From the NCBI RefSeq assembly GCF_900110605.1, contig NZ_FOFI01000006.1, positions 124,001 to 188,000 on the forward strand: 64,000 nucleotides of DNA, read 5' to 3'. Positions 1-64,000 of this stretch are shown piece by piece. The position numbers and the translations under genes were made by a program. Source of the stretch: Epilithonimonas lactis (GTDB lineage Bacteria > Bacteroidota > Bacteroidia > Flavobacteriales > Weeksellaceae). A model generated the notes under the pieces. It saw nothing but the letters and a program-made list of their open reading frames with translations. It made no database searches and was not told the DNA's origin. Every line of letters begins with the position of its first letter. Positions within the stretch are counted from its first letter, which is position 1.

Positions 1-2278
1 CTTTGTAAAGATAGAAGGAATTGAGTTCTTCTCCTACCTGGATAATATTCGTCGTATTGCTGAAACCTGTGTAAATCGGTGCATTGTCACTGCCTAACTG
101 CAATACTTTGTTGTTGTTGAAAGCAATGTTGGCGGAAGTGTTCCATCTGAATTCTCCCACAAAATTCTTTGTGCTAAGTTCCAACTCCACACCTTTGTTC
201 TCTACAGAGCCCACATTCTTCCACATGGTGTTGTAACCAGTGACAGATGGAATCGGCTGTTGCAAAAGTAGGTCGTTCGTTTTCTTGATGTAATAATCTG
301 CTGTAAAATCTATCCTGTTGAACAATCCCAGTTCAAAACCGAAATCTGAAGACCTTGTCTTTTCCCATGTCAGATCAGGATTTGGGATTGTGTTCGGGAT
401 CAGACCATTTGTCAAGCCACCACCAAATGAATAGTTTCCACCTGCCAATGTTCCAAATGCTCTGTACTCTCCAATGGAGTTGTTTCCATTTTCACCCCAG
501 CTGTATCGGAATTTCATATTCGTCAACCAGCTGGAATCTTTTAGGAAATTTTCCTGAGCGACGTTCCATGCTCCTCCAAATGCCGCGAAAGTTCCCCAAA
601 GGTTGTTCCATCCGAATCTGGACGATCCATCTCTACGGATACTTGCAGACAACATATATCTTTTCTTGTAATCATAATTCACACGGCCGAACATAGAGAC
701 CAACATCCATTCTGATGCTGTAGATTCTGAGTTAAGTACAGATGCAGACTGTGTAAAATTGAAAGTCTTTAGATCATCATTAGCAAAACCTTTGTTCCTG
801 TTGTACTGCGTGGTCACTCTGTAGTTCTCTGCACTGTAACCTGCGATGGCAGCAACGCTGTGGTCTCCGAATGTTTTTTTGTAATTAAGCAAAGCCTCTC
901 CCAGATATCGGTTGTAGTTTACCGTTCTGCGGCTTGCAATACTTACCTGTCCCGGGATATTTGTAATCAGGTCAAAGGTCGGCGTGTAGCCACTATTGAT
1001 ATTGAAGTTGTTGGTCGCCCCTCCTGAAATTTTGAAATTAAGGCCTGGCATAATGTCGTATGACATGTATAAACTGGACAATAATCTAAATTCATTGGTA
1101 TCGTTGGTCGTGTTTTCCATCAATCCGATCGGACTTTGTGTGGATCCGGCCCATCTGTATCTTGTATTTTTCCAGAAGTTGGTGTAGACACCTGCAGAGT
1201 TCTCCGCTATTGGAACCATAGAAAGCATTTTGTGGGCAAGATTATCTTTACCATCTACCGTCTCACCATAACTTTCGGAGAAACTAGGACGTAATGAAAC
1301 CCCAACTTTCCATTTGTCTGTAATATTAATGTCAACTACCGCACTTAGATTATATCTTCTAAATCCTGTGTTGATCGCCAAACCTTCTTGATCAAAGTAA
1401 CCTGCAGAGATGGCATACTTGGCATTTTTGCTGCCGCCTTGTACACCTAACTGATAACTTTGGATGGATGCAGGACGGTAAAACTCATCTTGCCAATCGA
1501 TATTAGCCACCTGATTTGTTCCCCATCTTGGATCCAGCATGTAGTTGATGTTAGCAAGATTATAATCATAATTATTAGCAAGATTGAAATACTTTGCTCT
1601 CACCTCATAGCTGTCCGAGGCAGAATTGGTAGCAGGATTCAGAGCGACCCATTTCTTGTTGGTAGCTTCCGTCACGTAATCGATCCATTCGGCACTGGTC
1701 ATGATATCCAGTTTCTTCTCGATGGTCTGAACGCCATAATATTGAGAAAAACTAAATGAAGGTTTGCCAGAAGTTCCTTTTTTCGTGGTCACAATCACCA
1801 CACCGTTTGATCCTCTTGATCCATACATCGCAGTAGAAGCGGCATCTTTCAAGACGTCAATCGATTGCACATCATCTGGTGCAATGTTCGCAATATCATC
1901 TACGACCATTCCGTCCACCACGTACACAGGTGAATTGTTTGCTGAAATAGAAGCCGTTCCACGAACTCGGACCTCCAAAGGCTCGCCCGGTTTTCCGCTA
2001 GTTGCACGGGTCTTCACCCCAGCGATCTGGCCCGTAAGTGCCTGATCTACTCTGGCAATCGGACGGTCTTTAAAACTTTTGGTATCAACTTTGCCTACAG
2101 CACCTGTAACTTCTCCTTTTTTCTGAGAACCGTAAGCAATAATAACGACCTCCTCAATATCTTTGGTCTTATTTGTTTTCGTACTGTCATTGGCCTTGCC
2201 ATTTGTCTGTGTTTCCTGAGCGAAGACCAAACCAGACGTACTGATTAGAATACTTAGGGTTATTATAGATTTCTTCAT
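1..2278 (-). CDS. SusC-like TonB-dependent outer-membrane receptor, 3' end outside window
   Basis: Translation from the ATG at 2276-2278 stays open for 759 codons to the window edge. A signal peptide ending near FAQE is followed by a short linker with the TonB-box-like stretch IEEVVIIAYG, then a plug domain with LKDAASTAMYGSRGSNGVV and VIVTTKKG, the SusC signature, and then long beta-barrel sequence. Such receptors import oligosaccharides through the outer membrane together with a surface SusD lipoprotein, which would be expected next, left of the window. The N-terminal carboxypeptidase-like domain of many Bacteroides SusC proteins is absent. It is the last gene seen of a minus-strand pectin locus, so its cargo is probably rhamnogalacturonan oligosaccharide; this is inference. 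The family call is firm. Confidence 0.95.
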   Translation of the reverse strand, partial: MKKSIITLSILISTSGLVFAQETQTNGKANDSTKTNKTKDIEEVVIIAYGSQKKGEVTGAVGKVDTKSFKDRPIARVDQALTGQIAGVKTRATSGKPGEPLEVRVRGTASISANNSPVYVVDGMVVDDIANIAPDDVQSIDVLKDAASTAMYGSRGSNGVVIVTTKKGTSGKPSFSFSQYYGVQTIEKKLDIMTSAEWIDYVTEATNKKWVALNPATNSASDSYEVRAKYFNLANNYDYNLANINYMLDPRWGTNQVANIDWQDEFYRPASIQSYQLGVQGGSKNAKYAISAGYFDQEGLAINTGFRRYNLSAVVDINITDKWKVGVSLRPSFSESYGETVDGKDNLAHKMLSMVPIAENSAGVYTNFWKNTRYRWAGSTQSPIGLMENTTNDTNEFRLLSSLYMSYDIMPGLNFKISGGATNNFNINSGYTPTFDLITNIPGQVSIASRRTVNYNRYLGEALLNYKKTFGDHSVAAIAGYSAENYRVTTQYNRNKGFANDDLKTFNFTQSASVLNSESTASEWMLVSMFGRVNYDYKKRYMLSASIRRDGSSRFGWNNLWGTFAAFGGAWNVAQENFLKDSSWLTNMKFRYSWGENGNNSIGEYRAFGTLAGGNYSFGGGLTNGLIPNTIPNPDLTWEKTRSSDFGFELGLFNRIDFTADYYIKKTNDLLLQQPIPSVTGYNTMWKNVGSVENKGVELELSTKNFVGEFRWNTSANIAFNNNKVLQLGSDNAPIYTGFSNTTNIIQVGEELNSFYLYK

Positions 2279-2766
2279 GGGTTAATAATTATTTTGTTAG
2301 AAAAAAGTACCATAACATTTCAGGTGATCAATCTTGATGAAAAGTACTGGATAACCAATTATTACATTTAACATATATTAATTTTTATTAATGTTAAATT
2401 ATTATCACAATACTACATCCTTACAAAAAGTTGAGCATCCTGCAATATCCTGTATCGCTAAATATTTAATTTATATTAATTTTAAACTAAAAAAAATATT
2501 ATTAATTTAAATAATTAAATATAAAATACACAATAAAAGAATTATTTTTAAGGAGGTAAAATTCTCTTACATTCAAAAAGCTGATTAATATCACAAATTT
2601 TATTTCCGACTTCTTTCAATTTTAATTTCATAAAAAAGGCACTGAAATAATCAGCGCCATATAGAAAAGCATCGTTTGCGAATTTACAAAAACAAAGTTT
2701 TAAAAACTGACATTCCAAGGAAACACTAAAGATGAATCAATTTTTTAAATCTATTGCAGATAATTT
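2279..2766. other. Intergenic gap upstream of susC
   Basis: This 488-base gap between the GH2 gene and susC is very AT-rich and has no credible reading frame. It should hold the susC promoter and leader on the minus strand, since susC genes usually start their own transcript. I could not find an exact TAnnTTTG box; a TACTTTTC on the minus strand near 2340 is the nearest. No clear terminator hairpin was found. Confidence 0.5.
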
Positions 2767-5700
2767 CTACTGTTGATTCGGTTTTTCGTAGAACTCAATT
2801 TCTACAATGCCGAGAGAGCGATTCTCTTTTTTGTTTTCCTGCAATTCCTTTTTTCCAGTAATCTCTACAACACCACCAAACGCATCTTTTTCCGTCACAT
2901 CGCCCATCAATTCTATTTTTACAGTTTTGCCTTTTTCAGGCGCTGAAATTGGAATTGAAAAATATCCTAAAGTCTTTGGCGTCATCCCCTGATAAACAGG
3001 TTTACCGTCTACAGAAATTTTAACCGGATAGCTTTTGTTTCGCCAGGAAACGAGTTTCATTTCGACTTCACTGATCAAGGATTCTTTCTTCAAAGTGTAA
3101 GTTAGAAAAGCTCTGGAAATATCGCCTTCACTTTCCCATTCGCTCAATTCATTATCATCAAAACTGAATTTGGCTTTCTCAGGATTGCTTCCAGCTTCCG
3201 CTTTTTGGATTTCGACAGATCGTCTTGAAATTTTATACGAAGCTGTTGAAGGCGTTTTGCCTCTCGAAAGATTGACTGGCTGGAAATCGCCACTCTTATA
3301 AGCTGACAAACCATCTTTTTCACTGACTTGAATTGAACTAAATTTAATTTCATCCGAGATCAGACCTTCAGCTTTTGCTTTGAGATAAATTTCACCTTTC
3401 ACAAGCGTTGACCGCACCAAAACTCGGTTGATCCCATTTTCTACAGGAAGGTTTTTTGAAAGAATGTAGTTGTCCTTTCCCTGGGCAATTCCACCACGCC
3501 ATTCTGCAGGACCATTCAATTCAAATGAAATTAAATTATTCGCCAATGGACAGCGATTGCCTTGCTCATCCAGAACTTCCACTTCTACCAGAACAAGATC
3601 TGCAGCATCGGCTTTGAAACCATCTGCAGCATTCCATTTTTTTAATTTGATGGAATGTGGTTTGCCCGCGGTTTGAAGTTTGTCACGACTTAATTCCTTA
3701 TTTTTATTGTCATAGCTAACAGCTTCAATCTTTCCGGGTTGGAATTTAATATTCTTAAAAGTAAACCAAAATCCATCTGATTTTTCGCCAAAGCCATAAG
3801 ATTTTCCATTAATGAAAAGCTCAACTTTTTCCCCACTTGAAACCACGACAATATCTTTCTGGGTATTCTCAGGATAATTCCAATGTCCGACGATGTGCGT
3901 GCGGTACTTTTCTACATCAACCCAGCCGTCCCACATCACCTGATGGGCAAAAAAACCATCTTTCGGAATTCGCATCGCATCTACTTCGCCACTTCTTCTA
4001 TAATTTTCAACCCCACGGTAATGCGTATTGGTATCAGAAAAAATAATATTAACACCACCCGAACTGACTCTGTCTCCAGTTCCCGGACGAACTCGATAGT
4101 AGTCATACCATCTGGTTACGGTCTCTTTGGTAAAAGTATCCTGGTTGCGGTTGTAGTTCTGTGCATCCTGTCTTTTTTCTACTTTGTTGGTTACTGTCGA
4201 TCTGTAGTAGGAAGTTCCTTCGCCATCTTTGTGGTAAGGATAAGAATAGTCGTCCCAATATTTCCTGAGTGCTTCGTCCCTGCAATATTCTGTGGCCCAC
4301 ATAGGAATATCAGCCGATTTGTTGATGTAAAGCATTTCGCCGCCATATTCTGCAGTTTCGCTGTCCAGCATTTCACGCGAACCGATGGCTCGTCCACCAA
4401 AAGGATCGTATTGATTTCGGATGGCTTTCATCTCTGCCATATGTTCTTCTGAAATCGATTCGTTTCCGGATTCATAGAAAACAATACTCGGATTGTTTCT
4501 GTTGTAAATGATCGCATCACGCATCAGCAAAGTTCTCTGTTGCCAGCGTCTATCGGAGACATCTTTTTCAGCATCACCAGCAGGCATTGCTTGCATCAAT
4601 CCTACTCTGTCGCAACTTTCTACATCCTGTTTCCAAGGCGTCACGTGCATCCAGCGAACGAGATTGGCGTTGCTTTCCACCATTAGTTTATTGGAGAAGT
4701 CACTCAGCCAAGCTGGAACAGACATCCCAACTGCTGGCCACTCGTTGCTGGTTCGTTGCGCATAACCTTTCAATTGGATGACGCGGTCATTGAGGTAAAC
4801 CATTCCTTTCTCAAATTTCGTTTTTCGAAATCCTGTTTTGGTCTGTACTCTGTCAATCAATTTATTATTGACGTATAAATCTGTGTAGACCGTGTACAAA
4901 TAACCGTAACCCCAACTCCAAAATTCCAGGTCATTTACCAAAGCTTCTGCTTTTAAAATTGTTTTTTGTCCGGGTAAAATTTTGGTTTCAGTGCCTTTTA
5001 TGGTCTTAATGACTTTACCTTTTTGATCTTTGATGACGGTTTCGAATCTGACATTTTTAAGTTCTGAAAATTCATTAAAAACTTCAGATTCTGCATGAAT
5101 AACAGCAGATTTATTTTTAATATCAAAATCTTTGGCGTAAATATAAGTTCCAGTCGTTCCAAGATTCGAATAAAGCGGAAGCGTCTGATAGATTTTTTCT
5201 TTGATATATAAATTGACGTTTTTGGGAATTCCACCGTAATTGGCGTTGAAATTTTTATCATTCCACTGGTAGCCTTGGCCGGTTGCCTTTTCTTTGTACT
5301 TCCAGGAATTATCTATTCGGGCAGCAAAAACATTGTCTTCGTTTCCAAATTTTACAAAGTCAGAAATATCCAGACCGAAAGCCATCACACCATTTTCGTG
5401 GATCCCAACAGATTGTCCATTGATGAAAAATTCGCCACCGAAACGAATCCCTTCAAACTCCAAGAAAATCTTTTTCCCTTTGGCCTGTTTCGGAAGTTTA
5501 AAGTGTTTTCTGTACCAGACAATCGACGTTGAAAGGCTGTCAATCGCCACTTTAAAAGCTTCATCTTCATTGAATGCGCGTGGAACGGTGACCTTTTTCA
5601 AGTTTTGATCTTGGAATGAAATTGCTTTTCCATCATTCACATCGCCGACATTCAGCAACCATTGACTGTTGAAATTATATTTTTGAATTTCGGGGTCAAA

Positions 5701-5781
5701 TTTTATCTGTGCAGAAATGCGCGACGATAAACTCAAAATCATTAAAAATAAAATTGAGGATTTGATTGAAAAATATTTCAT
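2767..5781 (-). CDS. Secreted glycoside hydrolase family 2 enzyme (beta-galactosidase/beta-glucuronidase type)
   Basis: The 1004-residue protein has a signal peptide (residues 1-24, ending ISAQ), an N-terminal sugar-binding jelly-roll domain (about 60-200), an immunoglobulin-like domain, and a TIM barrel. The GH2 acid/base motif is SGNES (Glu441) and the likely nucleophile is Glu498 in WATEYC. The C-terminal 350 residues form further beta domains of the DUF4982 kind. Family members remove beta-linked galactose or glucuronate from side chains. Its place beside uxuA and rhamnogalacturonan genes fits trimming of rhamnogalacturonan fragments in the periplasm. The exact sugar cannot be read from sequence. 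It starts 18 bases after the uxuA stop, so it is probably co-transcribed. Confidence 0.87.
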   Translation of the reverse strand: MKYFSIKSSILFLMILSLSSRISAQIKFDPEIQKYNFNSQWLLNVGDVNDGKAISFQDQNLKKVTVPRAFNEDEAFKVAIDSLSTSIVWYRKHFKLPKQAKGKKIFLEFEGIRFGGEFFINGQSVGIHENGVMAFGLDISDFVKFGNEDNVFAARIDNSWKYKEKATGQGYQWNDKNFNANYGGIPKNVNLYIKEKIYQTLPLYSNLGTTGTYIYAKDFDIKNKSAVIHAESEVFNEFSELKNVRFETVIKDQKGKVIKTIKGTETKILPGQKTILKAEALVNDLEFWSWGYGYLYTVYTDLYVNNKLIDRVQTKTGFRKTKFEKGMVYLNDRVIQLKGYAQRTSNEWPAVGMSVPAWLSDFSNKLMVESNANLVRWMHVTPWKQDVESCDRVGLMQAMPAGDAEKDVSDRRWQQRTLLMRDAIIYNRNNPSIVFYESGNESISEEHMAEMKAIRNQYDPFGGRAIGSREMLDSETAEYGGEMLYINKSADIPMWATEYCRDEALRKYWDDYSYPYHKDGEGTSYYRSTVTNKVEKRQDAQNYNRNQDTFTKETVTRWYDYYRVRPGTGDRVSSGGVNIIFSDTNTHYRGVENYRRSGEVDAMRIPKDGFFAHQVMWDGWVDVEKYRTHIVGHWNYPENTQKDIVVVSSGEKVELFINGKSYGFGEKSDGFWFTFKNIKFQPGKIEAVSYDNKNKELSRDKLQTAGKPHSIKLKKWNAADGFKADAADLVLVEVEVLDEQGNRCPLANNLISFELNGPAEWRGGIAQGKDNYILSKNLPVENGINRVLVRSTLVKGEIYLKAKAEGLISDEIKFSSIQVSEKDGLSAYKSGDFQPVNLSRGKTPSTASYKISRRSVEIQKAEAGSNPEKAKFSFDDNELSEWESEGDISRAFLTYTLKKESLISEVEMKLVSWRNKSYPVKISVDGKPVYQGMTPKTLGYFSIPISAPEKGKTVKIELMGDVTEKDAFGGVVEITGKKELQENKKENRSLGIVEIEFYEKPNQQ

Positions 5782-5799
5782 GTCGAAGAATTTATTTAA

Positions 5800-7005
5800 T
5801 TAAAAACTATTTCGAATTCCCAGCTCCAAACCGCGGAGTTCTGCCAAACCGCGAAGTCTGCCGATGGCACTGTAACCAGGATTGGATCTTTTCGACAGAT
5901 CATCCAGCATTTGATGGCCGTGGTCTGGTCGCATGGGCAATTTATAATCGGTTCGTCCTGAGATCATTCTATTTTTCTGCTCGATCAGCAAGGCTTTGAC
6001 CACGCCGTACATATCGACATCACCAGCAAGATGGTCGGCTTCGAAGAAATTTCCTTCTTCGTCCCTTTTTGTAGATCTTAGATGGACGAAATTGATTTTA
6101 TCACCTAATCTTTCGATCATTCCCACGAGATCATTATCTGGCCGAACGCCGAATGAACCTGTGCAAAAACAGAGTCCATTAAAAATAGAATCGACCGTCT
6201 GAAGGATTTCCATAGCATCTGCTTCTGTGCTGACAATCCTTGGTAAACCTAAAATCGGGAAAGGTGGATCATCGGGATGTATGGCCATCAACACTTGATT
6301 TTCCGCTGCTATTGGAATGATCTCCTTTAAAAATGATCTCAAATTTTCCCGCAATCCCTGTTCTCCAATTTCCGAATATTCATCAATGAGATCATTGAAT
6401 TTGTCCAATTGATAACCTTCTTCGGCACCGGGAAGTCCGGCAATGATGTTGTTGGAAAGTTGGGTCTTGTAAGTTTCAGACATCTGCCCGAACAATGCTT
6501 CAGCTTTCTCTATCTGCTCTGAACTGTAATCATTTTCTACGTTTTTCCTTTTTAAAATGAACAATTCAAAAACTGCAAATTCCAATTGGTCAAAACGAAG
6601 CGCTTTGCTGCCGTCGGGAAGTTCAAATTCCAGGTCGGTGCGCGTCCAGTCCAAAATCGGCATAAAATTATAGCAAATCGTTTTGATGCCACATTGTGCT
6701 AAATTCCGAATTGACTGCTGATAATTTTCTATATAAAGCTGATAATCGTCTTTCCTTTTTTTGATATCTTCATGAACGGGAACGCTTTCTACGACTTCCC
6801 AAATCAATCCGCTTTCCTCAATCATCTTTTTTCTTTTCAAGATCTCATCTACACTCCAAATTTCGCCATTTGGAATGTGATGTAATGCTGTCACGATGCC
6901 TGTTGCTCCCGCCATTTTGATGAACGAAAGTGAAACCGGATCTTGTGGACCAAACCATCTCCAGGTTTGCGTCATGCCCAAATTTTTATGATCAAACAAC
7001 TCCAT
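5800..7005 (-). CDS. uxuA: Mannonate dehydratase
   Basis: The 401-residue protein begins with the UxuA pattern [16 protein letters not shown] and continues with HHIPNGEIW and, later, [14 protein letters not shown] and FCTGSFG, all typical of the family, at normal length. It dehydrates D-mannonate to 2-keto-3-deoxygluconate in the cytoplasm, with a divalent metal ion (EC 4.2.1.8). Its 5' end overlaps the preceding reductase gene by 14 bases, and the two enzymes catalyse successive steps from fructuronate. This implies that a glucuronate/fructuronate branch is fed by the locus, rather than only galacturonate. Confidence 0.95.
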
Positions 7006-7819
7006 AAGCAGTAAATCCTCCGTCTACGGGAACCGTTATACCTGTCACAAATGCCGCATCCGAGTGGCATAACCAAAGCAGAGTGCTTTGCAGATCCTCG
7101 GGTTTTCCGAATCTTCCCATTGGTGTATTTCGCATCACTTTCTCGCCTCGTTCGGTAAGACTTCCATCTTCTTTCGTCAGTAGAAAACGGTTTTGTTCTG
7201 TCAAGAAAAATCCAGGTGCAATGGCATTGACACGAATCTGTTCCTTAGCAAAATAAACAGCCAACCACTGTGTAAAACTCGCAATCGCTGCTTTTGCTGC
7301 GCTGTATGCAGGAATTTTCGTTAACGGATGAAAAGCTGCGACCGAAGAAATATTGACAATCGAACAATCTTTTCTCCCGATCATATCTTTTGCAAAAACC
7401 TGGATTGGCAAAAGCGTTCCCATAAAATTTAGGTCCATTACAAACCGGATGGATTCTCCCGTTAATGAAAAGAAGTCTTTATCCACAGCGTTTTCGATAT
7501 CAAAAACCTCGTGTGAAGTAACGCTGTCGGGATGATTTCCTCCAGCGGCGTTGATCAGAATATCTGTTTTTCCGAATTTTTCATTAATGAAATCTCGCGC
7601 TTCTTTGAGAGAATCCAAATTGGTCACGTCGGCTCTTAAACCTATCGCTGTTCCGCCTTCGGCTATGATCTGAGAAGCTAAGTTTTGAGCTTTGGCCTCA
7701 TCTCTTCCCAAGATCACGACCTTAGCACCTTGCTTTGCAAAGGCCTTACTGAAACCGGCGCCTAAAATTCCGGCACCGCCCGTGATGACTATTACTTTAT
7801 CGTTAAAATTAACATTCAT
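6992..7819 (-). CDS. uxuB: SDR-family fructuronate reductase / mannonate oxidoreductase
   Basis: This 275-residue cytoplasmic short-chain dehydrogenase has the nucleotide-binding motif [11 protein letters not shown] (residues 13-23), the NAAG motif, and the catalytic set Ser, Tyr-x-x-x-Lys seen in NISSVAAF and YSAAKAA. It is like Bacillus subtilis UxuB (YjmF), not the unrelated long-chain E. coli UxuB. It would reduce D-fructuronate to D-mannonate with NAD(P)H, giving the substrate for the overlapping uxuA gene. The substrate call rests mainly on that overlap and on family resemblance; another hexuronate is possible. Confidence 0.85.
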
Positions 7820-7832
7820 TGCTCTTAAATAT

Positions 7833-8150
7833 TTATTTTAAGTAAAAAACTTCTGTCAAAGAAATGCTTACCGGAGAGTTGTCTTCATTGGTCTGCATCA
7901 GATCTTTCATGTGATTCCACCACTTCTGCATGATCGGTTGAAGTGGAAGATTTTGATATTTGGTCTCATCATGACAGTCTAAAACACCGAATAAAACGCC
8001 TGTTTCGTCATCAAGAAAAATAGAATAATTGGCAACGCCTGCATCTCTCAGCAAGTCTTGAAGTTCTGGCCAGATCTCGGTGTGACGTTTTTGATATTCC
8101 GCTTCTGAACCTTTGTTGAGAAACATTTTGAAGGCCTTCCTTGTCATCAT
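7833..8150 (-). CDS. rhaM: L-rhamnose mutarotase
   Basis: The 105-residue protein has the mutarotase pattern EYQKRHTEIWPEL (catalytic-type His at residue 23), YSIFLDDETGVLFG and QKWWNHM near the C-terminus, and the usual family length. It interconverts alpha and beta anomers of L-rhamnose so that imported sugar can enter catabolism. The start codon shares one base with the stop of rhaT, so the two are translationally linked. No rhamnose isomerase, kinase or aldolase gene is present in the window; they must lie elsewhere. Confidence 0.95.
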   Translation of the reverse strand: MMTRKAFKMFLNKGSEAEYQKRHTEIWPELQDLLRDAGVANYSIFLDDETGVLFGVLDCHDETKYQNLPLQPIMQKWWNHMKDLMQTNEDNSPVSISLTEVFYLK

Positions 8151-9241
8151 TATCTTAATGAATTACCGTATCCAACAATCAAAATTGAGATCAATAAAAC
8201 AAACATACCGACCGAAATGGTCGTGATCGTCTTTTTGGAAACGCCTTTCCACTCTTTGATGATCACGCCCCAAAGGTTGGCAATCAAAATAATAAATGCC
8301 ATGTGTAAGATCCATGAACTTGGGCCGTTCCCCAACTTACTCTCACCCATTCCGTAGAAGAAAAATTGCAAGTACCACATCGTTCCGGCCAATGCACAGA
8401 AAATGATATTTTTTGCTACAGGCACATTTTTCTTGGTGTAATCTGTATAAGATTTATTTTTAAAGGCTAGATAAAGGCAACCAATTAGGTTAGACGCCAT
8501 TCCGCCCCAGAGAACTACGATGTAAGTCACATTATTCTGAAAAAGAAACTCGCCCTGATCCGGATTGGCAACTTTCCAAGCTTCGTTGGCCACCATCGCC
8601 ATTGGCTTTCCTGCTTCCAAACCGAAGTTAAAACAAGCGCTTAAAATCCCTGAAATAATGGCTACCGTCAAACCTAAACCAAATTTGTATTCTGTTTTTA
8701 CGGCTGCGCCGTGTGTGTCTATTGTGGTTTCATTTTGAAGTTCTTTATCCTTCATCACACCAGCTTTTCCACTGATAATAATCCCGATGACACAAACGAA
8801 AAGTCCTAGTAAAACAAATTGCCCCCATGTTTCGGAAAGCATCAAACCGATATTGTCTTTTCCGGCCTGCGGAGAAAATTCATAAAAAATAGATGGAACG
8901 AGTGAGCCAATGACCATTGTAAGACCCAACATGATGCTGCTTCCCAAAGCCACGCCCAGATAACGAACACCTAAACCATACATGAAGCCGCCAATTCCCC
9001 ACAGGGCACCGAACAAAAACGTGAGTCCGATGATGGATGAACTCGCATTCTGAATAATATCCCAAAATCCTGGAATCGTAAGATACGCTGCCAATGGCGG
9101 AACAATGATCCATGAGAAAGTTCCTCCGATCAACCAAAATGTTTCCCACTCCCATCCTTTCACTTTTTTGTAAGGCATATAAAAACTGCCCGAAGCAAAG
9201 CCTCCCAAGAAATGAAATAAAACTCCTAATAATGCATTCAT
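8150..9241 (-). CDS. rhaT: L-rhamnose:proton symporter RhaT
   Basis: The 363-residue polytopic membrane protein has about ten hydrophobic segments and the RhaT landmarks FASGSFYMPYKKVKGWEWE near the N-terminus and LGVALGSSIMLG in the middle. It carries L-rhamnose across the inner membrane with protons. It is the first gene of a tight run rhaT-rhaM-uxuB-uxuA-GH2, which follows a clear promoter at 9322-9353. The product fits rhamnose released outside by GH106 and the lyases of the same locus. Confidence 0.95.
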   Translation of the reverse strand: MNALLGVLFHFLGGFASGSFYMPYKKVKGWEWETFWLIGGTFSWIIVPPLAAYLTIPGFWDIIQNASSSIIGLTFLFGALWGIGGFMYGLGVRYLGVALGSSIMLGLTMVIGSLVPSIFYEFSPQAGKDNIGLMLSETWGQFVLLGLFVCVIGIIISGKAGVMKDKELQNETTIDTHGAAVKTEYKFGLGLTVAIISGILSACFNFGLEAGKPMAMVANEAWKVANPDQGEFLFQNNVTYIVVLWGGMASNLIGCLYLAFKNKSYTDYTKKNVPVAKNIIFCALAGTMWYLQFFFYGMGESKLGNGPSSWILHMAFIILIANLWGVIIKEWKGVSKKTITTISVGMFVLLISILIVGYGNSLR

Positions 9242-9321
9242 AATTATTGTATTGGTTGAAACTGAAAATTAGCAAGATGTAATCGGTTGCGCATCTTGTA
9301 GTGTCATGCACAGCAAAAACT

Positions 9322-9353
9322 CAAAGATATTGGCATTTTCGCAATGTATCAAA
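9322..9353 (-). promoter_or_regulatory. Bacteroidota-type promoter for rhaT operon
   Basis: On the minus strand the sequence reads TTTG, 20 bases, then TATCTTTG, an exact match to the Bacteroidota primary-sigma consensus (TTTG, 19-21 bases, TAnnTTTG). The start of transcription would be near 9315, leaving a leader of about 75 bases before the rhaT ATG. Boxes: 9350-9353 and 9322-9329 on the plus strand as CAAA and CAAAGATA. Confidence 0.7.
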
Positions 9354-9486
9354 TGATTCTTTGATATTGCTTTTTTTGTTTGATGATCAATCTCAAAGAC
9401 CTGGATCACTTATCCTATAAAACAGAAAATCAGAACTATTGCTCTGATCTCTATATTCTTAAGTGTTTTGAAAATTTGGAAAAACT

Positions 9487-11301
9487 TTAATAATGTGTGT
9501 GATTAACGACCGTGTTTTTCAAATACATCACATCTTTTTTTCGGTCTTTGTTATTATGAACAGCACTTTTGCTGCCCCAAACTTTGAGGCTACCGTCGCT
9601 AAGCGTGATAACTTCCTCGGCTCCTTGACCCATAAAATCGAACATGTGATAGACAGGATCGGGGAAATAAAGTTTACCTTTTCCGTTGTCTTCCATTTTA
9701 AATTTATACCAAAAAAGCTGATCATCTTTTCCATTCCATGCACCTTTTAAAAAATCGGGATTGCCGTTGATGGGATTTCCTGGCCATTTGAAAAGAAAAT
9801 CTCCGGACTGACTGAACCAATATAATTGACTCGATAGATAAGGCTCACCCAGCTGACGATTGCCATAGGTTCTGCCGCCAACAACGACCTGCAAACCAGG
9901 ATTGTTTTTTAGAAAATGACCGACCTGTATTTGCTGGCTGTGTTCTGCGACATTTTGCCAGATAATTTTACCCGTCATGCCATCATACATGAAGATTCCT
10001 GCTTCGCTGTTTGCCGTAATGATATCCAACTTACCATCGCCATTAATGTCCGCAAACTTATAGCTATCGGCGTGATCGTGGTTATCGGGAATCAGATCAA
10101 ACTTGTTCCAAATGGTTTTTCCTTTTGAATCTAAAAGCAGTGACCCGACCAATACTTCATCAATTCCATCTTTATTCAGATCAACAGGATAAATATAATG
10201 ACCGAGATTGTCTTTTTTTCTTGTCTCTGTGTGTTGCCAGAGCTGCTTTAACTGACTGTCGTAAACATTCACATTGATGGTGTTTCCCATGTCTGTAAAT
10301 ACCGCCAGTTCGTTTGGAACAGCATTGCTGAATTTCCCAATGGCCAATCTGAAATTATTGTAAACATGTGGCAGCGGCTGTGTAGGCCATTCTGTTTTAT
10401 GTTTGATTTCGCCGGTTTTTCCATCTGCAATCACCAGCCATTCTTTGCCATCGATAAGACGCCAATGTGCGATCTCACTTTTTCCATCTTTATCAAAGTC
10501 CCAGATAACGCCGGGTGCTTCAAATTCTGAACGTTCCTTCGCATATTCTTCCGGCGCTTTCCATTGCCAGAGTTCTTTACCCTCATGATCAAAAACATGA
10601 GCGGAAAAATCCCTTTCCAATACCAGAAAATCAGTTTTGCCATCGCCATCTACATCACCAAACTTTACCGCATTACATTCTGGAATTCTATATTCTTTAA
10701 GTAATTTAACATCATCAGGCAATTGCTTTAAACTAATATCTTTTTCGGTAAGAGAAGCATTTTTACTCAACGCCAAAACATCAAACACAGCACCTTTTGT
10801 GATCCTTGTAATTTTGATGTCATTGATCCCTTTTTTAAGTTTAAAAATGCCTCCATTTGCCCAGCTCATTTCATCTTTACCAAAGAAAACATCCGTAACC
10901 TTATCATTAACCGCTACTTTGAAAGAACTTTTGCCATTTCCCCTACTGCGAACAAACAAATGGTAATCTCCCGCTTCCGGAGCATTTACTTTTGTCATAA
11001 TATTTGTCGGAGAATTGAGGATGATTCCGGTATTGTTGAACAGCCAATCCTGTTTTTGTTCGGTGGCCGAAGTGATATAATTACCTTTCGGAATTTCATC
11101 CAAAAAATCTGAGGCCGGAATAATCAGAGTTGAATTTGAGAACTGCTGAGAATGAAAAATATTAAACAAAAAAATAACTGTCGCAAGAAATATCCTTCTT
11201 AAAACATTTGAAAAACCTTTGTCCTTCAAAGAACTTCTATCCGAAACATTTAATTTGTTTGAAGAAAAGTGAATGTGCTTTAAATTTTCTTTTGTTTTCA
11301 T
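9487..11301 (-). CDS. Secreted FG-GAP/VCBS-repeat beta-propeller protein, rhamnogalacturonan-locus associated
   Basis: The 604-residue protein carries a hydrophobic export segment at about residues 37-52 (FLATVIFLFNIFHSQ), an N-terminal carbohydrate-binding-like beta domain (60-180), and then repeated Asp-rich calcium loops such as DVDGDGKTDF, DFDKDGKSEI, DLNKDGIDEV and DINGDGKLDI, which mark an FG-GAP/VCBS propeller. PL11 rhamnogalacturonan lyases are propellers of this kind, but this protein does not show the PL11 N-terminus of the gene at 13486. The role is therefore lyase or polysaccharide binding, unproven. The N-terminal 35 residues before the export segment are unusually long and polar, so translation may start later. 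Confidence 0.7.
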   Translation of the reverse strand: MKTKENLKHIHFSSNKLNVSDRSSLKDKGFSNVLRRIFLATVIFLFNIFHSQQFSNSTLIIPASDFLDEIPKGNYITSATEQKQDWLFNNTGIILNSPTNIMTKVNAPEAGDYHLFVRSRGNGKSSFKVAVNDKVTDVFFGKDEMSWANGGIFKLKKGINDIKITRITKGAVFDVLALSKNASLTEKDISLKQLPDDVKLLKEYRIPECNAVKFGDVDGDGKTDFLVLERDFSAHVFDHEGKELWQWKAPEEYAKERSEFEAPGVIWDFDKDGKSEIAHWRLIDGKEWLVIADGKTGEIKHKTEWPTQPLPHVYNNFRLAIGKFSNAVPNELAVFTDMGNTINVNVYDSQLKQLWQHTETRKKDNLGHYIYPVDLNKDGIDEVLVGSLLLDSKGKTIWNKFDLIPDNHDHADSYKFADINGDGKLDIITANSEAGIFMYDGMTGKIIWQNVAEHSQQIQVGHFLKNNPGLQVVVGGRTYGNRQLGEPYLSSQLYWFSQSGDFLFKWPGNPINGNPDFLKGAWNGKDDQLFWYKFKMEDNGKGKLYFPDPVYHMFDFMGQGAEEVITLSDGSLKVWGSKSAVHNNKDRKKDVMYLKNTVVNHTHY

Positions 11302-11330
11302 GGGACAGTTATTTTAATGATAGTTAGTGC

Positions 11331-12491
11331 TTATTTCAATTTATAAACCTCGCTTCCCGCAAGCAACAGGCAACCTAGACCATAATCTTCAAAATCTGGC
11401 TCTTTGCTGATAGAAAGTGGCTGACCATCTTTAGGTTCTTTCCCAGTTCCCTGAACCCAACCTAAAAATCCGTTTGGCTGAACAGATTCTTTTGCAATGG
11501 CGTTCCATGCTTTGACTAAAACTGGTAAATAGATTTCTCTGTCGATCAGTCCATTGTTCACGCCGTACGCCATTCCGTAAACGAAAAGTGCGGTTCCGGT
11601 CATTTCTTTTCCACCGAAATTTGTTGGGTCATGCAAACTCACATTCCAGAAACCATCTTCTCTTTGGATAGGAAGCAATGCCGCCAGTAGATCTTTGTAA
11701 TCCTGCAAATACTCGTTATAATGAGGGTCAGATTTTGGTGTATCTTGCAACGTTTTCGCCAAAGCAGCCACTACCCAGCCGTTTCCACGACTCCAGTAGC
11801 AATCTTCGCCATTCGGTTCTTTGTAAGGTGGGACGAAATCTTTATCTCTCCACCAGATCTTATCCTCTTGGTTATACAATCCTTTTCCGCCATGTTTGTA
11901 CTTGGTGTAGGCATACATTTCGTAATTTCTGTCAAAATATTTTTGCTCACCCGTGATTCTGCCTAATTTGGTAAAAATCGGCATCGACATTTGAAGCGCA
12001 TCGATCCACCACCAGTCGTCTACTTTGGAGGTTGCAATCATGCTGTCCATGGAGGCTTTAATATTCTTAATTCTTTCCGGATGTTTTTTCCCATCGATTT
12101 CGTACAGGTCGATGTAGGTTTGTCCGCAAGCTTGGTGATCGGCATTTCTGGTATAGGTTCCGCGCATCAGATCCCATTTGTGATTGTTTGCCCACGACAT
12201 TGCGTAGTCATAATATTCTTTCTTCGGGTCCACTTTGTACAAAGCCATCAAACCTTCGTAGTAGACCGCGCGGGTCCAAAGATTACTTGGCCAAACCTTT
12301 CTACCGACGATGTCTTTGCCTGTATCTGGCCACTTGTTCATAAAATATTGATTCGCTCTTCTTGAAACTTCCAAAACCTCTTTTTTGTTGGGAATTTCCA
12401 CTTTGCTTGCTGAAGCATTCTTCTGTACCGAACAGGAAGTCAAACCTCCAATGATCAGTGCAAAAAAACCTGTTGTTAACAGTTTTTTCAT
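11331..12491 (-). CDS. GH105 unsaturated rhamnogalacturonyl hydrolase (YteR-like) lipoprotein
   Basis: The 386-residue protein starts with a lipoprotein signal (residues 1-20, lipobox LTSC), then an alpha/alpha six-barrel of the GH105 family, with WTRAVYYEGLMALY, DDWWWIDALQMSMP, WSRGNGWVVAALA and GTALFVYGMAYG. Family members hydrate and remove the unsaturated galacturonyl residue left at the non-reducing end by rhamnogalacturonan lyases. It therefore follows the PL11 enzyme coded at 13486. It lies 17 bases from the esterase gene at 12508, in the same orientation, so co-transcription is likely. Confidence 0.93.
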   Translation of the reverse strand: MKKLLTTGFFALIIGGLTSCSVQKNASASKVEIPNKKEVLEVSRRANQYFMNKWPDTGKDIVGRKVWPSNLWTRAVYYEGLMALYKVDPKKEYYDYAMSWANNHKWDLMRGTYTRNADHQACGQTYIDLYEIDGKKHPERIKNIKASMDSMIATSKVDDWWWIDALQMSMPIFTKLGRITGEQKYFDRNYEMYAYTKYKHGGKGLYNQEDKIWWRDKDFVPPYKEPNGEDCYWSRGNGWVVAALAKTLQDTPKSDPHYNEYLQDYKDLLAALLPIQREDGFWNVSLHDPTNFGGKEMTGTALFVYGMAYGVNNGLIDREIYLPVLVKAWNAIAKESVQPNGFLGWVQGTGKEPKDGQPLSISKEPDFEDYGLGCLLLAGSEVYKLK

Positions 12492-12507
12492 AAGTATATA
12501 TTTATTT

Positions 12508-13290
12508 TTATTTTCTTTTTAAATAATTCCTGAGTTCACATTTCTTTAAATCATTAATACCTTTTGTAACCAGTTCCGCATTAAAAATTGCTCCAGCCTC
12601 ATTAGTATGCGTATGGTCTTTCGGGAAAAAGTCTTTTACTTTTTCGGCTCCCATTTTTTCATATTTTTTGATGACCATTGTATTTAAATCTAAAAAATAA
12701 GCTCCGGTTTGTTGGGCAACTTCTTGTGACCAGATTCCGTAATGGTCTTTTTCAATTTTACCTTTCTCGTTAAATTTATTTCTCGGAATTGGCGAAACGA
12801 CAATGGGAATTGCACCTTTAGATTTCGCCTCATTCACATATTTTCTCATGTAATGACCGTAAGTATAAACCGTTTCGTCCACTTTACGGATGGGGTTGTA
12901 AATATCCTTAGACTCTTCTCCAATTCCTTTAATTGTCCCTCTTGCTCTTAAAGTATCGGCCAGTTCACCTCCATCATTGTGACCAAACTGCATCAAAACA
13001 TAATCGCCTTTTTTAATGCTTTTCATAATCGAATCCCACCTTCCTTCTGTGATAAAAGTTCTGCTGCTTCTGCCACCTTTCGCATGATTCTGAATCTCGA
13101 TTTTTGTTGTATCTAAAAATAAATTCATAAAACTTCCCCAACCCCAAAGTGAGTCTGCACCTTTACCAGAACCATTTTGCACGGTCGAATCTCCTATGAT
13201 GTAAAGAACAGGTCTGTCCTGAAGTTTTTGAAAAGATGCTCCGATAATTAAAATCAAAGCTAAAATTGGAAGCATGAACTTTATTTTCAT
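12508..13290 (-). CDS. Rhamnogalacturonan acetylesterase (CE12, SGNH hydrolase)
   Basis: The 260-residue exported protein has the SGNH blocks in order: GDST (nucleophile Ser35), a Gly in KGGRSSRTF, FGHND (Asn105), and DHTHTN (Asp225, His228). This matches CE12 esterases, which take acetyl groups off galacturonate in rhamnogalacturonan so that lyases and hydrolases can act. The N-terminal hydrophobic stretch (about 1-20) is a signal peptide or anchor without a clear lipobox. It sits between the lyase and the GH105 gene. A second CE12-like enzyme at 19627 has a larger architecture. Confidence 0.9.
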   Translation of the reverse strand: MKIKFMLPILALILIIGASFQKLQDRPVLYIIGDSTVQNGSGKGADSLWGWGSFMNLFLDTTKIEIQNHAKGGRSSRTFITEGRWDSIMKSIKKGDYVLMQFGHNDGGELADTLRARGTIKGIGEESKDIYNPIRKVDETVYTYGHYMRKYVNEAKSKGAIPIVVSPIPRNKFNEKGKIEKDHYGIWSQEVAQQTGAYFLDLNTMVIKKYEKMGAEKVKDFFPKDHTHTNEAGAIFNAELVTKGINDLKKCELRNYLKRK

Positions 13291-13485
13291 AATACTTTTA
13301 TTTTTTTGAACACGAAGTTCGCAGAGTTTTTATTTATTTTTTTTTGTTTCACGGAGCCGCTTCGCTTAAAATCTTTGATTTTCAAAACTGATGTGTTCTT
13401 ATCAGAAGCCGAATAACTAACTTAAAATAACTGATGTGTCCAAAATCTTTTGTGCCTTTTGTGGTTAAAAATCTCTCCAGTAAAT

Positions 13486-15357
13486 CTATTTTATAGTTTC
13501 AACATTCGGTTTTGGCATTTCTTTAATCGATTCATCCAGATAATAATCGGTATGCGGAGGCTGATTGTACCCTACATTTTGCCAGACAATGCTCAACCGA
13601 TATTGCGGATTATGCATCAAAGTGTACAGCCTGTGTTTCGTTGGAATTGTTGTAGAAAAAATTCTCAATTCCTGATTATCGGCCGTTCTGTACATCACCT
13701 CTTCACGCCAGTCTCCGAATAAATCAGCCACCAAAGCAGGATTTTTCTTTGTCCCGTTGTTCGACTCGCACTGGAAATTTTTAGCATCAAAAATCAGATT
13801 GGATTTTTCTTTTTTCCAGTCCCATTTTGATACGTTTGTTCCATCCAAAATTTCGCTTAAAAAATCACCATCCCAATAAATTCCCATATTCGCTGGCGGA
13901 TTTTTGTTGCTTATTTTTTTTCCTTTCGTGTTATAAACTCCCTTTAATCCAGCTCCTGCAGCCCACGATTCCGAACCTTCATAACGAGGGTCAATATTCA
14001 AAGATAAACCCCGTCCCGGGCCTTGAAATTTACTGGATTCACTGTAAACCGTTGATGGTAATTTCCATAAAACTTTTCCAGTTTTCCCATCTCTGAAATG
14101 CGCTCCCGCATCATCAAATCTTTCCTGAATATCAAATATTTCCAATCCAGGATTGGATGGGTCTAAATCTCCAACGTGCAAAGCATCACCGTGACCGAAA
14201 CCTGTGCTGTTCAACACTTTTCCGTCATCATCTACAGTCATTGCTCCGAAAACAATTTCGTCTTTTCCGTCGTTATCGACATCTGCAATGCTCAAATTAT
14301 GATTTCCCTGTCCGCGGTATTTTTTATTTTCTTCCGAACTTTCGGTATCGAAAAGCCATCGTAAACTCAGTTTTTTATCTTTATAATCCCAGGCTGCAAT
14401 AGCAGTTCTAGTGTAATAACCTCTCGACATAATCACACTCGGGGTTTTTCCATCCAGATAAGCAACAGCTCCCAAAAATCGGTCTAGTCGGTTTCCTTTC
14501 GCGTCGCCCCAGGTCTCGGTCATTTCTTCGTCGGTTGGATTTAAACTGCCGGCAAATCTTGGAACCTCATAATTCACGGTGTGAATTTCTGCTCCGGTTT
14601 TTCCGTCAAAAACAGTCATAAATTCCGGTCCGGAGAGAATCATTCCGTTTTCGTTGACGTAATTTTTTGTCGGGTCGCCTATGAATTTTCCTTTGCCGTC
14701 TTTGCTACCGTCAGCGGTTTTCATTACGATTTCCGCCTTGCCGTCCTGGTCTAAATCATAAACCAAAAACTGCGTGTAATGCGCTCCTTCTCTGATGTTT
14801 TTACCTAAATTGATTTCCCATAAAAGCTTGCCATCCATTTTGTAAGCCTGAATAATTGGTGGGTCGGTTTCTCCTTTCTGGCTGTTGTCTTTCGACTTTC
14901 CGGTTTGATGAAGGATGATTTCATATTCACCATCTCCGTCCAAATCTGCGACTGATGCGTCATTTGGAGTATAACCTTGGGGTGTTTTTAAAGGAATTGA
15001 AAAATAAGGTTTTTGATTCGCGACATAGTTTGCAAAATCGTTGTCAACTGATTTATCCTGCGTATTTGATTTAACGAAATAGGTGTAGTTTTTTGCTTTG
15101 TCTGCTGTTTTATCTAAAAAATTAGTTTCGTTTGAAAGTGGTTTTTCATTCAGCTTTTTGGTTGAATTATTTTCAGTCCGGTACAAATCAAAATGCGTGT
15201 TCTGAGCTTCTGTGCCAAGCAAACGCCAACTTACAAAAATACCTGAATCTGAAGGTATGGCAACAATTCCACGTTTCAGATACTCCATTTGTCTTTGTGC
15301 AGACAGGAGCTCTGAAAAAAGAATTGCACCTAAAATAAATTTGAATTTTACATTCAT
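13486..15357 (-). CDS. PL11 rhamnogalacturonan lyase (YesW/YesX type)
   Basis: The 623-residue protein begins with a signal peptide ending in SAQRQ, followed by the family start MEYLKRGIVAIPSDSGIFVSW, a fibronectin-like domain, and an eight-bladed propeller with calcium-binding Asp loops (DLDGDGEYEI, DLDQDGKAEI, DVDNDGKDEI). The end contains YRLSIVWQNVGYNQPPHTDYY, also typical of PL11. The enzyme cuts the rhamnose-galacturonate backbone by beta-elimination and leaves an unsaturated galacturonyl end for GH105. Gaps of 195 bases before the next gene and 313 bases on the upstream side suggest its own promoter. Confidence 0.95.
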   Translation of the reverse strand: MNVKFKFILGAILFSELLSAQRQMEYLKRGIVAIPSDSGIFVSWRLLGTEAQNTHFDLYRTENNSTKKLNEKPLSNETNFLDKTADKAKNYTYFVKSNTQDKSVDNDFANYVANQKPYFSIPLKTPQGYTPNDASVADLDGDGEYEIILHQTGKSKDNSQKGETDPPIIQAYKMDGKLLWEINLGKNIREGAHYTQFLVYDLDQDGKAEIVMKTADGSKDGKGKFIGDPTKNYVNENGMILSGPEFMTVFDGKTGAEIHTVNYEVPRFAGSLNPTDEEMTETWGDAKGNRLDRFLGAVAYLDGKTPSVIMSRGYYTRTAIAAWDYKDKKLSLRWLFDTESSEENKKYRGQGNHNLSIADVDNDGKDEIVFGAMTVDDDGKVLNSTGFGHGDALHVGDLDPSNPGLEIFDIQERFDDAGAHFRDGKTGKVLWKLPSTVYSESSKFQGPGRGLSLNIDPRYEGSESWAAGAGLKGVYNTKGKKISNKNPPANMGIYWDGDFLSEILDGTNVSKWDWKKEKSNLIFDAKNFQCESNNGTKKNPALVADLFGDWREEVMYRTADNQELRIFSTTIPTKHRLYTLMHNPQYRLSIVWQNVGYNQPPHTDYYLDESIKEMPKPNVETIK

Positions 15358-15420
15358 AATTCTGATTTTATAAGTTTTGGCTAATGGTTGCCATTTCCAA
15401 AGGTTCCTTTAATTGATTTC

Positions 15421-15500
15421 GCCCTTTCAGGGCTGTGTGAAATCTTCCTTTAATCTATCATTGGGCTTCACCCAATGCTTTTGATATTACCCTATCAGGG
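15421..15500. repeat. REP-like palindromic repeat, copy 1
   Basis: The element has three dyads in order: GCCCTTTCAGGGC (15421-15433), CATTGGGCTTCACCCAATG (15459-15477) and CCCTATCAGGG (15490-15500). A second copy with the same order and spacing is at 19400-19480. It lies in the 313-base gap upstream of the PL11 gene, where no other gene is seen. Confidence 0.85.
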
Positions 15501-15542
15501 TTTTTCAAAATTTAAAAGCAATTTTAAAACGTTGAATCACTC

Positions 15543-15624
15543 GCAGCCCGACTTGAACGGAGCTCTTTTTGTGAGGAGGAACGACGAGCAAAAAAGCGGG
15601 AGTGGAAGGCGGATTAAGCTGCCC
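15543..15624. repeat. Intergenic repeat of AGCCC-GA-TTGAA type, copy 1
   Basis: The stretch starts GCAGCCCGACTTGAACGGAG, ends AAGCTGCCC, and has short inverted ends (GCAGC/GCTGC). It is far richer in G and C than its surroundings and has a purine-rich middle (GTGAGGAGGAACGACG). A related element is at 25408-25510. I know similar sequences from flavobacterial intergenic regions, but no function. Confidence 0.5.
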
Positions 15625-15670
15625 AAATAAATCTTCCTAAACAACTTCAACCGATTGCACTTTAAAAAAA

Positions 15671-16474
15671 TTATTTTTTAGAAGTCTGTTTCAACAACCA
15701 TTTCACCCACTCTTCAGTTCCTTGATAATTGGTGAAATCTGCAGGAAGTTTTTTGCCGTCGATATACTCGTTGTAGCACCACGGGTCGCCTAGTGCGAAA
15801 ACAGTTCCTTTGCCTATTTTTGCTATGGCTGCGATGTTTTTGCCTTCCGCAGAAAGCAATTCTTTCGCCGGACTTTTCACGGAAACCGTTGCCACTTCCT
15901 TCATATATAATTTTTGTTCGGAGAAAATTTCATTGCCTGCCGTAACCATCACTTTTCCCTGCTCAAATTCTCTTTTCTGAACGCGGTTGTAACTGTCTTC
16001 ATTGAAATGAATGCCAAATTCTCCTGCCAGTTTATTGAAATGTTCAAACTCAGAATTTCCCTTGTCGTTGCTCATCAAGACCAAAACACCACCTTTTTTC
16101 ACCCAATCTGTCAGGTTTTTGATGCTTGTCGGGTCAATCAGATTCGCCTTTCCGCCGTATGCTTCTTTGTCAATATCGGCATCGACAATGATGTAAATAT
16201 TGGCATTTTTCAAATCTTTTTTGGACGGAGCAGTTGTCAAAGTACTGATTTCGGCACCTTGTTTTGTGAAGATTTCTCCCAGTAAAGAAAACCCACCATT
16301 GCTGGTGTCATTCCACGTGTAATGCCACAACTCCAGAACTTTCGTTTCTTTATTTTCCTTTTTTTCGTTGTTGAAAAAGTTGTCTAAAACGACTTTAGGT
16401 TTCTGCTGAGCATTGGAAAAACTGAAGGTCAGCAATGTTCCTAATGCGAATGTTTTTATGATATTTTTAGTCAT
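15671..16474 (-). CDS. Secreted DUF4350/ThuA-like protein of pectin locus
   Basis: The 267-residue protein has a signal peptide ending in SNAQQ and a Rossmann-like alpha/beta core resembling class I glutamine-amidotransferase-like (DUF4350/GldG) domains, with NIYIIVDADID, WVKKGGVLVLMSND and IGKGTVFALGDPW. Proteins of this kind often accompany GH105 or rhamnosidase genes in Bacteroidota pectin loci; their biochemical role is not known to me. No catalytic Cys-His pair is obvious, so binding or a scaffold role is as likely as catalysis. It starts 10 bases after the GH106 stop and is probably co-transcribed with it. Confidence 0.6.
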   Translation of the reverse strand: MTKNIIKTFALGTLLTFSFSNAQQKPKVVLDNFFNNEKKENKETKVLELWHYTWNDTSNGGFSLLGEIFTKQGAEISTLTTAPSKKDLKNANIYIIVDADIDKEAYGGKANLIDPTSIKNLTDWVKKGGVLVLMSNDKGNSEFEHFNKLAGEFGIHFNEDSYNRVQKREFEQGKVMVTAGNEIFSEQKLYMKEVATVSVKSPAKELLSAEGKNIAAIAKIGKGTVFALGDPWCYNEYIDGKKLPADFTNYQGTEEWVKWLLKQTSKK

Positions 16475-16483
16475 AATTAATTT

Positions 16484-19261
16484 TTATTTTGAATAATGAA
16501 TTGGGATTAATTGAATTTCTCCGTCCAAACCGGAAGGCTGAACTTTCCAGTTGGATGCGTCAAACGGCTTGTAGTTAATGTTCACAAAATTAATTTCGTG
16601 GTAATTTCGCCATTGGATTTTCTTCTGGTCCATATCACGGATTCGGTTCGCCATCAGGTTGCAGACTTCGATTTGGATTGTATTTTTCTCTTTCTTCAGA
16701 TATTTTCCGATGTTGATTTCATAAGGCAGACTCCAGACAATTCCGGCATCCTGACCGTTGACAATCACTTTTGCACTTTCGTAAAGCTTATCAAATTTCA
16801 GAAGATAATCGTCGGCGTTTTTCTTTTTTAATTTTAACGTCGTCGTGTAGACTCCGGTTCCGGAAAAACTTTGGGTTGAAGCATCTTCTGTGAAGTTGGT
16901 CCATGGTTCCAGCTTCTTCAAATTTTTGGTCCTCGGAAGTTCGGGACCGCCTTCTTTGAAAGTGAGTTGCCAAGGTTGATTTAAGAGAATCGGAGCATCG
17001 GTTTTTTCAGCGTAATACCAATTGGGAATCGAGGTATAAATATCTTCGGTATTTTTTATAATTAAGGATTGTCCTGATTTCAACTGAACTTTAACTGAAT
17101 TATTCTGAGTCTCTGCAAGTCCATAATTTCCATTTTCAGGATTCATCAACGTCACTTGTTTTCCGACAAAATTCAACGGAATATTTTGATTGATTTCCTT
17201 TGAAGTATGGTTGACGATGTAATAATATTTTCCGCCGTCGAACTGTCTTCTGACAAATTTCAATCCGGTGTCGGTCAGTTTTTCTCTTTCGATTTTTAAA
17301 TATTCCAAAGCTTTTACAACATCAGAACTTAAAACAATTTTTCCTTTTCCGATGCTGGCAAATTTCATATTTCCAGCCTGGTTTTGAAACGGAATCTGAT
17401 TCCATAAAGACTTTAACAGCATTCTTCTTTTATCCACTTCAAAGTTTCCGGGAATATCTATGGGTTCGTTTTGAAATATGACAGATGCGCCGTTTTGAGC
17501 TAAATCTATTATGCTTTTTAAAGTGGATTCCGGCAGATACGTCAGTTCAGGAATAATTAAAACCTGATAAGCCGAGCCTTCCTTAGAAACCTGAATTTTC
17601 TGATTTTCCGACTTTGATTCACCAATCATTTTATCCGAAATCATATCGAGAGAATACCCCATTTTACTGAGCTTATTCATATTTTCGTACATCGGAGTCG
17701 GCACCAACCATTTTTCCACGTTATGAACTTTGAACGTCACATCCTTCCCTTTCGGACTCGCCCACTGGTCGTAAATTGGCCAGTACATCAGCAGTTCATT
17801 ATCCGATTTTCCGCTTTGCAAAACAGATTGCGTGCGTTCGATGTAAGAATTTAAGCCTTTAATATTTGGCCACAAACTGTTTTCAGGAACGAAATTTACC
17901 GACGCATAAAACAGCCATCCCGGAAACTTCACGTCCGCTGGCGTGTACGTCGTACCGTGGTAAAAAACGTGATTGATTCCTGATAAAAACACCTGCTCTA
18001 CTTCCGGTTTTGCCTGTGACCACGAGGTTTTGAAATGTTCTGTCAGCCAGGTAAAAGTTTCGTTGGAAGTTAATTTTTTGCCCGTCACATTTGCTGCCGA
18101 AGATGCAAATTTCAACATATTAAAATCAGGCATATCTGATTTTTGAATATCCGCAGTATCTCTTTTCAACCCCGGAATTTCAAAAATCGAACTTCCGAAA
18201 GTTTCAGATTCGGGAATATCGACCGCTGCGTACAAATCCAACAAATTCCCTGGCGAACCGTGTGCCTGATTGGTATTTTTTGAGTTTTTGGAATGCGCCC
18301 AGTTGGTAAAATCTTTGGTGAAATTGGTTAAAATCAATTCATTCAGAGTCTCTCTGTAATCCGATTTTACTCTTCCTGCAGTTTCATTTTCCTCGTTGCT
18401 CACGAGATATTTTATGAACGGACTTAAGTCATATCCTCTTCTTTTTTTGAATTCATTTAAAAAATCCGGCGTCCAGTCAGCGTTGTAAACCTCATAACTG
18501 TCATTGAAAAAAGACCTGATTCCATAATTGGAATTTCCAAAAGCTTTATCAAAAGTTTTCAGGTAATCTTTTGTTGCTTCCGGCGAAAAGTGGTCTAAAG
18601 TGTAACCTTCGCCACCTGGCGCAGCACGTTTTACCTTTTGTAAAGTTTTACCTACGAAAACTGCGTAAACCGTCCATTTTCCTGAACCTGGTTTCCAGTT
18701 CAAAGTTCCGTCAGCATTGATTTTATCAGTTAAAACTACAGCTTCATTTTTTTCATTGTAAGCTGTAACAATATTGAGTTTTACTGTTTTTAAATTCTTT
18801 TGTTTCTCATCTTTCAGAACGATTTTATCTGAAAATTTTTCACCTGATGAAATCGTGTAGGTCTGAACAATCATTTTTGTCGCGGCATCCTGTTCATCAA
18901 CTTGCGGTCCGCCAATCGGCCAACCTGTTCCGACCGACATATCAACGCCCATACTTAGGCTTTTGGCTTTGCTGGTCGTGAATTGAAGCATTTTCATCCA
19001 CTCCGGAGAAAGGTAAGTGAGGTATTGTTTTTCAAAACCTTTTGCGCCATAAATCGGCACGATTTCCACACCTCCAAAACCTGCTTTATTTAAAGTGGTC
19101 AGTTGTTTGTCCAAACCTTTTTCGTCGGCTGCATTTCCCATCCACCACCATCGGGTCCACGGTTTTGCGGTCTCGGTGGTTTGTGGCCACGGGTTTTGTG
19201 CGGAGATATTTCCGAAGGCAAAACAGATGAGACTGAGGCTGACTATATTTTTAATTTTCAT
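16484..19261 (-). CDS. GH106 alpha-L-rhamnosidase
   Basis: The 925-residue protein has a signal peptide ending in ISAQ and the GH106 N-terminus PWTRWWWMG followed by GFGGVEIVPIYG and SVGTGWPIGGP. The TIM-barrel part includes SFFNDSYEVYNADWT and GSPGNLLDLYAAVDIPE, and the C-terminal part has two beta-sandwich domains (WQLTFKEGGP; LKFDKLYESAKVIVNG). Family members release alpha-linked L-rhamnose from rhamnogalacturonan oligosaccharides with metal help. The product matches RhaM and RhaT of the same locus. Its length is normal for the family. Confidence 0.95.
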   Translation of the reverse strand: MKIKNIVSLSLICFAFGNISAQNPWPQTTETAKPWTRWWWMGNAADEKGLDKQLTTLNKAGFGGVEIVPIYGAKGFEKQYLTYLSPEWMKMLQFTTSKAKSLSMGVDMSVGTGWPIGGPQVDEQDAATKMIVQTYTISSGEKFSDKIVLKDEKQKNLKTVKLNIVTAYNEKNEAVVLTDKINADGTLNWKPGSGKWTVYAVFVGKTLQKVKRAAPGGEGYTLDHFSPEATKDYLKTFDKAFGNSNYGIRSFFNDSYEVYNADWTPDFLNEFKKRRGYDLSPFIKYLVSNEENETAGRVKSDYRETLNELILTNFTKDFTNWAHSKNSKNTNQAHGSPGNLLDLYAAVDIPESETFGSSIFEIPGLKRDTADIQKSDMPDFNMLKFASSAANVTGKKLTSNETFTWLTEHFKTSWSQAKPEVEQVFLSGINHVFYHGTTYTPADVKFPGWLFYASVNFVPENSLWPNIKGLNSYIERTQSVLQSGKSDNELLMYWPIYDQWASPKGKDVTFKVHNVEKWLVPTPMYENMNKLSKMGYSLDMISDKMIGESKSENQKIQVSKEGSAYQVLIIPELTYLPESTLKSIIDLAQNGASVIFQNEPIDIPGNFEVDKRRMLLKSLWNQIPFQNQAGNMKFASIGKGKIVLSSDVVKALEYLKIEREKLTDTGLKFVRRQFDGGKYYYIVNHTSKEINQNIPLNFVGKQVTLMNPENGNYGLAETQNNSVKVQLKSGQSLIIKNTEDIYTSIPNWYYAEKTDAPILLNQPWQLTFKEGGPELPRTKNLKKLEPWTNFTEDASTQSFSGTGVYTTTLKLKKKNADDYLLKFDKLYESAKVIVNGQDAGIVWSLPYEINIGKYLKKEKNTIQIEVCNLMANRIRDMDQKKIQWRNYHEINFVNINYKPFDASNWKVQPSGLDGEIQLIPIHYSK

Positions 19262-19399
19262 TTTTGACTGTTTAATTCACCACAAAAGTCACAAAAGATT
19301 TTTTAGACACATTAGTTATTTTATAGTAGGCGATTCGGCTTTTGAAAAGAGCACATTAGTTTTTAAAAATCAAAGATTTTTTTGATACGTTTCTGATTT

Positions 19400-19480
19400 G
19401 CCCTTTCAGGGCTTGTTTGCTATTTCTTTCACTTTATCATTGGGCTTCACCCAATGCTTTTGATAACGTCCTTTCAGGAC
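19400..19480. repeat. REP-like palindromic repeat, copy 2
   Basis: Same architecture as 15421-15500: GCCCTTTCAGGGC (19400-19412), CATTGGGCTTCACCCAATG (19438-19456, identical to copy 1), and GTCCTTTCAGGAC (19468-19480). It lies in the 365-base gap (19262-19626) upstream of GH106, where I see no gene. The third dyad has compensated changes relative to copy 1 (CCCTATCAGGG), which suggests that the hairpin matters. Confidence 0.85.
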
Positions 19481-19626
19481 TACCAATTTCATATACATTA
19501 TTTCTATTAACTTTTTCCTTGAGTATACTCAGAATGAAAGGAATTATTTTCTCATAACTCTCTTAGAAATTTTGCTTCCTTTAGGGCTGGAGCAAACAAA
19601 ATTTCTTTTCGAATCACTCTTAAATC

Positions 19627-20949
19627 CTAATTACCATCTGGTTTCAAAGATTCCATAAAAACAGATTCCGGCCAGTGGAAGTCTTCAATTTTATCAGGTT
19701 TATTGGGGTTAAAACTTTTATAATTTTTTGAAATATATTTCTTTAAAGTTAAATTTTGGTCTTCGATTGATTTCACGACACATTTTGCCAATTCGTAAGC
19801 GCCATACGTGTTGAAGTGCGTATCATCCGCCAAAGCAGTTGGTTGGTTGGGATAGGAATTTGCTGGATAATGCACGAATGCTTTTTTTGCTTCTTCCGGT
19901 CCCATCGCTTCGAATAAGGTTTTGCTCAATGCATTCAAATCGATTAAATCGACTTTTTCCTGTTTCGCAATCTCACGCATTGCATCAGGAAAATCATCTA
20001 AAGTATTGACGATTTTATTGTTCTCGTCAAAAACTCTGCGGTTCATTGAAGTAACCAAAACCGGAATTGCTTCCAATTCTTTTGCTTTTAAAATCCATTC
20101 CTTTAATCTCTTTCTATAGCCGGATTTTGTACTGTTGCCCGCTTTTTGGTCGTTGTGCCCGAACTGAATGAACAGATAATCTCCGGGCTTTATTTTATTC
20201 CAGATTTTATCGATTCGGTGGCGGTCTTCAAAGGCTTTCAGGGTTTCTCCGCTTTCGGCGTAGTTGGCAATCACGACTTCATTCGGAACGAAAAAATACG
20301 GCAACATCTGTCCCCACGACGCCCAAGGTTCGTACTGCGCATCCACAACTGTAGAATCGCCAGTCAGATAAATCGTTTTCGCCATTTTGTTAGGCTGAAC
20401 GATGACCGAACAAACTTTCGGAGCTTTGTCATTGAATTCAATCGTCAGCAAATTGTCCCAATGTAAATATTTTCTTTCTCTCGGTTTCAGTTTTACAATT
20501 CCGATTTGAGTTCCTTCCTGATTTCGGATAATGCTGTCTTTGACGTGAACCGTGATTTGTTTTTCAATGATTTCTCCCTTTTTTGTTTTGATGTCATTTA
20601 ACATCAGACGGCGGTTTTCTACTCTTACGGTTGTTTCTGAACTTCCTTTAGAATCGCCAAGATTCAATGTAATATTATAATTTCCTTCAGGAATCGCGAC
20701 TGAAAAATAGAATGGTTTGTCGCTGGTAATATAATCTCCCGTCAAAGCATTTCCGCCGTTATCAACAGATTTCAAACCGGAAATATCCATAAAACCGTAG
20801 CCGATTTTCTTGTCAAATTTCGATGTTGATGTGATTGGAATAAATCCGTTTTCGGTTCTGTCTGTACCAAAATCAAACTTGAAACTCGTTTGTTGCGCAA
20901 ACAAAAACGAACCTAAAAACAGCATCAAAAATTTTATCCAGTTCTGCAT
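19627..20949 (-). CDS. Rhamnogalacturonan acetylesterase (CE12) with N-terminal beta domain
   Basis: The 440-residue exported protein (signal peptide 1-19, ending FAQQ) has an N-terminal galactose-binding-like beta-sandwich (about 22-185, beginning FKFDFGTDR) and then an SGNH hydrolase domain with GDST (Ser199), NYAESGETLKAF, FGHND (Asn266) and DDTHF (Asp375, His378). CE12 enzymes deacetylate galacturonate in rhamnogalacturonan. The two-domain form differs from the single-domain CE12 at 12508, so the two esterases may act on different acetyl positions or on different chain lengths; this is inference. It starts one base from the GH2 stop. Confidence 0.9.
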   Translation of the reverse strand: MQNWIKFLMLFLGSFLFAQQTSFKFDFGTDRTENGFIPITSTSKFDKKIGYGFMDISGLKSVDNGGNALTGDYITSDKPFYFSVAIPEGNYNITLNLGDSKGSSETTVRVENRRLMLNDIKTKKGEIIEKQITVHVKDSIIRNQEGTQIGIVKLKPRERKYLHWDNLLTIEFNDKAPKVCSVIVQPNKMAKTIYLTGDSTVVDAQYEPWASWGQMLPYFFVPNEVVIANYAESGETLKAFEDRHRIDKIWNKIKPGDYLFIQFGHNDQKAGNSTKSGYRKRLKEWILKAKELEAIPVLVTSMNRRVFDENNKIVNTLDDFPDAMREIAKQEKVDLIDLNALSKTLFEAMGPEEAKKAFVHYPANSYPNQPTALADDTHFNTYGAYELAKCVVKSIEDQNLTLKKYISKNYKSFNPNKPDKIEDFHWPESVFMESLKPDGN

Positions 20950-20950
20950 C

Positions 20951-23806
20951 TTAATCTGTTAAAATATTTTCTTTCGGCATTGTAAACTGCTTATTTTCGT
21001 CGCCCAAATCAGGCAGACCAAAGTAGAAATATAAGGTTCTTTTAAAAGTTCCATTCAAATGATTCGGCTCACTTTCCGGGCCTAAAGTCGAAGTGTCATT
21101 ATTAATATTAAACGCCAAGGCGGTTCCCAACGGCGGAATGGCATCGAGGAAAGAAATATTTCCCGTCGGTAGTTTCGGATACCCTTCAGCTCCGTAAATT
21201 CCGTAAAAATCAAAAAGTCTGACGAACAATTTTTCTTCTTTCGTTCCGACTGTTATTTTTCCTTCAGAAGTATTTAGTTGCAACCACGAAATATCGTCGA
21301 AATAGCCTTTAAATTCAGGATAAATCCAAGGTGAAAAACCTATTCTGGTTGAGTTCTTCAGATTTTGCCAAACGCTGTAAGTCTGTCCCTGAGTTCTGTT
21401 TTTCCAAACGTGATATGGACCTTTTCCGAGCCACTTCGCGCCGATGACATAATTTTCAGGATAGTCAAAAGTTACACCTGCAAACTGATAATCTCCGGCA
21501 AGCGAATATTCATAATTCAATTCTAAAATTCCATTCGGATTCAGTTTCCAAACGGCTTTTTCCCCGTCTTTGTGGGAAATCTGAATGATTTGACTTTGTC
21601 CTTCTGCAAAAGCTTTTATGGTTGATAATTCTGTTTTTCCATTCACGAAAACCGGTCCGTTTCGGAAGGTCATTTTTTTGCCTTTTTTATCTAAAATGAC
21701 AGACTTTAATAATCCATCTTTTTTTCCAAATGAAAATTCTTTTTCGTCTGATTTTAAAACAAATAAGGAATCATTTTCGATAACTGAAACCGGAAATTCT
21801 TTAATTAATGATTTTGAAAACTGTTTTGAAATTTCATCGTTCGATTTAATTTTCCAAGTCCAGGTATAAATTTCTTTTCCAAAAGAATCTGTTGCAGTCA
21901 GCATTAAAGCTTCACTTTCTTTCCAGTATTGAGGAAGATTTAATTTAATATTTCCTTTTTCATTCGGTTTAATATTCGGAGATTCTGCTTTTCCATTTTG
22001 AATCAAATCAAAACCAGATTCAGATGAAAATGGTGTTTTAAATTTCACCAATTTCCATTCAAACTGACATTCATTCAAATTCGTAAAATGATATCGGTTT
22101 TCAACAGGAATTGTTCCATTAAAATCATCCGGCATCGTTTTCAAATCAATTTTTACCGGACTGTAAATTTCCCGGATGGCGTAAAAACTTCCTTCTTTTT
22201 CACGATGCGGACCCACCACTCCATCCGGAGCGTTGATTGCGTTCACATCGAGTTGATTATTAAAATCGGTTCGTACCAAACCTTCGTCTGCAAACGCCCA
22301 GAGAAAACCACCCGCGCCTTTTGTGGAATTCCAGTGCAATTCCCAGTAATCGGCCAAGGAAGTTCCACCACCGCCGTCATCCTGCGCGTGCAGAAACTCG
22401 GTCGGCATATAAATATTTTCTCCTTCGAGAATTTTTTTGGTGCTGTAATAATCTTCGTAATGATTGCAGTCGATGCCGTTGAAAGCGTTTCCAGGCTTAT
22501 GATGCGCGTGAATGACAGGACGGTTGGACAGGTCATATTTTGCATATTCTGCATCTAAATCAAAATTATGTCCGCCCTCATTTCCATTGCTCCAAAAAAT
22601 AATGGATGGATGATTGGCATCTCGCGTAACCATTTCTCTCACGAGTTTTTTGCCAACTTCCGTGCTGTATTTTTTTTGCCATCCCGCCAATTCATCCAAA
22701 ACATATACACCCAAAGAATCACAAATCTGAAGAAAGGATTTATTCGGCGGATAATGAGAACAGCGAACGGCATTCATATTCATTTCCTTGATGAGCTGAA
22801 CGTCCATCAAATCGATGTTTTTGTTAACCGCTCTTCCCGTTTCAGGCCACCAAACGTGACGGTTGATGCCTTTCATTTTGATTTTGGTTCCGTTGATGTA
22901 AATGCCATCGCCTTTTCGGATTTCAACTGTTCGGAAACCGAATTTTTCTTCGGTTTGAAAGATGTTTTTTCTGTTTTTATTTAAACTGAATTTCACCTTG
23001 TATACATTAGGCGTTTCGGCCGTCCAGAGTTTTGGATTTTTAATCGAAAATTGAATCTGTTTTAATGTATCACCTTTTTGAACGGTCACTTGAGATTCTC
23101 CAACTAAATTATTTTTAACATCAAAAATTTCGACCTTTAAACTATTAACAGATTGGATTCCTTTTAAATGAATATTCGAACTGAAAGTTCCGTCTGCCTT
23201 GGCATCGATGGATGTTGATGAAATATTTTCTTTGGGTGTAGCTTCTAAATAAACCGGACGGAAAATTCCGCCCAAAACCCAATAATCTGCGAGACGTTCT
23301 GCGTTGTTGACTGATTTATCCGCAGACATTTTGGAAACTTTAACTTCCAGAATATTTTCTTTCCCAAATAATATTTTGTCGGAAATATCATATTTAAATT
23401 CATAAAAAGCACCCTGATGAATTTCTCCGGCCAATCTTCCGTTGATTTTCACCTCTGTGTCGGTCATCGAACCTTCGAAAACGATATTGACTGATTTTCC
23501 TTTCCAGGAATTGGGAACTTGAAATTTGTGTTTGTACAGACCTACTTCATCATTGAATTTAAAATTCTTGCCGTAGGTAACGTAATCACGCCCGTAGTTG
23601 TACGAGCCAAATCCCTGCTGTTCCCATTGTGAAGGAACCTTTATTTTATCCCAGCTTCCGGATTTCCGTCCGCCGGTTATCCAAAAATCCCACTCTTTGG
23701 TATGCTCAGAATCTGTCCCGCTCAGGAATTGGATTTCCTTAGATTGAGAATGCAGAAACTGTGAGCAAAAGCATAAAAGAACGAATATTTTGGAATAAAA
23801 ACTCAT
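20951..23806 (-). CDS. Secreted GH2 beta-galactosidase of pectin locus
   Basis: The 951-residue protein has a signal peptide ending in LHSQS, a jelly-roll domain starting near WDFWITGG, an immunoglobulin-like domain, a TIM barrel (from about 300) and a C-terminal beta-galactosidase small-chain-like domain (GVTFDYPENY, WLGKGPYHVWKNR). Catalytic residues are Glu410 in WSNGNEGG and the probable nucleophile Glu470 in YMPTEF. Members take beta-linked galactose off side chains of rhamnogalacturonan. Its start overlaps the stop of the GH28 gene by four bases (ATGA-type on the minus strand), which indicates coupled translation. Confidence 0.92.
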   Translation of the reverse strand: MSFYSKIFVLLCFCSQFLHSQSKEIQFLSGTDSEHTKEWDFWITGGRKSGSWDKIKVPSQWEQQGFGSYNYGRDYVTYGKNFKFNDEVGLYKHKFQVPNSWKGKSVNIVFEGSMTDTEVKINGRLAGEIHQGAFYEFKYDISDKILFGKENILEVKVSKMSADKSVNNAERLADYWVLGGIFRPVYLEATPKENISSTSIDAKADGTFSSNIHLKGIQSVNSLKVEIFDVKNNLVGESQVTVQKGDTLKQIQFSIKNPKLWTAETPNVYKVKFSLNKNRKNIFQTEEKFGFRTVEIRKGDGIYINGTKIKMKGINRHVWWPETGRAVNKNIDLMDVQLIKEMNMNAVRCSHYPPNKSFLQICDSLGVYVLDELAGWQKKYSTEVGKKLVREMVTRDANHPSIIFWSNGNEGGHNFDLDAEYAKYDLSNRPVIHAHHKPGNAFNGIDCNHYEDYYSTKKILEGENIYMPTEFLHAQDDGGGGTSLADYWELHWNSTKGAGGFLWAFADEGLVRTDFNNQLDVNAINAPDGVVGPHREKEGSFYAIREIYSPVKIDLKTMPDDFNGTIPVENRYHFTNLNECQFEWKLVKFKTPFSSESGFDLIQNGKAESPNIKPNEKGNIKLNLPQYWKESEALMLTATDSFGKEIYTWTWKIKSNDEISKQFSKSLIKEFPVSVIENDSLFVLKSDEKEFSFGKKDGLLKSVILDKKGKKMTFRNGPVFVNGKTELSTIKAFAEGQSQIIQISHKDGEKAVWKLNPNGILELNYEYSLAGDYQFAGVTFDYPENYVIGAKWLGKGPYHVWKNRTQGQTYSVWQNLKNSTRIGFSPWIYPEFKGYFDDISWLQLNTSEGKITVGTKEEKLFVRLFDFYGIYGAEGYPKLPTGNISFLDAIPPLGTALAFNINNDTSTLGPESEPNHLNGTFKRTLYFYFGLPDLGDENKQFTMPKENILTD

Positions 23807-25182
23807 TTAGCAGAAATATCGGAATCGTCTTTTTTGTCGTAAGATTGCGTGAGAGAAGCGACTTGCGTCACATTGATATTTTTTTGCTTTAAATTCTGAA
23901 TGTGATTCAGGTTTTGCATTTCAGGTTTCAGAGCTTTAATTTTGAAGTTTTCAAATGTAAAATCTTTTAAGTCAAACAAATCAGATTTTTCAACAGAGAA
24001 TGCCGTTTCACAACTGATGTCGATATTTTTGATGGTGATATTGTTCGCCAAACCTTTTCTCGGTCTTTCTTCGCCTTTTAAATCAAAAAACTGATTCCAG
24101 CCTTTCACATATAAGAAAGTTTTTACATTCCCTGTGATGTTTTCAACCGTAAGAAATTCGTAATGCTGAGGCGTGTCGGGACGCATTTTTAAATGTAATA
24201 ATCTCGATGCATCGTTCACTTTAGAGTTACGAAAAATCACGTTGTAATTATGAATTGATTCACTTCCGCAGGTCAAAACGCTGTGGCAAAATCCGAAGCT
24301 GTTGTCTTCGATAAGGATGTTTCTGTTTTCGCCGTTGTTCGGGTCTTTATCGGATTTCGGACCTTTTCCGCCTTTCAAAGCGATGGCGTCGTCATTCACT
24401 GACATATAGCAATTTTTAATCAGGAAATTGGTACACGCATCGATGTCAACCGCGTCCGTACTTGGTGCTTTCACAGGTTCTTTCGGAGCGAGAATCGTCA
24501 GATTTAACAGTTTAACGAAATCACTTTTGTAATAATGCGTGCTCCAGAACGGAGAATTTTTAATGGTAATTCCTTCAACCTGCACATTTTTTGAATTGGA
24601 AACGTAGATAATTCTAGGTCTCATTTCATCCATATTGGTACATTTTGGATTCCACTCACGTCTTTTCCAGAAAGATTTCCAGAAACGAAGTCCGTTACCG
24701 TCCAAAGTACCTTTTCCTGAAATCGTAAAACCGTCCAATCCGTCAGCATTAATTAAAGCCGGAAAATATTTTACCGTCTGACCTTCCATTCTTGTAGTAA
24801 CAACTGGAAAGTCATTGATATCGTCGCTTCCCTTTAATTTTGCTCCACTTTCCAGATACAAATGTGTTCCCTGCTTGAAGAAAACCGAACTGATGAGAAA
24901 AGTACCTTTTGGCACCACCACAACTCCGCCGCCATTTTTAGCAGCCAAATCAATCACTGCCTGAAGTTCTTTAGTCTGAAGAATTGTACTGTCGTTCTTC
25001 ACGCCGTTGGCTGTCAAGATGTATTTTTTGCCTAATCTGTTGATGTCTGTAGGTTTGATTTCTTTAAACCACCTATCGATTTTGGTTCCGTCTGGCCAAA
25101 CATCCTGAGCCTTTGTTTCTATGGAAAAGAAAAAAAGGAGAACAAGTGAACAAAGACAAGTTGATCTATATCGAAATATCAT
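23803..25182 (-). CDS. GH28 polygalacturonase / rhamnogalacturonan hydrolase
   Basis: The 459-residue protein (signal peptide ending KAQD) is a right-handed beta-helix. The GH28 acid motifs are STDAVDID (Asp243) and NDDAIALKGG (Asp264, Asp265), with His300 in GFCH and a basic motif LHLKMR near residue 332. The usual GHG and RIK motifs are altered, as in exo-acting or rhamnogalacturonan-directed members. It would hydrolyse galacturonate linkages in pectin fragments. It is the first gene of the minus-strand run, so the locus promoter should lie in 25183-25580. The N-terminus is long with two Cys, but no convincing lipobox. Confidence 0.9.
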   Translation of the reverse strand: MIFRYRSTCLCSLVLLFFFSIETKAQDVWPDGTKIDRWFKEIKPTDINRLGKKYILTANGVKNDSTILQTKELQAVIDLAAKNGGGVVVVPKGTFLISSVFFKQGTHLYLESGAKLKGSDDINDFPVVTTRMEGQTVKYFPALINADGLDGFTISGKGTLDGNGLRFWKSFWKRREWNPKCTNMDEMRPRIIYVSNSKNVQVEGITIKNSPFWSTHYYKSDFVKLLNLTILAPKEPVKAPSTDAVDIDACTNFLIKNCYMSVNDDAIALKGGKGPKSDKDPNNGENRNILIEDNSFGFCHSVLTCGSESIHNYNVIFRNSKVNDASRLLHLKMRPDTPQHYEFLTVENITGNVKTFLYVKGWNQFFDLKGEERPRKGLANNITIKNIDISCETAFSVEKSDLFDLKDFTFENFKIKALKPEMQNLNHIQNLKQKNINVTQVASLTQSYDKKDDSDISAK

Positions 25183-25407
25183 ATTTTATTTTTTAGTTGT
25201 TTGGTGAGATGATTCTACTATTTCACTTTTATAAAAGTATATCTTTTGGAAAATTACAGCATCCTGCTCTCTCATGTTGCTAGAATTGGAACCAATCTTT
25301 ATTGTAAGATTTTCATTTTTGAGACCTTCTTTGTTTTTGAATCCAATCATATTATGTGTCGATCATTTCCTGCTGTAGACTAAAATCCCCTTCTACACCG
25401 AAATCCC

Positions 25408-25510
25408 TAGCCCTGATTGAAATGGAAATCCCGCAGCAAGCCTTGCGACGGGCCAAGGAAAGGCAGGCTTGTGAGGAATTGCAATGGAAAGCAGGTTCCC
25501 GGCTCCTAAA
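25408..25510. repeat. Intergenic repeat of AGCCC-GA-TTGAA type, copy 2
   Basis: This G+C-rich stretch in the 398-base gap between the divergent GH28 and mnmE genes begins TAGCCCTGATTGAAATGG and ends CCCGGCTCCTAAAA. It shares the AGCCC-GA-TTGAA start and a TGTGAGGA block with the element at 15543-15624. The short reading frame across it is not credible. Outside the element the gap holds two TAATTTTG boxes on the plus strand (the nearer six bases before the mnmE ATG), possible promoter boxes without a clear partner. Confidence 0.5.
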
Positions 25511-25580
25511 ATGTTTTATCGTTTTAATTTTGAAGCGTCGATGACTCTGTGAGTGTGCTAAAATTACGTAATTTTGCAGG

Positions 25581-26966
25581 ATGAATCAGGATACAATTTG
25601 TGCACTAGCAACCGCCAACGGAATCGGCGCAATCGGGATCATTCGAGTTTCGGGAGAACGTTCGTTTGAAATTGTGAATAAAATCTTTGAGGGAAAAAAC
25701 CTTGAAAAAGTGGATACCCACACGGTGCATTACGGTTTTATAAAGGAGGAAAATGAGGTGATCGATGAAGTGATGGTCTCGATTTTCCAGGCTCCAAAAA
25801 CTTTCACGACAGAAAATTCTGTGGAAATCTCTTTCCATGGTTCGCCGTACATTGCTAAAAAGATCTTGGAAGTCCTGATCAAAAACGGTGCGAGGATGGC
25901 AAAAGCTGGGGAATTTACGATGCGCGCGTTTATGAATGGCAGAATCGACCTTTCGCAAGCGGAATCCATAGCCGACCTCATCGCTTCTGATAATGAAGCC
26001 TCTAGAAAAGTAGCCTTGAACCAACTGAAAGGTGGCATTTCCAAAGAGATTTCTTTCTTGCGCGGTGACCTGCTAAACTTTACTTCCCTGATAGAATTGG
26101 AACTCGATTTTGCAGAAGAAGATGTGGAATTTGCTGACAGAACAGCTTTGAATCAATTACTCAACAGAATCGAAGTCAAATTAATTTCGCTCATCGATAG
26201 TTTCCAATATGGCAACGCAATCAAAAACGGAACTGCTGTGGCAATCATTGGAAAACCAAACGCCGGAAAATCGACCTTGCTGAATGCTCTGTTGAAAGAA
26301 GAGCGGGCAATCGTAAGCAGCATTGCGGGAACCACGAGAGATACCATCGAGGAAATTTTGCACATCAAAGGCAACGCGTTCCGCCTGATAGACACTGCAG
26401 GTCTGCGCGAAACGGAGGATGAAATCGAAGCGATCGGCGTGAAGAAAGCGAAGGAAAAAGTGGACACAGCAGATATCTTGGTCTACTTGGCTGATGCCTC
26501 GACAACGGATTTTTCTGATGATATCGACATGATCAAATCTTTGCTCAGAGATGACCTGAAGCTGATCATCTGTGCCACAAAAATTGATGAAGTCTTGCCT
26601 ACGAAATATGATCTGGTAGAATCGGTTTTACGAAAAGAAATTGATTCTGAATTTGATTTTATAAAAATTTCGGCGGTTGAAAATCAGAATATCCAAGACC
26701 TGAAAAACGAGTTGTCGTCTTTCGTAGAACACATGAAATCTGAAGAAGGTAATGTGGTTATCACCAACCAACGCCACTTCGAAGCATTAAATAAATCCCT
26801 TGACTCTGTGAGAAAGGTGGAAGAAGCTGTGAGTTCTCAAATCACGACGGAACTCCTAGCCTACGAACTTAGAAATGCTTTGGAATATCTCGGTGAGATC
26901 TCTGGGGAGTTCAGCAATGACGAAGTGTTGGGGAATATTTTTTCTAAGTTTTGTATCGGCAAATAA
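25581..26966 (+). CDS. mnmE: tRNA uridine-5-carboxymethylaminomethyl synthesis GTPase MnmE
   Basis: The 461-residue protein begins MNQDTICALATANGIGAIGI, the normal MnmE start, and has the tetrahydrofolate-binding N-domain, a helical domain, and an inserted GTPase domain with GKPNAGKSTLLNALL, AGTTRDTI, DTAGLRET and ATKID. It ends in the conserved FCIGK with the catalytic Cys. With MnmG it modifies the wobble uridine of several tRNAs. It is a conserved chromosomal gene on the opposite strand to the pectin locus. Its last 15 bases form one end of the downstream island, so its 3' end may be partly island-derived while keeping the protein intact. Confidence 0.98.
   Translation: MNQDTICALATANGIGAIGIIRVSGERSFEIVNKIFEGKNLEKVDTHTVHYGFIKEENEVIDEVMVSIFQAPKTFTTENSVEISFHGSPYIAKKILEVLIKNGARMAKAGEFTMRAFMNGRIDLSQAESIADLIASDNEASRKVALNQLKGGISKEISFLRGDLLNFTSLIELELDFAEEDVEFADRTALNQLLNRIEVKLISLIDSFQYGNAIKNGTAVAIIGKPNAGKSTLLNALLKEERAIVSSIAGTTRDTIEEILHIKGNAFRLIDTAGLRETEDEIEAIGVKKAKEKVDTADILVYLADASTTDFSDDIDMIKSLLRDDLKLIICATKIDEVLPTKYDLVESVLRKEIDSEFDFIKISAVENQNIQDLKNELSSFVEHMKSEEGNVVITNQRHFEALNKSLDSVRKVEEAVSSQITTELLAYELRNALEYLGEISGEFSNDEVLGNIFSKFCIGK
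26952..26966 (+). other. attL-type site in the 3' end of mnmE
   Basis: TGTATCGGCAAATAA, the last five codons of mnmE (Cys-Ile-Gly-Lys-stop), recurs as TGTATCGGAAAGTAA at 63788-63802, 13 of 15 identical. The two differences are synonymous third positions. A tyrosine integrase gene starts 170 bases downstream. The same 3' end of mnmE (trmE/thdF) is the known target of Salmonella genomic island 1, so the site choice has precedent. Confidence 0.8.
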
Positions 26967-27069
26967 ATATGTTTTCTTTTAGTTTCGTTTGATTTCTTTT
27001 ATTTGATTTACAGCATTTTATGTAAATTTTATTTTCTTTTGTCAGAGTTTGTTTATACTTTTGTTACAG

Positions 27070-27120
27070 CTTTTGTACACCTTTACTTTTATAAGTAGTA
27101 CAAAGTTGTACAAGTGTACA
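27070..27120 (+). promoter_or_regulatory. Cluster of TTGTAC-type repeats, possible integrase arm sites
   Basis: CTTTTGTACAC (27070-27080) is followed within 40 bases by AGTACAAAG, GTTGTACAA and GTGTACATC, all variants of TTGTAC in both orientations. CTTTTGTACAC recurs exactly at 63733-63743 near the other island end. The placement just inside both ends fits arm-type integrase binding sites; it could also serve integrase gene control. Confidence 0.4.
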
Positions 27121-27136
27121 TCTCTAAAGATATAGT

Positions 27137-28276
27137 ATGAAAATAAGTTTAAAACAAAAAAATCTAAAAGACGGACGAATCAGTCTTTTTTTGGAATTCT
27201 ACAAAGGTTCATCAACTGACAATAATGGCAAAAGAATACATCTTCGAGAATTTGAGTACCTGAAAATGTACTTGATTGCCGAACCCAAAAATGCTAAAGA
27301 GAAAAAAGAGAATAAGGAAACTTTAGAATTAGCTGAAAATATTCTTGCAATTCGAAAATCAAATTATGTGCAGGGCAAATATGATTTGAAGAATACGACC
27401 AAATCAAAAAGGACTTTTCTCAATTATTTTGCTGAGAAAACTGAAGAGAAACAACAGCAAGATTCTTCCAATAATTACGGCAATTGGTTTTCAACGCACC
27501 AACATTTAAAAAAGGTTATTTCAAAAAATCTGACCTTCGATGAGATTGATGAAAATCTAGTTAAGAAAGTAAGGAACTATTTTGATAATGTAGCTCGCAC
27601 AAAAAGTGAGTTACCACTCTCTCAGAATTCCAAATATTCATATTTTAATAAATTCAAAGCTGCGCTTAGAAATGCTTTTGACGATGGTTATTTGACTATC
27701 AATTATGCTTCTAAAATAAAATCATTTGAACAAGCTGAAAGCCAGCGAGAATATCTGATTTTTGATGAATTACAACGTTTAGCAAAAGCGAAATGTAAAT
27801 ATCCGGTTTTGAAAAAAGCTTTTCTATTTTCTTGTTTATCTGGATTACGTTGGTCGGATATTAATACATTGATTTGGTCAGAAGTACGTGATGAAGGAGA
27901 TGTGACTAAAGTGAATTTCCGCCAAGAAAAAACTGATGGTGTTGAATATTTATATATATCAAAACAAGCGAGAGAATTGCTCGGAGAAAGGCAAGGTCAA
28001 CAAGACAGAGTTTTCAAAGGCTTAAAATATGGAATGACCTACAATACTGAAATTATTCGCTGGTGCAATCGTGCAGGAGTTCCTAAACATATTACTTTCC
28101 ATTCCGCTCGTCATACGAATGCCGTGTTGCTATTAGAAAACGGAGCAGATATTTATACGGTGTCAAAAAGATTGGGACATCGTGAAATTAGAACAACTGC
28201 TATTTATGCCAAAATAGTGGATAAGAAAATGAAAGAAGCGGCTGAGATGATACCGGAATTAAATATTGAAATTTAA
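27137..28276 (+). CDS. Tyrosine recombinase / integrase of the island
   Basis: The 379-residue protein has an N-terminal arm-binding part (1-90), a SAM-like core-binding domain (about 100-205) and a C-terminal catalytic domain with LSGLRWSDI (first catalytic Arg, about 237), HSARH (about 320), LGHREIRTT and the nucleophile Tyr in TAIYAKI near 355. It has the lengths and motifs of Bacteroidota island and conjugative-transposon integrases. Its place next to the mnmE repeat implies that it made the 36.8-kb insertion. The gene faces inward, away from mnmE. Base composition becomes clearly more AT-rich from here on. Confidence 0.95.
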   Translation: MKISLKQKNLKDGRISLFLEFYKGSSTDNNGKRIHLREFEYLKMYLIAEPKNAKEKKENKETLELAENILAIRKSNYVQGKYDLKNTTKSKRTFLNYFAEKTEEKQQQDSSNNYGNWFSTHQHLKKVISKNLTFDEIDENLVKKVRNYFDNVARTKSELPLSQNSKYSYFNKFKAALRNAFDDGYLTINYASKIKSFEQAESQREYLIFDELQRLAKAKCKYPVLKKAFLFSCLSGLRWSDINTLIWSEVRDEGDVTKVNFRQEKTDGVEYLYISKQARELLGERQGQQDRVFKGLKYGMTYNTEIIRWCNRAGVPKHITFHSARHTNAVLLLENGADIYTVSKRLGHREIRTTAIYAKIVDKKMKEAAEMIPELNIEI

Positions 28277-28340
28277 TTTTTATTAGGATTATAAATATTA
28301 ATAGGCATAGAACATTACATCTACAAAAATATTAAAATCA

Positions 28341-28354
28341 AGGAGTGCAAATCC
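28341..28354 (-). repeat. AGGAGTGCAAATCC motif, inverted copy
   Basis: This is an exact reverse complement, over 13 bases, of the GGATTTGCACTCC motif at 29990-30002. The two lie in opposite orientation on either side of the replication-initiator and excisionase-like genes, in the gap between the integrase and initiator stops. It could be an initiator or repressor binding site. Confidence 0.5.
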
Positions 28355-28372
28355 GAAAACTAAGTATTGATT

Positions 28373-29479
28373 TTAAAATAATACTGGTATGCCATTCGGG
28401 AATTTTTTTCCCGTTGGTGTCTTCAGATATTCTTCAATCAAAATACTCTGTAGCTCCTCTAGAAAAAGCTTGTCTTTAAAACTTGTGGAATTTAATTTTT
28501 GCTTTCTACAATTTTTAATAAATTGTTTGTAAGATGTTTCAATTAGTTTCCTGTGTATTGGAAACAAAGTGTACTCACGTGTGAATTTTTCAAAACTCGT
28601 ATCAAGAATATCAAACCTTCTTTGAAAATATCCTAATCTGTATTTGACATTGCTGACAATTTGCATATCATCAATCAGATTCTCACTTTTAGGTTTTTGT
28701 GACCTTATAGGCTTAATGTAGATTTTATTCTTTGTAAAGCTATAGGTAAAAGAAATCCACGGTGTTCTATCCAGGTTTTTCTTCACCTGATATAAAAACT
28801 TGGTACAAAAATCTCCAGCTGTAGAATAATTTAAATTAAATTTTTTATTAAAAGTACTGAGAAGAATAGGTAACCCATTTATAGGTAAATTCTTATCAGG
28901 TATTCTATTCAACCATAATGCAAATAAAACGGGCTTACTATTTTTTAAATTATAAGCCAGTTTATATAAAACTGTATTATACTCCGACATAACAATTATT
29001 TTTCTAAACCAATATTGGCTTATTAAAAATACAGTATATCCTCTCTGCTTGTATGATGGGTTTGATATTAATCCTCCATAACTTTTTATTTCTATACCTT
29101 TGGAATTTAATGATTTATACCACTTCATCTTGTATTTGACTAAAAATTCATAAGCTTTTAAAATTTGATCGCTACTTTGAGATGGCGATATTTCAGCATT
29201 TTTAATACTCAATTGTACAAATACATTATTTTCTGTTTCAAATTCATTCTCAAATAAAGATAGCTGTTTGGGTCTATCTTCCGGTCTAAATTGTTGATTT
29301 TTAACTGAGAAAACAATACTAAAAATTATACGTAATGCCGTAATAGGTATGTCGACAAAACTCCCGTCTTTCATCAAATAATCATCATAGAATTCATTTG
29401 GAAAATAAATATAATCTACGCTAGAATTTTTCCAAAAGTATGTCTTCCTAACTTTTCTATTTTCGGAATTAGAATTCAT
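28373..29479 (-). CDS. Probable plasmid-type replication initiator
   Basis: The 368-residue protein has no signal peptide and is basic. Its middle and C-terminal parts have two winged-helix-like stretches (VLYKLAYNLKNSKPVLFALWL; FTKNKIYIKPI) in the arrangement of Rep_3-type initiators. The link is weak by sequence but strong by context: two DnaA boxes and nine 35-bp iterons lie 700-1200 bases upstream of its start. It would bind the iterons and open the origin. The preceding gene ends two bases before its ATG, so the two form one transcript. It may let the excised island replicate for a time. Confidence 0.6.
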   Translation of the reverse strand: MNSNSENRKVRKTYFWKNSSVDYIYFPNEFYDDYLMKDGSFVDIPITALRIIFSIVFSVKNQQFRPEDRPKQLSLFENEFETENNVFVQLSIKNAEISPSQSSDQILKAYEFLVKYKMKWYKSLNSKGIEIKSYGGLISNPSYKQRGYTVFLISQYWFRKIIVMSEYNTVLYKLAYNLKNSKPVLFALWLNRIPDKNLPINGLPILLSTFNKKFNLNYSTAGDFCTKFLYQVKKNLDRTPWISFTYSFTKNKIYIKPIRSQKPKSENLIDDMQIVSNVKYRLGYFQRRFDILDTSFEKFTREYTLFPIHRKLIETSYKQFIKNCRKQKLNSTSFKDKLFLEELQSILIEEYLKTPTGKKFPNGIPVLF

Positions 29480-29481
29480 AT

Positions 29482-29790
29482 CTAGATTTTTTTTCTGAAG
29501 GAATATTCAAGGGCAATATTTTCAATTGATGTTTTTGCTTTTACTGGATTTTTCAATAAATACTCATCAATCTTTTCTTTATCAAAAAATACCATTTTGC
29601 CATTAGGCTTGGAATAGTCAATTTCATCTTTGGATGTAAGTTTGTAAATATGTGATTCTTTGAATCCGCTGTAAAAACTAAAGTCTTTAACATTAAAAAC
29701 CTTTTTTGATAAATAAAGTCTTTCCTTTAACTCTGAGACTTCTTGAAGAAGTTGATTGAGTATTGTCATGATGATTTCGTCTTTGCTCAT
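29482..29790 (-). CDS. Excisionase-like helix-turn-helix protein
   Basis: With the ATG at 29788-29790 the product is 102 residues (MSKDEIIMTILNQLL...). An upstream in-frame start would add a hydrophobic N-terminus of 22 residues that does not belong to this family. A helical N-terminus is followed by a MerR/excisionase-type helix-turn-helix (FNVKDFSFYSGFKESHIYKL) and the wing FFDKEKIDEYL. Bacteroidota islands commonly carry such a protein next to the integrase to direct excision or to control Rep. Here it leads the initiator gene on the same strand. Confidence 0.7.
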   Translation of the reverse strand: MSKDEIIMTILNQLLQEVSELKERLYLSKKVFNVKDFSFYSGFKESHIYKLTSKDEIDYSKPNGKMVFFDKEKIDEYLLKNPVKAKTSIENIALEYSFRKKI

Positions 29791-29988
29791 TTTAACACTT
29801 GTTTGTTTTAATGAGACAAAAGTCAGTATTGATAATATAATACACAAGAGAATCAATTGGTTAAAGTCTAAATACTACTAAAAACAGGTTAAAAACTACT
29901 TTTGTGCTATCTGAATTGCGCACCAACTCATCTCAATTTTCGAAAAAGTATTTCATTTATTCAAAATTCTATTTTCCACACAGGAAGT

Positions 29989-30081
29989 GGGATTTGCACT
30001 CCTTTGCTTTGCATCACATTTTAGGATTTGCACTCTGGATACTAGGATTACAACTCCTTGCTGATTCGGAATTGCACTCCT
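29989..30081 (+). repeat. Four GGATTTGCACTCC-type direct repeats
   Basis: Copies start at 29990 (GGATTTGCACTCC), 30024 (GGATTTGCACTCT), 30045 (GGATTACAACTCC) and 30068 (GGAATTGCACTCC), spaced 34, 21 and 23 bases. They lie upstream of the excisionase-like gene, in the large gap before the iterons. They may be operators for the rep operon or a second type of iteron. Confidence 0.55.
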
Positions 30082-30181
30082 ACCGAAAAAGCTTCTAGCC
30101 ACCTCCAGTAAAGTATTTTCCGTACTTTATAAAAGTAATTATAAAAGTATTAAAAAGTTTTTTTTTTTAATAAAAGGAAAT

Positions 30182-30206
30182 TGTGGATAAAATCTACTGT
30201 GGATAA
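30182..30206 (+). other. Pair of DnaA boxes of origin 1
   Basis: TGTGGATAA, the exact complement of the DnaA box TTATCCACA, occurs at 30182-30190 and 30198-30206, 16 bases apart, about 180 bases before the iterons. With the AT-rich tracts nearby this supports an origin of replication. Confidence 0.7.
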
Positions 30207-30382
30207 CTTTTATACTAAGAAACTTCGAGGCGCAACTCTAAAGAAAGATGCGGAAGAAAAAAAATAATTGCATAATTATAATAATGTTCGAAAAAATTCG
30301 CTGTGCAAATTTATTAACCTAGCCGAAAAAAGTAAAATTTATTTTCAAAGCGTGCTCGAAAAAGTACACAGTTGTAATTCAC

Positions 30383-30690
30383 TACCTGCCTAAAAGAGTA
30401 TTAGGTTGCTAATCCCTAACCTGCCTAAAATAGTACAAGGTTGCTAATCTCAAACCTGCCTAAAATAGTACAAGGTTGCTAATCCCTAACCTGCCTAAAA
30501 AAGTACAAGGTTGCTAATCTCAAACCTGCCTAAAATAGTACAAGGTTGCTAATCTCAAACCTGCCTAAAATAGTACAAGGTTGCTAATCCCTACCCTGCC
30601 TAAAATAGTACAAGGTTTCTTACAAAACCTGCCTAATATAGTACCAGGTTGATACTCCCCAACCTGCCTAAAAAAGTGCAAGGTTACAAT
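30383..30690 (+). repeat. Nine 35-bp iterons, candidate replication origin 1
   Basis: CCTGCCTAAAATAGTACAAG repeats start at 30385, 30420, 30455, 30490, 30525, 30560, 30595, 30628 and 30663. The period is 35 bases except for one step of 33. Each unit carries the dyad AACCT...AGGTT. Spacers alternate between CTAATCCCTA and CTAATCTCAA forms. The outermost copies are the most diverged. This is the pattern of an iteron array bound by a Rep protein; the initiator gene at 28373 is the obvious partner. A protein-coding reading across it is not credible. Confidence 0.85.
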
Positions 30691-30699
30691 ACTAACAAT

Positions 30700-31187
30700 T
30701 TAATAGCCAAGTAGATGTGTTTTTTAGAGTTATAAAAAACCAATTAATTATTTTTTCTTTTTTCCGCATTCTTTTTATCTTATTTTAAATTTCCGACATT
30801 TTATAAAATAAAAATAGAAAATTATTACACTGATTATCATTGTGTTATGATTATTTTCTTATCTCTTAATTTTTTTTGCGAATAGTTTATAAAAAAATCG
30901 GTGTGAATAGCAAGATGTGTCTTTGTACCCACAAACTTTTCAAGTTTGGTCACAATTACCTTCTTGCCTTTTTTTCAAAAAGGGAAAAAAACTTCGGAAC
31001 TCGTATTTTTATTAAAACTGGGAATTTCTAAACAATTAATCAATTCAAAATACATAATGATAATTAACCCTAAAGTAGTATTTAGCATTAATTATTAGTC
31101 TTTAGACTGCATAGTGAACTAATTGTTGCCAATGATAAAATAACGCTTCATTTTTGCGTAAGCATTAGAAAAACGTTTATTGATAAA
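30700..31187. other. AT-rich gap before mobC, possible oriT
   Basis: No gene is seen. Two inverted repeats stand out: CAAACTTTTCAAGTTTG (30932-30947 region) and CCTTTTTTTCAAAAAGGG (around 30968-30984), next to CACAATTACCTTCTTGCC. Mobilisation origins often have such dyads just upstream of a MobC gene. This is position-based inference without a known nic-site match. Confidence 0.35.
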
Positions 31188-31541
31188 ATGGCAAATAAAG
31201 AAGCAATAATTAAATTCAGAATCGAAGTAAAAAGAAAAATTTCTTGGAAAAATATATGTACAAGAAGAAATATTTCTCTATCAGAAATGATTATCGATTC
31301 TGTAGAAAAAAGATTACCAAATTACGAAAGAAGAAAAGTATTATCATATATTGAAAAACAAGATAACAGTTTCGCAAAAGTAGAAAACAACATCAATCAA
31401 ATTGCACGGATAGCAAACAGTCAAAAATTTTTATCGAAGAACGATTTTGACAGTTTTAATTTAATACTGAAAGAAATATTGAGACTGAAGCAAGAACAAA
31501 ATAAAACTTTCATCCAATTCTACGCACTGCTAGCAAAATGA
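31188..31541 (+). CDS. MobC/BmgB-like mobilisation accessory protein
   Basis: The 117-residue basic protein has an N-terminal ribbon-helix-helix-like part (IKFRIEVKRKISWKNICTRR, LSEMIIDSV) and a C-terminal helical part with VENNINQIARIANSQKF, the common MobC pattern. Such proteins bind oriT and help a relaxase nick DNA. No relaxase gene follows it, nor is one seen elsewhere in the window, so it is an orphan and any transfer would need a relaxase in trans. A different small DNA-binding role cannot be excluded. Confidence 0.75.
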   Translation: MANKEAIIKFRIEVKRKISWKNICTRRNISLSEMIIDSVEKRLPNYERRKVLSYIEKQDNSFAKVENNINQIARIANSQKFLSKNDFDSFNLILKEILRLKQEQNKTFIQFYALLAK

Positions 31542-31625
31542 TTTTTTCATCAGATTCGGCTTCCAATTTCATATTAATCTTGCTCATAATTTTGAACTTA
31601 TAATTTTATAGACAGAGAAAACATA

Positions 31626-32180
31626 TTATTCCCAGATCACCGGGATGCTTTCAAAAACAGCATTGTATGGATTATTTTTGCTATCTTTTGCGTATATTTT
31701 AATTGTTAGAACCTTTATGAGTGGGAAAGCAGTTTCCGCTAAATCAGCTGCTGCAAATGTCATAGTCGCTTTAGTTGGTACTTCAGGTAATATGTTTTGT
31801 GCTCTTATTCTTTTTGGAGCAACAAGGACTTCGGAGGTTTGGAATTGATTTCCTTGTGGATCAATTATAAAAGCTTCTTCACATTGAAAAGATTTTCTCG
31901 CAGTAGATTCAGTATTCTGATAAATGAAAGTGACAGAGATTGTCTTGTCCTTTTTATGACCGTTTACCATTACAATGTCTAATTTCATCCCATCAATATC
32001 GACAGTTCGAATTGGTTTCAAAAGATTCAAAGTTTCTTTATAGTAATCAACTTGCTTGCTGAGTTCTGTAATTTGGTCTTTTTTATTTTTGAGTTCATTT
32101 TTCAAATCGGAGCAATCTGATTTTTGAGCAAATAGAATTTGGGAAAATGCAGATAATACTAAAATTAATTTTGATTTCAT
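31626..32180 (-). CDS. Secreted hypothetical protein with coiled coil
   Basis: I do not recognise this 184-residue protein. It has a signal peptide (residues 1-18, ending LFAQ), a short coiled coil (LKNELKNKKDQITELSKQVDYY) and then a beta-rich domain (LDIVMVNGHKKDKTISVTFIY; FIIDPQGNQF) that resembles an immunoglobulin-like fold. Its single pair of Cys may form a disulphide. It lies 23 bases from the next minus-strand gene, so the two could be one transcript. Both face against the flanking mobC and hsdM genes. Confidence 0.7.
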   Translation of the reverse strand: MKSKLILVLSAFSQILFAQKSDCSDLKNELKNKKDQITELSKQVDYYKETLNLLKPIRTVDIDGMKLDIVMVNGHKKDKTISVTFIYQNTESTARKSFQCEEAFIIDPQGNQFQTSEVLVAPKRIRAQNILPEVPTKATMTFAAADLAETAFPLIKVLTIKIYAKDSKNNPYNAVFESIPVIWE

Positions 32181-32203
32181 TATTTACGTTTTTAAGTTAA
32201 ATT

Positions 32204-32941
32204 TTAAGATGCTTTCGTGTCTCTAGCAGCGTATTGATTCAATATTTCTTCATAGTCGGTATGTCGAAGAAAATTTTGTACTATTTTATTGTACTGCTCC
32301 TTTGAGAGATAGCTTGAATTCATTGGAATGAAATTCAGAATTTCGGAAAAATGTCCTTTCATAAACATCAATATCTCCTCAGGTATTTCCTTTTGATGAA
32401 CTAGCTTCTGCGCCATTTCAATTTCCTGGAATTCCTCATCATCTTTAATATTATTTTTAGGATTCAGAAGTTTGAGGATTTTCTTGGCTGTTCTGATATT
32501 ACTTTCCATATAGCACAAAACCAAATTCATACGGTCAGATTTCGTTGATTTTACAACAAATTTTCTAAAGATATTTTCGAAATAAGAGATTGCCGACTTA
32601 ATGTCAGATTTGCCATCAGCGGTAATTCCTTCAATATGTTTTACAAACTCAAGATTGAATTGGTAAGCTTTTTCCGAAATTAGTTTTGGTTTTGCTGAAT
32701 TACCAAAAAGATAAAAATTGATGAATTTTTCAAGAACTACAAAATAGTCTTGGTTTCCAAGAGATGATTGTGATTTCATTTGTGTCTTTGAAGTAATCAG
32801 TCCAATTACTTCGATTATAAATGAAAAAGCACGAGACTGAAAGCCAATCCGTACATAGGTGCCGCGAAGAACCAGATAACCAGAAAGACTCAGCTCGTGC
32901 CAAAGCGACACGAGCATAAGTCTATCATTTTTGGTTATCAT
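32204..32941 (-). CDS. Hypothetical helical protein
   Basis: This 245-residue protein is unrecognised. It has no signal peptide or clear membrane segment and is predicted mostly helical from its composition (many Leu, Ile, Lys, Glu). Visible stretches include LWHELSLSGYLVLRGTY near the N-terminus and EIEMAQKLVHQKEIPEE. It is transcribed toward the secreted protein gene, with 23 bases between them, and divergently from hsdM, with a 246-base gap that should hold both promoters. A defence or cargo role is possible from location only. Confidence 0.65.
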   Translation of the reverse strand: MITKNDRLMLVSLWHELSLSGYLVLRGTYVRIGFQSRAFSFIIEVIGLITSKTQMKSQSSLGNQDYFVVLEKFINFYLFGNSAKPKLISEKAYQFNLEFVKHIEGITADGKSDIKSAISYFENIFRKFVVKSTKSDRMNLVLCYMESNIRTAKKILKLLNPKNNIKDDEEFQEIEMAQKLVHQKEIPEEILMFMKGHFSEILNFIPMNSSYLSKEQYNKIVQNFLRHTDYEEILNQYAARDTKAS

Positions 32942-33187
32942 TTAATAAAGTTCGCGGCTTTATGTACCAAAATAATAGCTTATGCTTTTATGTAATATTT
33001 TCTAACGCAAATATAATTGATTGCTTTCATTTGATGAAGTTAATTAACTTGAATTTTGCAAATCATTGGAATGTTTAACAAAGATTCTACAGTAATGAAT
33101 TTAATTCACATATTTACGGTTTTCCGTTTTTTTGCTTTAATTGCTTTTCTTATATTTAAAAGTTTTAAAATATTTATATAAAAATTA

Positions 33188-34750
33188 ATGACTAGAGAGC
33201 AGGAACGTGACGAGTTACATCGTGCGATATGGCAGATTGCCAATGATTTAAGAGGAAGTGTAGATGGGTGGGATTTTAAATCTTATGTTTTGGGAATCTT
33301 GTTTTACCGATTTATCTCGGAGAATCTTCAGACACATATCAATAAAGCAGAATGGGAAACAGGAAATACTGATTTCGATTATGCTAAGCTTTCTGATGAA
33401 GAGGCTGAATTTGGTCGTAAAGACACTGTAAACGAAAAAGGTTTTTACATTTTACCATCAGAACTTTTTTTCAATATCCAGATTAATGCGGAGAAGAATT
33501 CAAATTTGAATGTAGACCTACACCGAATATTTAAAGATATTGAATCATCTGCTAACGGAACAGACAGTGAAGATGATTTAAAAGGATTGTTTGACGATGT
33601 GGATGTGAACAGTAACAAACTTGGTGGAACTGTTGAACAACGAAATACACGATTAGGAAAAATCTTAAAGGCGATTGCGGGTCTTAGATTAGGTGATTAT
33701 CAGGAGAACAATATTGATGCTTTTGGTGATGCTTACGAATATCTGATGACGATGTATGCTAGTAATGCAGGAAAGTCTGGAGGAGAATTCTTTACACCTC
33801 AGGAAGTTTCTGAGCTACTTGCTGAAATTACTGTTGTAGGAAAAACTTCTGTAAACAAAGTTTATGATCCTGCGTGTGGTTCAGGTTCACTTCTATTGAA
33901 ATTCGCTAAAGTTTTAGGAAAAGAAAATGTACGACAAGGCTTTTATGGTCAAGAGGTAAATATCACAACTTATAACCTTTGCCGTATCAATATGTTTTTA
34001 CACGATATCAATTTTGAGAAATTTAATATTGGTCACGGTGATACTTTGATGGATCCTATGCATTGGGATGATGAACCATTTGATGCTATTGTTTCTAATC
34101 CTCCTTATTCTATCAAATGGGAAGGTGATGCCAATCCTTTGTTGATCAATGATCCCCGTTTTTCTCCCGCAGGCGTTTTAGCACCAAAGTCTAAAGCTGA
34201 TTTAGCATTTACCATGCACATGTTGTCTTGGTTGGCTACATCTGGAACGGCTGCTATTGTAGAATTTCCTGGTGTGTTGTACCGTGGAGGTGCAGAGCAG
34301 AAAATCCGTAAGTATTTGATTGATAATAATTATGTTGATGCTGTCATCCAGTTGCCTCCAGATTTATTCTTTGGAACCACCATCGCCACCTGCATTATTG
34401 TTCTTAAAAAAAGTAAAAAAGACAATGCTACTCTATTTATAGATGCGTCTGCCGAATTTACACGTGGTGGAAATAAAAATAAATTATCTGACACTCAACG
34501 CAAAAAGATTTTAAACGCTTTTGTTGCAAGAGAAGGGGTTGATCATTTTGCAAAACTGGTAGATAATAAAGAAATAGAGGCAAATGATTATAACATTGCC
34601 GTAAGCAGTTACATCGAGCAGCAAAATACGTCGGTCGCCACTGACATTATTATGCTGAACCAGCACATTGGTGAGATTGTGGCAAGACAAACGGAATTGC
34701 GAAAAGCGATTGATGCTATTGTTAATGATTTAGAAAATGTTGAGGTATGA
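33188..34750 (+). CDS. hsdM: Type I restriction-modification methyltransferase subunit
   Basis: The 520-residue protein has the N-terminal helical HsdM domain, the AdoMet-binding motif DPACGSGSLLLKF (about residue 227) and the catalytic NPPY (about 304), typical of N6-adenine methyltransferases. With HsdS it methylates a bipartite target site, protecting the host. It is the first gene of a plus-strand defence block. Its stop overlaps the hsdS start by four bases (ATGA), so translation is coupled. The length is normal for the family. Confidence 0.97.
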   Translation: MTREQERDELHRAIWQIANDLRGSVDGWDFKSYVLGILFYRFISENLQTHINKAEWETGNTDFDYAKLSDEEAEFGRKDTVNEKGFYILPSELFFNIQINAEKNSNLNVDLHRIFKDIESSANGTDSEDDLKGLFDDVDVNSNKLGGTVEQRNTRLGKILKAIAGLRLGDYQENNIDAFGDAYEYLMTMYASNAGKSGGEFFTPQEVSELLAEITVVGKTSVNKVYDPACGSGSLLLKFAKVLGKENVRQGFYGQEVNITTYNLCRINMFLHDINFEKFNIGHGDTLMDPMHWDDEPFDAIVSNPPYSIKWEGDANPLLINDPRFSPAGVLAPKSKADLAFTMHMLSWLATSGTAAIVEFPGVLYRGGAEQKIRKYLIDNNYVDAVIQLPPDLFFGTTIATCIIVLKKSKKDNATLFIDASAEFTRGGNKNKLSDTQRKKILNAFVAREGVDHFAKLVDNKEIEANDYNIAVSSYIEQQNTSVATDIIMLNQHIGEIVARQTELRKAIDAIVNDLENVEV

Positions 34751-35922
34751 GTAAAATTGAGAAGTTGATTGCTAAATTTTGTCCCAATGGAGCGGAATGG
34801 AAACAACTAGGCGAATTTTGTGAGATAAAAACAGGTAAAGGTATCACTAAAATCCAAGGAAATATCAACGGTTTGTATCCTATTATAAGCGGAGGTAAAC
34901 AACCTATGGGATATTTCGACTTTTACAATAGGGACGCAAACAATGTAACAATATCCAGAGTCGGAGCAAATGCTGGATTTGTTAGTTTTATAAAAGATAA
35001 ATTTTATTTAAATGACAAATGTTTTTCGGTTATTCCGAAAGATGTACTTAATAAAAAATATCTCTTTTATTATCTGAAAAATTATGAAGATAAAATAATT
35101 GACATGCAGAGTGAAGGTGGTGTTCCTACAATTAATACACAGAAAGTTGCAGGAATTTCAATTCCAATCCCACCACTTCCAGTTCAAGAAGAAATTGTAA
35201 AAATTCTTGACAAATTCACTCAGCTCGAGGCGGAGCTCGAGGCGGAGCTCGAGGCGGAGCTCGAGGCGCGTACTCGCCAATATGAATATTATAGAAACCA
35301 ATTGCTTGCTTTTGAAGGGAAAAAAGTAGAATGGAAAACTTTGGGACAAGTAGCATCCTCTCAGTTAGCTTATGGCTCCGGGGCATCAGCAGTTGATTAT
35401 TTTGATAATATCCGCTATATAAGAATTACTGATATTAAAGATGATGGCAATTTAATTGTCGACAAAAAATCTCCCAGTGAAATTGAGGAAAAATATATTC
35501 TAAATGATGGAGATATATTAATTGCCCGAAGTGGAGCTACTGTAGGAAAAACTTTTCATTATAAAAAAACAGAGGAGAAAGCGATATATGCTGGCTATCT
35601 AATTCGATTTGTAGCTGATAAAAAGCAAGTTTTATCAAAATATGTTTATCATTTTACAAAATCAAATTTATTTACCTCTTTTGTTGAAAACAATAAGAGT
35701 ACGGGTTCTCAACCAAATATAAACGCAAAACAATATAGTTCAATTAAAATCCCAATCCCATCCTTTGAAGAACAAGAACGTATCGTTAAGATTTTAGACC
35801 AGTTTGATGCTTTGGTCAATGATATTTCAGTTGGCTTACCGGCAGAAATAAAGGCAAGAAGAGCGCAGTACGAATATTACAGAGGAAAACTGTTGACCTT
35901 TCAACCACTAGTACATTCTTAA
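34747..35922 (+). CDS. hsdS: Type I restriction-modification specificity subunit
   Basis: The 391-residue protein has two target-recognition domains, each followed by a conserved helical segment: VQEEIVKILDKFTQLEAEL...RTRQYEYY (about 145-185) and EEQERIVKILDQFDALV...RRAQYEYYRGKLL (about 345-385). Each half reads one side of the split recognition sequence. The central segment carries four tandem LEAE-type tetrapeptides that set the distance between the halves. In EcoR124/EcoDXXI a change in the number of such repeats alters the spacer in the recognised DNA. Both domains look intact. Confidence 0.95.
   Translation: MSKIEKLIAKFCPNGAEWKQLGEFCEIKTGKGITKIQGNINGLYPIISGGKQPMGYFDFYNRDANNVTISRVGANAGFVSFIKDKFYLNDKCFSVIPKDVLNKKYLFYYLKNYEDKIIDMQSEGGVPTINTQKVAGISIPIPPLPVQEEIVKILDKFTQLEAELEAELEAELEARTRQYEYYRNQLLAFEGKKVEWKTLGQVASSQLAYGSGASAVDYFDNIRYIRITDIKDDGNLIVDKKSPSEIEEKYILNDGDILIARSGATVGKTFHYKKTEEKAIYAGYLIRFVADKKQVLSKYVYHFTKSNLFTSFVENNKSTGSQPNINAKQYSSIKIPIPSFEEQERIVKILDQFDALVNDISVGLPAEIKARRAQYEYYRGKLLTFQPLVHS
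35221..35268 (+). repeat. Four 12-bp tandem repeats inside hsdS
   Basis: Unit GAGCTCGAGGCG occurs four times without interruption (the first begins with C), coding QLEA-ELEA-ELEA-ELEA. The unit is highly G+C-rich within an AT-rich gene, so it is prone to slippage, and each step would add or remove four residues in frame in the spacer helix. Confidence 0.95.
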
Positions 35923-35937
35923 AAACTCTAAAAAACT

Positions 35938-38900
35938 ATGACCCATTATAAACTCATTTCAGAAAATACAGAATCAACCGTAGTTGCAGAATATCAATCA
36001 GAGTATAAAAAAGAAACTTCCTACCAATCTGAATCAGAATTGGAGAAAGCCTTTATTGAGCTGTTAGAAAAACAGGCTTATACTTTTCTTAACATCAGAA
36101 CAGATAAAGATTTAGTCAATAATCTACGTTTGCAATTAGAAAAGCTAAACAATTATCAATTTACTGAAAAGGAATGGAAGTATTTTTTTGAAAGTAAAAT
36201 AGCGAATCCCAACAGTAATATAGAAGACAAAACACGTTTAATTCAGGAAGATTACATTCAGGCCTTGAAGTGTGAAGATGGTTCATTGCGCAACATATAT
36301 TTAATTGATAAAAAAAACATTCACAACAATCAGCTTCAGGTTATTAATCAATATGAAACCGAAGAAGGTAAACGTGCTACCCGTTATGATGTAACCATAT
36401 TGGTCAATGGTTTACCCTTGGTTCATATTGAACTGAAAAAGCGTGGTGTAAGTCTGCAGGAAGCGTTTAATCAAATTGACAGATATACGAGAGAATCATT
36501 TTGGGCAGATAGTGGTTTGTATGAATACATTCAGCTGTTTGTTATTTCTAATGGGACTTTAACGAAGTATTATAGCAACACAACCCGTTACACGCACATC
36601 AAAGAAAAAGAAAAGCAAGGAACCAAGAAATCAAAAACGAGCAACAGCTACGAATTTACTTCTTGGTGGGCGGATGGGAGCAATAAACCTATTTTAGATT
36701 TGATGGATTTTGGTAAAACATTTTTCACTAAACATTCATTACTAAATATCTTGACAAAATATAGCATTTTCACTTCGGATAAGCTACTACTTGTGATGAG
36801 GCCGTATCAAATCATTGCTACTGAACGTATTTTAACGAAGATAAACACGTCAAACAATTATAAAAAGTATGGAAGCATAGAAGCAGGTGGCTTCGTGTGG
36901 CATACAACAGGCAGTGGTAAAACATTGACATCTTTTAAAACAGCTCAACTTGCAAGCAAATTAGATTTTATCAAGAAAGTAATATTTGTGGTAGATCGTA
37001 AAGATCTGGATTATCAAACCATGAAAGAATATGATAAATTTGAGAAAGGAGCAGCTAATAGTAATACTAATACTGCTGTTCTAAAAAAGCAGCTTGATGA
37101 TCCTAATGCTAAAATCATCATCACCACGATTCAGAAATTATCAATCCTAATTAAAAAACAAAAAACTCACTCGGCATACAACAAGCCAATTGTTTTCATT
37201 TTTGATGAATGCCATCGTTCACAATTTGGTGATATGCATGAGGCGATAACCAATACCTTCAAAAAATATTTTCTTTTTGGGTTTACAGGTACGCCAATTT
37301 TTGCAAAAAATTCTAGTAGTGGTGGAAAAGCACACTTGAAAACTACAGTACAAGCTTTTGGTTGTTCTTTTCACGGTGATCCAAAAAACTGTCCTCAAGA
37401 AAATCATCAATCAGCAATACATACATACACCGTTATAGATGCAATAGCTGATAAGAATGTTCTTCCATTTCGTGTAGATTACATTAGTACGATGAAAGAA
37501 AAGGAAGACATTACAGAACAGCAGGTTCGGGATATAGACCGAGAACGAGCATTACTCTCACATGTTCGTTTAACCAATACAGTGGGTTACATCCTGAAGC
37601 ATTTCGACCAGAAGACAAGTCGGAACACCAAACCGTATTACATGACTACTTTGGCGAATGTGCAGGAGGTAGCATCCGCTAGAGACCGCAATAAAATAGA
37701 GGAAATCAGAGAAAAAATTAGAAGAAATGGTTTCAATTCTATATTTGCAGTTTCATCCATCGAAGCAGCAAAATTGTATTATCAGGAGTTTAAACGTCAA
37801 CAAAAAGATATTCCTGAATTACGTAAATTGAAAATTGCAACGATTTTCAGTTTTGGGCAAAATGATGCCGAGCAAGATGGTGTAGAAGATGACAACTCAG
37901 AATCTACAGAAGGATTAAGCGCTAGTGATAGAGACTTTCTAGATAGTGCAATAATTGACTATAACTTGGATTTCAAAACCACTTATGATACTTCTCCGGA
38001 GAAATTCCAGAATTATTATAAAGATGTATCCTTAAGAATGAAAAATCGAGAGATAGATCTTTTAATAGTGGTTAATATGTTTTTAACAGGTTTTGATGCG
38101 ACAACGCTAAATACTCTTTGGGTAGATAAAAACTTGAAAATGCATGGTTTGCTACAAGCATTTTCTAGAACAAACCGTATATTGAATTCAATTAAAACTT
38201 TTGGTAACATAGTTTGTTTCCGAAACTTGGAAGAAGCTACAAACCAAAGTTTAGCACTATTTGGAAACAAAGAAGCTGGAGGAATTGTACTTTTAAAAAC
38301 ATTTGAGGAATATTATTACGGATATAATGATGGTAAAAAAGATGTTATAGGTTACTACGATTTGGTAAATGAACTGTTGGAGAAATTCCCTATTGGAACT
38401 GCTATCATAGGTGAAGAGGATAAAAAAGACTTCATTCGTTTGTACGGTGCTATTCTAAAGCTGATGAACATTCTAAAATCTTTTGATGAATTCGAAGGTA
38501 AAGAAGTTCTCAGTGACAGAGATTTCCAGGACTACCATGGAATGTACATCGAGTTATATAATGAGTTTAGAACACAAGGCGGTGGAGATAGGGAAAATGT
38601 AAACGACGACATTGAATTTGAAATGGAATTGATCAAGCAAGTTGAAATCAATATTGATTACATTCTGATGCTTATTCGCAAATATCATGAAAGTCATTTA
38701 CAGGACAAAGAAATTGTTGTCAACATCAGCAAAGCCATCGATTCCAGTGTTGATCTGCGAAACAAAAAAGAGCTCATTGAAAAGTTTGTCGCTTCCCTTA
38801 CGCCAACGTCTAATGTAGACGATGAATGGAGCAGTTATGTTGAAGAAGAGAAAAAAGCTGAGCTTGAAAAAATTATCATTGAAGAAAAACTAAAAGAAGA

Positions 38901-39090
38901 AGAAACGAAAACTTTTATCAGTAACTCCTTCAAAAATGGTGAAATCCAATCAGCAGGAACTGCTTTCGCAAAAATCTTACCTCCTGTTTCCCGATTTTCT
39001 CCCACCGGAGATTTGATGAAGAAAAAGGAAACTGTTTTGGAAAAATTGAAGGCTTATTTTGATAGGTTTTTTGATATAAGCGGACAATAG
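35938..39090 (+). CDS. hsdR: Type I restriction endonuclease and translocase subunit
   Basis: The 1050-residue protein has an N-terminal PD-(D/E)XK nuclease region (TRYDVTILVNGLPLVHIELKK, about residues 140-165), a superfamily 2 motor with HTTGSGKT (about 321), DECHR (about 422) and GFTGTPIF, and a C-terminal helical region that docks on HsdM. It cuts unmodified DNA after translocation. It starts 15 bases after hsdS. The three hsd genes are complete and should form a working type I system. Confidence 0.97.
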   Translation: MTHYKLISENTESTVVAEYQSEYKKETSYQSESELEKAFIELLEKQAYTFLNIRTDKDLVNNLRLQLEKLNNYQFTEKEWKYFFESKIANPNSNIEDKTRLIQEDYIQALKCEDGSLRNIYLIDKKNIHNNQLQVINQYETEEGKRATRYDVTILVNGLPLVHIELKKRGVSLQEAFNQIDRYTRESFWADSGLYEYIQLFVISNGTLTKYYSNTTRYTHIKEKEKQGTKKSKTSNSYEFTSWWADGSNKPILDLMDFGKTFFTKHSLLNILTKYSIFTSDKLLLVMRPYQIIATERILTKINTSNNYKKYGSIEAGGFVWHTTGSGKTLTSFKTAQLASKLDFIKKVIFVVDRKDLDYQTMKEYDKFEKGAANSNTNTAVLKKQLDDPNAKIIITTIQKLSILIKKQKTHSAYNKPIVFIFDECHRSQFGDMHEAITNTFKKYFLFGFTGTPIFAKNSSSGGKAHLKTTVQAFGCSFHGDPKNCPQENHQSAIHTYTVIDAIADKNVLPFRVDYISTMKEKEDITEQQVRDIDRERALLSHVRLTNTVGYILKHFDQKTSRNTKPYYMTTLANVQEVASARDRNKIEEIREKIRRNGFNSIFAVSSIEAAKLYYQEFKRQQKDIPELRKLKIATIFSFGQNDAEQDGVEDDNSESTEGLSASDRDFLDSAIIDYNLDFKTTYDTSPEKFQNYYKDVSLRMKNREIDLLIVVNMFLTGFDATTLNTLWVDKNLKMHGLLQAFSRTNRILNSIKTFGNIVCFRNLEEATNQSLALFGNKEAGGIVLLKTFEEYYYGYNDGKKDVIGYYDLVNELLEKFPIGTAIIGEEDKKDFIRLYGAILKLMNILKSFDEFEGKEVLSDRDFQDYHGMYIELYNEFRTQGGGDRENVNDDIEFEMELIKQVEINIDYILMLIRKYHESHLQDKEIVVNISKAIDSSVDLRNKKELIEKFVASLTPTSNVDDEWSSYVEEEKKAELEKIIIEEKLKEEETKTFISNSFKNGEIQSAGTAFAKILPPVSRFSPTGDLMKKKETVLEKLKAYFDRFFDISGQ

Positions 39091-39103
39091 AAATATAGCA
39101 GTT

Positions 39104-40318
39104 ATGATAAAAATAGTTATGTTCAGAGCTGGTTACGGTGATACTATACTTGTTCAAATTGAGAATAAAACAAATGAATATAATCTCTTAATTGATTGTG
39201 GATTTGGATATAAGGATGGCTTATTAAACTTTGTCAACACAAAATTTAAAGATAAAAAAATTAATAAATTCATTATTACTCATTACGATAGTGATCATAT
39301 AACTTCAGCATCAAAATTTCTTGAAGACAATGGAGATTACAATAATCCTCAAATGGTTAAGATAGAGCAGATTTGGCTAAATACTTTTAAACATTTACAA
39401 TTCTCAAAAAGGGCAAATCAAGTATTAAATCAGGACACAAAAGAACAGATCCAAGAACTTATTACTAAAAAACTTTCTGAATTGCCTATTGAAGATAATG
39501 AAGGTGATATTGGCGCAAAGCAAGCAACACTATTGGGTAAAACAATTCTGAAGTATGATTATCCTTGGAACTTTGATTCAAAAGGAGAAGCGATTTGTAT
39601 TGAAAATATGCCTGAGAATATTAAGGATGATTCAGTAAAATTTACATTATTGACCCCTAGTAAAGAAAGGTTAGAAAACTTAGAAAAGGAGTTTATTAAA
39701 GACCTTAAAAAATTAGGATTTGAAACAAATGCTGATGAAATTTTTGATGATGCTTTTGAATTATTGACTAGGGAAAATAATGTACAAAATTCTAACGAAG
39801 GAAATATAAGTTCAAGCAGTTATGTTATCAATTCTAATAATATCAACACTTTTAGTAAAGGTGGAAACTATTTAAAAGATGATTCTGTAGGTAATGGCAG
39901 TTCTATATCCTTTGTAATAGAAGCGGAAGGTAAAAAAATGCTTTTTTTAGCTGATGCATTTGCAGAAGATGTTATTAGTAGATTAGAAATGATATATCCG
40001 AACAAAGATGAATATCCAATATTTTTTGATTTAATAAAGGTTTCTCATCATGGTAGCTTTAGAAATAATAAGCCAGAGCTTTTCGAAATAATTGATTCGG
40101 ATAAATTTTTATTTTCAACAAATGGAAAACACCCTAAACATGTTCATCCAGATATAGATACTATTTCATGCATAATCAATAGAAATTTACCAAAAGATGT
40201 TGAGTTTAGGGAACTTATTTTTAATTATGATTTAGAGCATTTGAATGATTTCAAGACGAAGGAATTAGAAGAAGAATTTAGCTATAAAATCAAAAATCAA
40301 TTAGTTACGGAATTATGA
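39104..40318 (+). CDS. Metallo-beta-lactamase-fold hydrolase (ComEC/Rec2-like), defence cassette
   Basis: The 404-residue soluble protein begins VMFRAGYGDTILVQI and has the metal-binding motif THYDSDH (about residue 59), a later Asp in FLADAF (about 281) and VSHHGSF (about 315), the usual order for the ComEC-type MBL family. An insert at about 130-255 is not part of the fold. Such enzymes often act as nucleases or phosphodiesterases. It lies 13 bases after hsdR and overlaps the protease gene by four bases (ATGA), so it probably belongs to the protease/ATPase cassette rather than to the restriction system. Confidence 0.85.
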   Translation: MIKIVMFRAGYGDTILVQIENKTNEYNLLIDCGFGYKDGLLNFVNTKFKDKKINKFIITHYDSDHITSASKFLEDNGDYNNPQMVKIEQIWLNTFKHLQFSKRANQVLNQDTKEQIQELITKKLSELPIEDNEGDIGAKQATLLGKTILKYDYPWNFDSKGEAICIENMPENIKDDSVKFTLLTPSKERLENLEKEFIKDLKKLGFETNADEIFDDAFELLTRENNVQNSNEGNISSSSYVINSNNINTFSKGGNYLKDDSVGNGSSISFVIEAEGKKMLFLADAFAEDVISRLEMIYPNKDEYPIFFDLIKVSHHGSFRNNKPELFEIIDSDKFLFSTNGKHPKHVHPDIDTISCIINRNLPKDVEFRELIFNYDLEHLNDFKTKELEEEFSYKIKNQLVTEL

Positions 40319-41589
40319 ATTTAATAGAAAATTCCACTTGTAAGATTACTGTACAAACACAACAAGGAATTTACACAGAAAAAGGAACTGGTTTTTTTAT
40401 TAGTAAATATCAAATTTTAACTTGTAAACATGTAATTGAAAATGTGGATGGAAATATTATTTTGGAAAATTGTCATAATCAAAATGGCTTAATGTTGACA
40501 GCTAAAGTAATAGATAGTTGTGAACTAACTGACTATGCTTTATTAGAGCTAAATGAGGCTTTTGAAAGTGAATATTTTTTAGAGTTATGTGATTCAGAAA
40601 TTGTCGAGGAAGAAAACATTACAATATTCGGATATTCAATAGATAATCAAGGTCAAAGTGCAGGGGAAAGACTTAAAGGATCAATAGATAGAGAAATACA
40701 AGGTCAAAACTTAATTCAAGATGTTTCTTTGAGCATATTAAATTATGCACAAAACTCTAATTATGATGCTTTCTCAGGATCTGCTGTAGTTAACGATTAT
40801 TTCCAAGTTACATCTATTGTTAAGTATCAGGCAGTTCGTAATCTTAGTTCTGTGAGTATAAGAAAGGCTAAAACATTTTTAGAGAGAAATGGCATCAATG
40901 TAAAGCATGATCAAATTGTATCATTTGATTTATTTAAGAATGATGTATTTGTAGGTTTTGGTGATAGGGAGAGCGAGTGCGTGGTAGAATCGAATAATCC
41001 AATTAATAATCTTTCCCCAAAGGTAATCATTGAATCAAAAAGAGATGATATATTTTATCCAAGGAAAAATTTTGATTTAAAAGAACTAATAAAACATTTA
41101 AGAAAGGATAAAAATGTTAATGATAAACTATGGAAAGGTTGGATACAAATACTAACATACGTTGAAATACTTAAAGGAGATTATAGTGACGCAAATCATA
41201 TAAGTATCAATGTAACATCAAAAGAACTATCTAATGTTTTTGGAATCTTCAGTCGCAAAAGAGACGTACCTATCGAATTATATCTTAATTTTTACTTAAC
41301 TGAAGAAAAAAACTATTTCAATATAGCTAAGATGTCTATTCATGAAAATAAAAAGAATCAAATTGCAAAGCACACCTGTAATATTTTCAATTCAAATATA
41401 GATCAGTTTGGTAATACAAATAAACTTGTAGTTGATATAAGTAATCCTGAACATTCAGGGCCAAGTATTCCAAATATAAAAATCGGAGCTCTTAGTTTGA
41501 ATCAAATAAATAGAGCTGTCATAGATAGCAATTCATTAGCTGATGTTAGTATCAATTTAAAAAAGATTTTTGAAGATGCCATTAAATAA
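40315..41589 (+). CDS. Trypsin-like serine protease, effector-type protein of an ABC-3C system
   Basis: The 424-residue protein has an S1-type protease domain with the full catalytic triad: His in LTCKHVIE (about 39), Asp in LTDYALLEL (about 71) and Ser in FSGSAV (about 154). There is no signal peptide, so it acts in the cytoplasm. The C-terminal half (about 220-424) is an unrelated domain with the look of the ABC-3C effector C-terminal domain (ELIKHLRKDKNVNDKLWKGWI). In such three-component systems a protease or nuclease is linked through this domain to a middle component and an ABC ATPase; both follow here with overlapping genes. Confidence 0.85.
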   Translation: MNLIENSTCKITVQTQQGIYTEKGTGFFISKYQILTCKHVIENVDGNIILENCHNQNGLMLTAKVIDSCELTDYALLELNEAFESEYFLELCDSEIVEEENITIFGYSIDNQGQSAGERLKGSIDREIQGQNLIQDVSLSILNYAQNSNYDAFSGSAVVNDYFQVTSIVKYQAVRNLSSVSIRKAKTFLERNGINVKHDQIVSFDLFKNDVFVGFGDRESECVVESNNPINNLSPKVIIESKRDDIFYPRKNFDLKELIKHLRKDKNVNDKLWKGWIQILTYVEILKGDYSDANHISINVTSKELSNVFGIFSRKRDVPIELYLNFYLTEEKNYFNIAKMSIHENKKNQIAKHTCNIFNSNIDQFGNTNKLVVDISNPEHSGPSIPNIKIGALSLNQINRAVIDSNSLADVSINLKKIFEDAIK

Positions 41590-42106
41590 AGCAAATCACA
41601 TAATAACTTCCTTAAAAGAGAAGGATGAAAGCATAACATTTGAAGGACTTGAATGTTGGATTAAAGAAGAAAAGGAGTACAATATTTATATATTCTGTAT
41701 TCAATTTTTAGATAAGGATGAGCTATTAAAAGTTCATGAGGAGCTTAGAGATTATATAGCAATCTACTTCCAAAGTCAATTCTTAGAAAAAAATGTAGAA
41801 AGATGGAATATTTACCAGTTTTTCTTTATAAAAGATAAGATTGATGAAGTGACAAAACAATTGATTGAGCAAGATAAGTTTTCTACTCGGAAAATTATTC
41901 ATGATGATTTGGAGAAAGAACTTAGTGATGACGAGGTTATTTCTATAATTGATGAAGAACTATTTAATTTTACAATTAGTAGGAGGAGTCTTGCGAGCGA
42001 TTCTGTCGATACCTTTTTAGTAGATAAAAAGCATGATGAAGTCATCGCAATCTTAGGTAAACAACTAACTGCAGAAGAACTAATAACTACTTTAGATCAT
42101 GAGTAA
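41576..42106 (+). CDS. ABC-three-component system middle component (MC1-like)
   Basis: The 176-residue protein is counted from the ATG at 41576; a TTG two codons earlier is possible. It contains VERWNIYQFFFIKDKI and a stretch with EQDKFSTRKIIHDDLEKEL, which resembles the conserved part of ABC-3C middle components. These small proteins join the effector to the ATPase. It overlaps the protease gene by 14 bases and the ATPase gene by 8 bases, which suggests a fixed stoichiometry. It is acidic and has no signal or membrane segment. Confidence 0.7.
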   Translation: MPLNKANHIITSLKEKDESITFEGLECWIKEEKEYNIYIFCIQFLDKDELLKVHEELRDYIAIYFQSQFLEKNVERWNIYQFFFIKDKIDEVTKQLIEQDKFSTRKIIHDDLEKELSDDEVISIIDEELFNFTISRRSLASDSVDTFLVDKKHDEVIAILGKQLTAEELITTLDHE

Positions 42107-45100
42107 AATTAAAAAAATTGAAATTTCTGATTTTAGGATATATGAGGGAACCTCAGAGTTTAATCTGGAGAAAAAAGATTACGTAGCGAATCTAGTGGCG
42201 ATATATGCTCCTAATGGTTATGGAAAAACATCATTTTTTGATGCAATTGAGTGGACTTTTAGTAATAAAATAAAAAGATTTGAAAATGATTTTACAAAAA
42301 AAGCTATCAAAAGTGAAACAGAAAATACTATTTTGTTAACTAATAGCGATAGTTATAAAAAAAGAATCCAGGGAAAAGTTAATATTGAACTTGATAATAG
42401 TCAATTTGTCGGAAAATTAGTAAGTAGATATAAAAAACCGGGTACAATCTATTATAACGATTATCGTCAGGGCAATTTATCCGATGGATCAATTACTTCT
42501 GATTTTAGTGCTGTGCCATCTAGTAATGTTTTAACTCAAGATCAAATTGATAGTTTTTTACGATTCAAAACTCCTGAAGAAAGATTTAATGAATTAAAAG
42601 ATTTTTGGCCTCAGAGTTTTGAAGCAACTGAGAGATTGAAGCAATTATCTGATTTACTTAAAACATTAAATAAAAAAAGAGAGTCTATTGATTTTGCTAT
42701 TAAAAAAAATGACGAGGAACTTGCAAAACTTAATGGCAATGAAGAGAATATTTCTAAAGTAAATATATGGCTTGATAAATTGACTAAGGTAGACTATACT
42801 AAATTTACAAAATATTCAGTTGAAAAAATAGATAAAAGTATTTCAAAAGAGAATTTTGAAAAAATTCATAAAGAAAACTCTAGAAATATTAAACAGATTC
42901 ACATAGATATTGAGAATCTTGAAAAAACGAAGAGTGATCTTGATTACTTAATTAAAGAAGTTGAGAATTATATAAATAGTACAAGTAAGTTAAAATCTCT
43001 TGAAGCTAGTGTAAAACAGCTTCAAACTAGAAAATCAAATTATTTAAATCTACGTAAATCGAAAGAGCTTGAAAGTCAAATATTAAAAGAAATTGAAATT
43101 TTAAAAGTAAAAATTGGAGATTATCATTTTCTTTTAAATCATTTAGATAATTATTTATTAGATGTAGAAAAAATAAACCAACTAAGATTAGTTGAACAAA
43201 CCCTATTAAAAGAAAATTCTAAATTTTTAGAGTATAAAAAGTATGCACAAAATTCAATAATTAATTTTAATGAATCTTTGCTAAAACACAATTCAGTTCT
43301 TTCAGATAAGAAGTCTAAAGAGAAGGATCTTCAAAAAGTATTTTCTGAATTTGAATCTACTTATGACAATTTAGAAAAGCGTAAACAGGAATTAATTGAA
43401 TTCAAAGAACATTTTGAAAAAAATAATAAAAAGATTAACGAATTACAAGAGCTAAATCAATCATATTCTTTAATAATTGATAAAAAAAATTTTTCAAATA
43501 CACTTTTAAATGCCAATATTGATATAAAGGCTTCTTGTGACGAATTTGAAATCATAACCAATAAACTTATCGATTTTAATAGCAAATTAACATCAGAAAA
43601 GAATGAATTAAATACGCTACTCAGCTTTAATGATGATCTAGATAAAGTAATAATGTATGGTAAAGGTTATCTAATTAAAACAGAAAGTTCAGATTGCCCT
43701 TTGTGTAAGACAACTTTTAATTCATTCCAAGAGATATTGTCAAAAATTGATTTAGAAAGATTAGGAGCTTTAAAGATTGTTGAACAACAGAAAATAGTTG
43801 ATGATATTGAAAGAGAAATTAAAGATTTGACTTCTAAATCAGCTGAAATAGAGAAAAGTATTATCTCCAAGATAAATATAGAAAGAACTAAACTCATTGA
43901 TGAAATATCGTCTTTACAAGAAACCAAAAATAAACTATCTACAAAAATTATTGATTGCGAAAAATCTATTAAAAGTTTAAGTTTTGATTTTAATGAGCAT
44001 TTAACTTTCTTCAAAGAAATAGATTCCACTTTATTAGTTATTGATAACAATAATATTAAGATAATTGAAAAAAATATCAAAGAGGAAATAATTAAGTTAA
44101 GTGAAAAGGAAAATCGATTGAAAATTATCATAGAAAAAAAAGAAGCTCAACTTAAAGCTATCAATTTAAAATTGATTGAAAATAGTTCTGTTATAGAAAC
44201 TAATAAGAATAATTTAGAATATATTGAAGCTCAAGAATATTTAAAGAGATTTGAAAGTTTAATTCTACTACTCAATATTGATAATTCTAATGTCAATATT
44301 GAATATCTAAACAGAATTATTAAAGAATTTGAAGAAAATCTAAAAGAAAAAAGTGCCAAAAATAATGAGATTTCAGTTATAGTAAGAGATTTTCTAGAAG
44401 TTTTAGAATCTGAAGAATTAAAAATTTCCGAGCCAAATATTGATGGAGAAATAAGTAATTCGGAATCACAAATTAAATTGTTTAAAGATTTTCTAGAAAA
44501 CTACTTAGCACGTTTTAATAAATATATAAATAGTGAAACTATTTCAAGTGATGTCATTTCCGATTTTATAAAAAATATCAATAGTGAACATGAAAAACTT
44601 ACTAATTTAAAAAACGAATTAAACTCTTTTGGAATAGACTTGGAACTTATCAAGGATAATGTAATTGCAAATGATTTATCGAATGGGATTCTAGAGTTAG
44701 AAAGTGAGATTCCTCCACTGATAAGAACTACTGAGAAAGTCTCTTCGGTTAGGAAAGATTGCATGGAATATATTCAAACTGGTATCAATGATTATTTTAA
44801 CAAGGATGTAATTAACCTAATATATGGTAGAATAGAGCCTCATCCTAAGTTAACAAAAATTGATTTTTTCACAGATTTTAATGATCGTGGCGAACCAAGA
44901 CTTTTAATTACAACTGGCAATGAAGAAGGACAAGTTAATCCCATTTTATTTTTAAGTGCTGGGCAAGTTAATGTATTATCATTAAGTATTTTTTTAGCTA
45001 GATGTTTTGAATATGGAAATAAAGAAATAGAAACCATTTTTATGGATGATCCCATTCAAAATCTAAGTGATATAAATGTATTGTCATTTATTGATTTGTT

Positions 45101-45260
45101 AAGAACATTAATAACTGAACAAAACAAACAAATCATCATATCTACACATGACGAAAAATTTTTCAAATTACTGCAAAATAAACTTCCAGAGCAATACTGT
45201 AATACCAAATATTTTGAATTTGAATCAATGGGTAAATTACGAGCAAACACTATTATTTAA
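42099..45260 (+). CDS. Rad50/SMC-like ABC ATPase of an ABC-3C system
   Basis: The 1053-residue protein has a Walker A motif APNGYGKTS (residues 37-45), two long coiled-coil arms rich in Lys, Glu, Leu and Ile (about 180-930), a zinc-hook-like CPLC at the arm tip (about 533), the ABC signature LSAGQ (about 953), Walker B IFMDDP (about 980) and an H-loop STHDEKF (about 1014). This is the Rad50/RecF plan. In ABC-3C systems the ATPase senses foreign or damaged nucleic acid and drives the effector. The gene is markedly AT-rich compared with hsdM and mnmE. Confidence 0.88.
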   Translation: MSKIKKIEISDFRIYEGTSEFNLEKKDYVANLVAIYAPNGYGKTSFFDAIEWTFSNKIKRFENDFTKKAIKSETENTILLTNSDSYKKRIQGKVNIELDNSQFVGKLVSRYKKPGTIYYNDYRQGNLSDGSITSDFSAVPSSNVLTQDQIDSFLRFKTPEERFNELKDFWPQSFEATERLKQLSDLLKTLNKKRESIDFAIKKNDEELAKLNGNEENISKVNIWLDKLTKVDYTKFTKYSVEKIDKSISKENFEKIHKENSRNIKQIHIDIENLEKTKSDLDYLIKEVENYINSTSKLKSLEASVKQLQTRKSNYLNLRKSKELESQILKEIEILKVKIGDYHFLLNHLDNYLLDVEKINQLRLVEQTLLKENSKFLEYKKYAQNSIINFNESLLKHNSVLSDKKSKEKDLQKVFSEFESTYDNLEKRKQELIEFKEHFEKNNKKINELQELNQSYSLIIDKKNFSNTLLNANIDIKASCDEFEIITNKLIDFNSKLTSEKNELNTLLSFNDDLDKVIMYGKGYLIKTESSDCPLCKTTFNSFQEILSKIDLERLGALKIVEQQKIVDDIEREIKDLTSKSAEIEKSIISKINIERTKLIDEISSLQETKNKLSTKIIDCEKSIKSLSFDFNEHLTFFKEIDSTLLVIDNNNIKIIEKNIKEEIIKLSEKENRLKIIIEKKEAQLKAINLKLIENSSVIETNKNNLEYIEAQEYLKRFESLILLLNIDNSNVNIEYLNRIIKEFEENLKEKSAKNNEISVIVRDFLEVLESEELKISEPNIDGEISNSESQIKLFKDFLENYLARFNKYINSETISSDVISDFIKNINSEHEKLTNLKNELNSFGIDLELIKDNVIANDLSNGILELESEIPPLIRTTEKVSSVRKDCMEYIQTGINDYFNKDVINLIYGRIEPHPKLTKIDFFTDFNDRGEPRLLITTGNEEGQVNPILFLSAGQVNVLSLSIFLARCFEYGNKEIETIFMDDPIQNLSDINVLSFIDLLRTLITEQNKQIIISTHDEKFFKLLQNKLPEQYCNTKYFEFESMGKLRANTII

Positions 45261-45281
45261 TTAGCTAGTAAATTAATATTT

Positions 45282-47147
45282 ATGGAAAGAGATCTTAATA
45301 TACTTATTAATCATTGTTTCACAACCCACACTACCCAATATAGTTCAACAAATACTGTCGTCACAAAAAAATTAATTGATTCTGGAGTTCTTATAAAAAT
45401 TGAAAGCGAAACTTTAGAAGTGTATGAGATTAATTTTCACTCAGATTTTTTCAACAAAAAACTTTCAGTCTACTCAGAAGATATTTTGTGTAAAAAAGTG
45501 CCTACAAATCTACCTGAAGCATATCAATTTGTAGACGACTTCTTCAATAAGATTAATATATATAATGGAAATTATCTTTGGAGTGGAGCTAGAGAAATAA
45601 CTCAAGGCTTATTATCCTACATTTTGAAAAATTTTTTGGAAAATGGTTTAGATATTCATGAAATCTTTAAAATATTAGAAAAAGAGGAGGAACTAAAGCC
45701 GCACATTATAGATTTTAGATTGTCCTATTTGTTTGCAATCTCAAAATTTGCAAGTTTAAGTGATTTAAAAAAATGCATAATAGAACTTGCTAACTCCTCC
45801 AAAAATTATGAAGCTGATGCTTTTGTAGGAGATTTGCCAAGATTAAATCCCAATTTGGCGATGGAATTATATAATTCCGTACTCGAGGAAAGTACTGATA
45901 TGAAACATTTCTTTTTGGCGAAAATACTATACAATTTTATAAATATTGATTTAGACTTTGTTTTTGAAGAAGCAAAAAAAATATTTGTGAGCTTACCCAC
46001 TACAGCTCTATTTATTTTTGGCAGGATACCATTTACCAATGAGGACGATATTATAGAAGTTGATAAGATTGTAGATAATTCAAAATTTTCCGATAATCAG
46101 ATTTCTGAATACAGCTACTATCTCTGCAAGCTTATAATGAATAAATCTACACCAGAACTGATAAAGAATAAATATTTTGAAAGATTAAGTGATTTAATAG
46201 CGTCAATCGAAGACAATCTTTTAAATGCAGTTTTTCATACTATTACTTTTCATTTGAAAGATAATGATGAAGAAAAGTATAAATTACTCCATCAATACTT
46301 GTCAAGAACACAAAATTTTTCAGTAATACAAAGTTTCTTTCACAATTTTAGTGATCCAAAGTATTTGTTCCATCTTATGGTCATGACATCTACTACAACA
46401 GGATGGCGCTCTGCTACTGAACTTTATGATAGTGCTCTGCAAAATTTTTGGAATATCAAGAATGAAGAGATGGAGCGTTGTATATTCGAGCTATTTAACA
46501 GTAGAAAGCATAGTTTATTAGGTGTGCAAGTAATAATGTCTGGTTATTCCAAACCATATAATGTTGACTTAAAAAAATCAACAAATATTCAGCAACTAAA
46601 TGCGATTGTGGCTTGTAGTAAATATCCAATCTTTTTTGAATTACTTCTGCCGTTAATATTACCATTGAGAAACTCCAAATCAAGTAAAATTAAAGATTGT
46701 TTGATTTTACAATTATCAATATTGATAAAAGAAGCATATGGTAAAACATTATATGAGTTAATTGAATCACAAATCACAAAGTCTAAAGCTGATAAGATAT
46801 TTTTAGAGAAAATAAGTATTGCATTAGATGAATACCTGATTGATAAAGTTGAGCGAGAAAGTATAAATGAATTTAATCCTTATTTAAATGAGGATGAACA
46901 CTTAAACTTATATTATAGATTACAAAATGAAAGTCAATCTAAAGCTAGCAAAAACGCTGATAAAAAATCAATATTTGGTCAGTTTGCAAGCACCAAAATT
47001 ATTGTGAGAGGTAACTCTTTTAAGATAGGAGATAAAGAAATTAATTCAATGGGAAAAGTAAGTGTTAGCGCAATGATTGATAAAAGGGCTTATAAAGATC
47101 CCGAAGCTTTTGAAATGTCTTTAAATAATTTTGAAAATGGAAATTAG
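45282..47147 (+). CDS. Unrecognised helical-repeat protein next to nuclease
   Basis: I do not recognise this 621-residue protein. It has no signal, membrane segment or enzyme motif that I can see. From about 90 to 560 it is a run of Leu/Ile-rich helices of 20-30 residues, like a HEAT or TPR-type solenoid. The C-terminal 60 residues (STKIIVRGNSFKIGDKEINS) look like a small beta domain. It starts 21 bases after the ATPase gene and its end overlaps the nuclease gene by 11 bases. A role as scaffold or sensor for that nuclease is the natural inference. Confidence 0.75.
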   Translation: MERDLNILINHCFTTHTTQYSSTNTVVTKKLIDSGVLIKIESETLEVYEINFHSDFFNKKLSVYSEDILCKKVPTNLPEAYQFVDDFFNKINIYNGNYLWSGAREITQGLLSYILKNFLENGLDIHEIFKILEKEEELKPHIIDFRLSYLFAISKFASLSDLKKCIIELANSSKNYEADAFVGDLPRLNPNLAMELYNSVLEESTDMKHFFLAKILYNFINIDLDFVFEEAKKIFVSLPTTALFIFGRIPFTNEDDIIEVDKIVDNSKFSDNQISEYSYYLCKLIMNKSTPELIKNKYFERLSDLIASIEDNLLNAVFHTITFHLKDNDEEKYKLLHQYLSRTQNFSVIQSFFHNFSDPKYLFHLMVMTSTTTGWRSATELYDSALQNFWNIKNEEMERCIFELFNSRKHSLLGVQVIMSGYSKPYNVDLKKSTNIQQLNAIVACSKYPIFFELLLPLILPLRNSKSSKIKDCLILQLSILIKEAYGKTLYELIESQITKSKADKIFLEKISIALDEYLIDKVERESINEFNPYLNEDEHLNLYYRLQNESQSKASKNADKKSIFGQFASTKIIVRGNSFKIGDKEINSMGKVSVSAMIDKRAYKDPEAFEMSLNNFENGN

Positions 47148-48906
47148 AAATTTAATAGTTAAAGAATATTTAGAATCGCTAACCGAAAAAGATGAATTGA
47201 ATAAAATATTTCCAATTCTCTTGGAAGCTCAAGGATTCGAAATTTTAACTAAACCAACTGAAAATTTAGGACTTAAAGAATATGGAAAAGATATAGTAGC
47301 TATTGGCGATGATCCTGAAGATAATATAAAAAAAAGATTTTATTTTGAATTAAAAGGTGGTGTAGATAGAAATATAACTGAAAAAAAGTTTTATGGAAAA
47401 GACGGTATTCAGGATTCGCTTTCTCAAGCAACATACAATCCTTTTCTATCAGCATATCCTCAATTTGATAAACTCCCGTTGAAGGTGATTATTGTTCATA
47501 ATGGTACAATTGAAGGTAAAATTCAAAGTACGTTAGAGGGGATGTTTTTAATTCTGGAAAAATCTCTACATGAAACATCTTTTGAGCGATGGGATATTTC
47601 AAGATTAACTAAAATATTCACTGAAAACCTTTTCAACGCTTACCTTTTGACAGATGATGTTAATGTAAGATTGTTCAACAAAACTCTTATAAATCTCGAT
47701 GCGGATGAACATGTTTCGGCTGAGTTTGTAAAATTGTTAGAGAACTTGTTGTCAGTATTTCAATTTGATAAGAAAAAGCTTTGTACAAATAGAAATAATC
47801 AGATGATATTTGAGACTTTCAAGTTAATCTCATTCATTGTTTTTACTGAGTCAAAAAGATATAACAATCTAAATATTGCTAAGAAATACCTTCTGTGCTT
47901 GTTGATTAAAGTTTGGCATTGGACACTTAAAAATAAACTAGAAGAAAATAAATTCGCTTTAAAGTATTTTGAGCAATTATACCAGTTTTACTTTGACGAA
48001 GTTTTGCTGGATTATTTTGAAAAGACCTTACCAATTGCGCTTAAGAAAGACGGTCTTTATTTTGAGAACGGTGGAATGTATGAGGAAATTGGATATAATC
48101 TCAGATCATTTGATTTTTTAGAGTTTTATGTGATTTATATTAAATATTGTTTAACGAGCAATAACAATATTTATAATAAGGAAAGTACAAGACTGATGTT
48201 AGCTGAAATTATAAATCAAAATAAAGTTTGTATGAAGCCTTTGCTTGATTATCATTCTAATATTATTTGTTCTGTTATTAATTTATTTATAGAGTTAGAT
48301 GACTTAGAAAGTGCGAGAAACTATTTAAAGGTTACAATTAGTAATTTACGCAGAAGGAAAGCAGACAATAATTTTTTACCTGATGCTAACAATAGTATTG
48401 AGAATGTTATTAAATTTAAAATGACCGGGACAAAACCTATCTTTTATTCTGATTCTACATCCCCACTATTGGCGACCATTTTTATCTATATTGCTATTTT
48501 AGATCTAGAAAAAGAATATAAGGAATTACGAGAATTCGTTTTAGAAAAACAAATTGACCTTGGTTATTTTGTTCCACATTTTGGAATTAATTCTATTTCA
48601 AAACATCTAATTGAAGATGTTGAAAATGATTTTGAAGAACAATTATTTTCAAAACCCTTTTTTAATGAAGGCTATCAGCGAGACCTGTCTCTAAAAAAAA
48701 TTGATTATAAAAATTTCAATTTGAACGGGGATTTGAGTTTTGATGAGTTTAAAAAATATGTGCTAAGTTCAAAAGATGAGTTTGAATATTCTTATAGAAC
48801 TGATAATGCTGGATTTCCATTGATGAAAGATTTAGTACATGTGTTTTTTCTGACACCATATTTCCCAGATGCATGGAGAGCTCAAATTGAAAACTTAATA
48901 CTGTAA
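47137..48906 (+). CDS. PD-(D/E)XK nuclease-like protein with large helical domain
   Basis: From the ATG at 47137 (a TTG lies two codons earlier) the product is 589 residues. Its first 90 residues match the PD-(D/E)XK core: ILLEAQGFEILTKP, YGKDIV (Asp52) and YFELKGG (Glu71, Lys73), as in restriction enzymes such as the Mrr group. The other 500 residues are helical, with no family that I recognise, and may pair with the similar solenoid coded by the overlapping gene before it. The gene is followed, after 58 bases, by mcrB. It looks like a new two-gene defence unit; function is inferred. Confidence 0.75.
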   Translation: MEIRNLIVKEYLESLTEKDELNKIFPILLEAQGFEILTKPTENLGLKEYGKDIVAIGDDPEDNIKKRFYFELKGGVDRNITEKKFYGKDGIQDSLSQATYNPFLSAYPQFDKLPLKVIIVHNGTIEGKIQSTLEGMFLILEKSLHETSFERWDISRLTKIFTENLFNAYLLTDDVNVRLFNKTLINLDADEHVSAEFVKLLENLLSVFQFDKKKLCTNRNNQMIFETFKLISFIVFTESKRYNNLNIAKKYLLCLLIKVWHWTLKNKLEENKFALKYFEQLYQFYFDEVLLDYFEKTLPIALKKDGLYFENGGMYEEIGYNLRSFDFLEFYVIYIKYCLTSNNNIYNKESTRLMLAEIINQNKVCMKPLLDYHSNIICSVINLFIELDDLESARNYLKVTISNLRRRKADNNFLPDANNSIENVIKFKMTGTKPIFYSDSTSPLLATIFIYIAILDLEKEYKELREFVLEKQIDLGYFVPHFGINSISKHLIEDVENDFEEQLFSKPFFNEGYQRDLSLKKIDYKNFNLNGDLSFDEFKKYVLSSKDEFEYSYRTDNAGFPLMKDLVHVFFLTPYFPDAWRAQIENLIL

Positions 48907-48964
48907 ATAATCTTCAAAAATCTTTTGTAAATAATAAAACTCTGACAAAATTTACGATAAGCTA

Positions 48965-51298
48965 ATGACAACTAATGAAATAAAAGAAGGCATAAAATCA
49001 CTTTGCGAAACTTCTAAAACGATACAAAATTGCTACGAAAACAAACAGGTTTTAGTAGATGAAATCAATAGAGCAAAAAGGAGCGATATTGAAAAATGTT
49101 GGCAATATTATCAAAGCAGAAGCGGCGTAATTGTAGATGTGAGGAAAGAGTTGATTAAATATATTATCGACGGAGGAATTGTAACAGTTGATTTTCTTGA
49201 GAAGTTGGTAGCAAAGCATAAAGAAGGCAAAGAAAACCAATTCAAAACATATAAGAATTTTTATACAATATTCTATCCTGCAATTACATTTTATGGCCAC
49301 CAAAATTTAAGAGAATTTATTGAAAAATTTATCAGACAACTTATTTTGGATCTAGGAATTGGTGAATACGTTAAGTCAATTTCGTTTGATTTTCAAGGAG
49401 CTAGACAGCTTGGTAGTGATCGATATTGGTTAGCTATTTATAACAAAGAACAAGAAAACCAGTCTACAGGTTTGCAATTTTTTATAGATTTTCATCACGG
49501 ATCTATGACTTATGGAATTTACAGGCATTCTGACAAAACTTATGTGAAAGAAAAGATTTTAGCAACCGCAGTTGATTTTGATTATGATGTTTTGCTATCT
49601 TATTTTAAATCAGGTGTTAATACTGTTCTGGAAGATATTCCGGATTATGGAGATTTAAAAACAATTGATTTAGAAAATCATAGTTTATTTAAAATGTCCC
49701 ATGGAAGTTTTAAACAGAGAAGTAAAAGTCATATTGTCGAAAGTTTAACCAATAACAATTGGATTACTTTACATGAAGATACAGGCAAGGGTCAAGCTAA
49801 GTCTTTTAAAGAAAATTTGAAAACGGGAGATTTTGTTTACGTAACTCTTGGCTCAAATAAACTTATAGGAATTGTGCGAATAATTTCTGATGTTTGGGAT
49901 TATGTGCCAAATGAAATGATTGGAAGTGATGGTTGGATTTATAAAGAAGTAGAGTTTGTTAAAAATCCTGTGAAACATAACACAAAAGACCTTTTAGACA
50001 AAGGAAATATTTATCCAAGTGGAAACACTACTTTCACCCAAATCAAGCCTGATATTTTAGAAGAAGCAAATAAAAAACTATTTAAGCCTTATTTCAATGT
50101 TGAATTCATAAATGGACAAATAACTATGAGCTTAGCTTCCAACATGCCATCAATGATTACTGCTCCCTTAAATCAAATATTATATGGTCCGCCCGGAACA
50201 GGTAAAACATATAGTACAATTTTAAAAGCCGTTGAGATTATTACAGGAAAAATCACGAATTCTTACAAAGATGCTGTAGATATTTTTAATAAGAATCTTC
50301 ACAACCAAATAGAATTTATAACATTTCATCAAAATTATAGTTACGAAGATTTTATACAGGGATTAAGACCTGATACAGAAAATGGAAAAGAATTGTCATT
50401 CGAAAAGAAAGATGGTGTTTTCAAAAAAATTGCGGATAAAGCTTTACGAAATTTAAAGGCATCAAAAAATCCAATAAATAATAAGAAATATTTTGATTTA
50501 GTTTTTGACGAGCTCATTCAACCTCTAAATGATGGAGAAGTGAAAGAACTGGAGATAAAAATGAAAAAAACCTCCTATTATATTACTGATGTTGGAGATA
50601 AATCTATTGAATTTCGAAAAAATATTGGAGACTCTGAACATACTTTAAGTATTAATACTCTGAAAAGAATGTATGAAATTGGAGAAAGTGATATTATAAC
50701 CGGAGGCTTAAAACATTATTATAAACCATTATTAGAAATCTTATTAGAAAAAGGAAAAAGCGATTTAGCTAAAGTTGAACTTCAAAATTACGTTATTGTA
50801 ATTGATGAAATCAACCGAGCAAATATCTCACGCGTTTTTGGAGAATTGATTACTTTGATTGAAGAAGATAAGCGTTCAGAAGGCGAGATTCCACTCTCAG
50901 CTACATTGCCGTCTGGTGATTCATTTATTGTTCCATCAAATTTGTACATAATAGGTACTATGAACACAGCTGATAAGTCCATAGCATTACTTGATATAGC
51001 TTTAAGAAGACGTTTTGAATTCGTTCCTTATTATCCAAATCATTTAACCGCAGGAGTTAAGGATGGATTTGTCTTAGAAAAAATTAATTCAGAAATTCAA
51101 AAGAGAAAAGGATACGATTTTACAATTGGTCATGCCTATTTTATGGGTGAGAATTATTCATTAGAAAAAACAATCAATAATAAAGTTATTCCTTTACTAC
51201 TCGAATATTTTATGAACGATGAAAGAGAGATTATATCCATCCTAAAAGCTTGTGATATTGAATTGGAAGGTTGGCCAATGAAAATGAAAGCGTTGTGA
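48965..51298 (+). CDS. mcrB: McrB-type AAA+ GTPase with EVE-like and DUF3578-like N-terminal domains
   Basis: The 777-residue protein has an N-terminal DUF3578-like domain (about 1-215; FFIDFHHGSMTYGIYRH), an EVE/PUA-like modified-base reader (about 255-340; LKTGDFVYVTLGSNKLIGIV) and an AAA+ motor with GPPGTGKTYS (about 408), VIVIDEINRAN (about 612) and GTMNTADKS (about 665). With McrC it restricts DNA with modified cytosine. The insert between the AAA motifs is typical of McrB. Its stop overlaps the start of mcrC (GTGA at 51295). Confidence 0.95.
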   Translation: MTTNEIKEGIKSLCETSKTIQNCYENKQVLVDEINRAKRSDIEKCWQYYQSRSGVIVDVRKELIKYIIDGGIVTVDFLEKLVAKHKEGKENQFKTYKNFYTIFYPAITFYGHQNLREFIEKFIRQLILDLGIGEYVKSISFDFQGARQLGSDRYWLAIYNKEQENQSTGLQFFIDFHHGSMTYGIYRHSDKTYVKEKILATAVDFDYDVLLSYFKSGVNTVLEDIPDYGDLKTIDLENHSLFKMSHGSFKQRSKSHIVESLTNNNWITLHEDTGKGQAKSFKENLKTGDFVYVTLGSNKLIGIVRIISDVWDYVPNEMIGSDGWIYKEVEFVKNPVKHNTKDLLDKGNIYPSGNTTFTQIKPDILEEANKKLFKPYFNVEFINGQITMSLASNMPSMITAPLNQILYGPPGTGKTYSTILKAVEIITGKITNSYKDAVDIFNKNLHNQIEFITFHQNYSYEDFIQGLRPDTENGKELSFEKKDGVFKKIADKALRNLKASKNPINNKKYFDLVFDELIQPLNDGEVKELEIKMKKTSYYITDVGDKSIEFRKNIGDSEHTLSINTLKRMYEIGESDIITGGLKHYYKPLLEILLEKGKSDLAKVELQNYVIVIDEINRANISRVFGELITLIEEDKRSEGEIPLSATLPSGDSFIVPSNLYIIGTMNTADKSIALLDIALRRRFEFVPYYPNHLTAGVKDGFVLEKINSEIQKRKGYDFTIGHAYFMGENYSLEKTINNKVIPLLLEYFMNDEREIISILKACDIELEGWPMKMKAL

Positions 51299-52656
51299 TA
51301 AACTTGTTTGAATATAAAAATAAAGCGTCATTAGATGAAGAACATTTCGAGGATTTAGAAATGTTTTTAGACTCGGTCTGGAATAAAAGAGAAAAAACAG
51401 CATATTATACTGAAGAGGAAAATAGAGAAGAAGTACAACGTTTTTTACAATTTTTTCATAGAACAAATGAACTTAAATCAAATAAGTATGTTGGTGTAAT
51501 TCATTTCCAAAATCAAACCATCAATCTTTTACCTAAAATCTTTTATGAAGATAATGAGGTTAATGAAAATAAGGTATTCGTTATTAACACACATATTCTG
51601 TGGTGGTTGAGTTACTGTAGAAAATTGAAGTTTCCTAATTATCTTTCAGGACTGAATAGCGAGAAAGCTGATTTTTTTGAAGTATTAATATACTTATTTA
51701 GTAAATATACAAAGGAAATTTTAAATTCTTCAGTTTATCAAAAATATGTTGAAATTGAAAATGAAATCAATAATGTAAAAGGAAGGATTAATTTTAATTC
51801 ATACATTAAAGAGAATTTAGCAAAAGCAAGACATCACAAAATTTGCTGCATTTATGATTCTTTTGAAATTGATAATGACTTTAATCAATGCATAAAATAT
51901 GTATGCAAAATATTATTATCTGCAACTTCTGATTATAAAAACAAAAGAAGTTTAAATGATATTTTATTTTTATTGGATGATGTTTCCGACGTTACAATTT
52001 CAGCAGATCAATGTAAACGAATTAAGTTTAATCCTCTTTTTTCGCATTTCGAAACAGTCAGAGACTATTGTAGTTTATTTTTAGAAAATTCAATATCATT
52101 TAATTATAAAAATGAGCTGAAGTTGTTTGCCTTTCTTTTACCAATGGAATATGTTTTTGAAGATTTCATTTACGGATTTATCGATAGAGAAATTGAAGCT
52201 GTAAATCCAAAGGGACAAGTTTCGGGTGTGTATCTAGACGAGGATAAAACATTTAGTTTGAAACCCGATTTAATTTTAGATTTAGGATTCAAAAAAGTAA
52301 TAGCAGATACTAAATATAAATTGGTTTATTCTAACGATTTAGATCCTAAATGTGGGGTTTCTCAATCTGATTTATATCAAATGGTTTCATACGCAATTCG
52401 CTTCTCTATAAATGAAGTCAAATTGTTTTATCCTACCAATATGGCTGATACACTTTTAGGGGATTTCAATATAAAAATCAAGGATACTCTGGCGGATGGA
52501 AAAGAAATAGAAGTTTCTGCTCATCAATTACCAGTTATTGATTTGAATTTAATCCCGGAAGAAATTAAGTCACATCAGAACTTTATTAATAGTTTCGAAA
52601 AATTAAAAAATGACCTTGTTAAGAGGTTAGAGGCAATATTATTTTCTCATAAATAA
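51295..52656 (+). CDS. mcrC: McrC nuclease subunit
   Basis: The start is chosen as the GTG at 51295, which overlaps the mcrB stop as GTGA; an in-frame TTG at 51271 is also possible. The product (453 residues) begins INLFEYKNK, and has the PD-(D/E)XK motif KPDLILDLG...ADTKYK (about 323 and 336), the cleavage centre of McrC. The McrBC 5-methylcytosine-specific complex cuts between two modified sites with the McrB motor. It is the last plus-strand gene of the defence block and ends 18 bases past the stop of a convergent gene fragment. Confidence 0.92.
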   Translation: MINLFEYKNKASLDEEHFEDLEMFLDSVWNKREKTAYYTEEENREEVQRFLQFFHRTNELKSNKYVGVIHFQNQTINLLPKIFYEDNEVNENKVFVINTHILWWLSYCRKLKFPNYLSGLNSEKADFFEVLIYLFSKYTKEILNSSVYQKYVEIENEINNVKGRINFNSYIKENLAKARHHKICCIYDSFEIDNDFNQCIKYVCKILLSATSDYKNKRSLNDILFLLDDVSDVTISADQCKRIKFNPLFSHFETVRDYCSLFLENSISFNYKNELKLFAFLLPMEYVFEDFIYGFIDREIEAVNPKGQVSGVYLDEDKTFSLKPDLILDLGFKKVIADTKYKLVYSNDLDPKCGVSQSDLYQMVSYAIRFSINEVKLFYPTNMADTLLGDFNIKIKDTLADGKEIEVSAHQLPVIDLNLIPEEIKSHQNFINSFEKLKNDLVKRLEAILFSHK

Positions 52657-53358
52657 CGGTCGTTTTTGAGACAAACCAGAATCTTCAAACCATACAACCC
52701 ACCATTCACCGTACAAATCATCTTGATTAACTTTTCGTAAAAGTAAATTATATCCAAGTGAATCAAGAGGAAGGGAACTTTTGCTCAAAACCATTTCGCC
52801 TATTAAAACTACATTGTCTTTTTCTAAGTGTGAAGTTTCAGGAGTTTGCATTACGAATCCATAATGTCTTTTTTGATATTGCAATGAAGCCTCCTTTTCT
52901 TTTTTAATTGTTTCCTGTATGTTAGAGCTAGGATAAAACGAAATTGTGAAGCTTTTACCCATAAAACTAACTTTCATCTGATTAGAATTATCACTTATCT
53001 GAATTTTAGTTCTTTCTAAACTTTTATTAATTTCACTAATTCTATTGTTAAATTTATCAAATAATGATTTAATAGAAAATTCTATAAACTTAAATTCAGA
53101 ATCAATTTTTTCTCTTTCTTTTCTTCTATCTAATTCTTCCTTTTGTGTAGCAGAAATCTTTTGATTTGCTTTATGTAATAATAAATCTATTTTGTTTTCA
53201 CTGCTATCTCCAATAGAATTGTCTAAATCTTGTAATACTTTTATAATCTCCGACATCGACGAATACCTGTCTTGTGGTCTTTTATTCGTCATTTTCGCAA
53301 TCATTTCTACTATTAGAAGCATCCGTTTGCAATAGAATAAGATTGCTGTCAGTTGCAA
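52639..53358 (-). pseudogene. 3' remnant of a Ser/Thr protein kinase gene
   Basis: The frame codes 239 residues. From about residue 15 it reads LIVEMIAKMTNKRPQDRYSS, the last helix of a Hanks-type kinase domain with its conserved Arg, followed by a linker coiled coil and a C-terminal beta domain (LVLSKSSLPLDSLGYN; WWVVWFEDSG) that I do not recognise. The kinase body is missing, and the first residues come from another gene in a different frame. The tail is intact to a normal stop that overlaps mcrC by 18 bases. A working short protein cannot be excluded, but a deletion product is more likely. Confidence 0.7.
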
Positions 53359-53461
53359 TAGGAATAGTTACTTTCTGAGCCGACAGATTGATGACACTTA
53401 TGACGAAACATAAAGTGAACATGTATTTGTTATTAAAATAGGATTCTAGTTTTTCTTTCAT
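53282..53461 (-). pseudogene. 5' fragment of an exported glycosidase gene (GH36-like start)
   Basis: Starting at the ATG 53459-53461, the frame codes 59 residues with a signal peptide (FTLCFVISVINLSAQ) and then VTIPIATDSNLILLQTD, which resembles the first strand of Bacteroidota GH36 alpha-galactosidases. It is cut after about 50 residues where the kinase remnant begins in another frame. It lies 52 bases downstream of the lacZ-type gene on the same strand, as a second galactosidase would. The GH36 assignment is tentative. Confidence 0.5.
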
Positions 53462-53513
53462 AATTCTTGTTTTAAATGTCATCATCTTTATCGGGTTCTG
53501 TCATTTTTTGACA

Positions 53514-56714
<3,201 letters not shown>

Positions 56715-56742
56715 TTATAAGAGATGACAAATGATTAATTCG

Positions 56743-57231
56743 TTACGTACAACGCATTTCTAAAAAGTCAACATTCTTCAGATTGGCAGAAAAATTATTG
56801 CTTCCTACAACAACAGTGTTGAATTTTTTTGAACCTTTTTTTCGGATTTTTCTACGATATAAAGATATCAAAATCCTTCCTCCCAGCATCATGACAGAAG
56901 TTAAGACCACAAATTGGAAAAAAGGAACGAAAAATGGCTCCGAGAAAACGAAGCGAGTACCTTGATCTGCTGCAAACCGAACAAAGGTTACGAAGAAAAA
57001 AAGAATTAATCCTTTGATTAAAAAATAATACTGTTTTTCCGAGCTCTTCGTTAGGATCTTTTCGTATAAGTGAAGTAGTTTTGAAATAATTATCCACCAG
57101 ATATTAAATAAAAATAAAAATAAACCCTGCTTCCTTTCAGAAGAGAATATAAATCCTAAATTTAAAATTAAAAAGACATTGATACTCAAAAAATCTAGAG
57201 TAATCAAAGAGGCTCGTAGAATCCAAATCAT
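56743..57231 (-). pseudogene. 5' fragment of a polyisoprenyl-phosphate sugar transferase gene
   Basis: The 162-residue frame has four or five hydrophobic membrane segments and then a Rossmann-type start KKFNTVVVGSNNFSANLKN, the order found in the N-terminal half of WcaJ-like exopolysaccharide initiating transferases (about 460 residues). It stops right after this start (VDFLEMRCT), so the cytoplasmic catalytic part is missing. It lies divergent from parA. The break point probably marks another recombination junction. The family call is by architecture and a few motifs. Confidence 0.65.
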
Positions 57232-57574
57232 TTATAATATTGTATTTTTTTAATAATACAAACGAGTATCCACAAAAAATAATTGTTGTACCTCATGGTT
57301 ATTTTAGTTTATGCAGACAAAAGTAAGTTTTTTTTTATGAAAAATGGAATATACTAGTCCTTACCCAATATTAAATAAGGATTAATTTTTATGACATTGG
57401 TCTTTTGGGCATAGCTGTGTAAATATGACAGGGGTAATTTTAATTAGTGAAAACTTTATCAAAATAAAATGCAATGAATAACAATTGAATTTACGTGTTT
57501 GTATAAATATATAAATGTATATTTGGATAAATATGTAAATACATATTTGTATATTTGTGTAATTATATAAAATA
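57232..57574. other. Gap between transferase fragment and parA
   Basis: This 343-base stretch is AT-rich and has no gene. Its right end (about 57490-57567) is a run of TATATTTG- and TAAATAT-like repeats leading directly into parA; see the separate entry for the 24-base motif that recurs before the partner gene. Confidence 0.6.
57544..57567 (+). promoter_or_regulatory. ParA-operon operator or centromere motif, copy 1
   Basis: The 24 bases start TATTTGTATATTTG and end TAATTATA, 7 bases before the parA ATG. They match 58195-58218, before the next gene, with one mismatch. TGTATATTTG also occurs at several nearby places. The pattern fits repeated sites for the ribbon-helix-helix protein, as in parFG-like systems. 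Confidence 0.55.
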
Positions 57575-58162
57575 ATGGCTAAAATAATTTTAAGTACTCA
57601 TCAAAAAGGAGGCGTAGGGAAATCTACTCTTACGTTTAATTTGGCGGCTAATCTCAGAACAAACGCAAAAGTTTGCATCGTGGATATGGATTCACAAGGA
57701 TCTCTGCTTAATATCCGAGAGTTATCAGAAGTTCCTATTTTTTCTTCTAATGATTTGAATAGCGTAATTAATTCGGATTATGATTTTATCTTTATAGATA
57801 CTCCACCCTATTTGTCGGATAATTTGGAGCAGTTGTGTAATTTGTCTGACATTATTATCATTCCAACCAAAGCAGGTATTTTGGACTTATTAGCAATCAA
57901 ATCTACTATTCAAATTATAAAACAGAGCAATAATCAGGATAAAGCAATAATTGTTTTCAACATGGTTAAGCCAAATACAACTTTGACAGAGGAGATAAAA
58001 AATCAATTAGTAGATTATGATATTAAGGTCTCTCGGAAAATGCTTTCAGACTTGGTGGCTTTTTCTCGTTCGGTTGTACTGAATGGTGTGGAAGAAAATG
58101 CGAACGCGCAAAGACAAATAGATAATCTTACAAAAGAAATATTAACAATAGTGGCAAAATAG
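57575..58162 (+). CDS. parA: ParA-family plasmid partition ATPase
   Basis: The 195-residue protein has the deviant Walker A KGGVGKST (residues 11-18), the Asp motif VDMDSQGS (about 36-43) and FIDTPPYL (about 72-79). It is a short type Ib ParA without an N-terminal DNA-binding domain, which normally works with a small ribbon-helix-helix centromere protein. Such a protein is coded 71 bases downstream. It would move plasmid copies to daughter cells. The pair points to plasmid origin for this part of the island. Confidence 0.93.
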   Translation: MAKIILSTHQKGGVGKSTLTFNLAANLRTNAKVCIVDMDSQGSLLNIRELSEVPIFSSNDLNSVINSDYDFIFIDTPPYLSDNLEQLCNLSDIIIIPTKAGILDLLAIKSTIQIIKQSNNQDKAIIVFNMVKPNTTLTEEIKNQLVDYDIKVSRKMLSDLVAFSRSVVLNGVEENANAQRQIDNLTKEILTIVAK

Positions 58163-58194
58163 AATATATACAAATATATATTTATTTAAATATG

Positions 58195-58218
58195 TATTTG
58201 TATATTTGTATAATTATA
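58195..58218 (+). promoter_or_regulatory. ParA-operon operator or centromere motif, copy 2
   Basis: Same 24-base motif as 57544-57567 with one change (GTATAATT for GTGTAATT), 16 bases before the ATG of the small partner gene. The near-perfect repeat in front of both genes suggests a common binding protein. Confidence 0.55.
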
Positions 58219-58233
58219 CATTTATATAAAACA

Positions 58234-58461
58234 ATGAGTAAATTAGATTTATCTGCCTTAATCGGCAAGGCAAAAGAAACCAATATGACGAGCCCAGTTC
58301 AAAAGGTTGTGCCTGTAAAAAATAAAATAAAAGAGACCCCTTTCAATGTTCATTTTCCAGATGATGTATTAAAAAGTCTCAAGATGTTATCTGTAGAAAA
58401 AGGAACAACAATGAAAAATTTGATTGTAACTGCGGTCCAGGAAAAATATTTTAATAAATAA
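58234..58461 (+). CDS. Small ribbon-helix-helix partition partner (ParG-like)
   Basis: The ATG at 58234 gives 75 residues; a longer frame from 58192 runs through the operator repeat and is rejected. The N-terminus is flexible (LSALIGKAKETN), and the C-terminal half is a ribbon-helix-helix: TPFNVHFPDDVLKSLKMLSVEKGTTMKNLIVTAV. This is the usual centromere-binding partner of a short ParA. It probably represses the par genes by binding the motif in front of both. Confidence 0.8.
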   Translation: MSKLDLSALIGKAKETNMTSPVQKVVPVKNKIKETPFNVHFPDDVLKSLKMLSVEKGTTMKNLIVTAVQEKYFNK

Positions 58462-58539
58462 AAAAGGGAAAATCCAAAAGATTCTCCCCAAACATAAAAT
58501 ATGTTTTTTCCTATCCCAAAGGTAAGGATTTTTTAAAAT

Positions 58540-58797
58540 ATGAAAAAGACAGAAAGCCAAGGTTTTTTTTGTGTGGTCTATTTCTCGGATACCAAAAAAA
58601 CATGTTTTTACCATAAGGTTTGGAAACCTAAAAATCTAGCTTCCCAATTGCAAAATTGGCTGTGGATAAAATGCTTTATTAAGAAAGAAGATTATTTCAG
58701 CGATACGAAGGCTAATAGGTACTATAGGATCTTCGATAAAAATAATCCGGTAGAGAACTTCACTTATCAAATTTTCAGCGGAAAACAAGCACTATGA
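58540..58797 (+). CDS. Hypothetical small protein upstream of rep
   Basis: The 85-residue basic, aromatic-rich protein is not recognised; it has the repeated phrase YFSDTK (residues 14-19 and 52-57). It overlaps the rep start by four bases (ATGA), which supports real translation and coupling. A replication-control or leader role is possible. A TGTGGATAA DnaA-box sequence lies inside the gene at 58661-58669, perhaps by chance. Confidence 0.6.
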   Translation: MKKTESQGFFCVVYFSDTKKTCFYHKVWKPKNLASQLQNWLWIKCFIKKEDYFSDTKANRYYRIFDKNNPVENFTYQIFSGKQAL

Positions 58798-59903
58798 CAA
58801 AGCGAGCAGGCAATTATTTAATACAATCCAATTATTTCACAAAAAGTGTTTTGAGAGATGCATCTGAAATGCAGAAAGAAATACTGTATTATTTACAAAG
58901 TGAAATCGATTTCCACGATCCTAATGCAACAGGTAGTGTGGTTTTTAATTTCGAAAAATTCTTGAAATATAAAAACATAAAAGACAAAAAGAATACATAC
59001 TCACCATCAGAATTTTTTTACATCATCAATGGGCTTAGAAACATTAATGGGGTATTCTATAACAAACCCGCAAAGAAAACCGTTTTTTTTAACCTAGTAG
59101 ACAGTGTAGAAATTAATGATGAAGACACCAATGAGTTTACCATCCGTTTTGCCAACTTTGGGAAAGTATTCTTTTTCGAAAAATTTGCTTTAGAATATGT
59201 AGAAAGCTCCAAGGTTCCCTATACACAAATAGAGAAAAATATTATAGACCTCAAAGGAGATAAAAGAAAAAAGTTTTTTGAACTCCTTTCCCAATACAAA
59301 GAAACAGGCGTTTTTAGAGTTTCTATTGAAGAATTTAAAATGCTTTTAGGCTTTATAGAGTATACAAACACCAACGGTAATCAAGAAGATATTGCAACCA
59401 AACAGATGCAGCTAGAACTTCTCTTCAACGAAGAAACAGCCCCGATTGATGTAGAAAGAGTAGAATATCTAAAAGTATGGAGCGAATTTTAAAGGGTTTT
59501 CTTGGATCCTGCCGTAGAAGAAATTAATAAAAATTCTAAACTAGACATCGATAATCTTATCTATATCCCAAAAAAAACAGGACGGAAGATTACAGCCATA
59601 GAATTCAGATTTAAAAAAAGAATACGCAAAGAATCATTGTCTGAAGAAGAAATCAAAACGATGAATTACTTTGTTGCTTACGGCATGAGTGAAGCTCAAG
59701 CCCTCTTTTTACTTCAAAGGCTTGGATATACAGAGATGTATAGAAGATTAAATCAAATGATCACCTTTAACAGCCAATATGACAACAAAGATTCTCCACT
59801 CTACAGAAGAAATGTTTGGTTTGAAAATATTTCCAATAATGAAATAAAAAACTTAGGAGGATTTTTTTACGAAAAAATGTTCCCAGAATTGAAAAACGAA
59901 TAA
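58794..59903 (+). pseudogene. Rep_3-type plasmid replication initiator split by an in-frame stop
   Basis: The first part (58794-59492, 232 residues) has the Rep_3 opening (NYLIQSNYFTKSVLRDASEMQKEILYYL) and the first winged helix. Then a TAA at 59490-59492 interrupts. In the same frame translation continues RVFLDPAVEEINKNSKLDI...GRKITAIEFRFKK, the conserved second winged helix, to 59903. Reading a sense codon such as AAA (Lys) for the TAA would give one 369-residue Rep. The nine iterons directly downstream are its natural site. The C-terminal part normally contacts iterons, so the broken gene probably does not start replication. Confidence 0.85.
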
Positions 59904-59912
59904 AACATTTCC

Positions 59913-60170
59913 GGAATGACCTACATAGTTAATTACTGTTTTTAACAATTTTCCCCGGAATGACCTACATAGTTAGCGGAATGACCTACATAGTTAGCGG
60001 AATGACCTACATAGTTAGCGGAATGACCTACATAGTTAACATGCTTTTTTAGGTTTTACCCCCGGAATGACCTACATAGTTAAATTGAAATCCCCGGAAT
60101 GACCTACATAGTTAAAGCCGTTTTCCCCGGAATGACCTACATAGTTAGCCCGGAATGACCTACATAGTAG
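59913..60170 (+). repeat. Nine iterons of about 19-21 bp, candidate replication origin 2
   Basis: GGAATGACCTACATAGTTA starts at 59913, 59957, 59978, 59999, 60020, 60064, 60096, 60129 and 60152. Four central copies are exactly 21 bases apart, two helical turns, the classic iteron spacing; the outer ones are separated by 32-44 bases with CCCC before the unit. The last copy lacks one base. They lie just after the broken rep gene. Confidence 0.9.
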
Positions 60171-60228
60171 CATACTCTAAGCTCCCATGAATAAAGGCTT
60201 TGCGCAACCCTAAAAAACTATGTATTTA

Positions 60229-60291
60229 AAAACATTTGTTTATTTAAAAAACAAATGTTTTATAGTCGGAAAAAACATCCATTGTGGATAA
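60229..60291 (+). other. Hairpin and DnaA box of origin 2
   Basis: A perfect inverted repeat with 13-base arms (60229-60241 and 60249-60261, AAAACATTTGTTT) and a 7-base loop is followed by TGTGGATAA (60283-60291), the complement of a DnaA box, and A/T-rich DNA. This fits the unwinding part of an iteron origin. No other gene is in the 59904-60474 gap. Confidence 0.65.
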
Positions 60292-60367
60292 CTTTTTTTT
60301 GAAAAAAGAAAAAGTTGCGCTAAAAAGAAAAAAGTATAAAAAAACGGTGAATTATTGAGATTTTATA

Positions 60368-60474
60368 AAGTGGTCGAATTAGACCACTTATCTTTTCGAT
60401 TTATTTTCTCAAAAACTCGTATCATTAAACAAAGTTTCATAAATTTACTTTTTATGAGTTTAATGTAACAACGT
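60368..60474 (+). promoter_or_regulatory. Inverted repeats upstream of serine recombinase, possible res site
   Basis: AAGTGGTC (60368-60375) and GACCACTT (60382-60389) form a perfect dyad. About 35 bases later CATTAAAC and GTTTAATG enclose a nested TCATAAA/TTTATGA dyad directly before the recombinase start. Such sites upstream of a resolvase gene are usual for its recombination and autoregulation. Confidence 0.5.
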
Positions 60475-61080
60475 ATGAAATTTGGATATGCAAGAGTGTC
60501 AACCAAAGACCAAAATTTAAATTTGCAAATTGAAGCTTTAGAAAAGGCAGGTTGCGAAAAAATATTTAATGAAAAAATATCGGGTTCAACTAAGAATCGT
60601 CCAGAACTTGATAAAATGATAGCCCATTTAAGAAAAGATGACGTATTATTTGTTTGGAGATTAGACCGTCTTGGAAGAAGTTTAAAAAATATTATTGACC
60701 TTGTTTTAAGTTTGAGTGAAAAAGGTGTTGTTATAAAAGGGATTTCTGATGGTGTCGATACATCTACATCTAGTGGAAGACTTTTTCTCAATATAATGGC
60801 TTCTTTGGCTGAGTATGAGAGGGAGTTAATTAAAGAGAGGACAAATGCAGGTTTGCAATCTGCTAGAGCAAGAGGTAGAACAGGCGGACGACCAAAAGGA
60901 TATACAAAAGAAACTATTGCTAAACTTTTAATTATGCGTTCGGTATATAAAGACAAATCTAAAACACCCGAAGAAGTTTATAAACCACTTGGATTAACAA
61001 GAGCTACATTTTACAGGTATGCTAAAATTCTTGATAATCACACAAACGAAGAAATCAAAAAAATGTCAATAAATAAGTAA
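60475..61080 (+). CDS. Serine recombinase (resolvase/invertase family)
   Basis: The 201-residue protein has YARVSTKDQNLNLQ with the nucleophile Ser9, the conserved RLDRLGRS (about 63-70), the long E-helix (LAEYERELIKERT) and a C-terminal helix-turn-helix (TPEEVYKPLGLTRATFYRY). Small recombinases like this resolve plasmid multimers or invert DNA segments. With inverted repeats directly upstream and an iteron origin next to it, multimer resolution for the integrated plasmid is likely. It appears intact. Confidence 0.93.
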   Translation: MKFGYARVSTKDQNLNLQIEALEKAGCEKIFNEKISGSTKNRPELDKMIAHLRKDDVLFVWRLDRLGRSLKNIIDLVLSLSEKGVVIKGISDGVDTSTSSGRLFLNIMASLAEYERELIKERTNAGLQSARARGRTGGRPKGYTKETIAKLLIMRSVYKDKSKTPEEVYKPLGLTRATFYRYAKILDNHTNEEIKKMSINK

Positions 61081-61139
61081 AAAATATATTGTGTATATTA
61101 TATACATTATGTATATTTGAATAAATAAATATTATTACA

Positions 61140-61388
61140 ATGCGAAAAAATATTGATATAGAAGAAAGCGTACTTACAAAACTTAAAATTTTATCTGCGT
61201 TCGAAGAATTAAGCGTTAAATCTCTTATGGAAAAAGCGGTTTCTTTTTATGTTGAATACAAAGAAAATGAAAAGTTAAAATCTTTGTCTGAAGAAGATAG
61301 AGAAGATATAGGATTGCTTTTGCTAATGCAACAATCAGATAGAACAGACATTGTAAGTAGAGAAGAAGTAATGAACGAATTAGGGTAA
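61140..61388 (+). CDS. Antitoxin of RelE-type toxin-antitoxin pair
   Basis: The 82-residue acidic protein begins with a short ribbon-helix-helix-like part (NIDIEESVLTKLKILSAFEELSVKSLMEKAV) and ends in an acidic tail (EEDREDIGLLLLMQQSD...SREEVMNEL), the usual antitoxin plan. Its stop overlaps the toxin start by one base (TAATG). A dyad near 61090-61115 (TGTATATTATATACA) upstream is a likely operator for the pair. Confidence 0.85.
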   Translation: MRKNIDIEESVLTKLKILSAFEELSVKSLMEKAVSFYVEYKENEKLKSLSEEDREDIGLLLLMQQSDRTDIVSREEVMNELG

Positions 61389-61657
61389 TGGAAGTGATTT
61401 TTTTGCGAAGTTTCCTAACAGACATTAAAAAGCTAAATGATAAAAAATTGAAATTAAAAATCAAGGAATTTATTATAGAGCTTGAAAACTCTCAAACATT
61501 AGAAGATGTTGGAAATATAAAAAAAATGAAAGGGTTTTCTACTGCTTTTAGATGGAGAACTGGAGACTATCGTCTAGGTTTTTATAAAAATGAAAATTCT
61601 ATTGAATTATCAAGATTTTTGAAAAGAAGCGATATATATAAAGTTTTCCCTAAATAA
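61388..61657 (+). CDS. RelE/YafQ-type toxin
   Basis: The 89-residue basic protein begins MEVIFLRSFLTDIKKL and has FRWRTGDYRLGFYKNENSIEL near residues 53-73, the RelE/ParE-fold pattern. Family toxins cut mRNA in the ribosome or inhibit gyrase; the mode cannot be read here. Coupled translation with the antitoxin gene is clear. It would stabilise the plasmid-derived part of the island. Confidence 0.88.
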   Translation: MEVIFLRSFLTDIKKLNDKKLKLKIKEFIIELENSQTLEDVGNIKKMKGFSTAFRWRTGDYRLGFYKNENSIELSRFLKRSDIYKVFPK

Positions 61658-61678
61658 ATAATTTCAACAAACGATACG

Positions 61679-61972
61679 ATGAATACAGAGAAAACAGAAC
61701 TAAAACTCTTGAAAGAACTTAAACAAGGAGATGTTTTTGAATTTCCCGATGATGATACTAAGTATTTTGTCAGAGAACATTTCGAAGATGGCGAAACAAA
61801 GGTTGTTAAAGCTAAGGAACATACAAAATTATTTTTCGTCAAAAATGATATAGAAGTAATTGTTGAAAATCCTTATTTCCGATTTTCTGAAATTTTGAAG
61901 AAAAGAAAGGAAAATAAGAAAAAAAACGAAAAAAGTAAAGGTTTAAAACTAGACCTCGGATATGGTCTTTAA
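61679..61972 (+). CDS. Hypothetical protein downstream of toxin-antitoxin pair
   Basis: The 97-residue protein is not recognised. An N-terminal SH3-like beta part (LKQGDVFEFPDDDTKYFV; TKVVKAKEHTKLFF) is followed by a strongly basic tail (ILKKRKENKKKNEKSKG). It starts 21 bases after the toxin and may be part of the same transcript. A nucleic-acid-binding role would fit the tail, but nothing more can be said. Confidence 0.55.
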   Translation: MNTEKTELKLLKELKQGDVFEFPDDDTKYFVREHFEDGETKVVKAKEHTKLFFVKNDIEVIVENPYFRFSEILKKRKENKKKNEKSKGLKLDLGYGL

Positions 61973-61993
61973 TTAATCTCAAAAAACTATACA

Positions 61994-62110
61994 ATGGAAA
62001 ATATTTTTTTAATAATATGCGGAACTTTTTTAGGACTGGTTGGAGGTTTTCTACTCGTTTGGGGTGCAACTTCTATTGGTAAATTTCTTAAAGAAAAATT
62101 TAATCTTTAA
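61994..62110 (+). CDS. Small single-span membrane protein
   Basis: A 38-residue frame starts at ATG 61994 and codes one strong membrane helix (IFLIICGTFLGLVGGFLLVW) followed by a short basic tail (KFLKEKFNL). The sequence before its start (TAATCTCAAAAAACTATA) recurs after its stop (TAATCTCAAAAAACGATA, from 62108). It could be a type I toxin-like or a regulatory peptide; the evidence for translation is composition only. Confidence 0.4.
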   Translation: MENIFLIICGTFLGLVGGFLLVWGATSIGKFLKEKFNL

Positions 62111-62178
62111 TCTCAAAAAACGATAATTATATTGACATCTATTAGATAGATAAAAATAATGTGAAGAACAGACTTGCA

Positions 62179-62237
62179 ATGTAAAATATTAAATAGATAA
62201 TCGATTTATTTCCGATTATCTATTTAATATTTTACAT
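62179..62237 (+). promoter_or_regulatory. Perfect 25-bp inverted repeat before abiEi
   Basis: The arms 62179-62203 and 62213-62237 are exact reverse complements (start ATGTAAAATATTAAATAG), with a 9-base loop. The right arm ends 7 bases before the GTG start of the AbiEi-like gene. AbiEi antitoxins repress their own promoter by binding inverted repeats, so this is a likely operator; it would also form a stable hairpin in RNA. Confidence 0.7.
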
Positions 62238-62244
62238 TTGTATT

Positions 62245-62874
62245 GTGAATTTTGAAGTTTTAATTCAAAAATATACTGCGCACCCGATTCCTCATCAGGT
62301 GTTGCTAAGTCTTTTGAAAGGATATAAAAGACCTAATGATAAAATCCATTCCTTGATAAATGAAGAAAAACTAATCTCATTGAAAAAAGGTCTATACGTT
62401 TGGAATAGCGATTCTTTACCCGAGAACTTCAGCATTGCAAATATTCTTTGCACTCCGAGTTATGTTTCAGTGGAATCGGCATTGTCATTTTACTGATTAA
62501 TTCCGGAACGTGTTTTTTCAGTAAGTTCAATGACATTCAAAACATCAAAAAAATTCTTAAACTCACTCGGTAACTTCGAATATATAAAAATTCCAACACC
62601 ATATTATTCATTTGGAATAAAGAGAATTTCTATCAGAGATGGGCAATTTTCTTTAATGGCAACTGCAGAAAAAGCCTTGATGGACAAAGTTATTACAACA
62701 GCCGGCATCATCATTAGAAGTGAAGTATCTGCTGAAAAGTTTTTGTTCGAAAATCTGAGAATGGATGATAAGCAATTGAAGATATTCAATACCAGAGAAA
62801 TGAGAAACTGGTTGGAATTTGCACCTAAAAAAGAATCTTTGTTGAATGTTATAAAAGTTATAGAAAATTTATGA
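62245..62874 (+). pseudogene. abiEi: AbiEi-type antitoxin gene with an in-frame TGA
   Basis: From a GTG start, 83 codons read NFEVLIQKYTAHPIPHQVLLSLL...YVSVESALSFY, the winged-helix N-terminus of AbiEi/transcriptional regulators. A TGA at 62494-62496 follows, in the place of the usual Gly in ALSYYGLIPE. The same frame continues LIPERVFSVSSMTFKTSKKF to 62874 with the normal C-terminal domain (ATAEKALMDKV). The whole would be 209 residues. It overlaps abiEii by four bases. The 114-residue part from the ATG at 62530 might still be made. Confidence 0.8.
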
Positions 62875-63724
62875 CACAAGATTGGATAGCAGAATATAAA
62901 CCCAAAACTGCCGATGATTACAAACAGGCATTGCGTGAAATAATGCAACAATTGGCACTGGCAGGATTATCCCGTGGTGGTTTTTTTTCAAAAGCCGCTT
63001 TTACGGAGATACTGCTTTGCTGATTTTTTATGGACTTGATTAATTCTCGGAGGATTTAGACCTTTCTTTGTTGCAAGAAGATGAAATTTCAAATTTAGAG
63101 TATTATCTCAAGTTTATTGAAGATGAATTTTTGGCTCAAGGTATGGTTGTTACCATCAAAACAAAGCATAAATCCGTTGTCTCCGCCATAGAATCTGCAT
63201 TCTTGAAGTCAGAAACTTTTTGCGGTGAACTCATCTTGGAAACTTCGGTTCCAGGATTAGGAATCAAACAAAATATTGGATTAAAAATAAAAATTGAAGT
63301 AGATAAAAAACCGCCGTTGGGTTTTGAGATTGAAGAAAAATTGCTTTTAAAAACATGTTCGTTTTATGTGAAATGTTTTGTGCTAGAAGATCTATTTGCA
63401 GGTAAAATGCATGCTTTACTTTTCAGAAAGTGGGGAAATAATGTTAAAGGTCGTGACTGGTACGATTTGGAATGGTATATTAGAAAAGGGGTTAATCTGA
63501 ATCTTCAGCATTTCTTATCAAGAGCAAAAGATAGTTCTGATTGGGGAAAAGAAACTATTTCTGAAACAGAATTCACAGTGTTGCTAACAGAACGAATCGA
63601 AAATCTGAATGTTGAAATCGCTAAGAAAAATGTGGAAAGATTCATCTATAATCCAAAAGTATTGGATATTTGGTCTAAACAATATTTTTTAGATGTGGTT
63701 AAAATGTTAAAAATAAAAGAATAA
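62871..63724 (+). pseudogene. abiEii: AbiEii-type nucleotidyltransferase toxin gene, frameshifted
   Basis: The frame starts MTQDWIAEYKPKTADDYKQALREIMQQLALAGL and then, in a T-run at about 62999-63002, one base appears missing; the frame ends at TGA 63021. In the shifted frame the family motif continues FYGDTALLIFYGLD, hits TAA at 63041-63043, then reads FSEDLDLSLLQEDEIS to a normal end at 63724. AbiEii toxins transfer nucleotides to tRNA or other targets; the broken start region includes the nucleotidyl-binding motif, so the toxin should be dead. One frameshift plus one stop argues for decay rather than sequencing error. Confidence 0.85.
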
Positions 63725-63732
63725 TTGTACCA

Positions 63733-63748
63733 CTTTTGTACACTTTAC
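63733..63748 (+). promoter_or_regulatory. Right-end copy of CTTTTGTACAC motif
   Basis: CTTTTGTACAC (63733-63743) followed by TTTAC matches 27070-27086 except for one extra C there. It lies 45 bases inside the right attachment repeat, next to another TTGTAC (63725-63730). It is a candidate integrase arm site. Confidence 0.4.
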
Positions 63749-63787
63749 ACCACGAAAACCACCACCAATAAAGACTTCTTTAGATAC

Positions 63788-63802
63788 TGTATCGGAAAGT
63801 AA
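63788..63802 (+). other. attR-type copy of the mnmE 3' end
   Basis: TGTATCGGAAAGTAA codes Cys-Ile-Gly-Lys-stop in the frame preceded by AAA GAC TTC TTT AGA TAC, so it mimics the MnmE C-terminus. It differs from the left copy at two wobble bases. Sequence to its right no longer resembles plasmid DNA and holds a terminator and the end of a minus-strand gene, as expected for the original chromosome. Confidence 0.8.
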
Positions 63803-63854
63803 CAACATTCCCAAATATAAAGTAAGGCTCTATCCTCATCTAATCAAAAAAACA

Positions 63855-63882
63855 AAAACCCTTAAACTAACTTAAGGGTTTT
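63855..63882. terminator. Strong bidirectional terminator beyond right island end
   Basis: Perfect 11-base arms AAAACCCTTAA (63855-63865) and TTAAGGGTTTT (63872-63882) enclose a 6-base loop, with T-rich DNA after and A-rich DNA before. It probably served mnmE before insertion of the island, and the convergent minus-strand gene. Confidence 0.85.
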
Positions 63883-63907
63883 ATTTTTCAACCTGAAAAA
63901 AGAATAT

Positions 63908-64000
63908 TTAAACTGTCACCAATGTTTCAGAAGTCGTCAATATTTGCAGTTCGTTTTTTTCTGGTTTGATGAGTTGTAACGGATACAAATTGGGATTGTA
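63908..64000 (-). CDS. C-terminal end of an unrecognised chromosomal gene
   Basis: On the minus strand a frame enters from the right edge and ends at a TAA (63908-63910) after 30 residues, ending LQILTTSETLVTV. The terminator sits 25 bases past its stop, as for a real gene. There is too little sequence to name it. Confidence 0.5.
   Translation of the reverse strand, partial: YNPNLYPLQLIKPEKNELQILTTSETLVTV

Follow-up and report, generated by a model that had tools for sequence, protein, structure and literature searches.

The two overlapping genes that we followed up in the window, the whole stretch of 64,000 nucleotides analyzed here, almost certainly encode an Olokun antiphage system, judging from the match of both products to the PADLOC models for this family. 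A sequence-only reading had described them as a new two-gene defense unit made up of a solenoid protein and a PD-(D/E)XK nuclease. Homology to OloA and OloB bears out the two-gene defense unit; its novelty is rejected because both proteins match existing Olokun models, and that reading had itself named a strong match to a described system as grounds for giving the claim up. What is uncommon about this copy, on comparison of aligned sequences, is the complete D...ExK motif of its OloB, which is missing in most of the sampled relatives. We consider it reasonably likely that the full account proposed below holds, in which OloA of the Olokun pair senses or recruits and OloB is an Mrr-like DNase.

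Results

OloA matches PADLOC model PDLC03925 (4.3e-59) over residues 127-619 of 621, and OloB matches PDLC03926 (3e-125) over residues 7-586 of 591 in its TTG-initiated form. PDLC03925 also matches 58 of the 59 sequences of OloA alignment A6, which holds 54 of the 75 listed references of loci L021-L100 and five others, and PDLC03926 matches all 64 sequences of OloB alignment A5 (58 of 76 listed references of the same loci and six others); both alignments omit near-duplicates and certain partial rows. OloA and OloB of this locus are without a match in Pfam or NCBIfam, and neither matches PHROGs at E <= 0.01.

Both reading frames are open and adjacent on the same strand in the order oloA-oloB, and they overlap, as had been claimed; the overlap is 11 bp between the ATG of oloB and the end of the oloA stop codon (Table 1). 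The listed start of the oloB frame is a TTG at 47131, giving the 591-aa form, and the ATG at 47137 fits the residue numbering used here. In a comparison with the congeneric genome G019, dN/dS comes to 0.21 (oloA) and 0.12 (oloB), in line with purifying selection. The claim that defense genes surround the pair holds by profile from 33188 to 52656, where HsdM, HsdS, HsdR, four Lamassu-type genes, McrC, and McrB are encoded; McrC matches Pfam McrBC at 1.8e-69, and the McrB-like protein matches AAA_5 as well as NCBIfam McrB at 2.3e-35, under that model's cut-off. A search for a repeat of the mnmE 3' end as an attachment site, covering the window and 14.8 kb beyond it, returned only mnmE's own copy.

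Table 1. Features of the oloAB locus and its neighbors (window coordinates; OloB residues numbered from the ATG at 47137)
Feature	Position	Strand	Description or basis
Type I restriction-modification hsdM, hsdS, hsdR (neighbor, outside the pair)	33188..39090	+	profile matches
Lamassu-type set: MBL hydrolase, trypsin-like protease, LmuC/MComp1, LmuB SMC-like ATPase (neighbor, outside the pair)	39104..45260	+	profile matches
oloA (Olokun component A)	45282..47147	+	621 aa; probable HEAT/ARM-like alpha-solenoid; PADLOC OloA match
oloB (Olokun component B)	47137..48906	+	589 aa from the ATG; predicted N-terminal Mrr-like PD-(D/E)XK domain and helical tail
Predicted PD-(D/E)XK domain of OloB, residues 1-160	47137..47616	+	profile-profile score against Mrr-type domains
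Asp52, predicted metal ligand	47290..47292	+	D in 84/85 aligned OloB sequences, gap in the remaining one
Glu71 of the ExK motif	47347..47349	+	E in 18/85 OloB sequences
Lys73	47353..47355	+	K in 85/85 OloB sequences
C-terminal OloB tail, helical according to the sequence-only reading	47617..48903	+	no convincing solved-structure match
McrB-like AAA protein and McrC (neighbor, outside the pair)	48965..52656	+	profile matches

The two genes keep company across the family. Among the 80 of 88 related loci that most resemble L003, whose OloB lacks the glutamate, a partner reading frame lies upstream of oloB in all 80 and overlaps it in 75 by mechanical frame ends; five of the partners are short (276-419 aa). 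Distances among OloA sequences correlate with those among OloB sequences at 0.96 (n = 73; the maximum of 500 permutations was 0.09), a figure uncorrected for shared ancestry and near-identical rows. This regular pairing and co-inheritance suggest that OloA and OloB probably form a complex, as the sequence-only reading had supposed. Plasmids gave no nucleotide match, and a protein search returned 33 plasmid records, all below 60% identity. A DNA search of E. coli genomes with Cedecea oloB gave no match; with Proteus oloB, 14 of 5426 E. coli genomes match.

Because oloA begins only 22 bp past the LmuB stop codon, and because G019 has a Lamassu set (LmuB 3.6e-227) directly upstream of oloAB in the same slot, oloAB could be read as an addition to the Lamassu-type operon upstream and not as a system in its own right. 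We find this highly improbable. The set in G019 is a divergent one, yet oloAB there is 94.8% identical at the nucleotide level; oloAB thus behaves as a module, keeping its own identity behind a different Lamassu set. A search of 24 genomes with one of several LmuB models was strong only in G000 and G019, and the best match in the other 22 genomes with oloB relatives was 1.9e-23, a level that looks generic since all 14 control genomes also give matches to the model. When the Lamassu proteins served as BLAST queries, matches outside G019 were limited to an MBL-like stretch, present in L035 and L036, although BLAST alone is weak evidence of Lamassu absence because its first round missed the divergent set of G019 itself. 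Across the 24 genomes searched with the LmuB profile, and by the less sensitive BLAST, no regular association of oloAB with Lamassu was seen.

Family-level comparisons make OloA a probable alpha-solenoid of HEAT/ARM-like type, in keeping with the solenoid first proposed. HEAT_2 is found at E <= 0.1 in 11 of 59 OloA sequences (best 9e-6), this locus's OloA not among them, and the list of PDB matches to the OloA family profile is headed by ARM/HEAT-type repeat proteins, namely designed ARM/HEAT repeats and importin alpha; queried alone, this locus's OloA has no PDB hit at E <= 1. The same reading had held that OloA and OloB share similar helical regions. At the profile level they are not alike, as the score of 17.0 between OloA and the OloB tail falls below the 17.9 obtained with the tail profile reversed, and we rejected this likeness.

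The N-terminus of OloB is likely an Mrr-like PD-(D/E)XK DNase domain, a prediction from motif and profile that agrees with the nuclease core originally assigned. The D...(D/E)xK motif is complete in this copy, with Asp52, Glu71, and Lys73 all present. Against Mrr-type profiles the OloB N-terminus scores 31-32 in partial alignments, with an hhalign probability of 52-55%, whereas 100 column shuffles of the profile of the whole family reached at most 21.45 and 14 decoy stretches at most 16.5; the score is also above three reversals. For this comparison, 10 sequences were gathered with a four-seed profile whose seeds were chosen by motif pattern. No single Mrr alignment spans the whole core: in that of the glutamate-bearing clade, Glu71 falls on the Gln of a QxK motif and Lys73 on its Lys while Asp52 faces a gap, and in that of the whole family Asp52 falls on the Mrr Asp and the alignment ends at residue 55. 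OloB position 22, which the alignment pairs with the acid of the Mrr helix, carries D in 79 of 85 sequences but N in this locus. Single sequences give fainter signals: L084 OloB matches Mrr_cat at 0.0051 (17.4 bits, against a 21-bit cut-off), Hjc at 0.076, and HicA at 0.077, and Mrr_cat appears in 3 of 64 OloB relatives (best E 0.009). This locus's OloB has no match among Pfam nuclease families, and the OloB profiles find no nuclease among PDB sequences, their matches up to E 10 being four and five chains, all weak and unrelated.

The gene overlap and regular pairing would also fit a toxin-antitoxin style of arrangement in which OloA inhibits an OloB that targets RNA (tRNA or mRNA) or brings about cell shutdown. 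This reading is improbable, as the faint family resemblance of OloB is to Mrr and Hjc, which are DNA enzymes, and as OloA, larger than OloB and solenoid-like, would seem unlike the usual antitoxins.

Position 71 divides the family. The 85 OloB rows, of which 81 are distinct, come from this locus, L003, L004, L005, L008, and L021-L100; because the loci were ranked by likeness to the glutamate-less L003, the 18 of 85 with Glu71 are no population frequency. The distinct rows carry S in 20, E in 18, T in 17, A in 13, V in 12, and C in 1, and among ten further loci the motif was found by search pattern in eight (S 5, T 2, I 1), L015 and L017 being the exceptions. Alignment A9 was selected for Glu71, so that its 18 of 18 E is uninformative on that residue. 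The Glu71-bearing sequences form one mostly Bacteroidota clade, with E in 17 of 17 of its rows in a tree made by a quick method with a midpoint root and a long-branch warning for L008 (82 of 85 rows; three shorter than 480 aa were left out).

With S/T/A/V/C at position 71 in 67 of 85 sequences, and S in the E. coli copy L101, the N-terminus of OloB might instead be a degenerate PD-(D/E)XK domain, able to bind nucleic acid but in most lineages unable to cut it, with protection coming from some other activity of the complex, such as a replication block. We judge this unlikely: near-invariance of Asp52 and Lys73, and of the acids E17 (84/85) and E20 (82/85), would be odd for a dead site, and the clade of this locus keeps Glu71 throughout.

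Tentatively, and with more doubt than conviction, we propose instead that the active site of OloB exists in two forms, the canonical D...ExK of the one mostly Bacteroidota clade and a glutamate-less form in the other lineages sampled, one E. coli copy included; in the latter, the first helix may have taken over the acid. D52, K73, E17, and E20 are kept in both forms, and within that helix an acidic residue occupies position 27 in 60 of 67 sequences that lack the glutamate, compared with none of the 18 that have it. The two states sit on either side of a single branch, and positions 59, 82, 85, and 89 also distinguish the groups; the correlation between positions 27 and 71 therefore counts as one event and no independent proof. 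As another candidate, a move of the acid to position 97, in the helix after Lys73, was rejected, since the residue there is E or D in 52 of the 67 glutamate-less sequences and E in 10 of the 18 with Glu71, which is no clean clade-specific swap.

Discussion

PMC10121019 cites Millman et al. 2022 (its reference 7) for Olokun. An excerpt of a 2026 review places Olokun among systems of largely uncharacterized mechanism, a 2025 paper, likewise in excerpt, calls it not thoroughly characterized, and no mechanism paper on Olokun is among the literature matches listed. The idea in the sequence-only reading that a sensor controls a nuclease is a hypothesis, as is the mechanism that we favor, in which OloA as a HEAT/ARM-like solenoid would bind OloB and either hold it inactive or recruit it. 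The trigger would be an encounter of the OloA-OloB complex with a product or a DNA structure of the phage, upon which OloB as an Mrr-like PD-(D/E)XK enzyme would cut DNA, whether that of the phage alone or both genomes. The metal site of this copy would comprise Asp52, Glu71, and Lys73, to which the first helix may add an acid.

The family alignment supplies residues to mutate in any Olokun system (D52, K73, and E17), with mutation of Glu71 informative only in the clade that bears it. If the proposal of two forms is true, an active site has been rearranged inside one defense family. This locus and G019 together offer a case in which the pair is kept at 95% identity and the adjoining Lamassu set is different.

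Compared with known systems, the Lamassu set with MBL hydrolase and trypsin-like protease, whose nuclease-protease pair is the subject of PMC12799240, adjoins oloAB on the same strand, but none of its genes belongs to the Olokun pair. With Mrr-type and Hjc-type PD-(D/E)XK nucleases (PF04471, PF01870), OloB has in common an Asp followed by (E/Q)xK and a profile score above nulls, whereas it differs in having no match above the Pfam cut-off, a long C-terminal tail, and a solenoid-like partner gene. To Olokun itself the likeness lies in the match to both PADLOC models and in the same gene order and pairing. The differences are that the first 126 residues of OloA here fall outside the PADLOC match, and that OloB carries the full D...ExK motif whereas S stands in place of the Glu in the single E. 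coli copy examined.

Identity, distribution and inheritance of the oloAB pair

The pair put forward in the sequence-only reading as a new two-gene defence unit is, by its profile matches, a further member of the already described Olokun system: the PADLOC OloA model matches the first protein (4.3e-59, residues 127-619) and the OloB model matches almost the full length of the second (3e-125). Neither protein was matched in Pfam or NCBIfam at E <= 1, or in PHROGs at E <= 0.01. Both reading frames are uninterrupted as that reading had placed them, and its residue numbers for the second (Asp52, Glu71, Lys73) are reproduced with ATG 47137, our preferred start for oloB, which gives an 11-bp overlap with oloA.

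Features of the window around oloAB
Feature	Position	Strand	Remark
Tyrosine integrase	27137-28276		After mnmE
MobC-like protein	31188-31541		Match slightly below Pfam cut-off
hsdM/S/R	33188-39090		Upstream of oloAB; profile matches
Lamassu-type set: MBL hydrolase, trypsin-like protease, LmuC/MComp1, LmuB	39104-45260		Between hsdM/S/R and oloAB; profile matches
oloA	45282-47147	+	621 aa
oloB	47137-48906	+	589 aa
McrB-like and McrC genes	48965-52656		Downstream of oloAB; profile matches

Searched with the OloB protein, the source genome yields a single copy, and 2 of the 59 related genomes, this one among them, contain a match. With the PADLOC OloB model, hits came from 9 of 395 genomes of the phylum and from none of 14 control genomes. 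One of these nine loci (L011) matches over 50 positions, and three weaker matches (L007, L009, L010) apparently have another architecture, judged by eye. In these three, an ELK motif lies close to the C-terminus instead of the N-terminus and the neighbours are other repeat-like proteins; they possibly represent a different solenoid-plus-nuclease pair. The E. coli copy (L101) lies in a prophage-like stretch; in this strain, 41, the oloAB-like genes at 4275-7704 adjoin phage tail genes and an invertase gene. OloB relatives also occur in six IMG/VR contigs (L012-L017), some apparently near-copies of one another.

When one genome per species was scanned, 88 OloB relatives came up, and the best 80 loci were kept. 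Every one of these 80 has, on the oloB strand, an ORF of 150 aa or longer that ends no more than 400 bp from the oloB start; at 75 of them this ORF overlaps oloB, with ORF ends called mechanically. The PADLOC models match 58 of 59 aligned OloA and all 64 aligned OloB sequences. Over 73 pairs, OloA distances track those of OloB with a correlation of 0.96, against 0.09 for the highest of 500 permutations, although shared ancestry alone accounts for a large part of a value like this. The set includes 12 OloA partners of OloB with Glu at position 71, and the closest relative of every one is the partner of another such OloB. This points to co-inheritance of OloA and OloB, with no visible swapping between Glu71 and other types.

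Predicted domains of OloA and OloB

Across 85 OloB sequences, K73 is invariant, and E17 and D52 are each conserved in 84, the exception in either case being a gap. Position 71 varies, with 20 Ser, 18 Glu, 18 Thr, 16 Ala, 12 Val and 1 Cys; the E. coli copy (L101) has Ser. In the tree, the 17 Glu rows make up one whole side of a branch supported at SH-aLRT 99, and those with names are Bacteroidota except for one Ignavibacteriales MAG. This split is the sole point of oloAB that might surprise a specialist; the sample behind it is biased, and it comes down to a single branch.

The OloB N-terminus is likely an Mrr-like domain, as predicted by profile comparison. The Glu-clade, other and joint profiles scored 31-32 when compared with 10 Mrr-type domains taken from related genomes. 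Reversed profiles reached 10-12, the joint profile with its columns shuffled 100 times at most 21.45, and 14 decoy stretches (MnmE, OloA, OloB tail) at most 16.5. The fit is partial in both alignments: that of the Glu clade sets E71 and K73 on the Mrr QxK with D52 facing a gap, and that of the joint profile sets D52 on the Mrr Asp and stops at residue 55. Position 22, which aligns with the Mrr helix Glu, is Asp in 79 of 85 sequences and Asn in the window. Pfam Mrr_cat was found in 3 of 64 OloB relatives (best 0.009) and, when ten N-terminal domains were scanned alone, only in L084 (0.0051), alongside Hjc (0.076) and HicA (0.077). No nuclease was matched when OloB profiles were compared with solved structures.

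HEAT_2 was found at E <= 0.1 in 11 of 59 OloA sequences, and designed ARM/HEAT repeat proteins and importin alpha are among the matches of the OloA profile. Because repeats easily match repeats, these matches support a predicted solenoid, not common descent. The similar helical regions that had been proposed for the two proteins did not hold up at profile level: the OloB tail scored 17.0 against the OloA profile, the reversed tail 17.9, and 30 shuffles at most 16.3.

Genomic setting

The defence block is probably carried by an integrative mobilisable element inserted after mnmE, since within window 25581-32941 an integrase and a MobC-like gene follow the gene ending at 26966, which from its sequence we take to be mnmE. 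The mnmE-integrase junction is also present in another genome (G007); a search for the right end of the putative element did not find it. Within 39104-52656, the Lamassu set has a GC content of 26.6%, oloAB 28.5% and mcrBC 29.1%, compared with 34.9% for hsd and 39.2% for window 1-25000. The 13-base word GGAATGACCTACA occurs nine times in a short repeat cluster at 59913-60164 and once within the integrase gene, at 28031.

A genome of the same genus, G019, has an hsd-Lamassu-oloAB block (L132+L133, C17:155001-195000). Its hsdM and hsdR show ~84% nucleotide identity to the window, and hsdS for the most part does not align. The four genes that follow keep the layout of the window with no nucleotide match, and LmuB matches its model at 3.6e-227; MBL, MC and LmuB are 35-50% identical over aligned stretches, and the protease gave no such stretch. 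Its oloAB is 94.8% identical to window 45281-48877, with dN/dS of 0.21 for oloA and 0.12 for oloB; neither McrB nor McrC turned up in the G019 stretch examined. The divergent Lamassu set in the same slot points to exchange close to gene boundaries within a defence block.

BLAST of the window neighbours against 96 loci, whose first round overlooked this divergent set, returned, besides G019, only an hsdR-like match (L060) and MBL-like stretches in two Maribacter loci (L035, L036), where the coding stretch lies at 4693-5506, ~0.9 kb upstream of oloA. For 81 neighbouring proteins from 15 Glu-type loci, the IetS, type I REase, dGTPase and DRT models, each matched once, are among the best 25 of the 53 families with a match.

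Proposed mechanism and relation to known systems

Pairing, co-inheritance, selection, a conserved Asp and Lys and, in the window copy, a complete ExK motif are established for oloAB. We propose that OloA and OloB would form a complex, with OloA sensing and OloB cleaving DNA. Alternatively, OloB may bind only, without cutting, or may have an RNase or toxin-like role. The pair could also be a Lamassu accessory; against this, in an LmuB profile search of 24 genomes, only G000 and G019 had strong matches, G019 having a second one on another contig, and the best match elsewhere was 1.9e-23, with the model also weakly positive in 14 of 14 controls.

Pairs like the MBL-protease one beside oloAB are studied in PMC12799240, which shows for Hachiman and AVAST that the nuclease is a proenzyme that the protease activates, and also records such a pair in Lamassu. 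The description of Olokun is credited to Millman et al. 2022 in a passage of PMC10121019, and the system is named among those found in Pseudomonas in excerpts of PMC12629846 and PMC12390725. A passage of PMC12926258 places it among largely uncharacterised systems and one of PMC12592470 states that thorough characterisation is still missing; our literature search yielded no mechanism paper among the matches listed. Proposing a nuclease for Olokun is already in print, since a table of validated or predicted mechanisms in PMC10855318 enters the system under 'Nuclease Activity-Nucleic Acid Degradation'.
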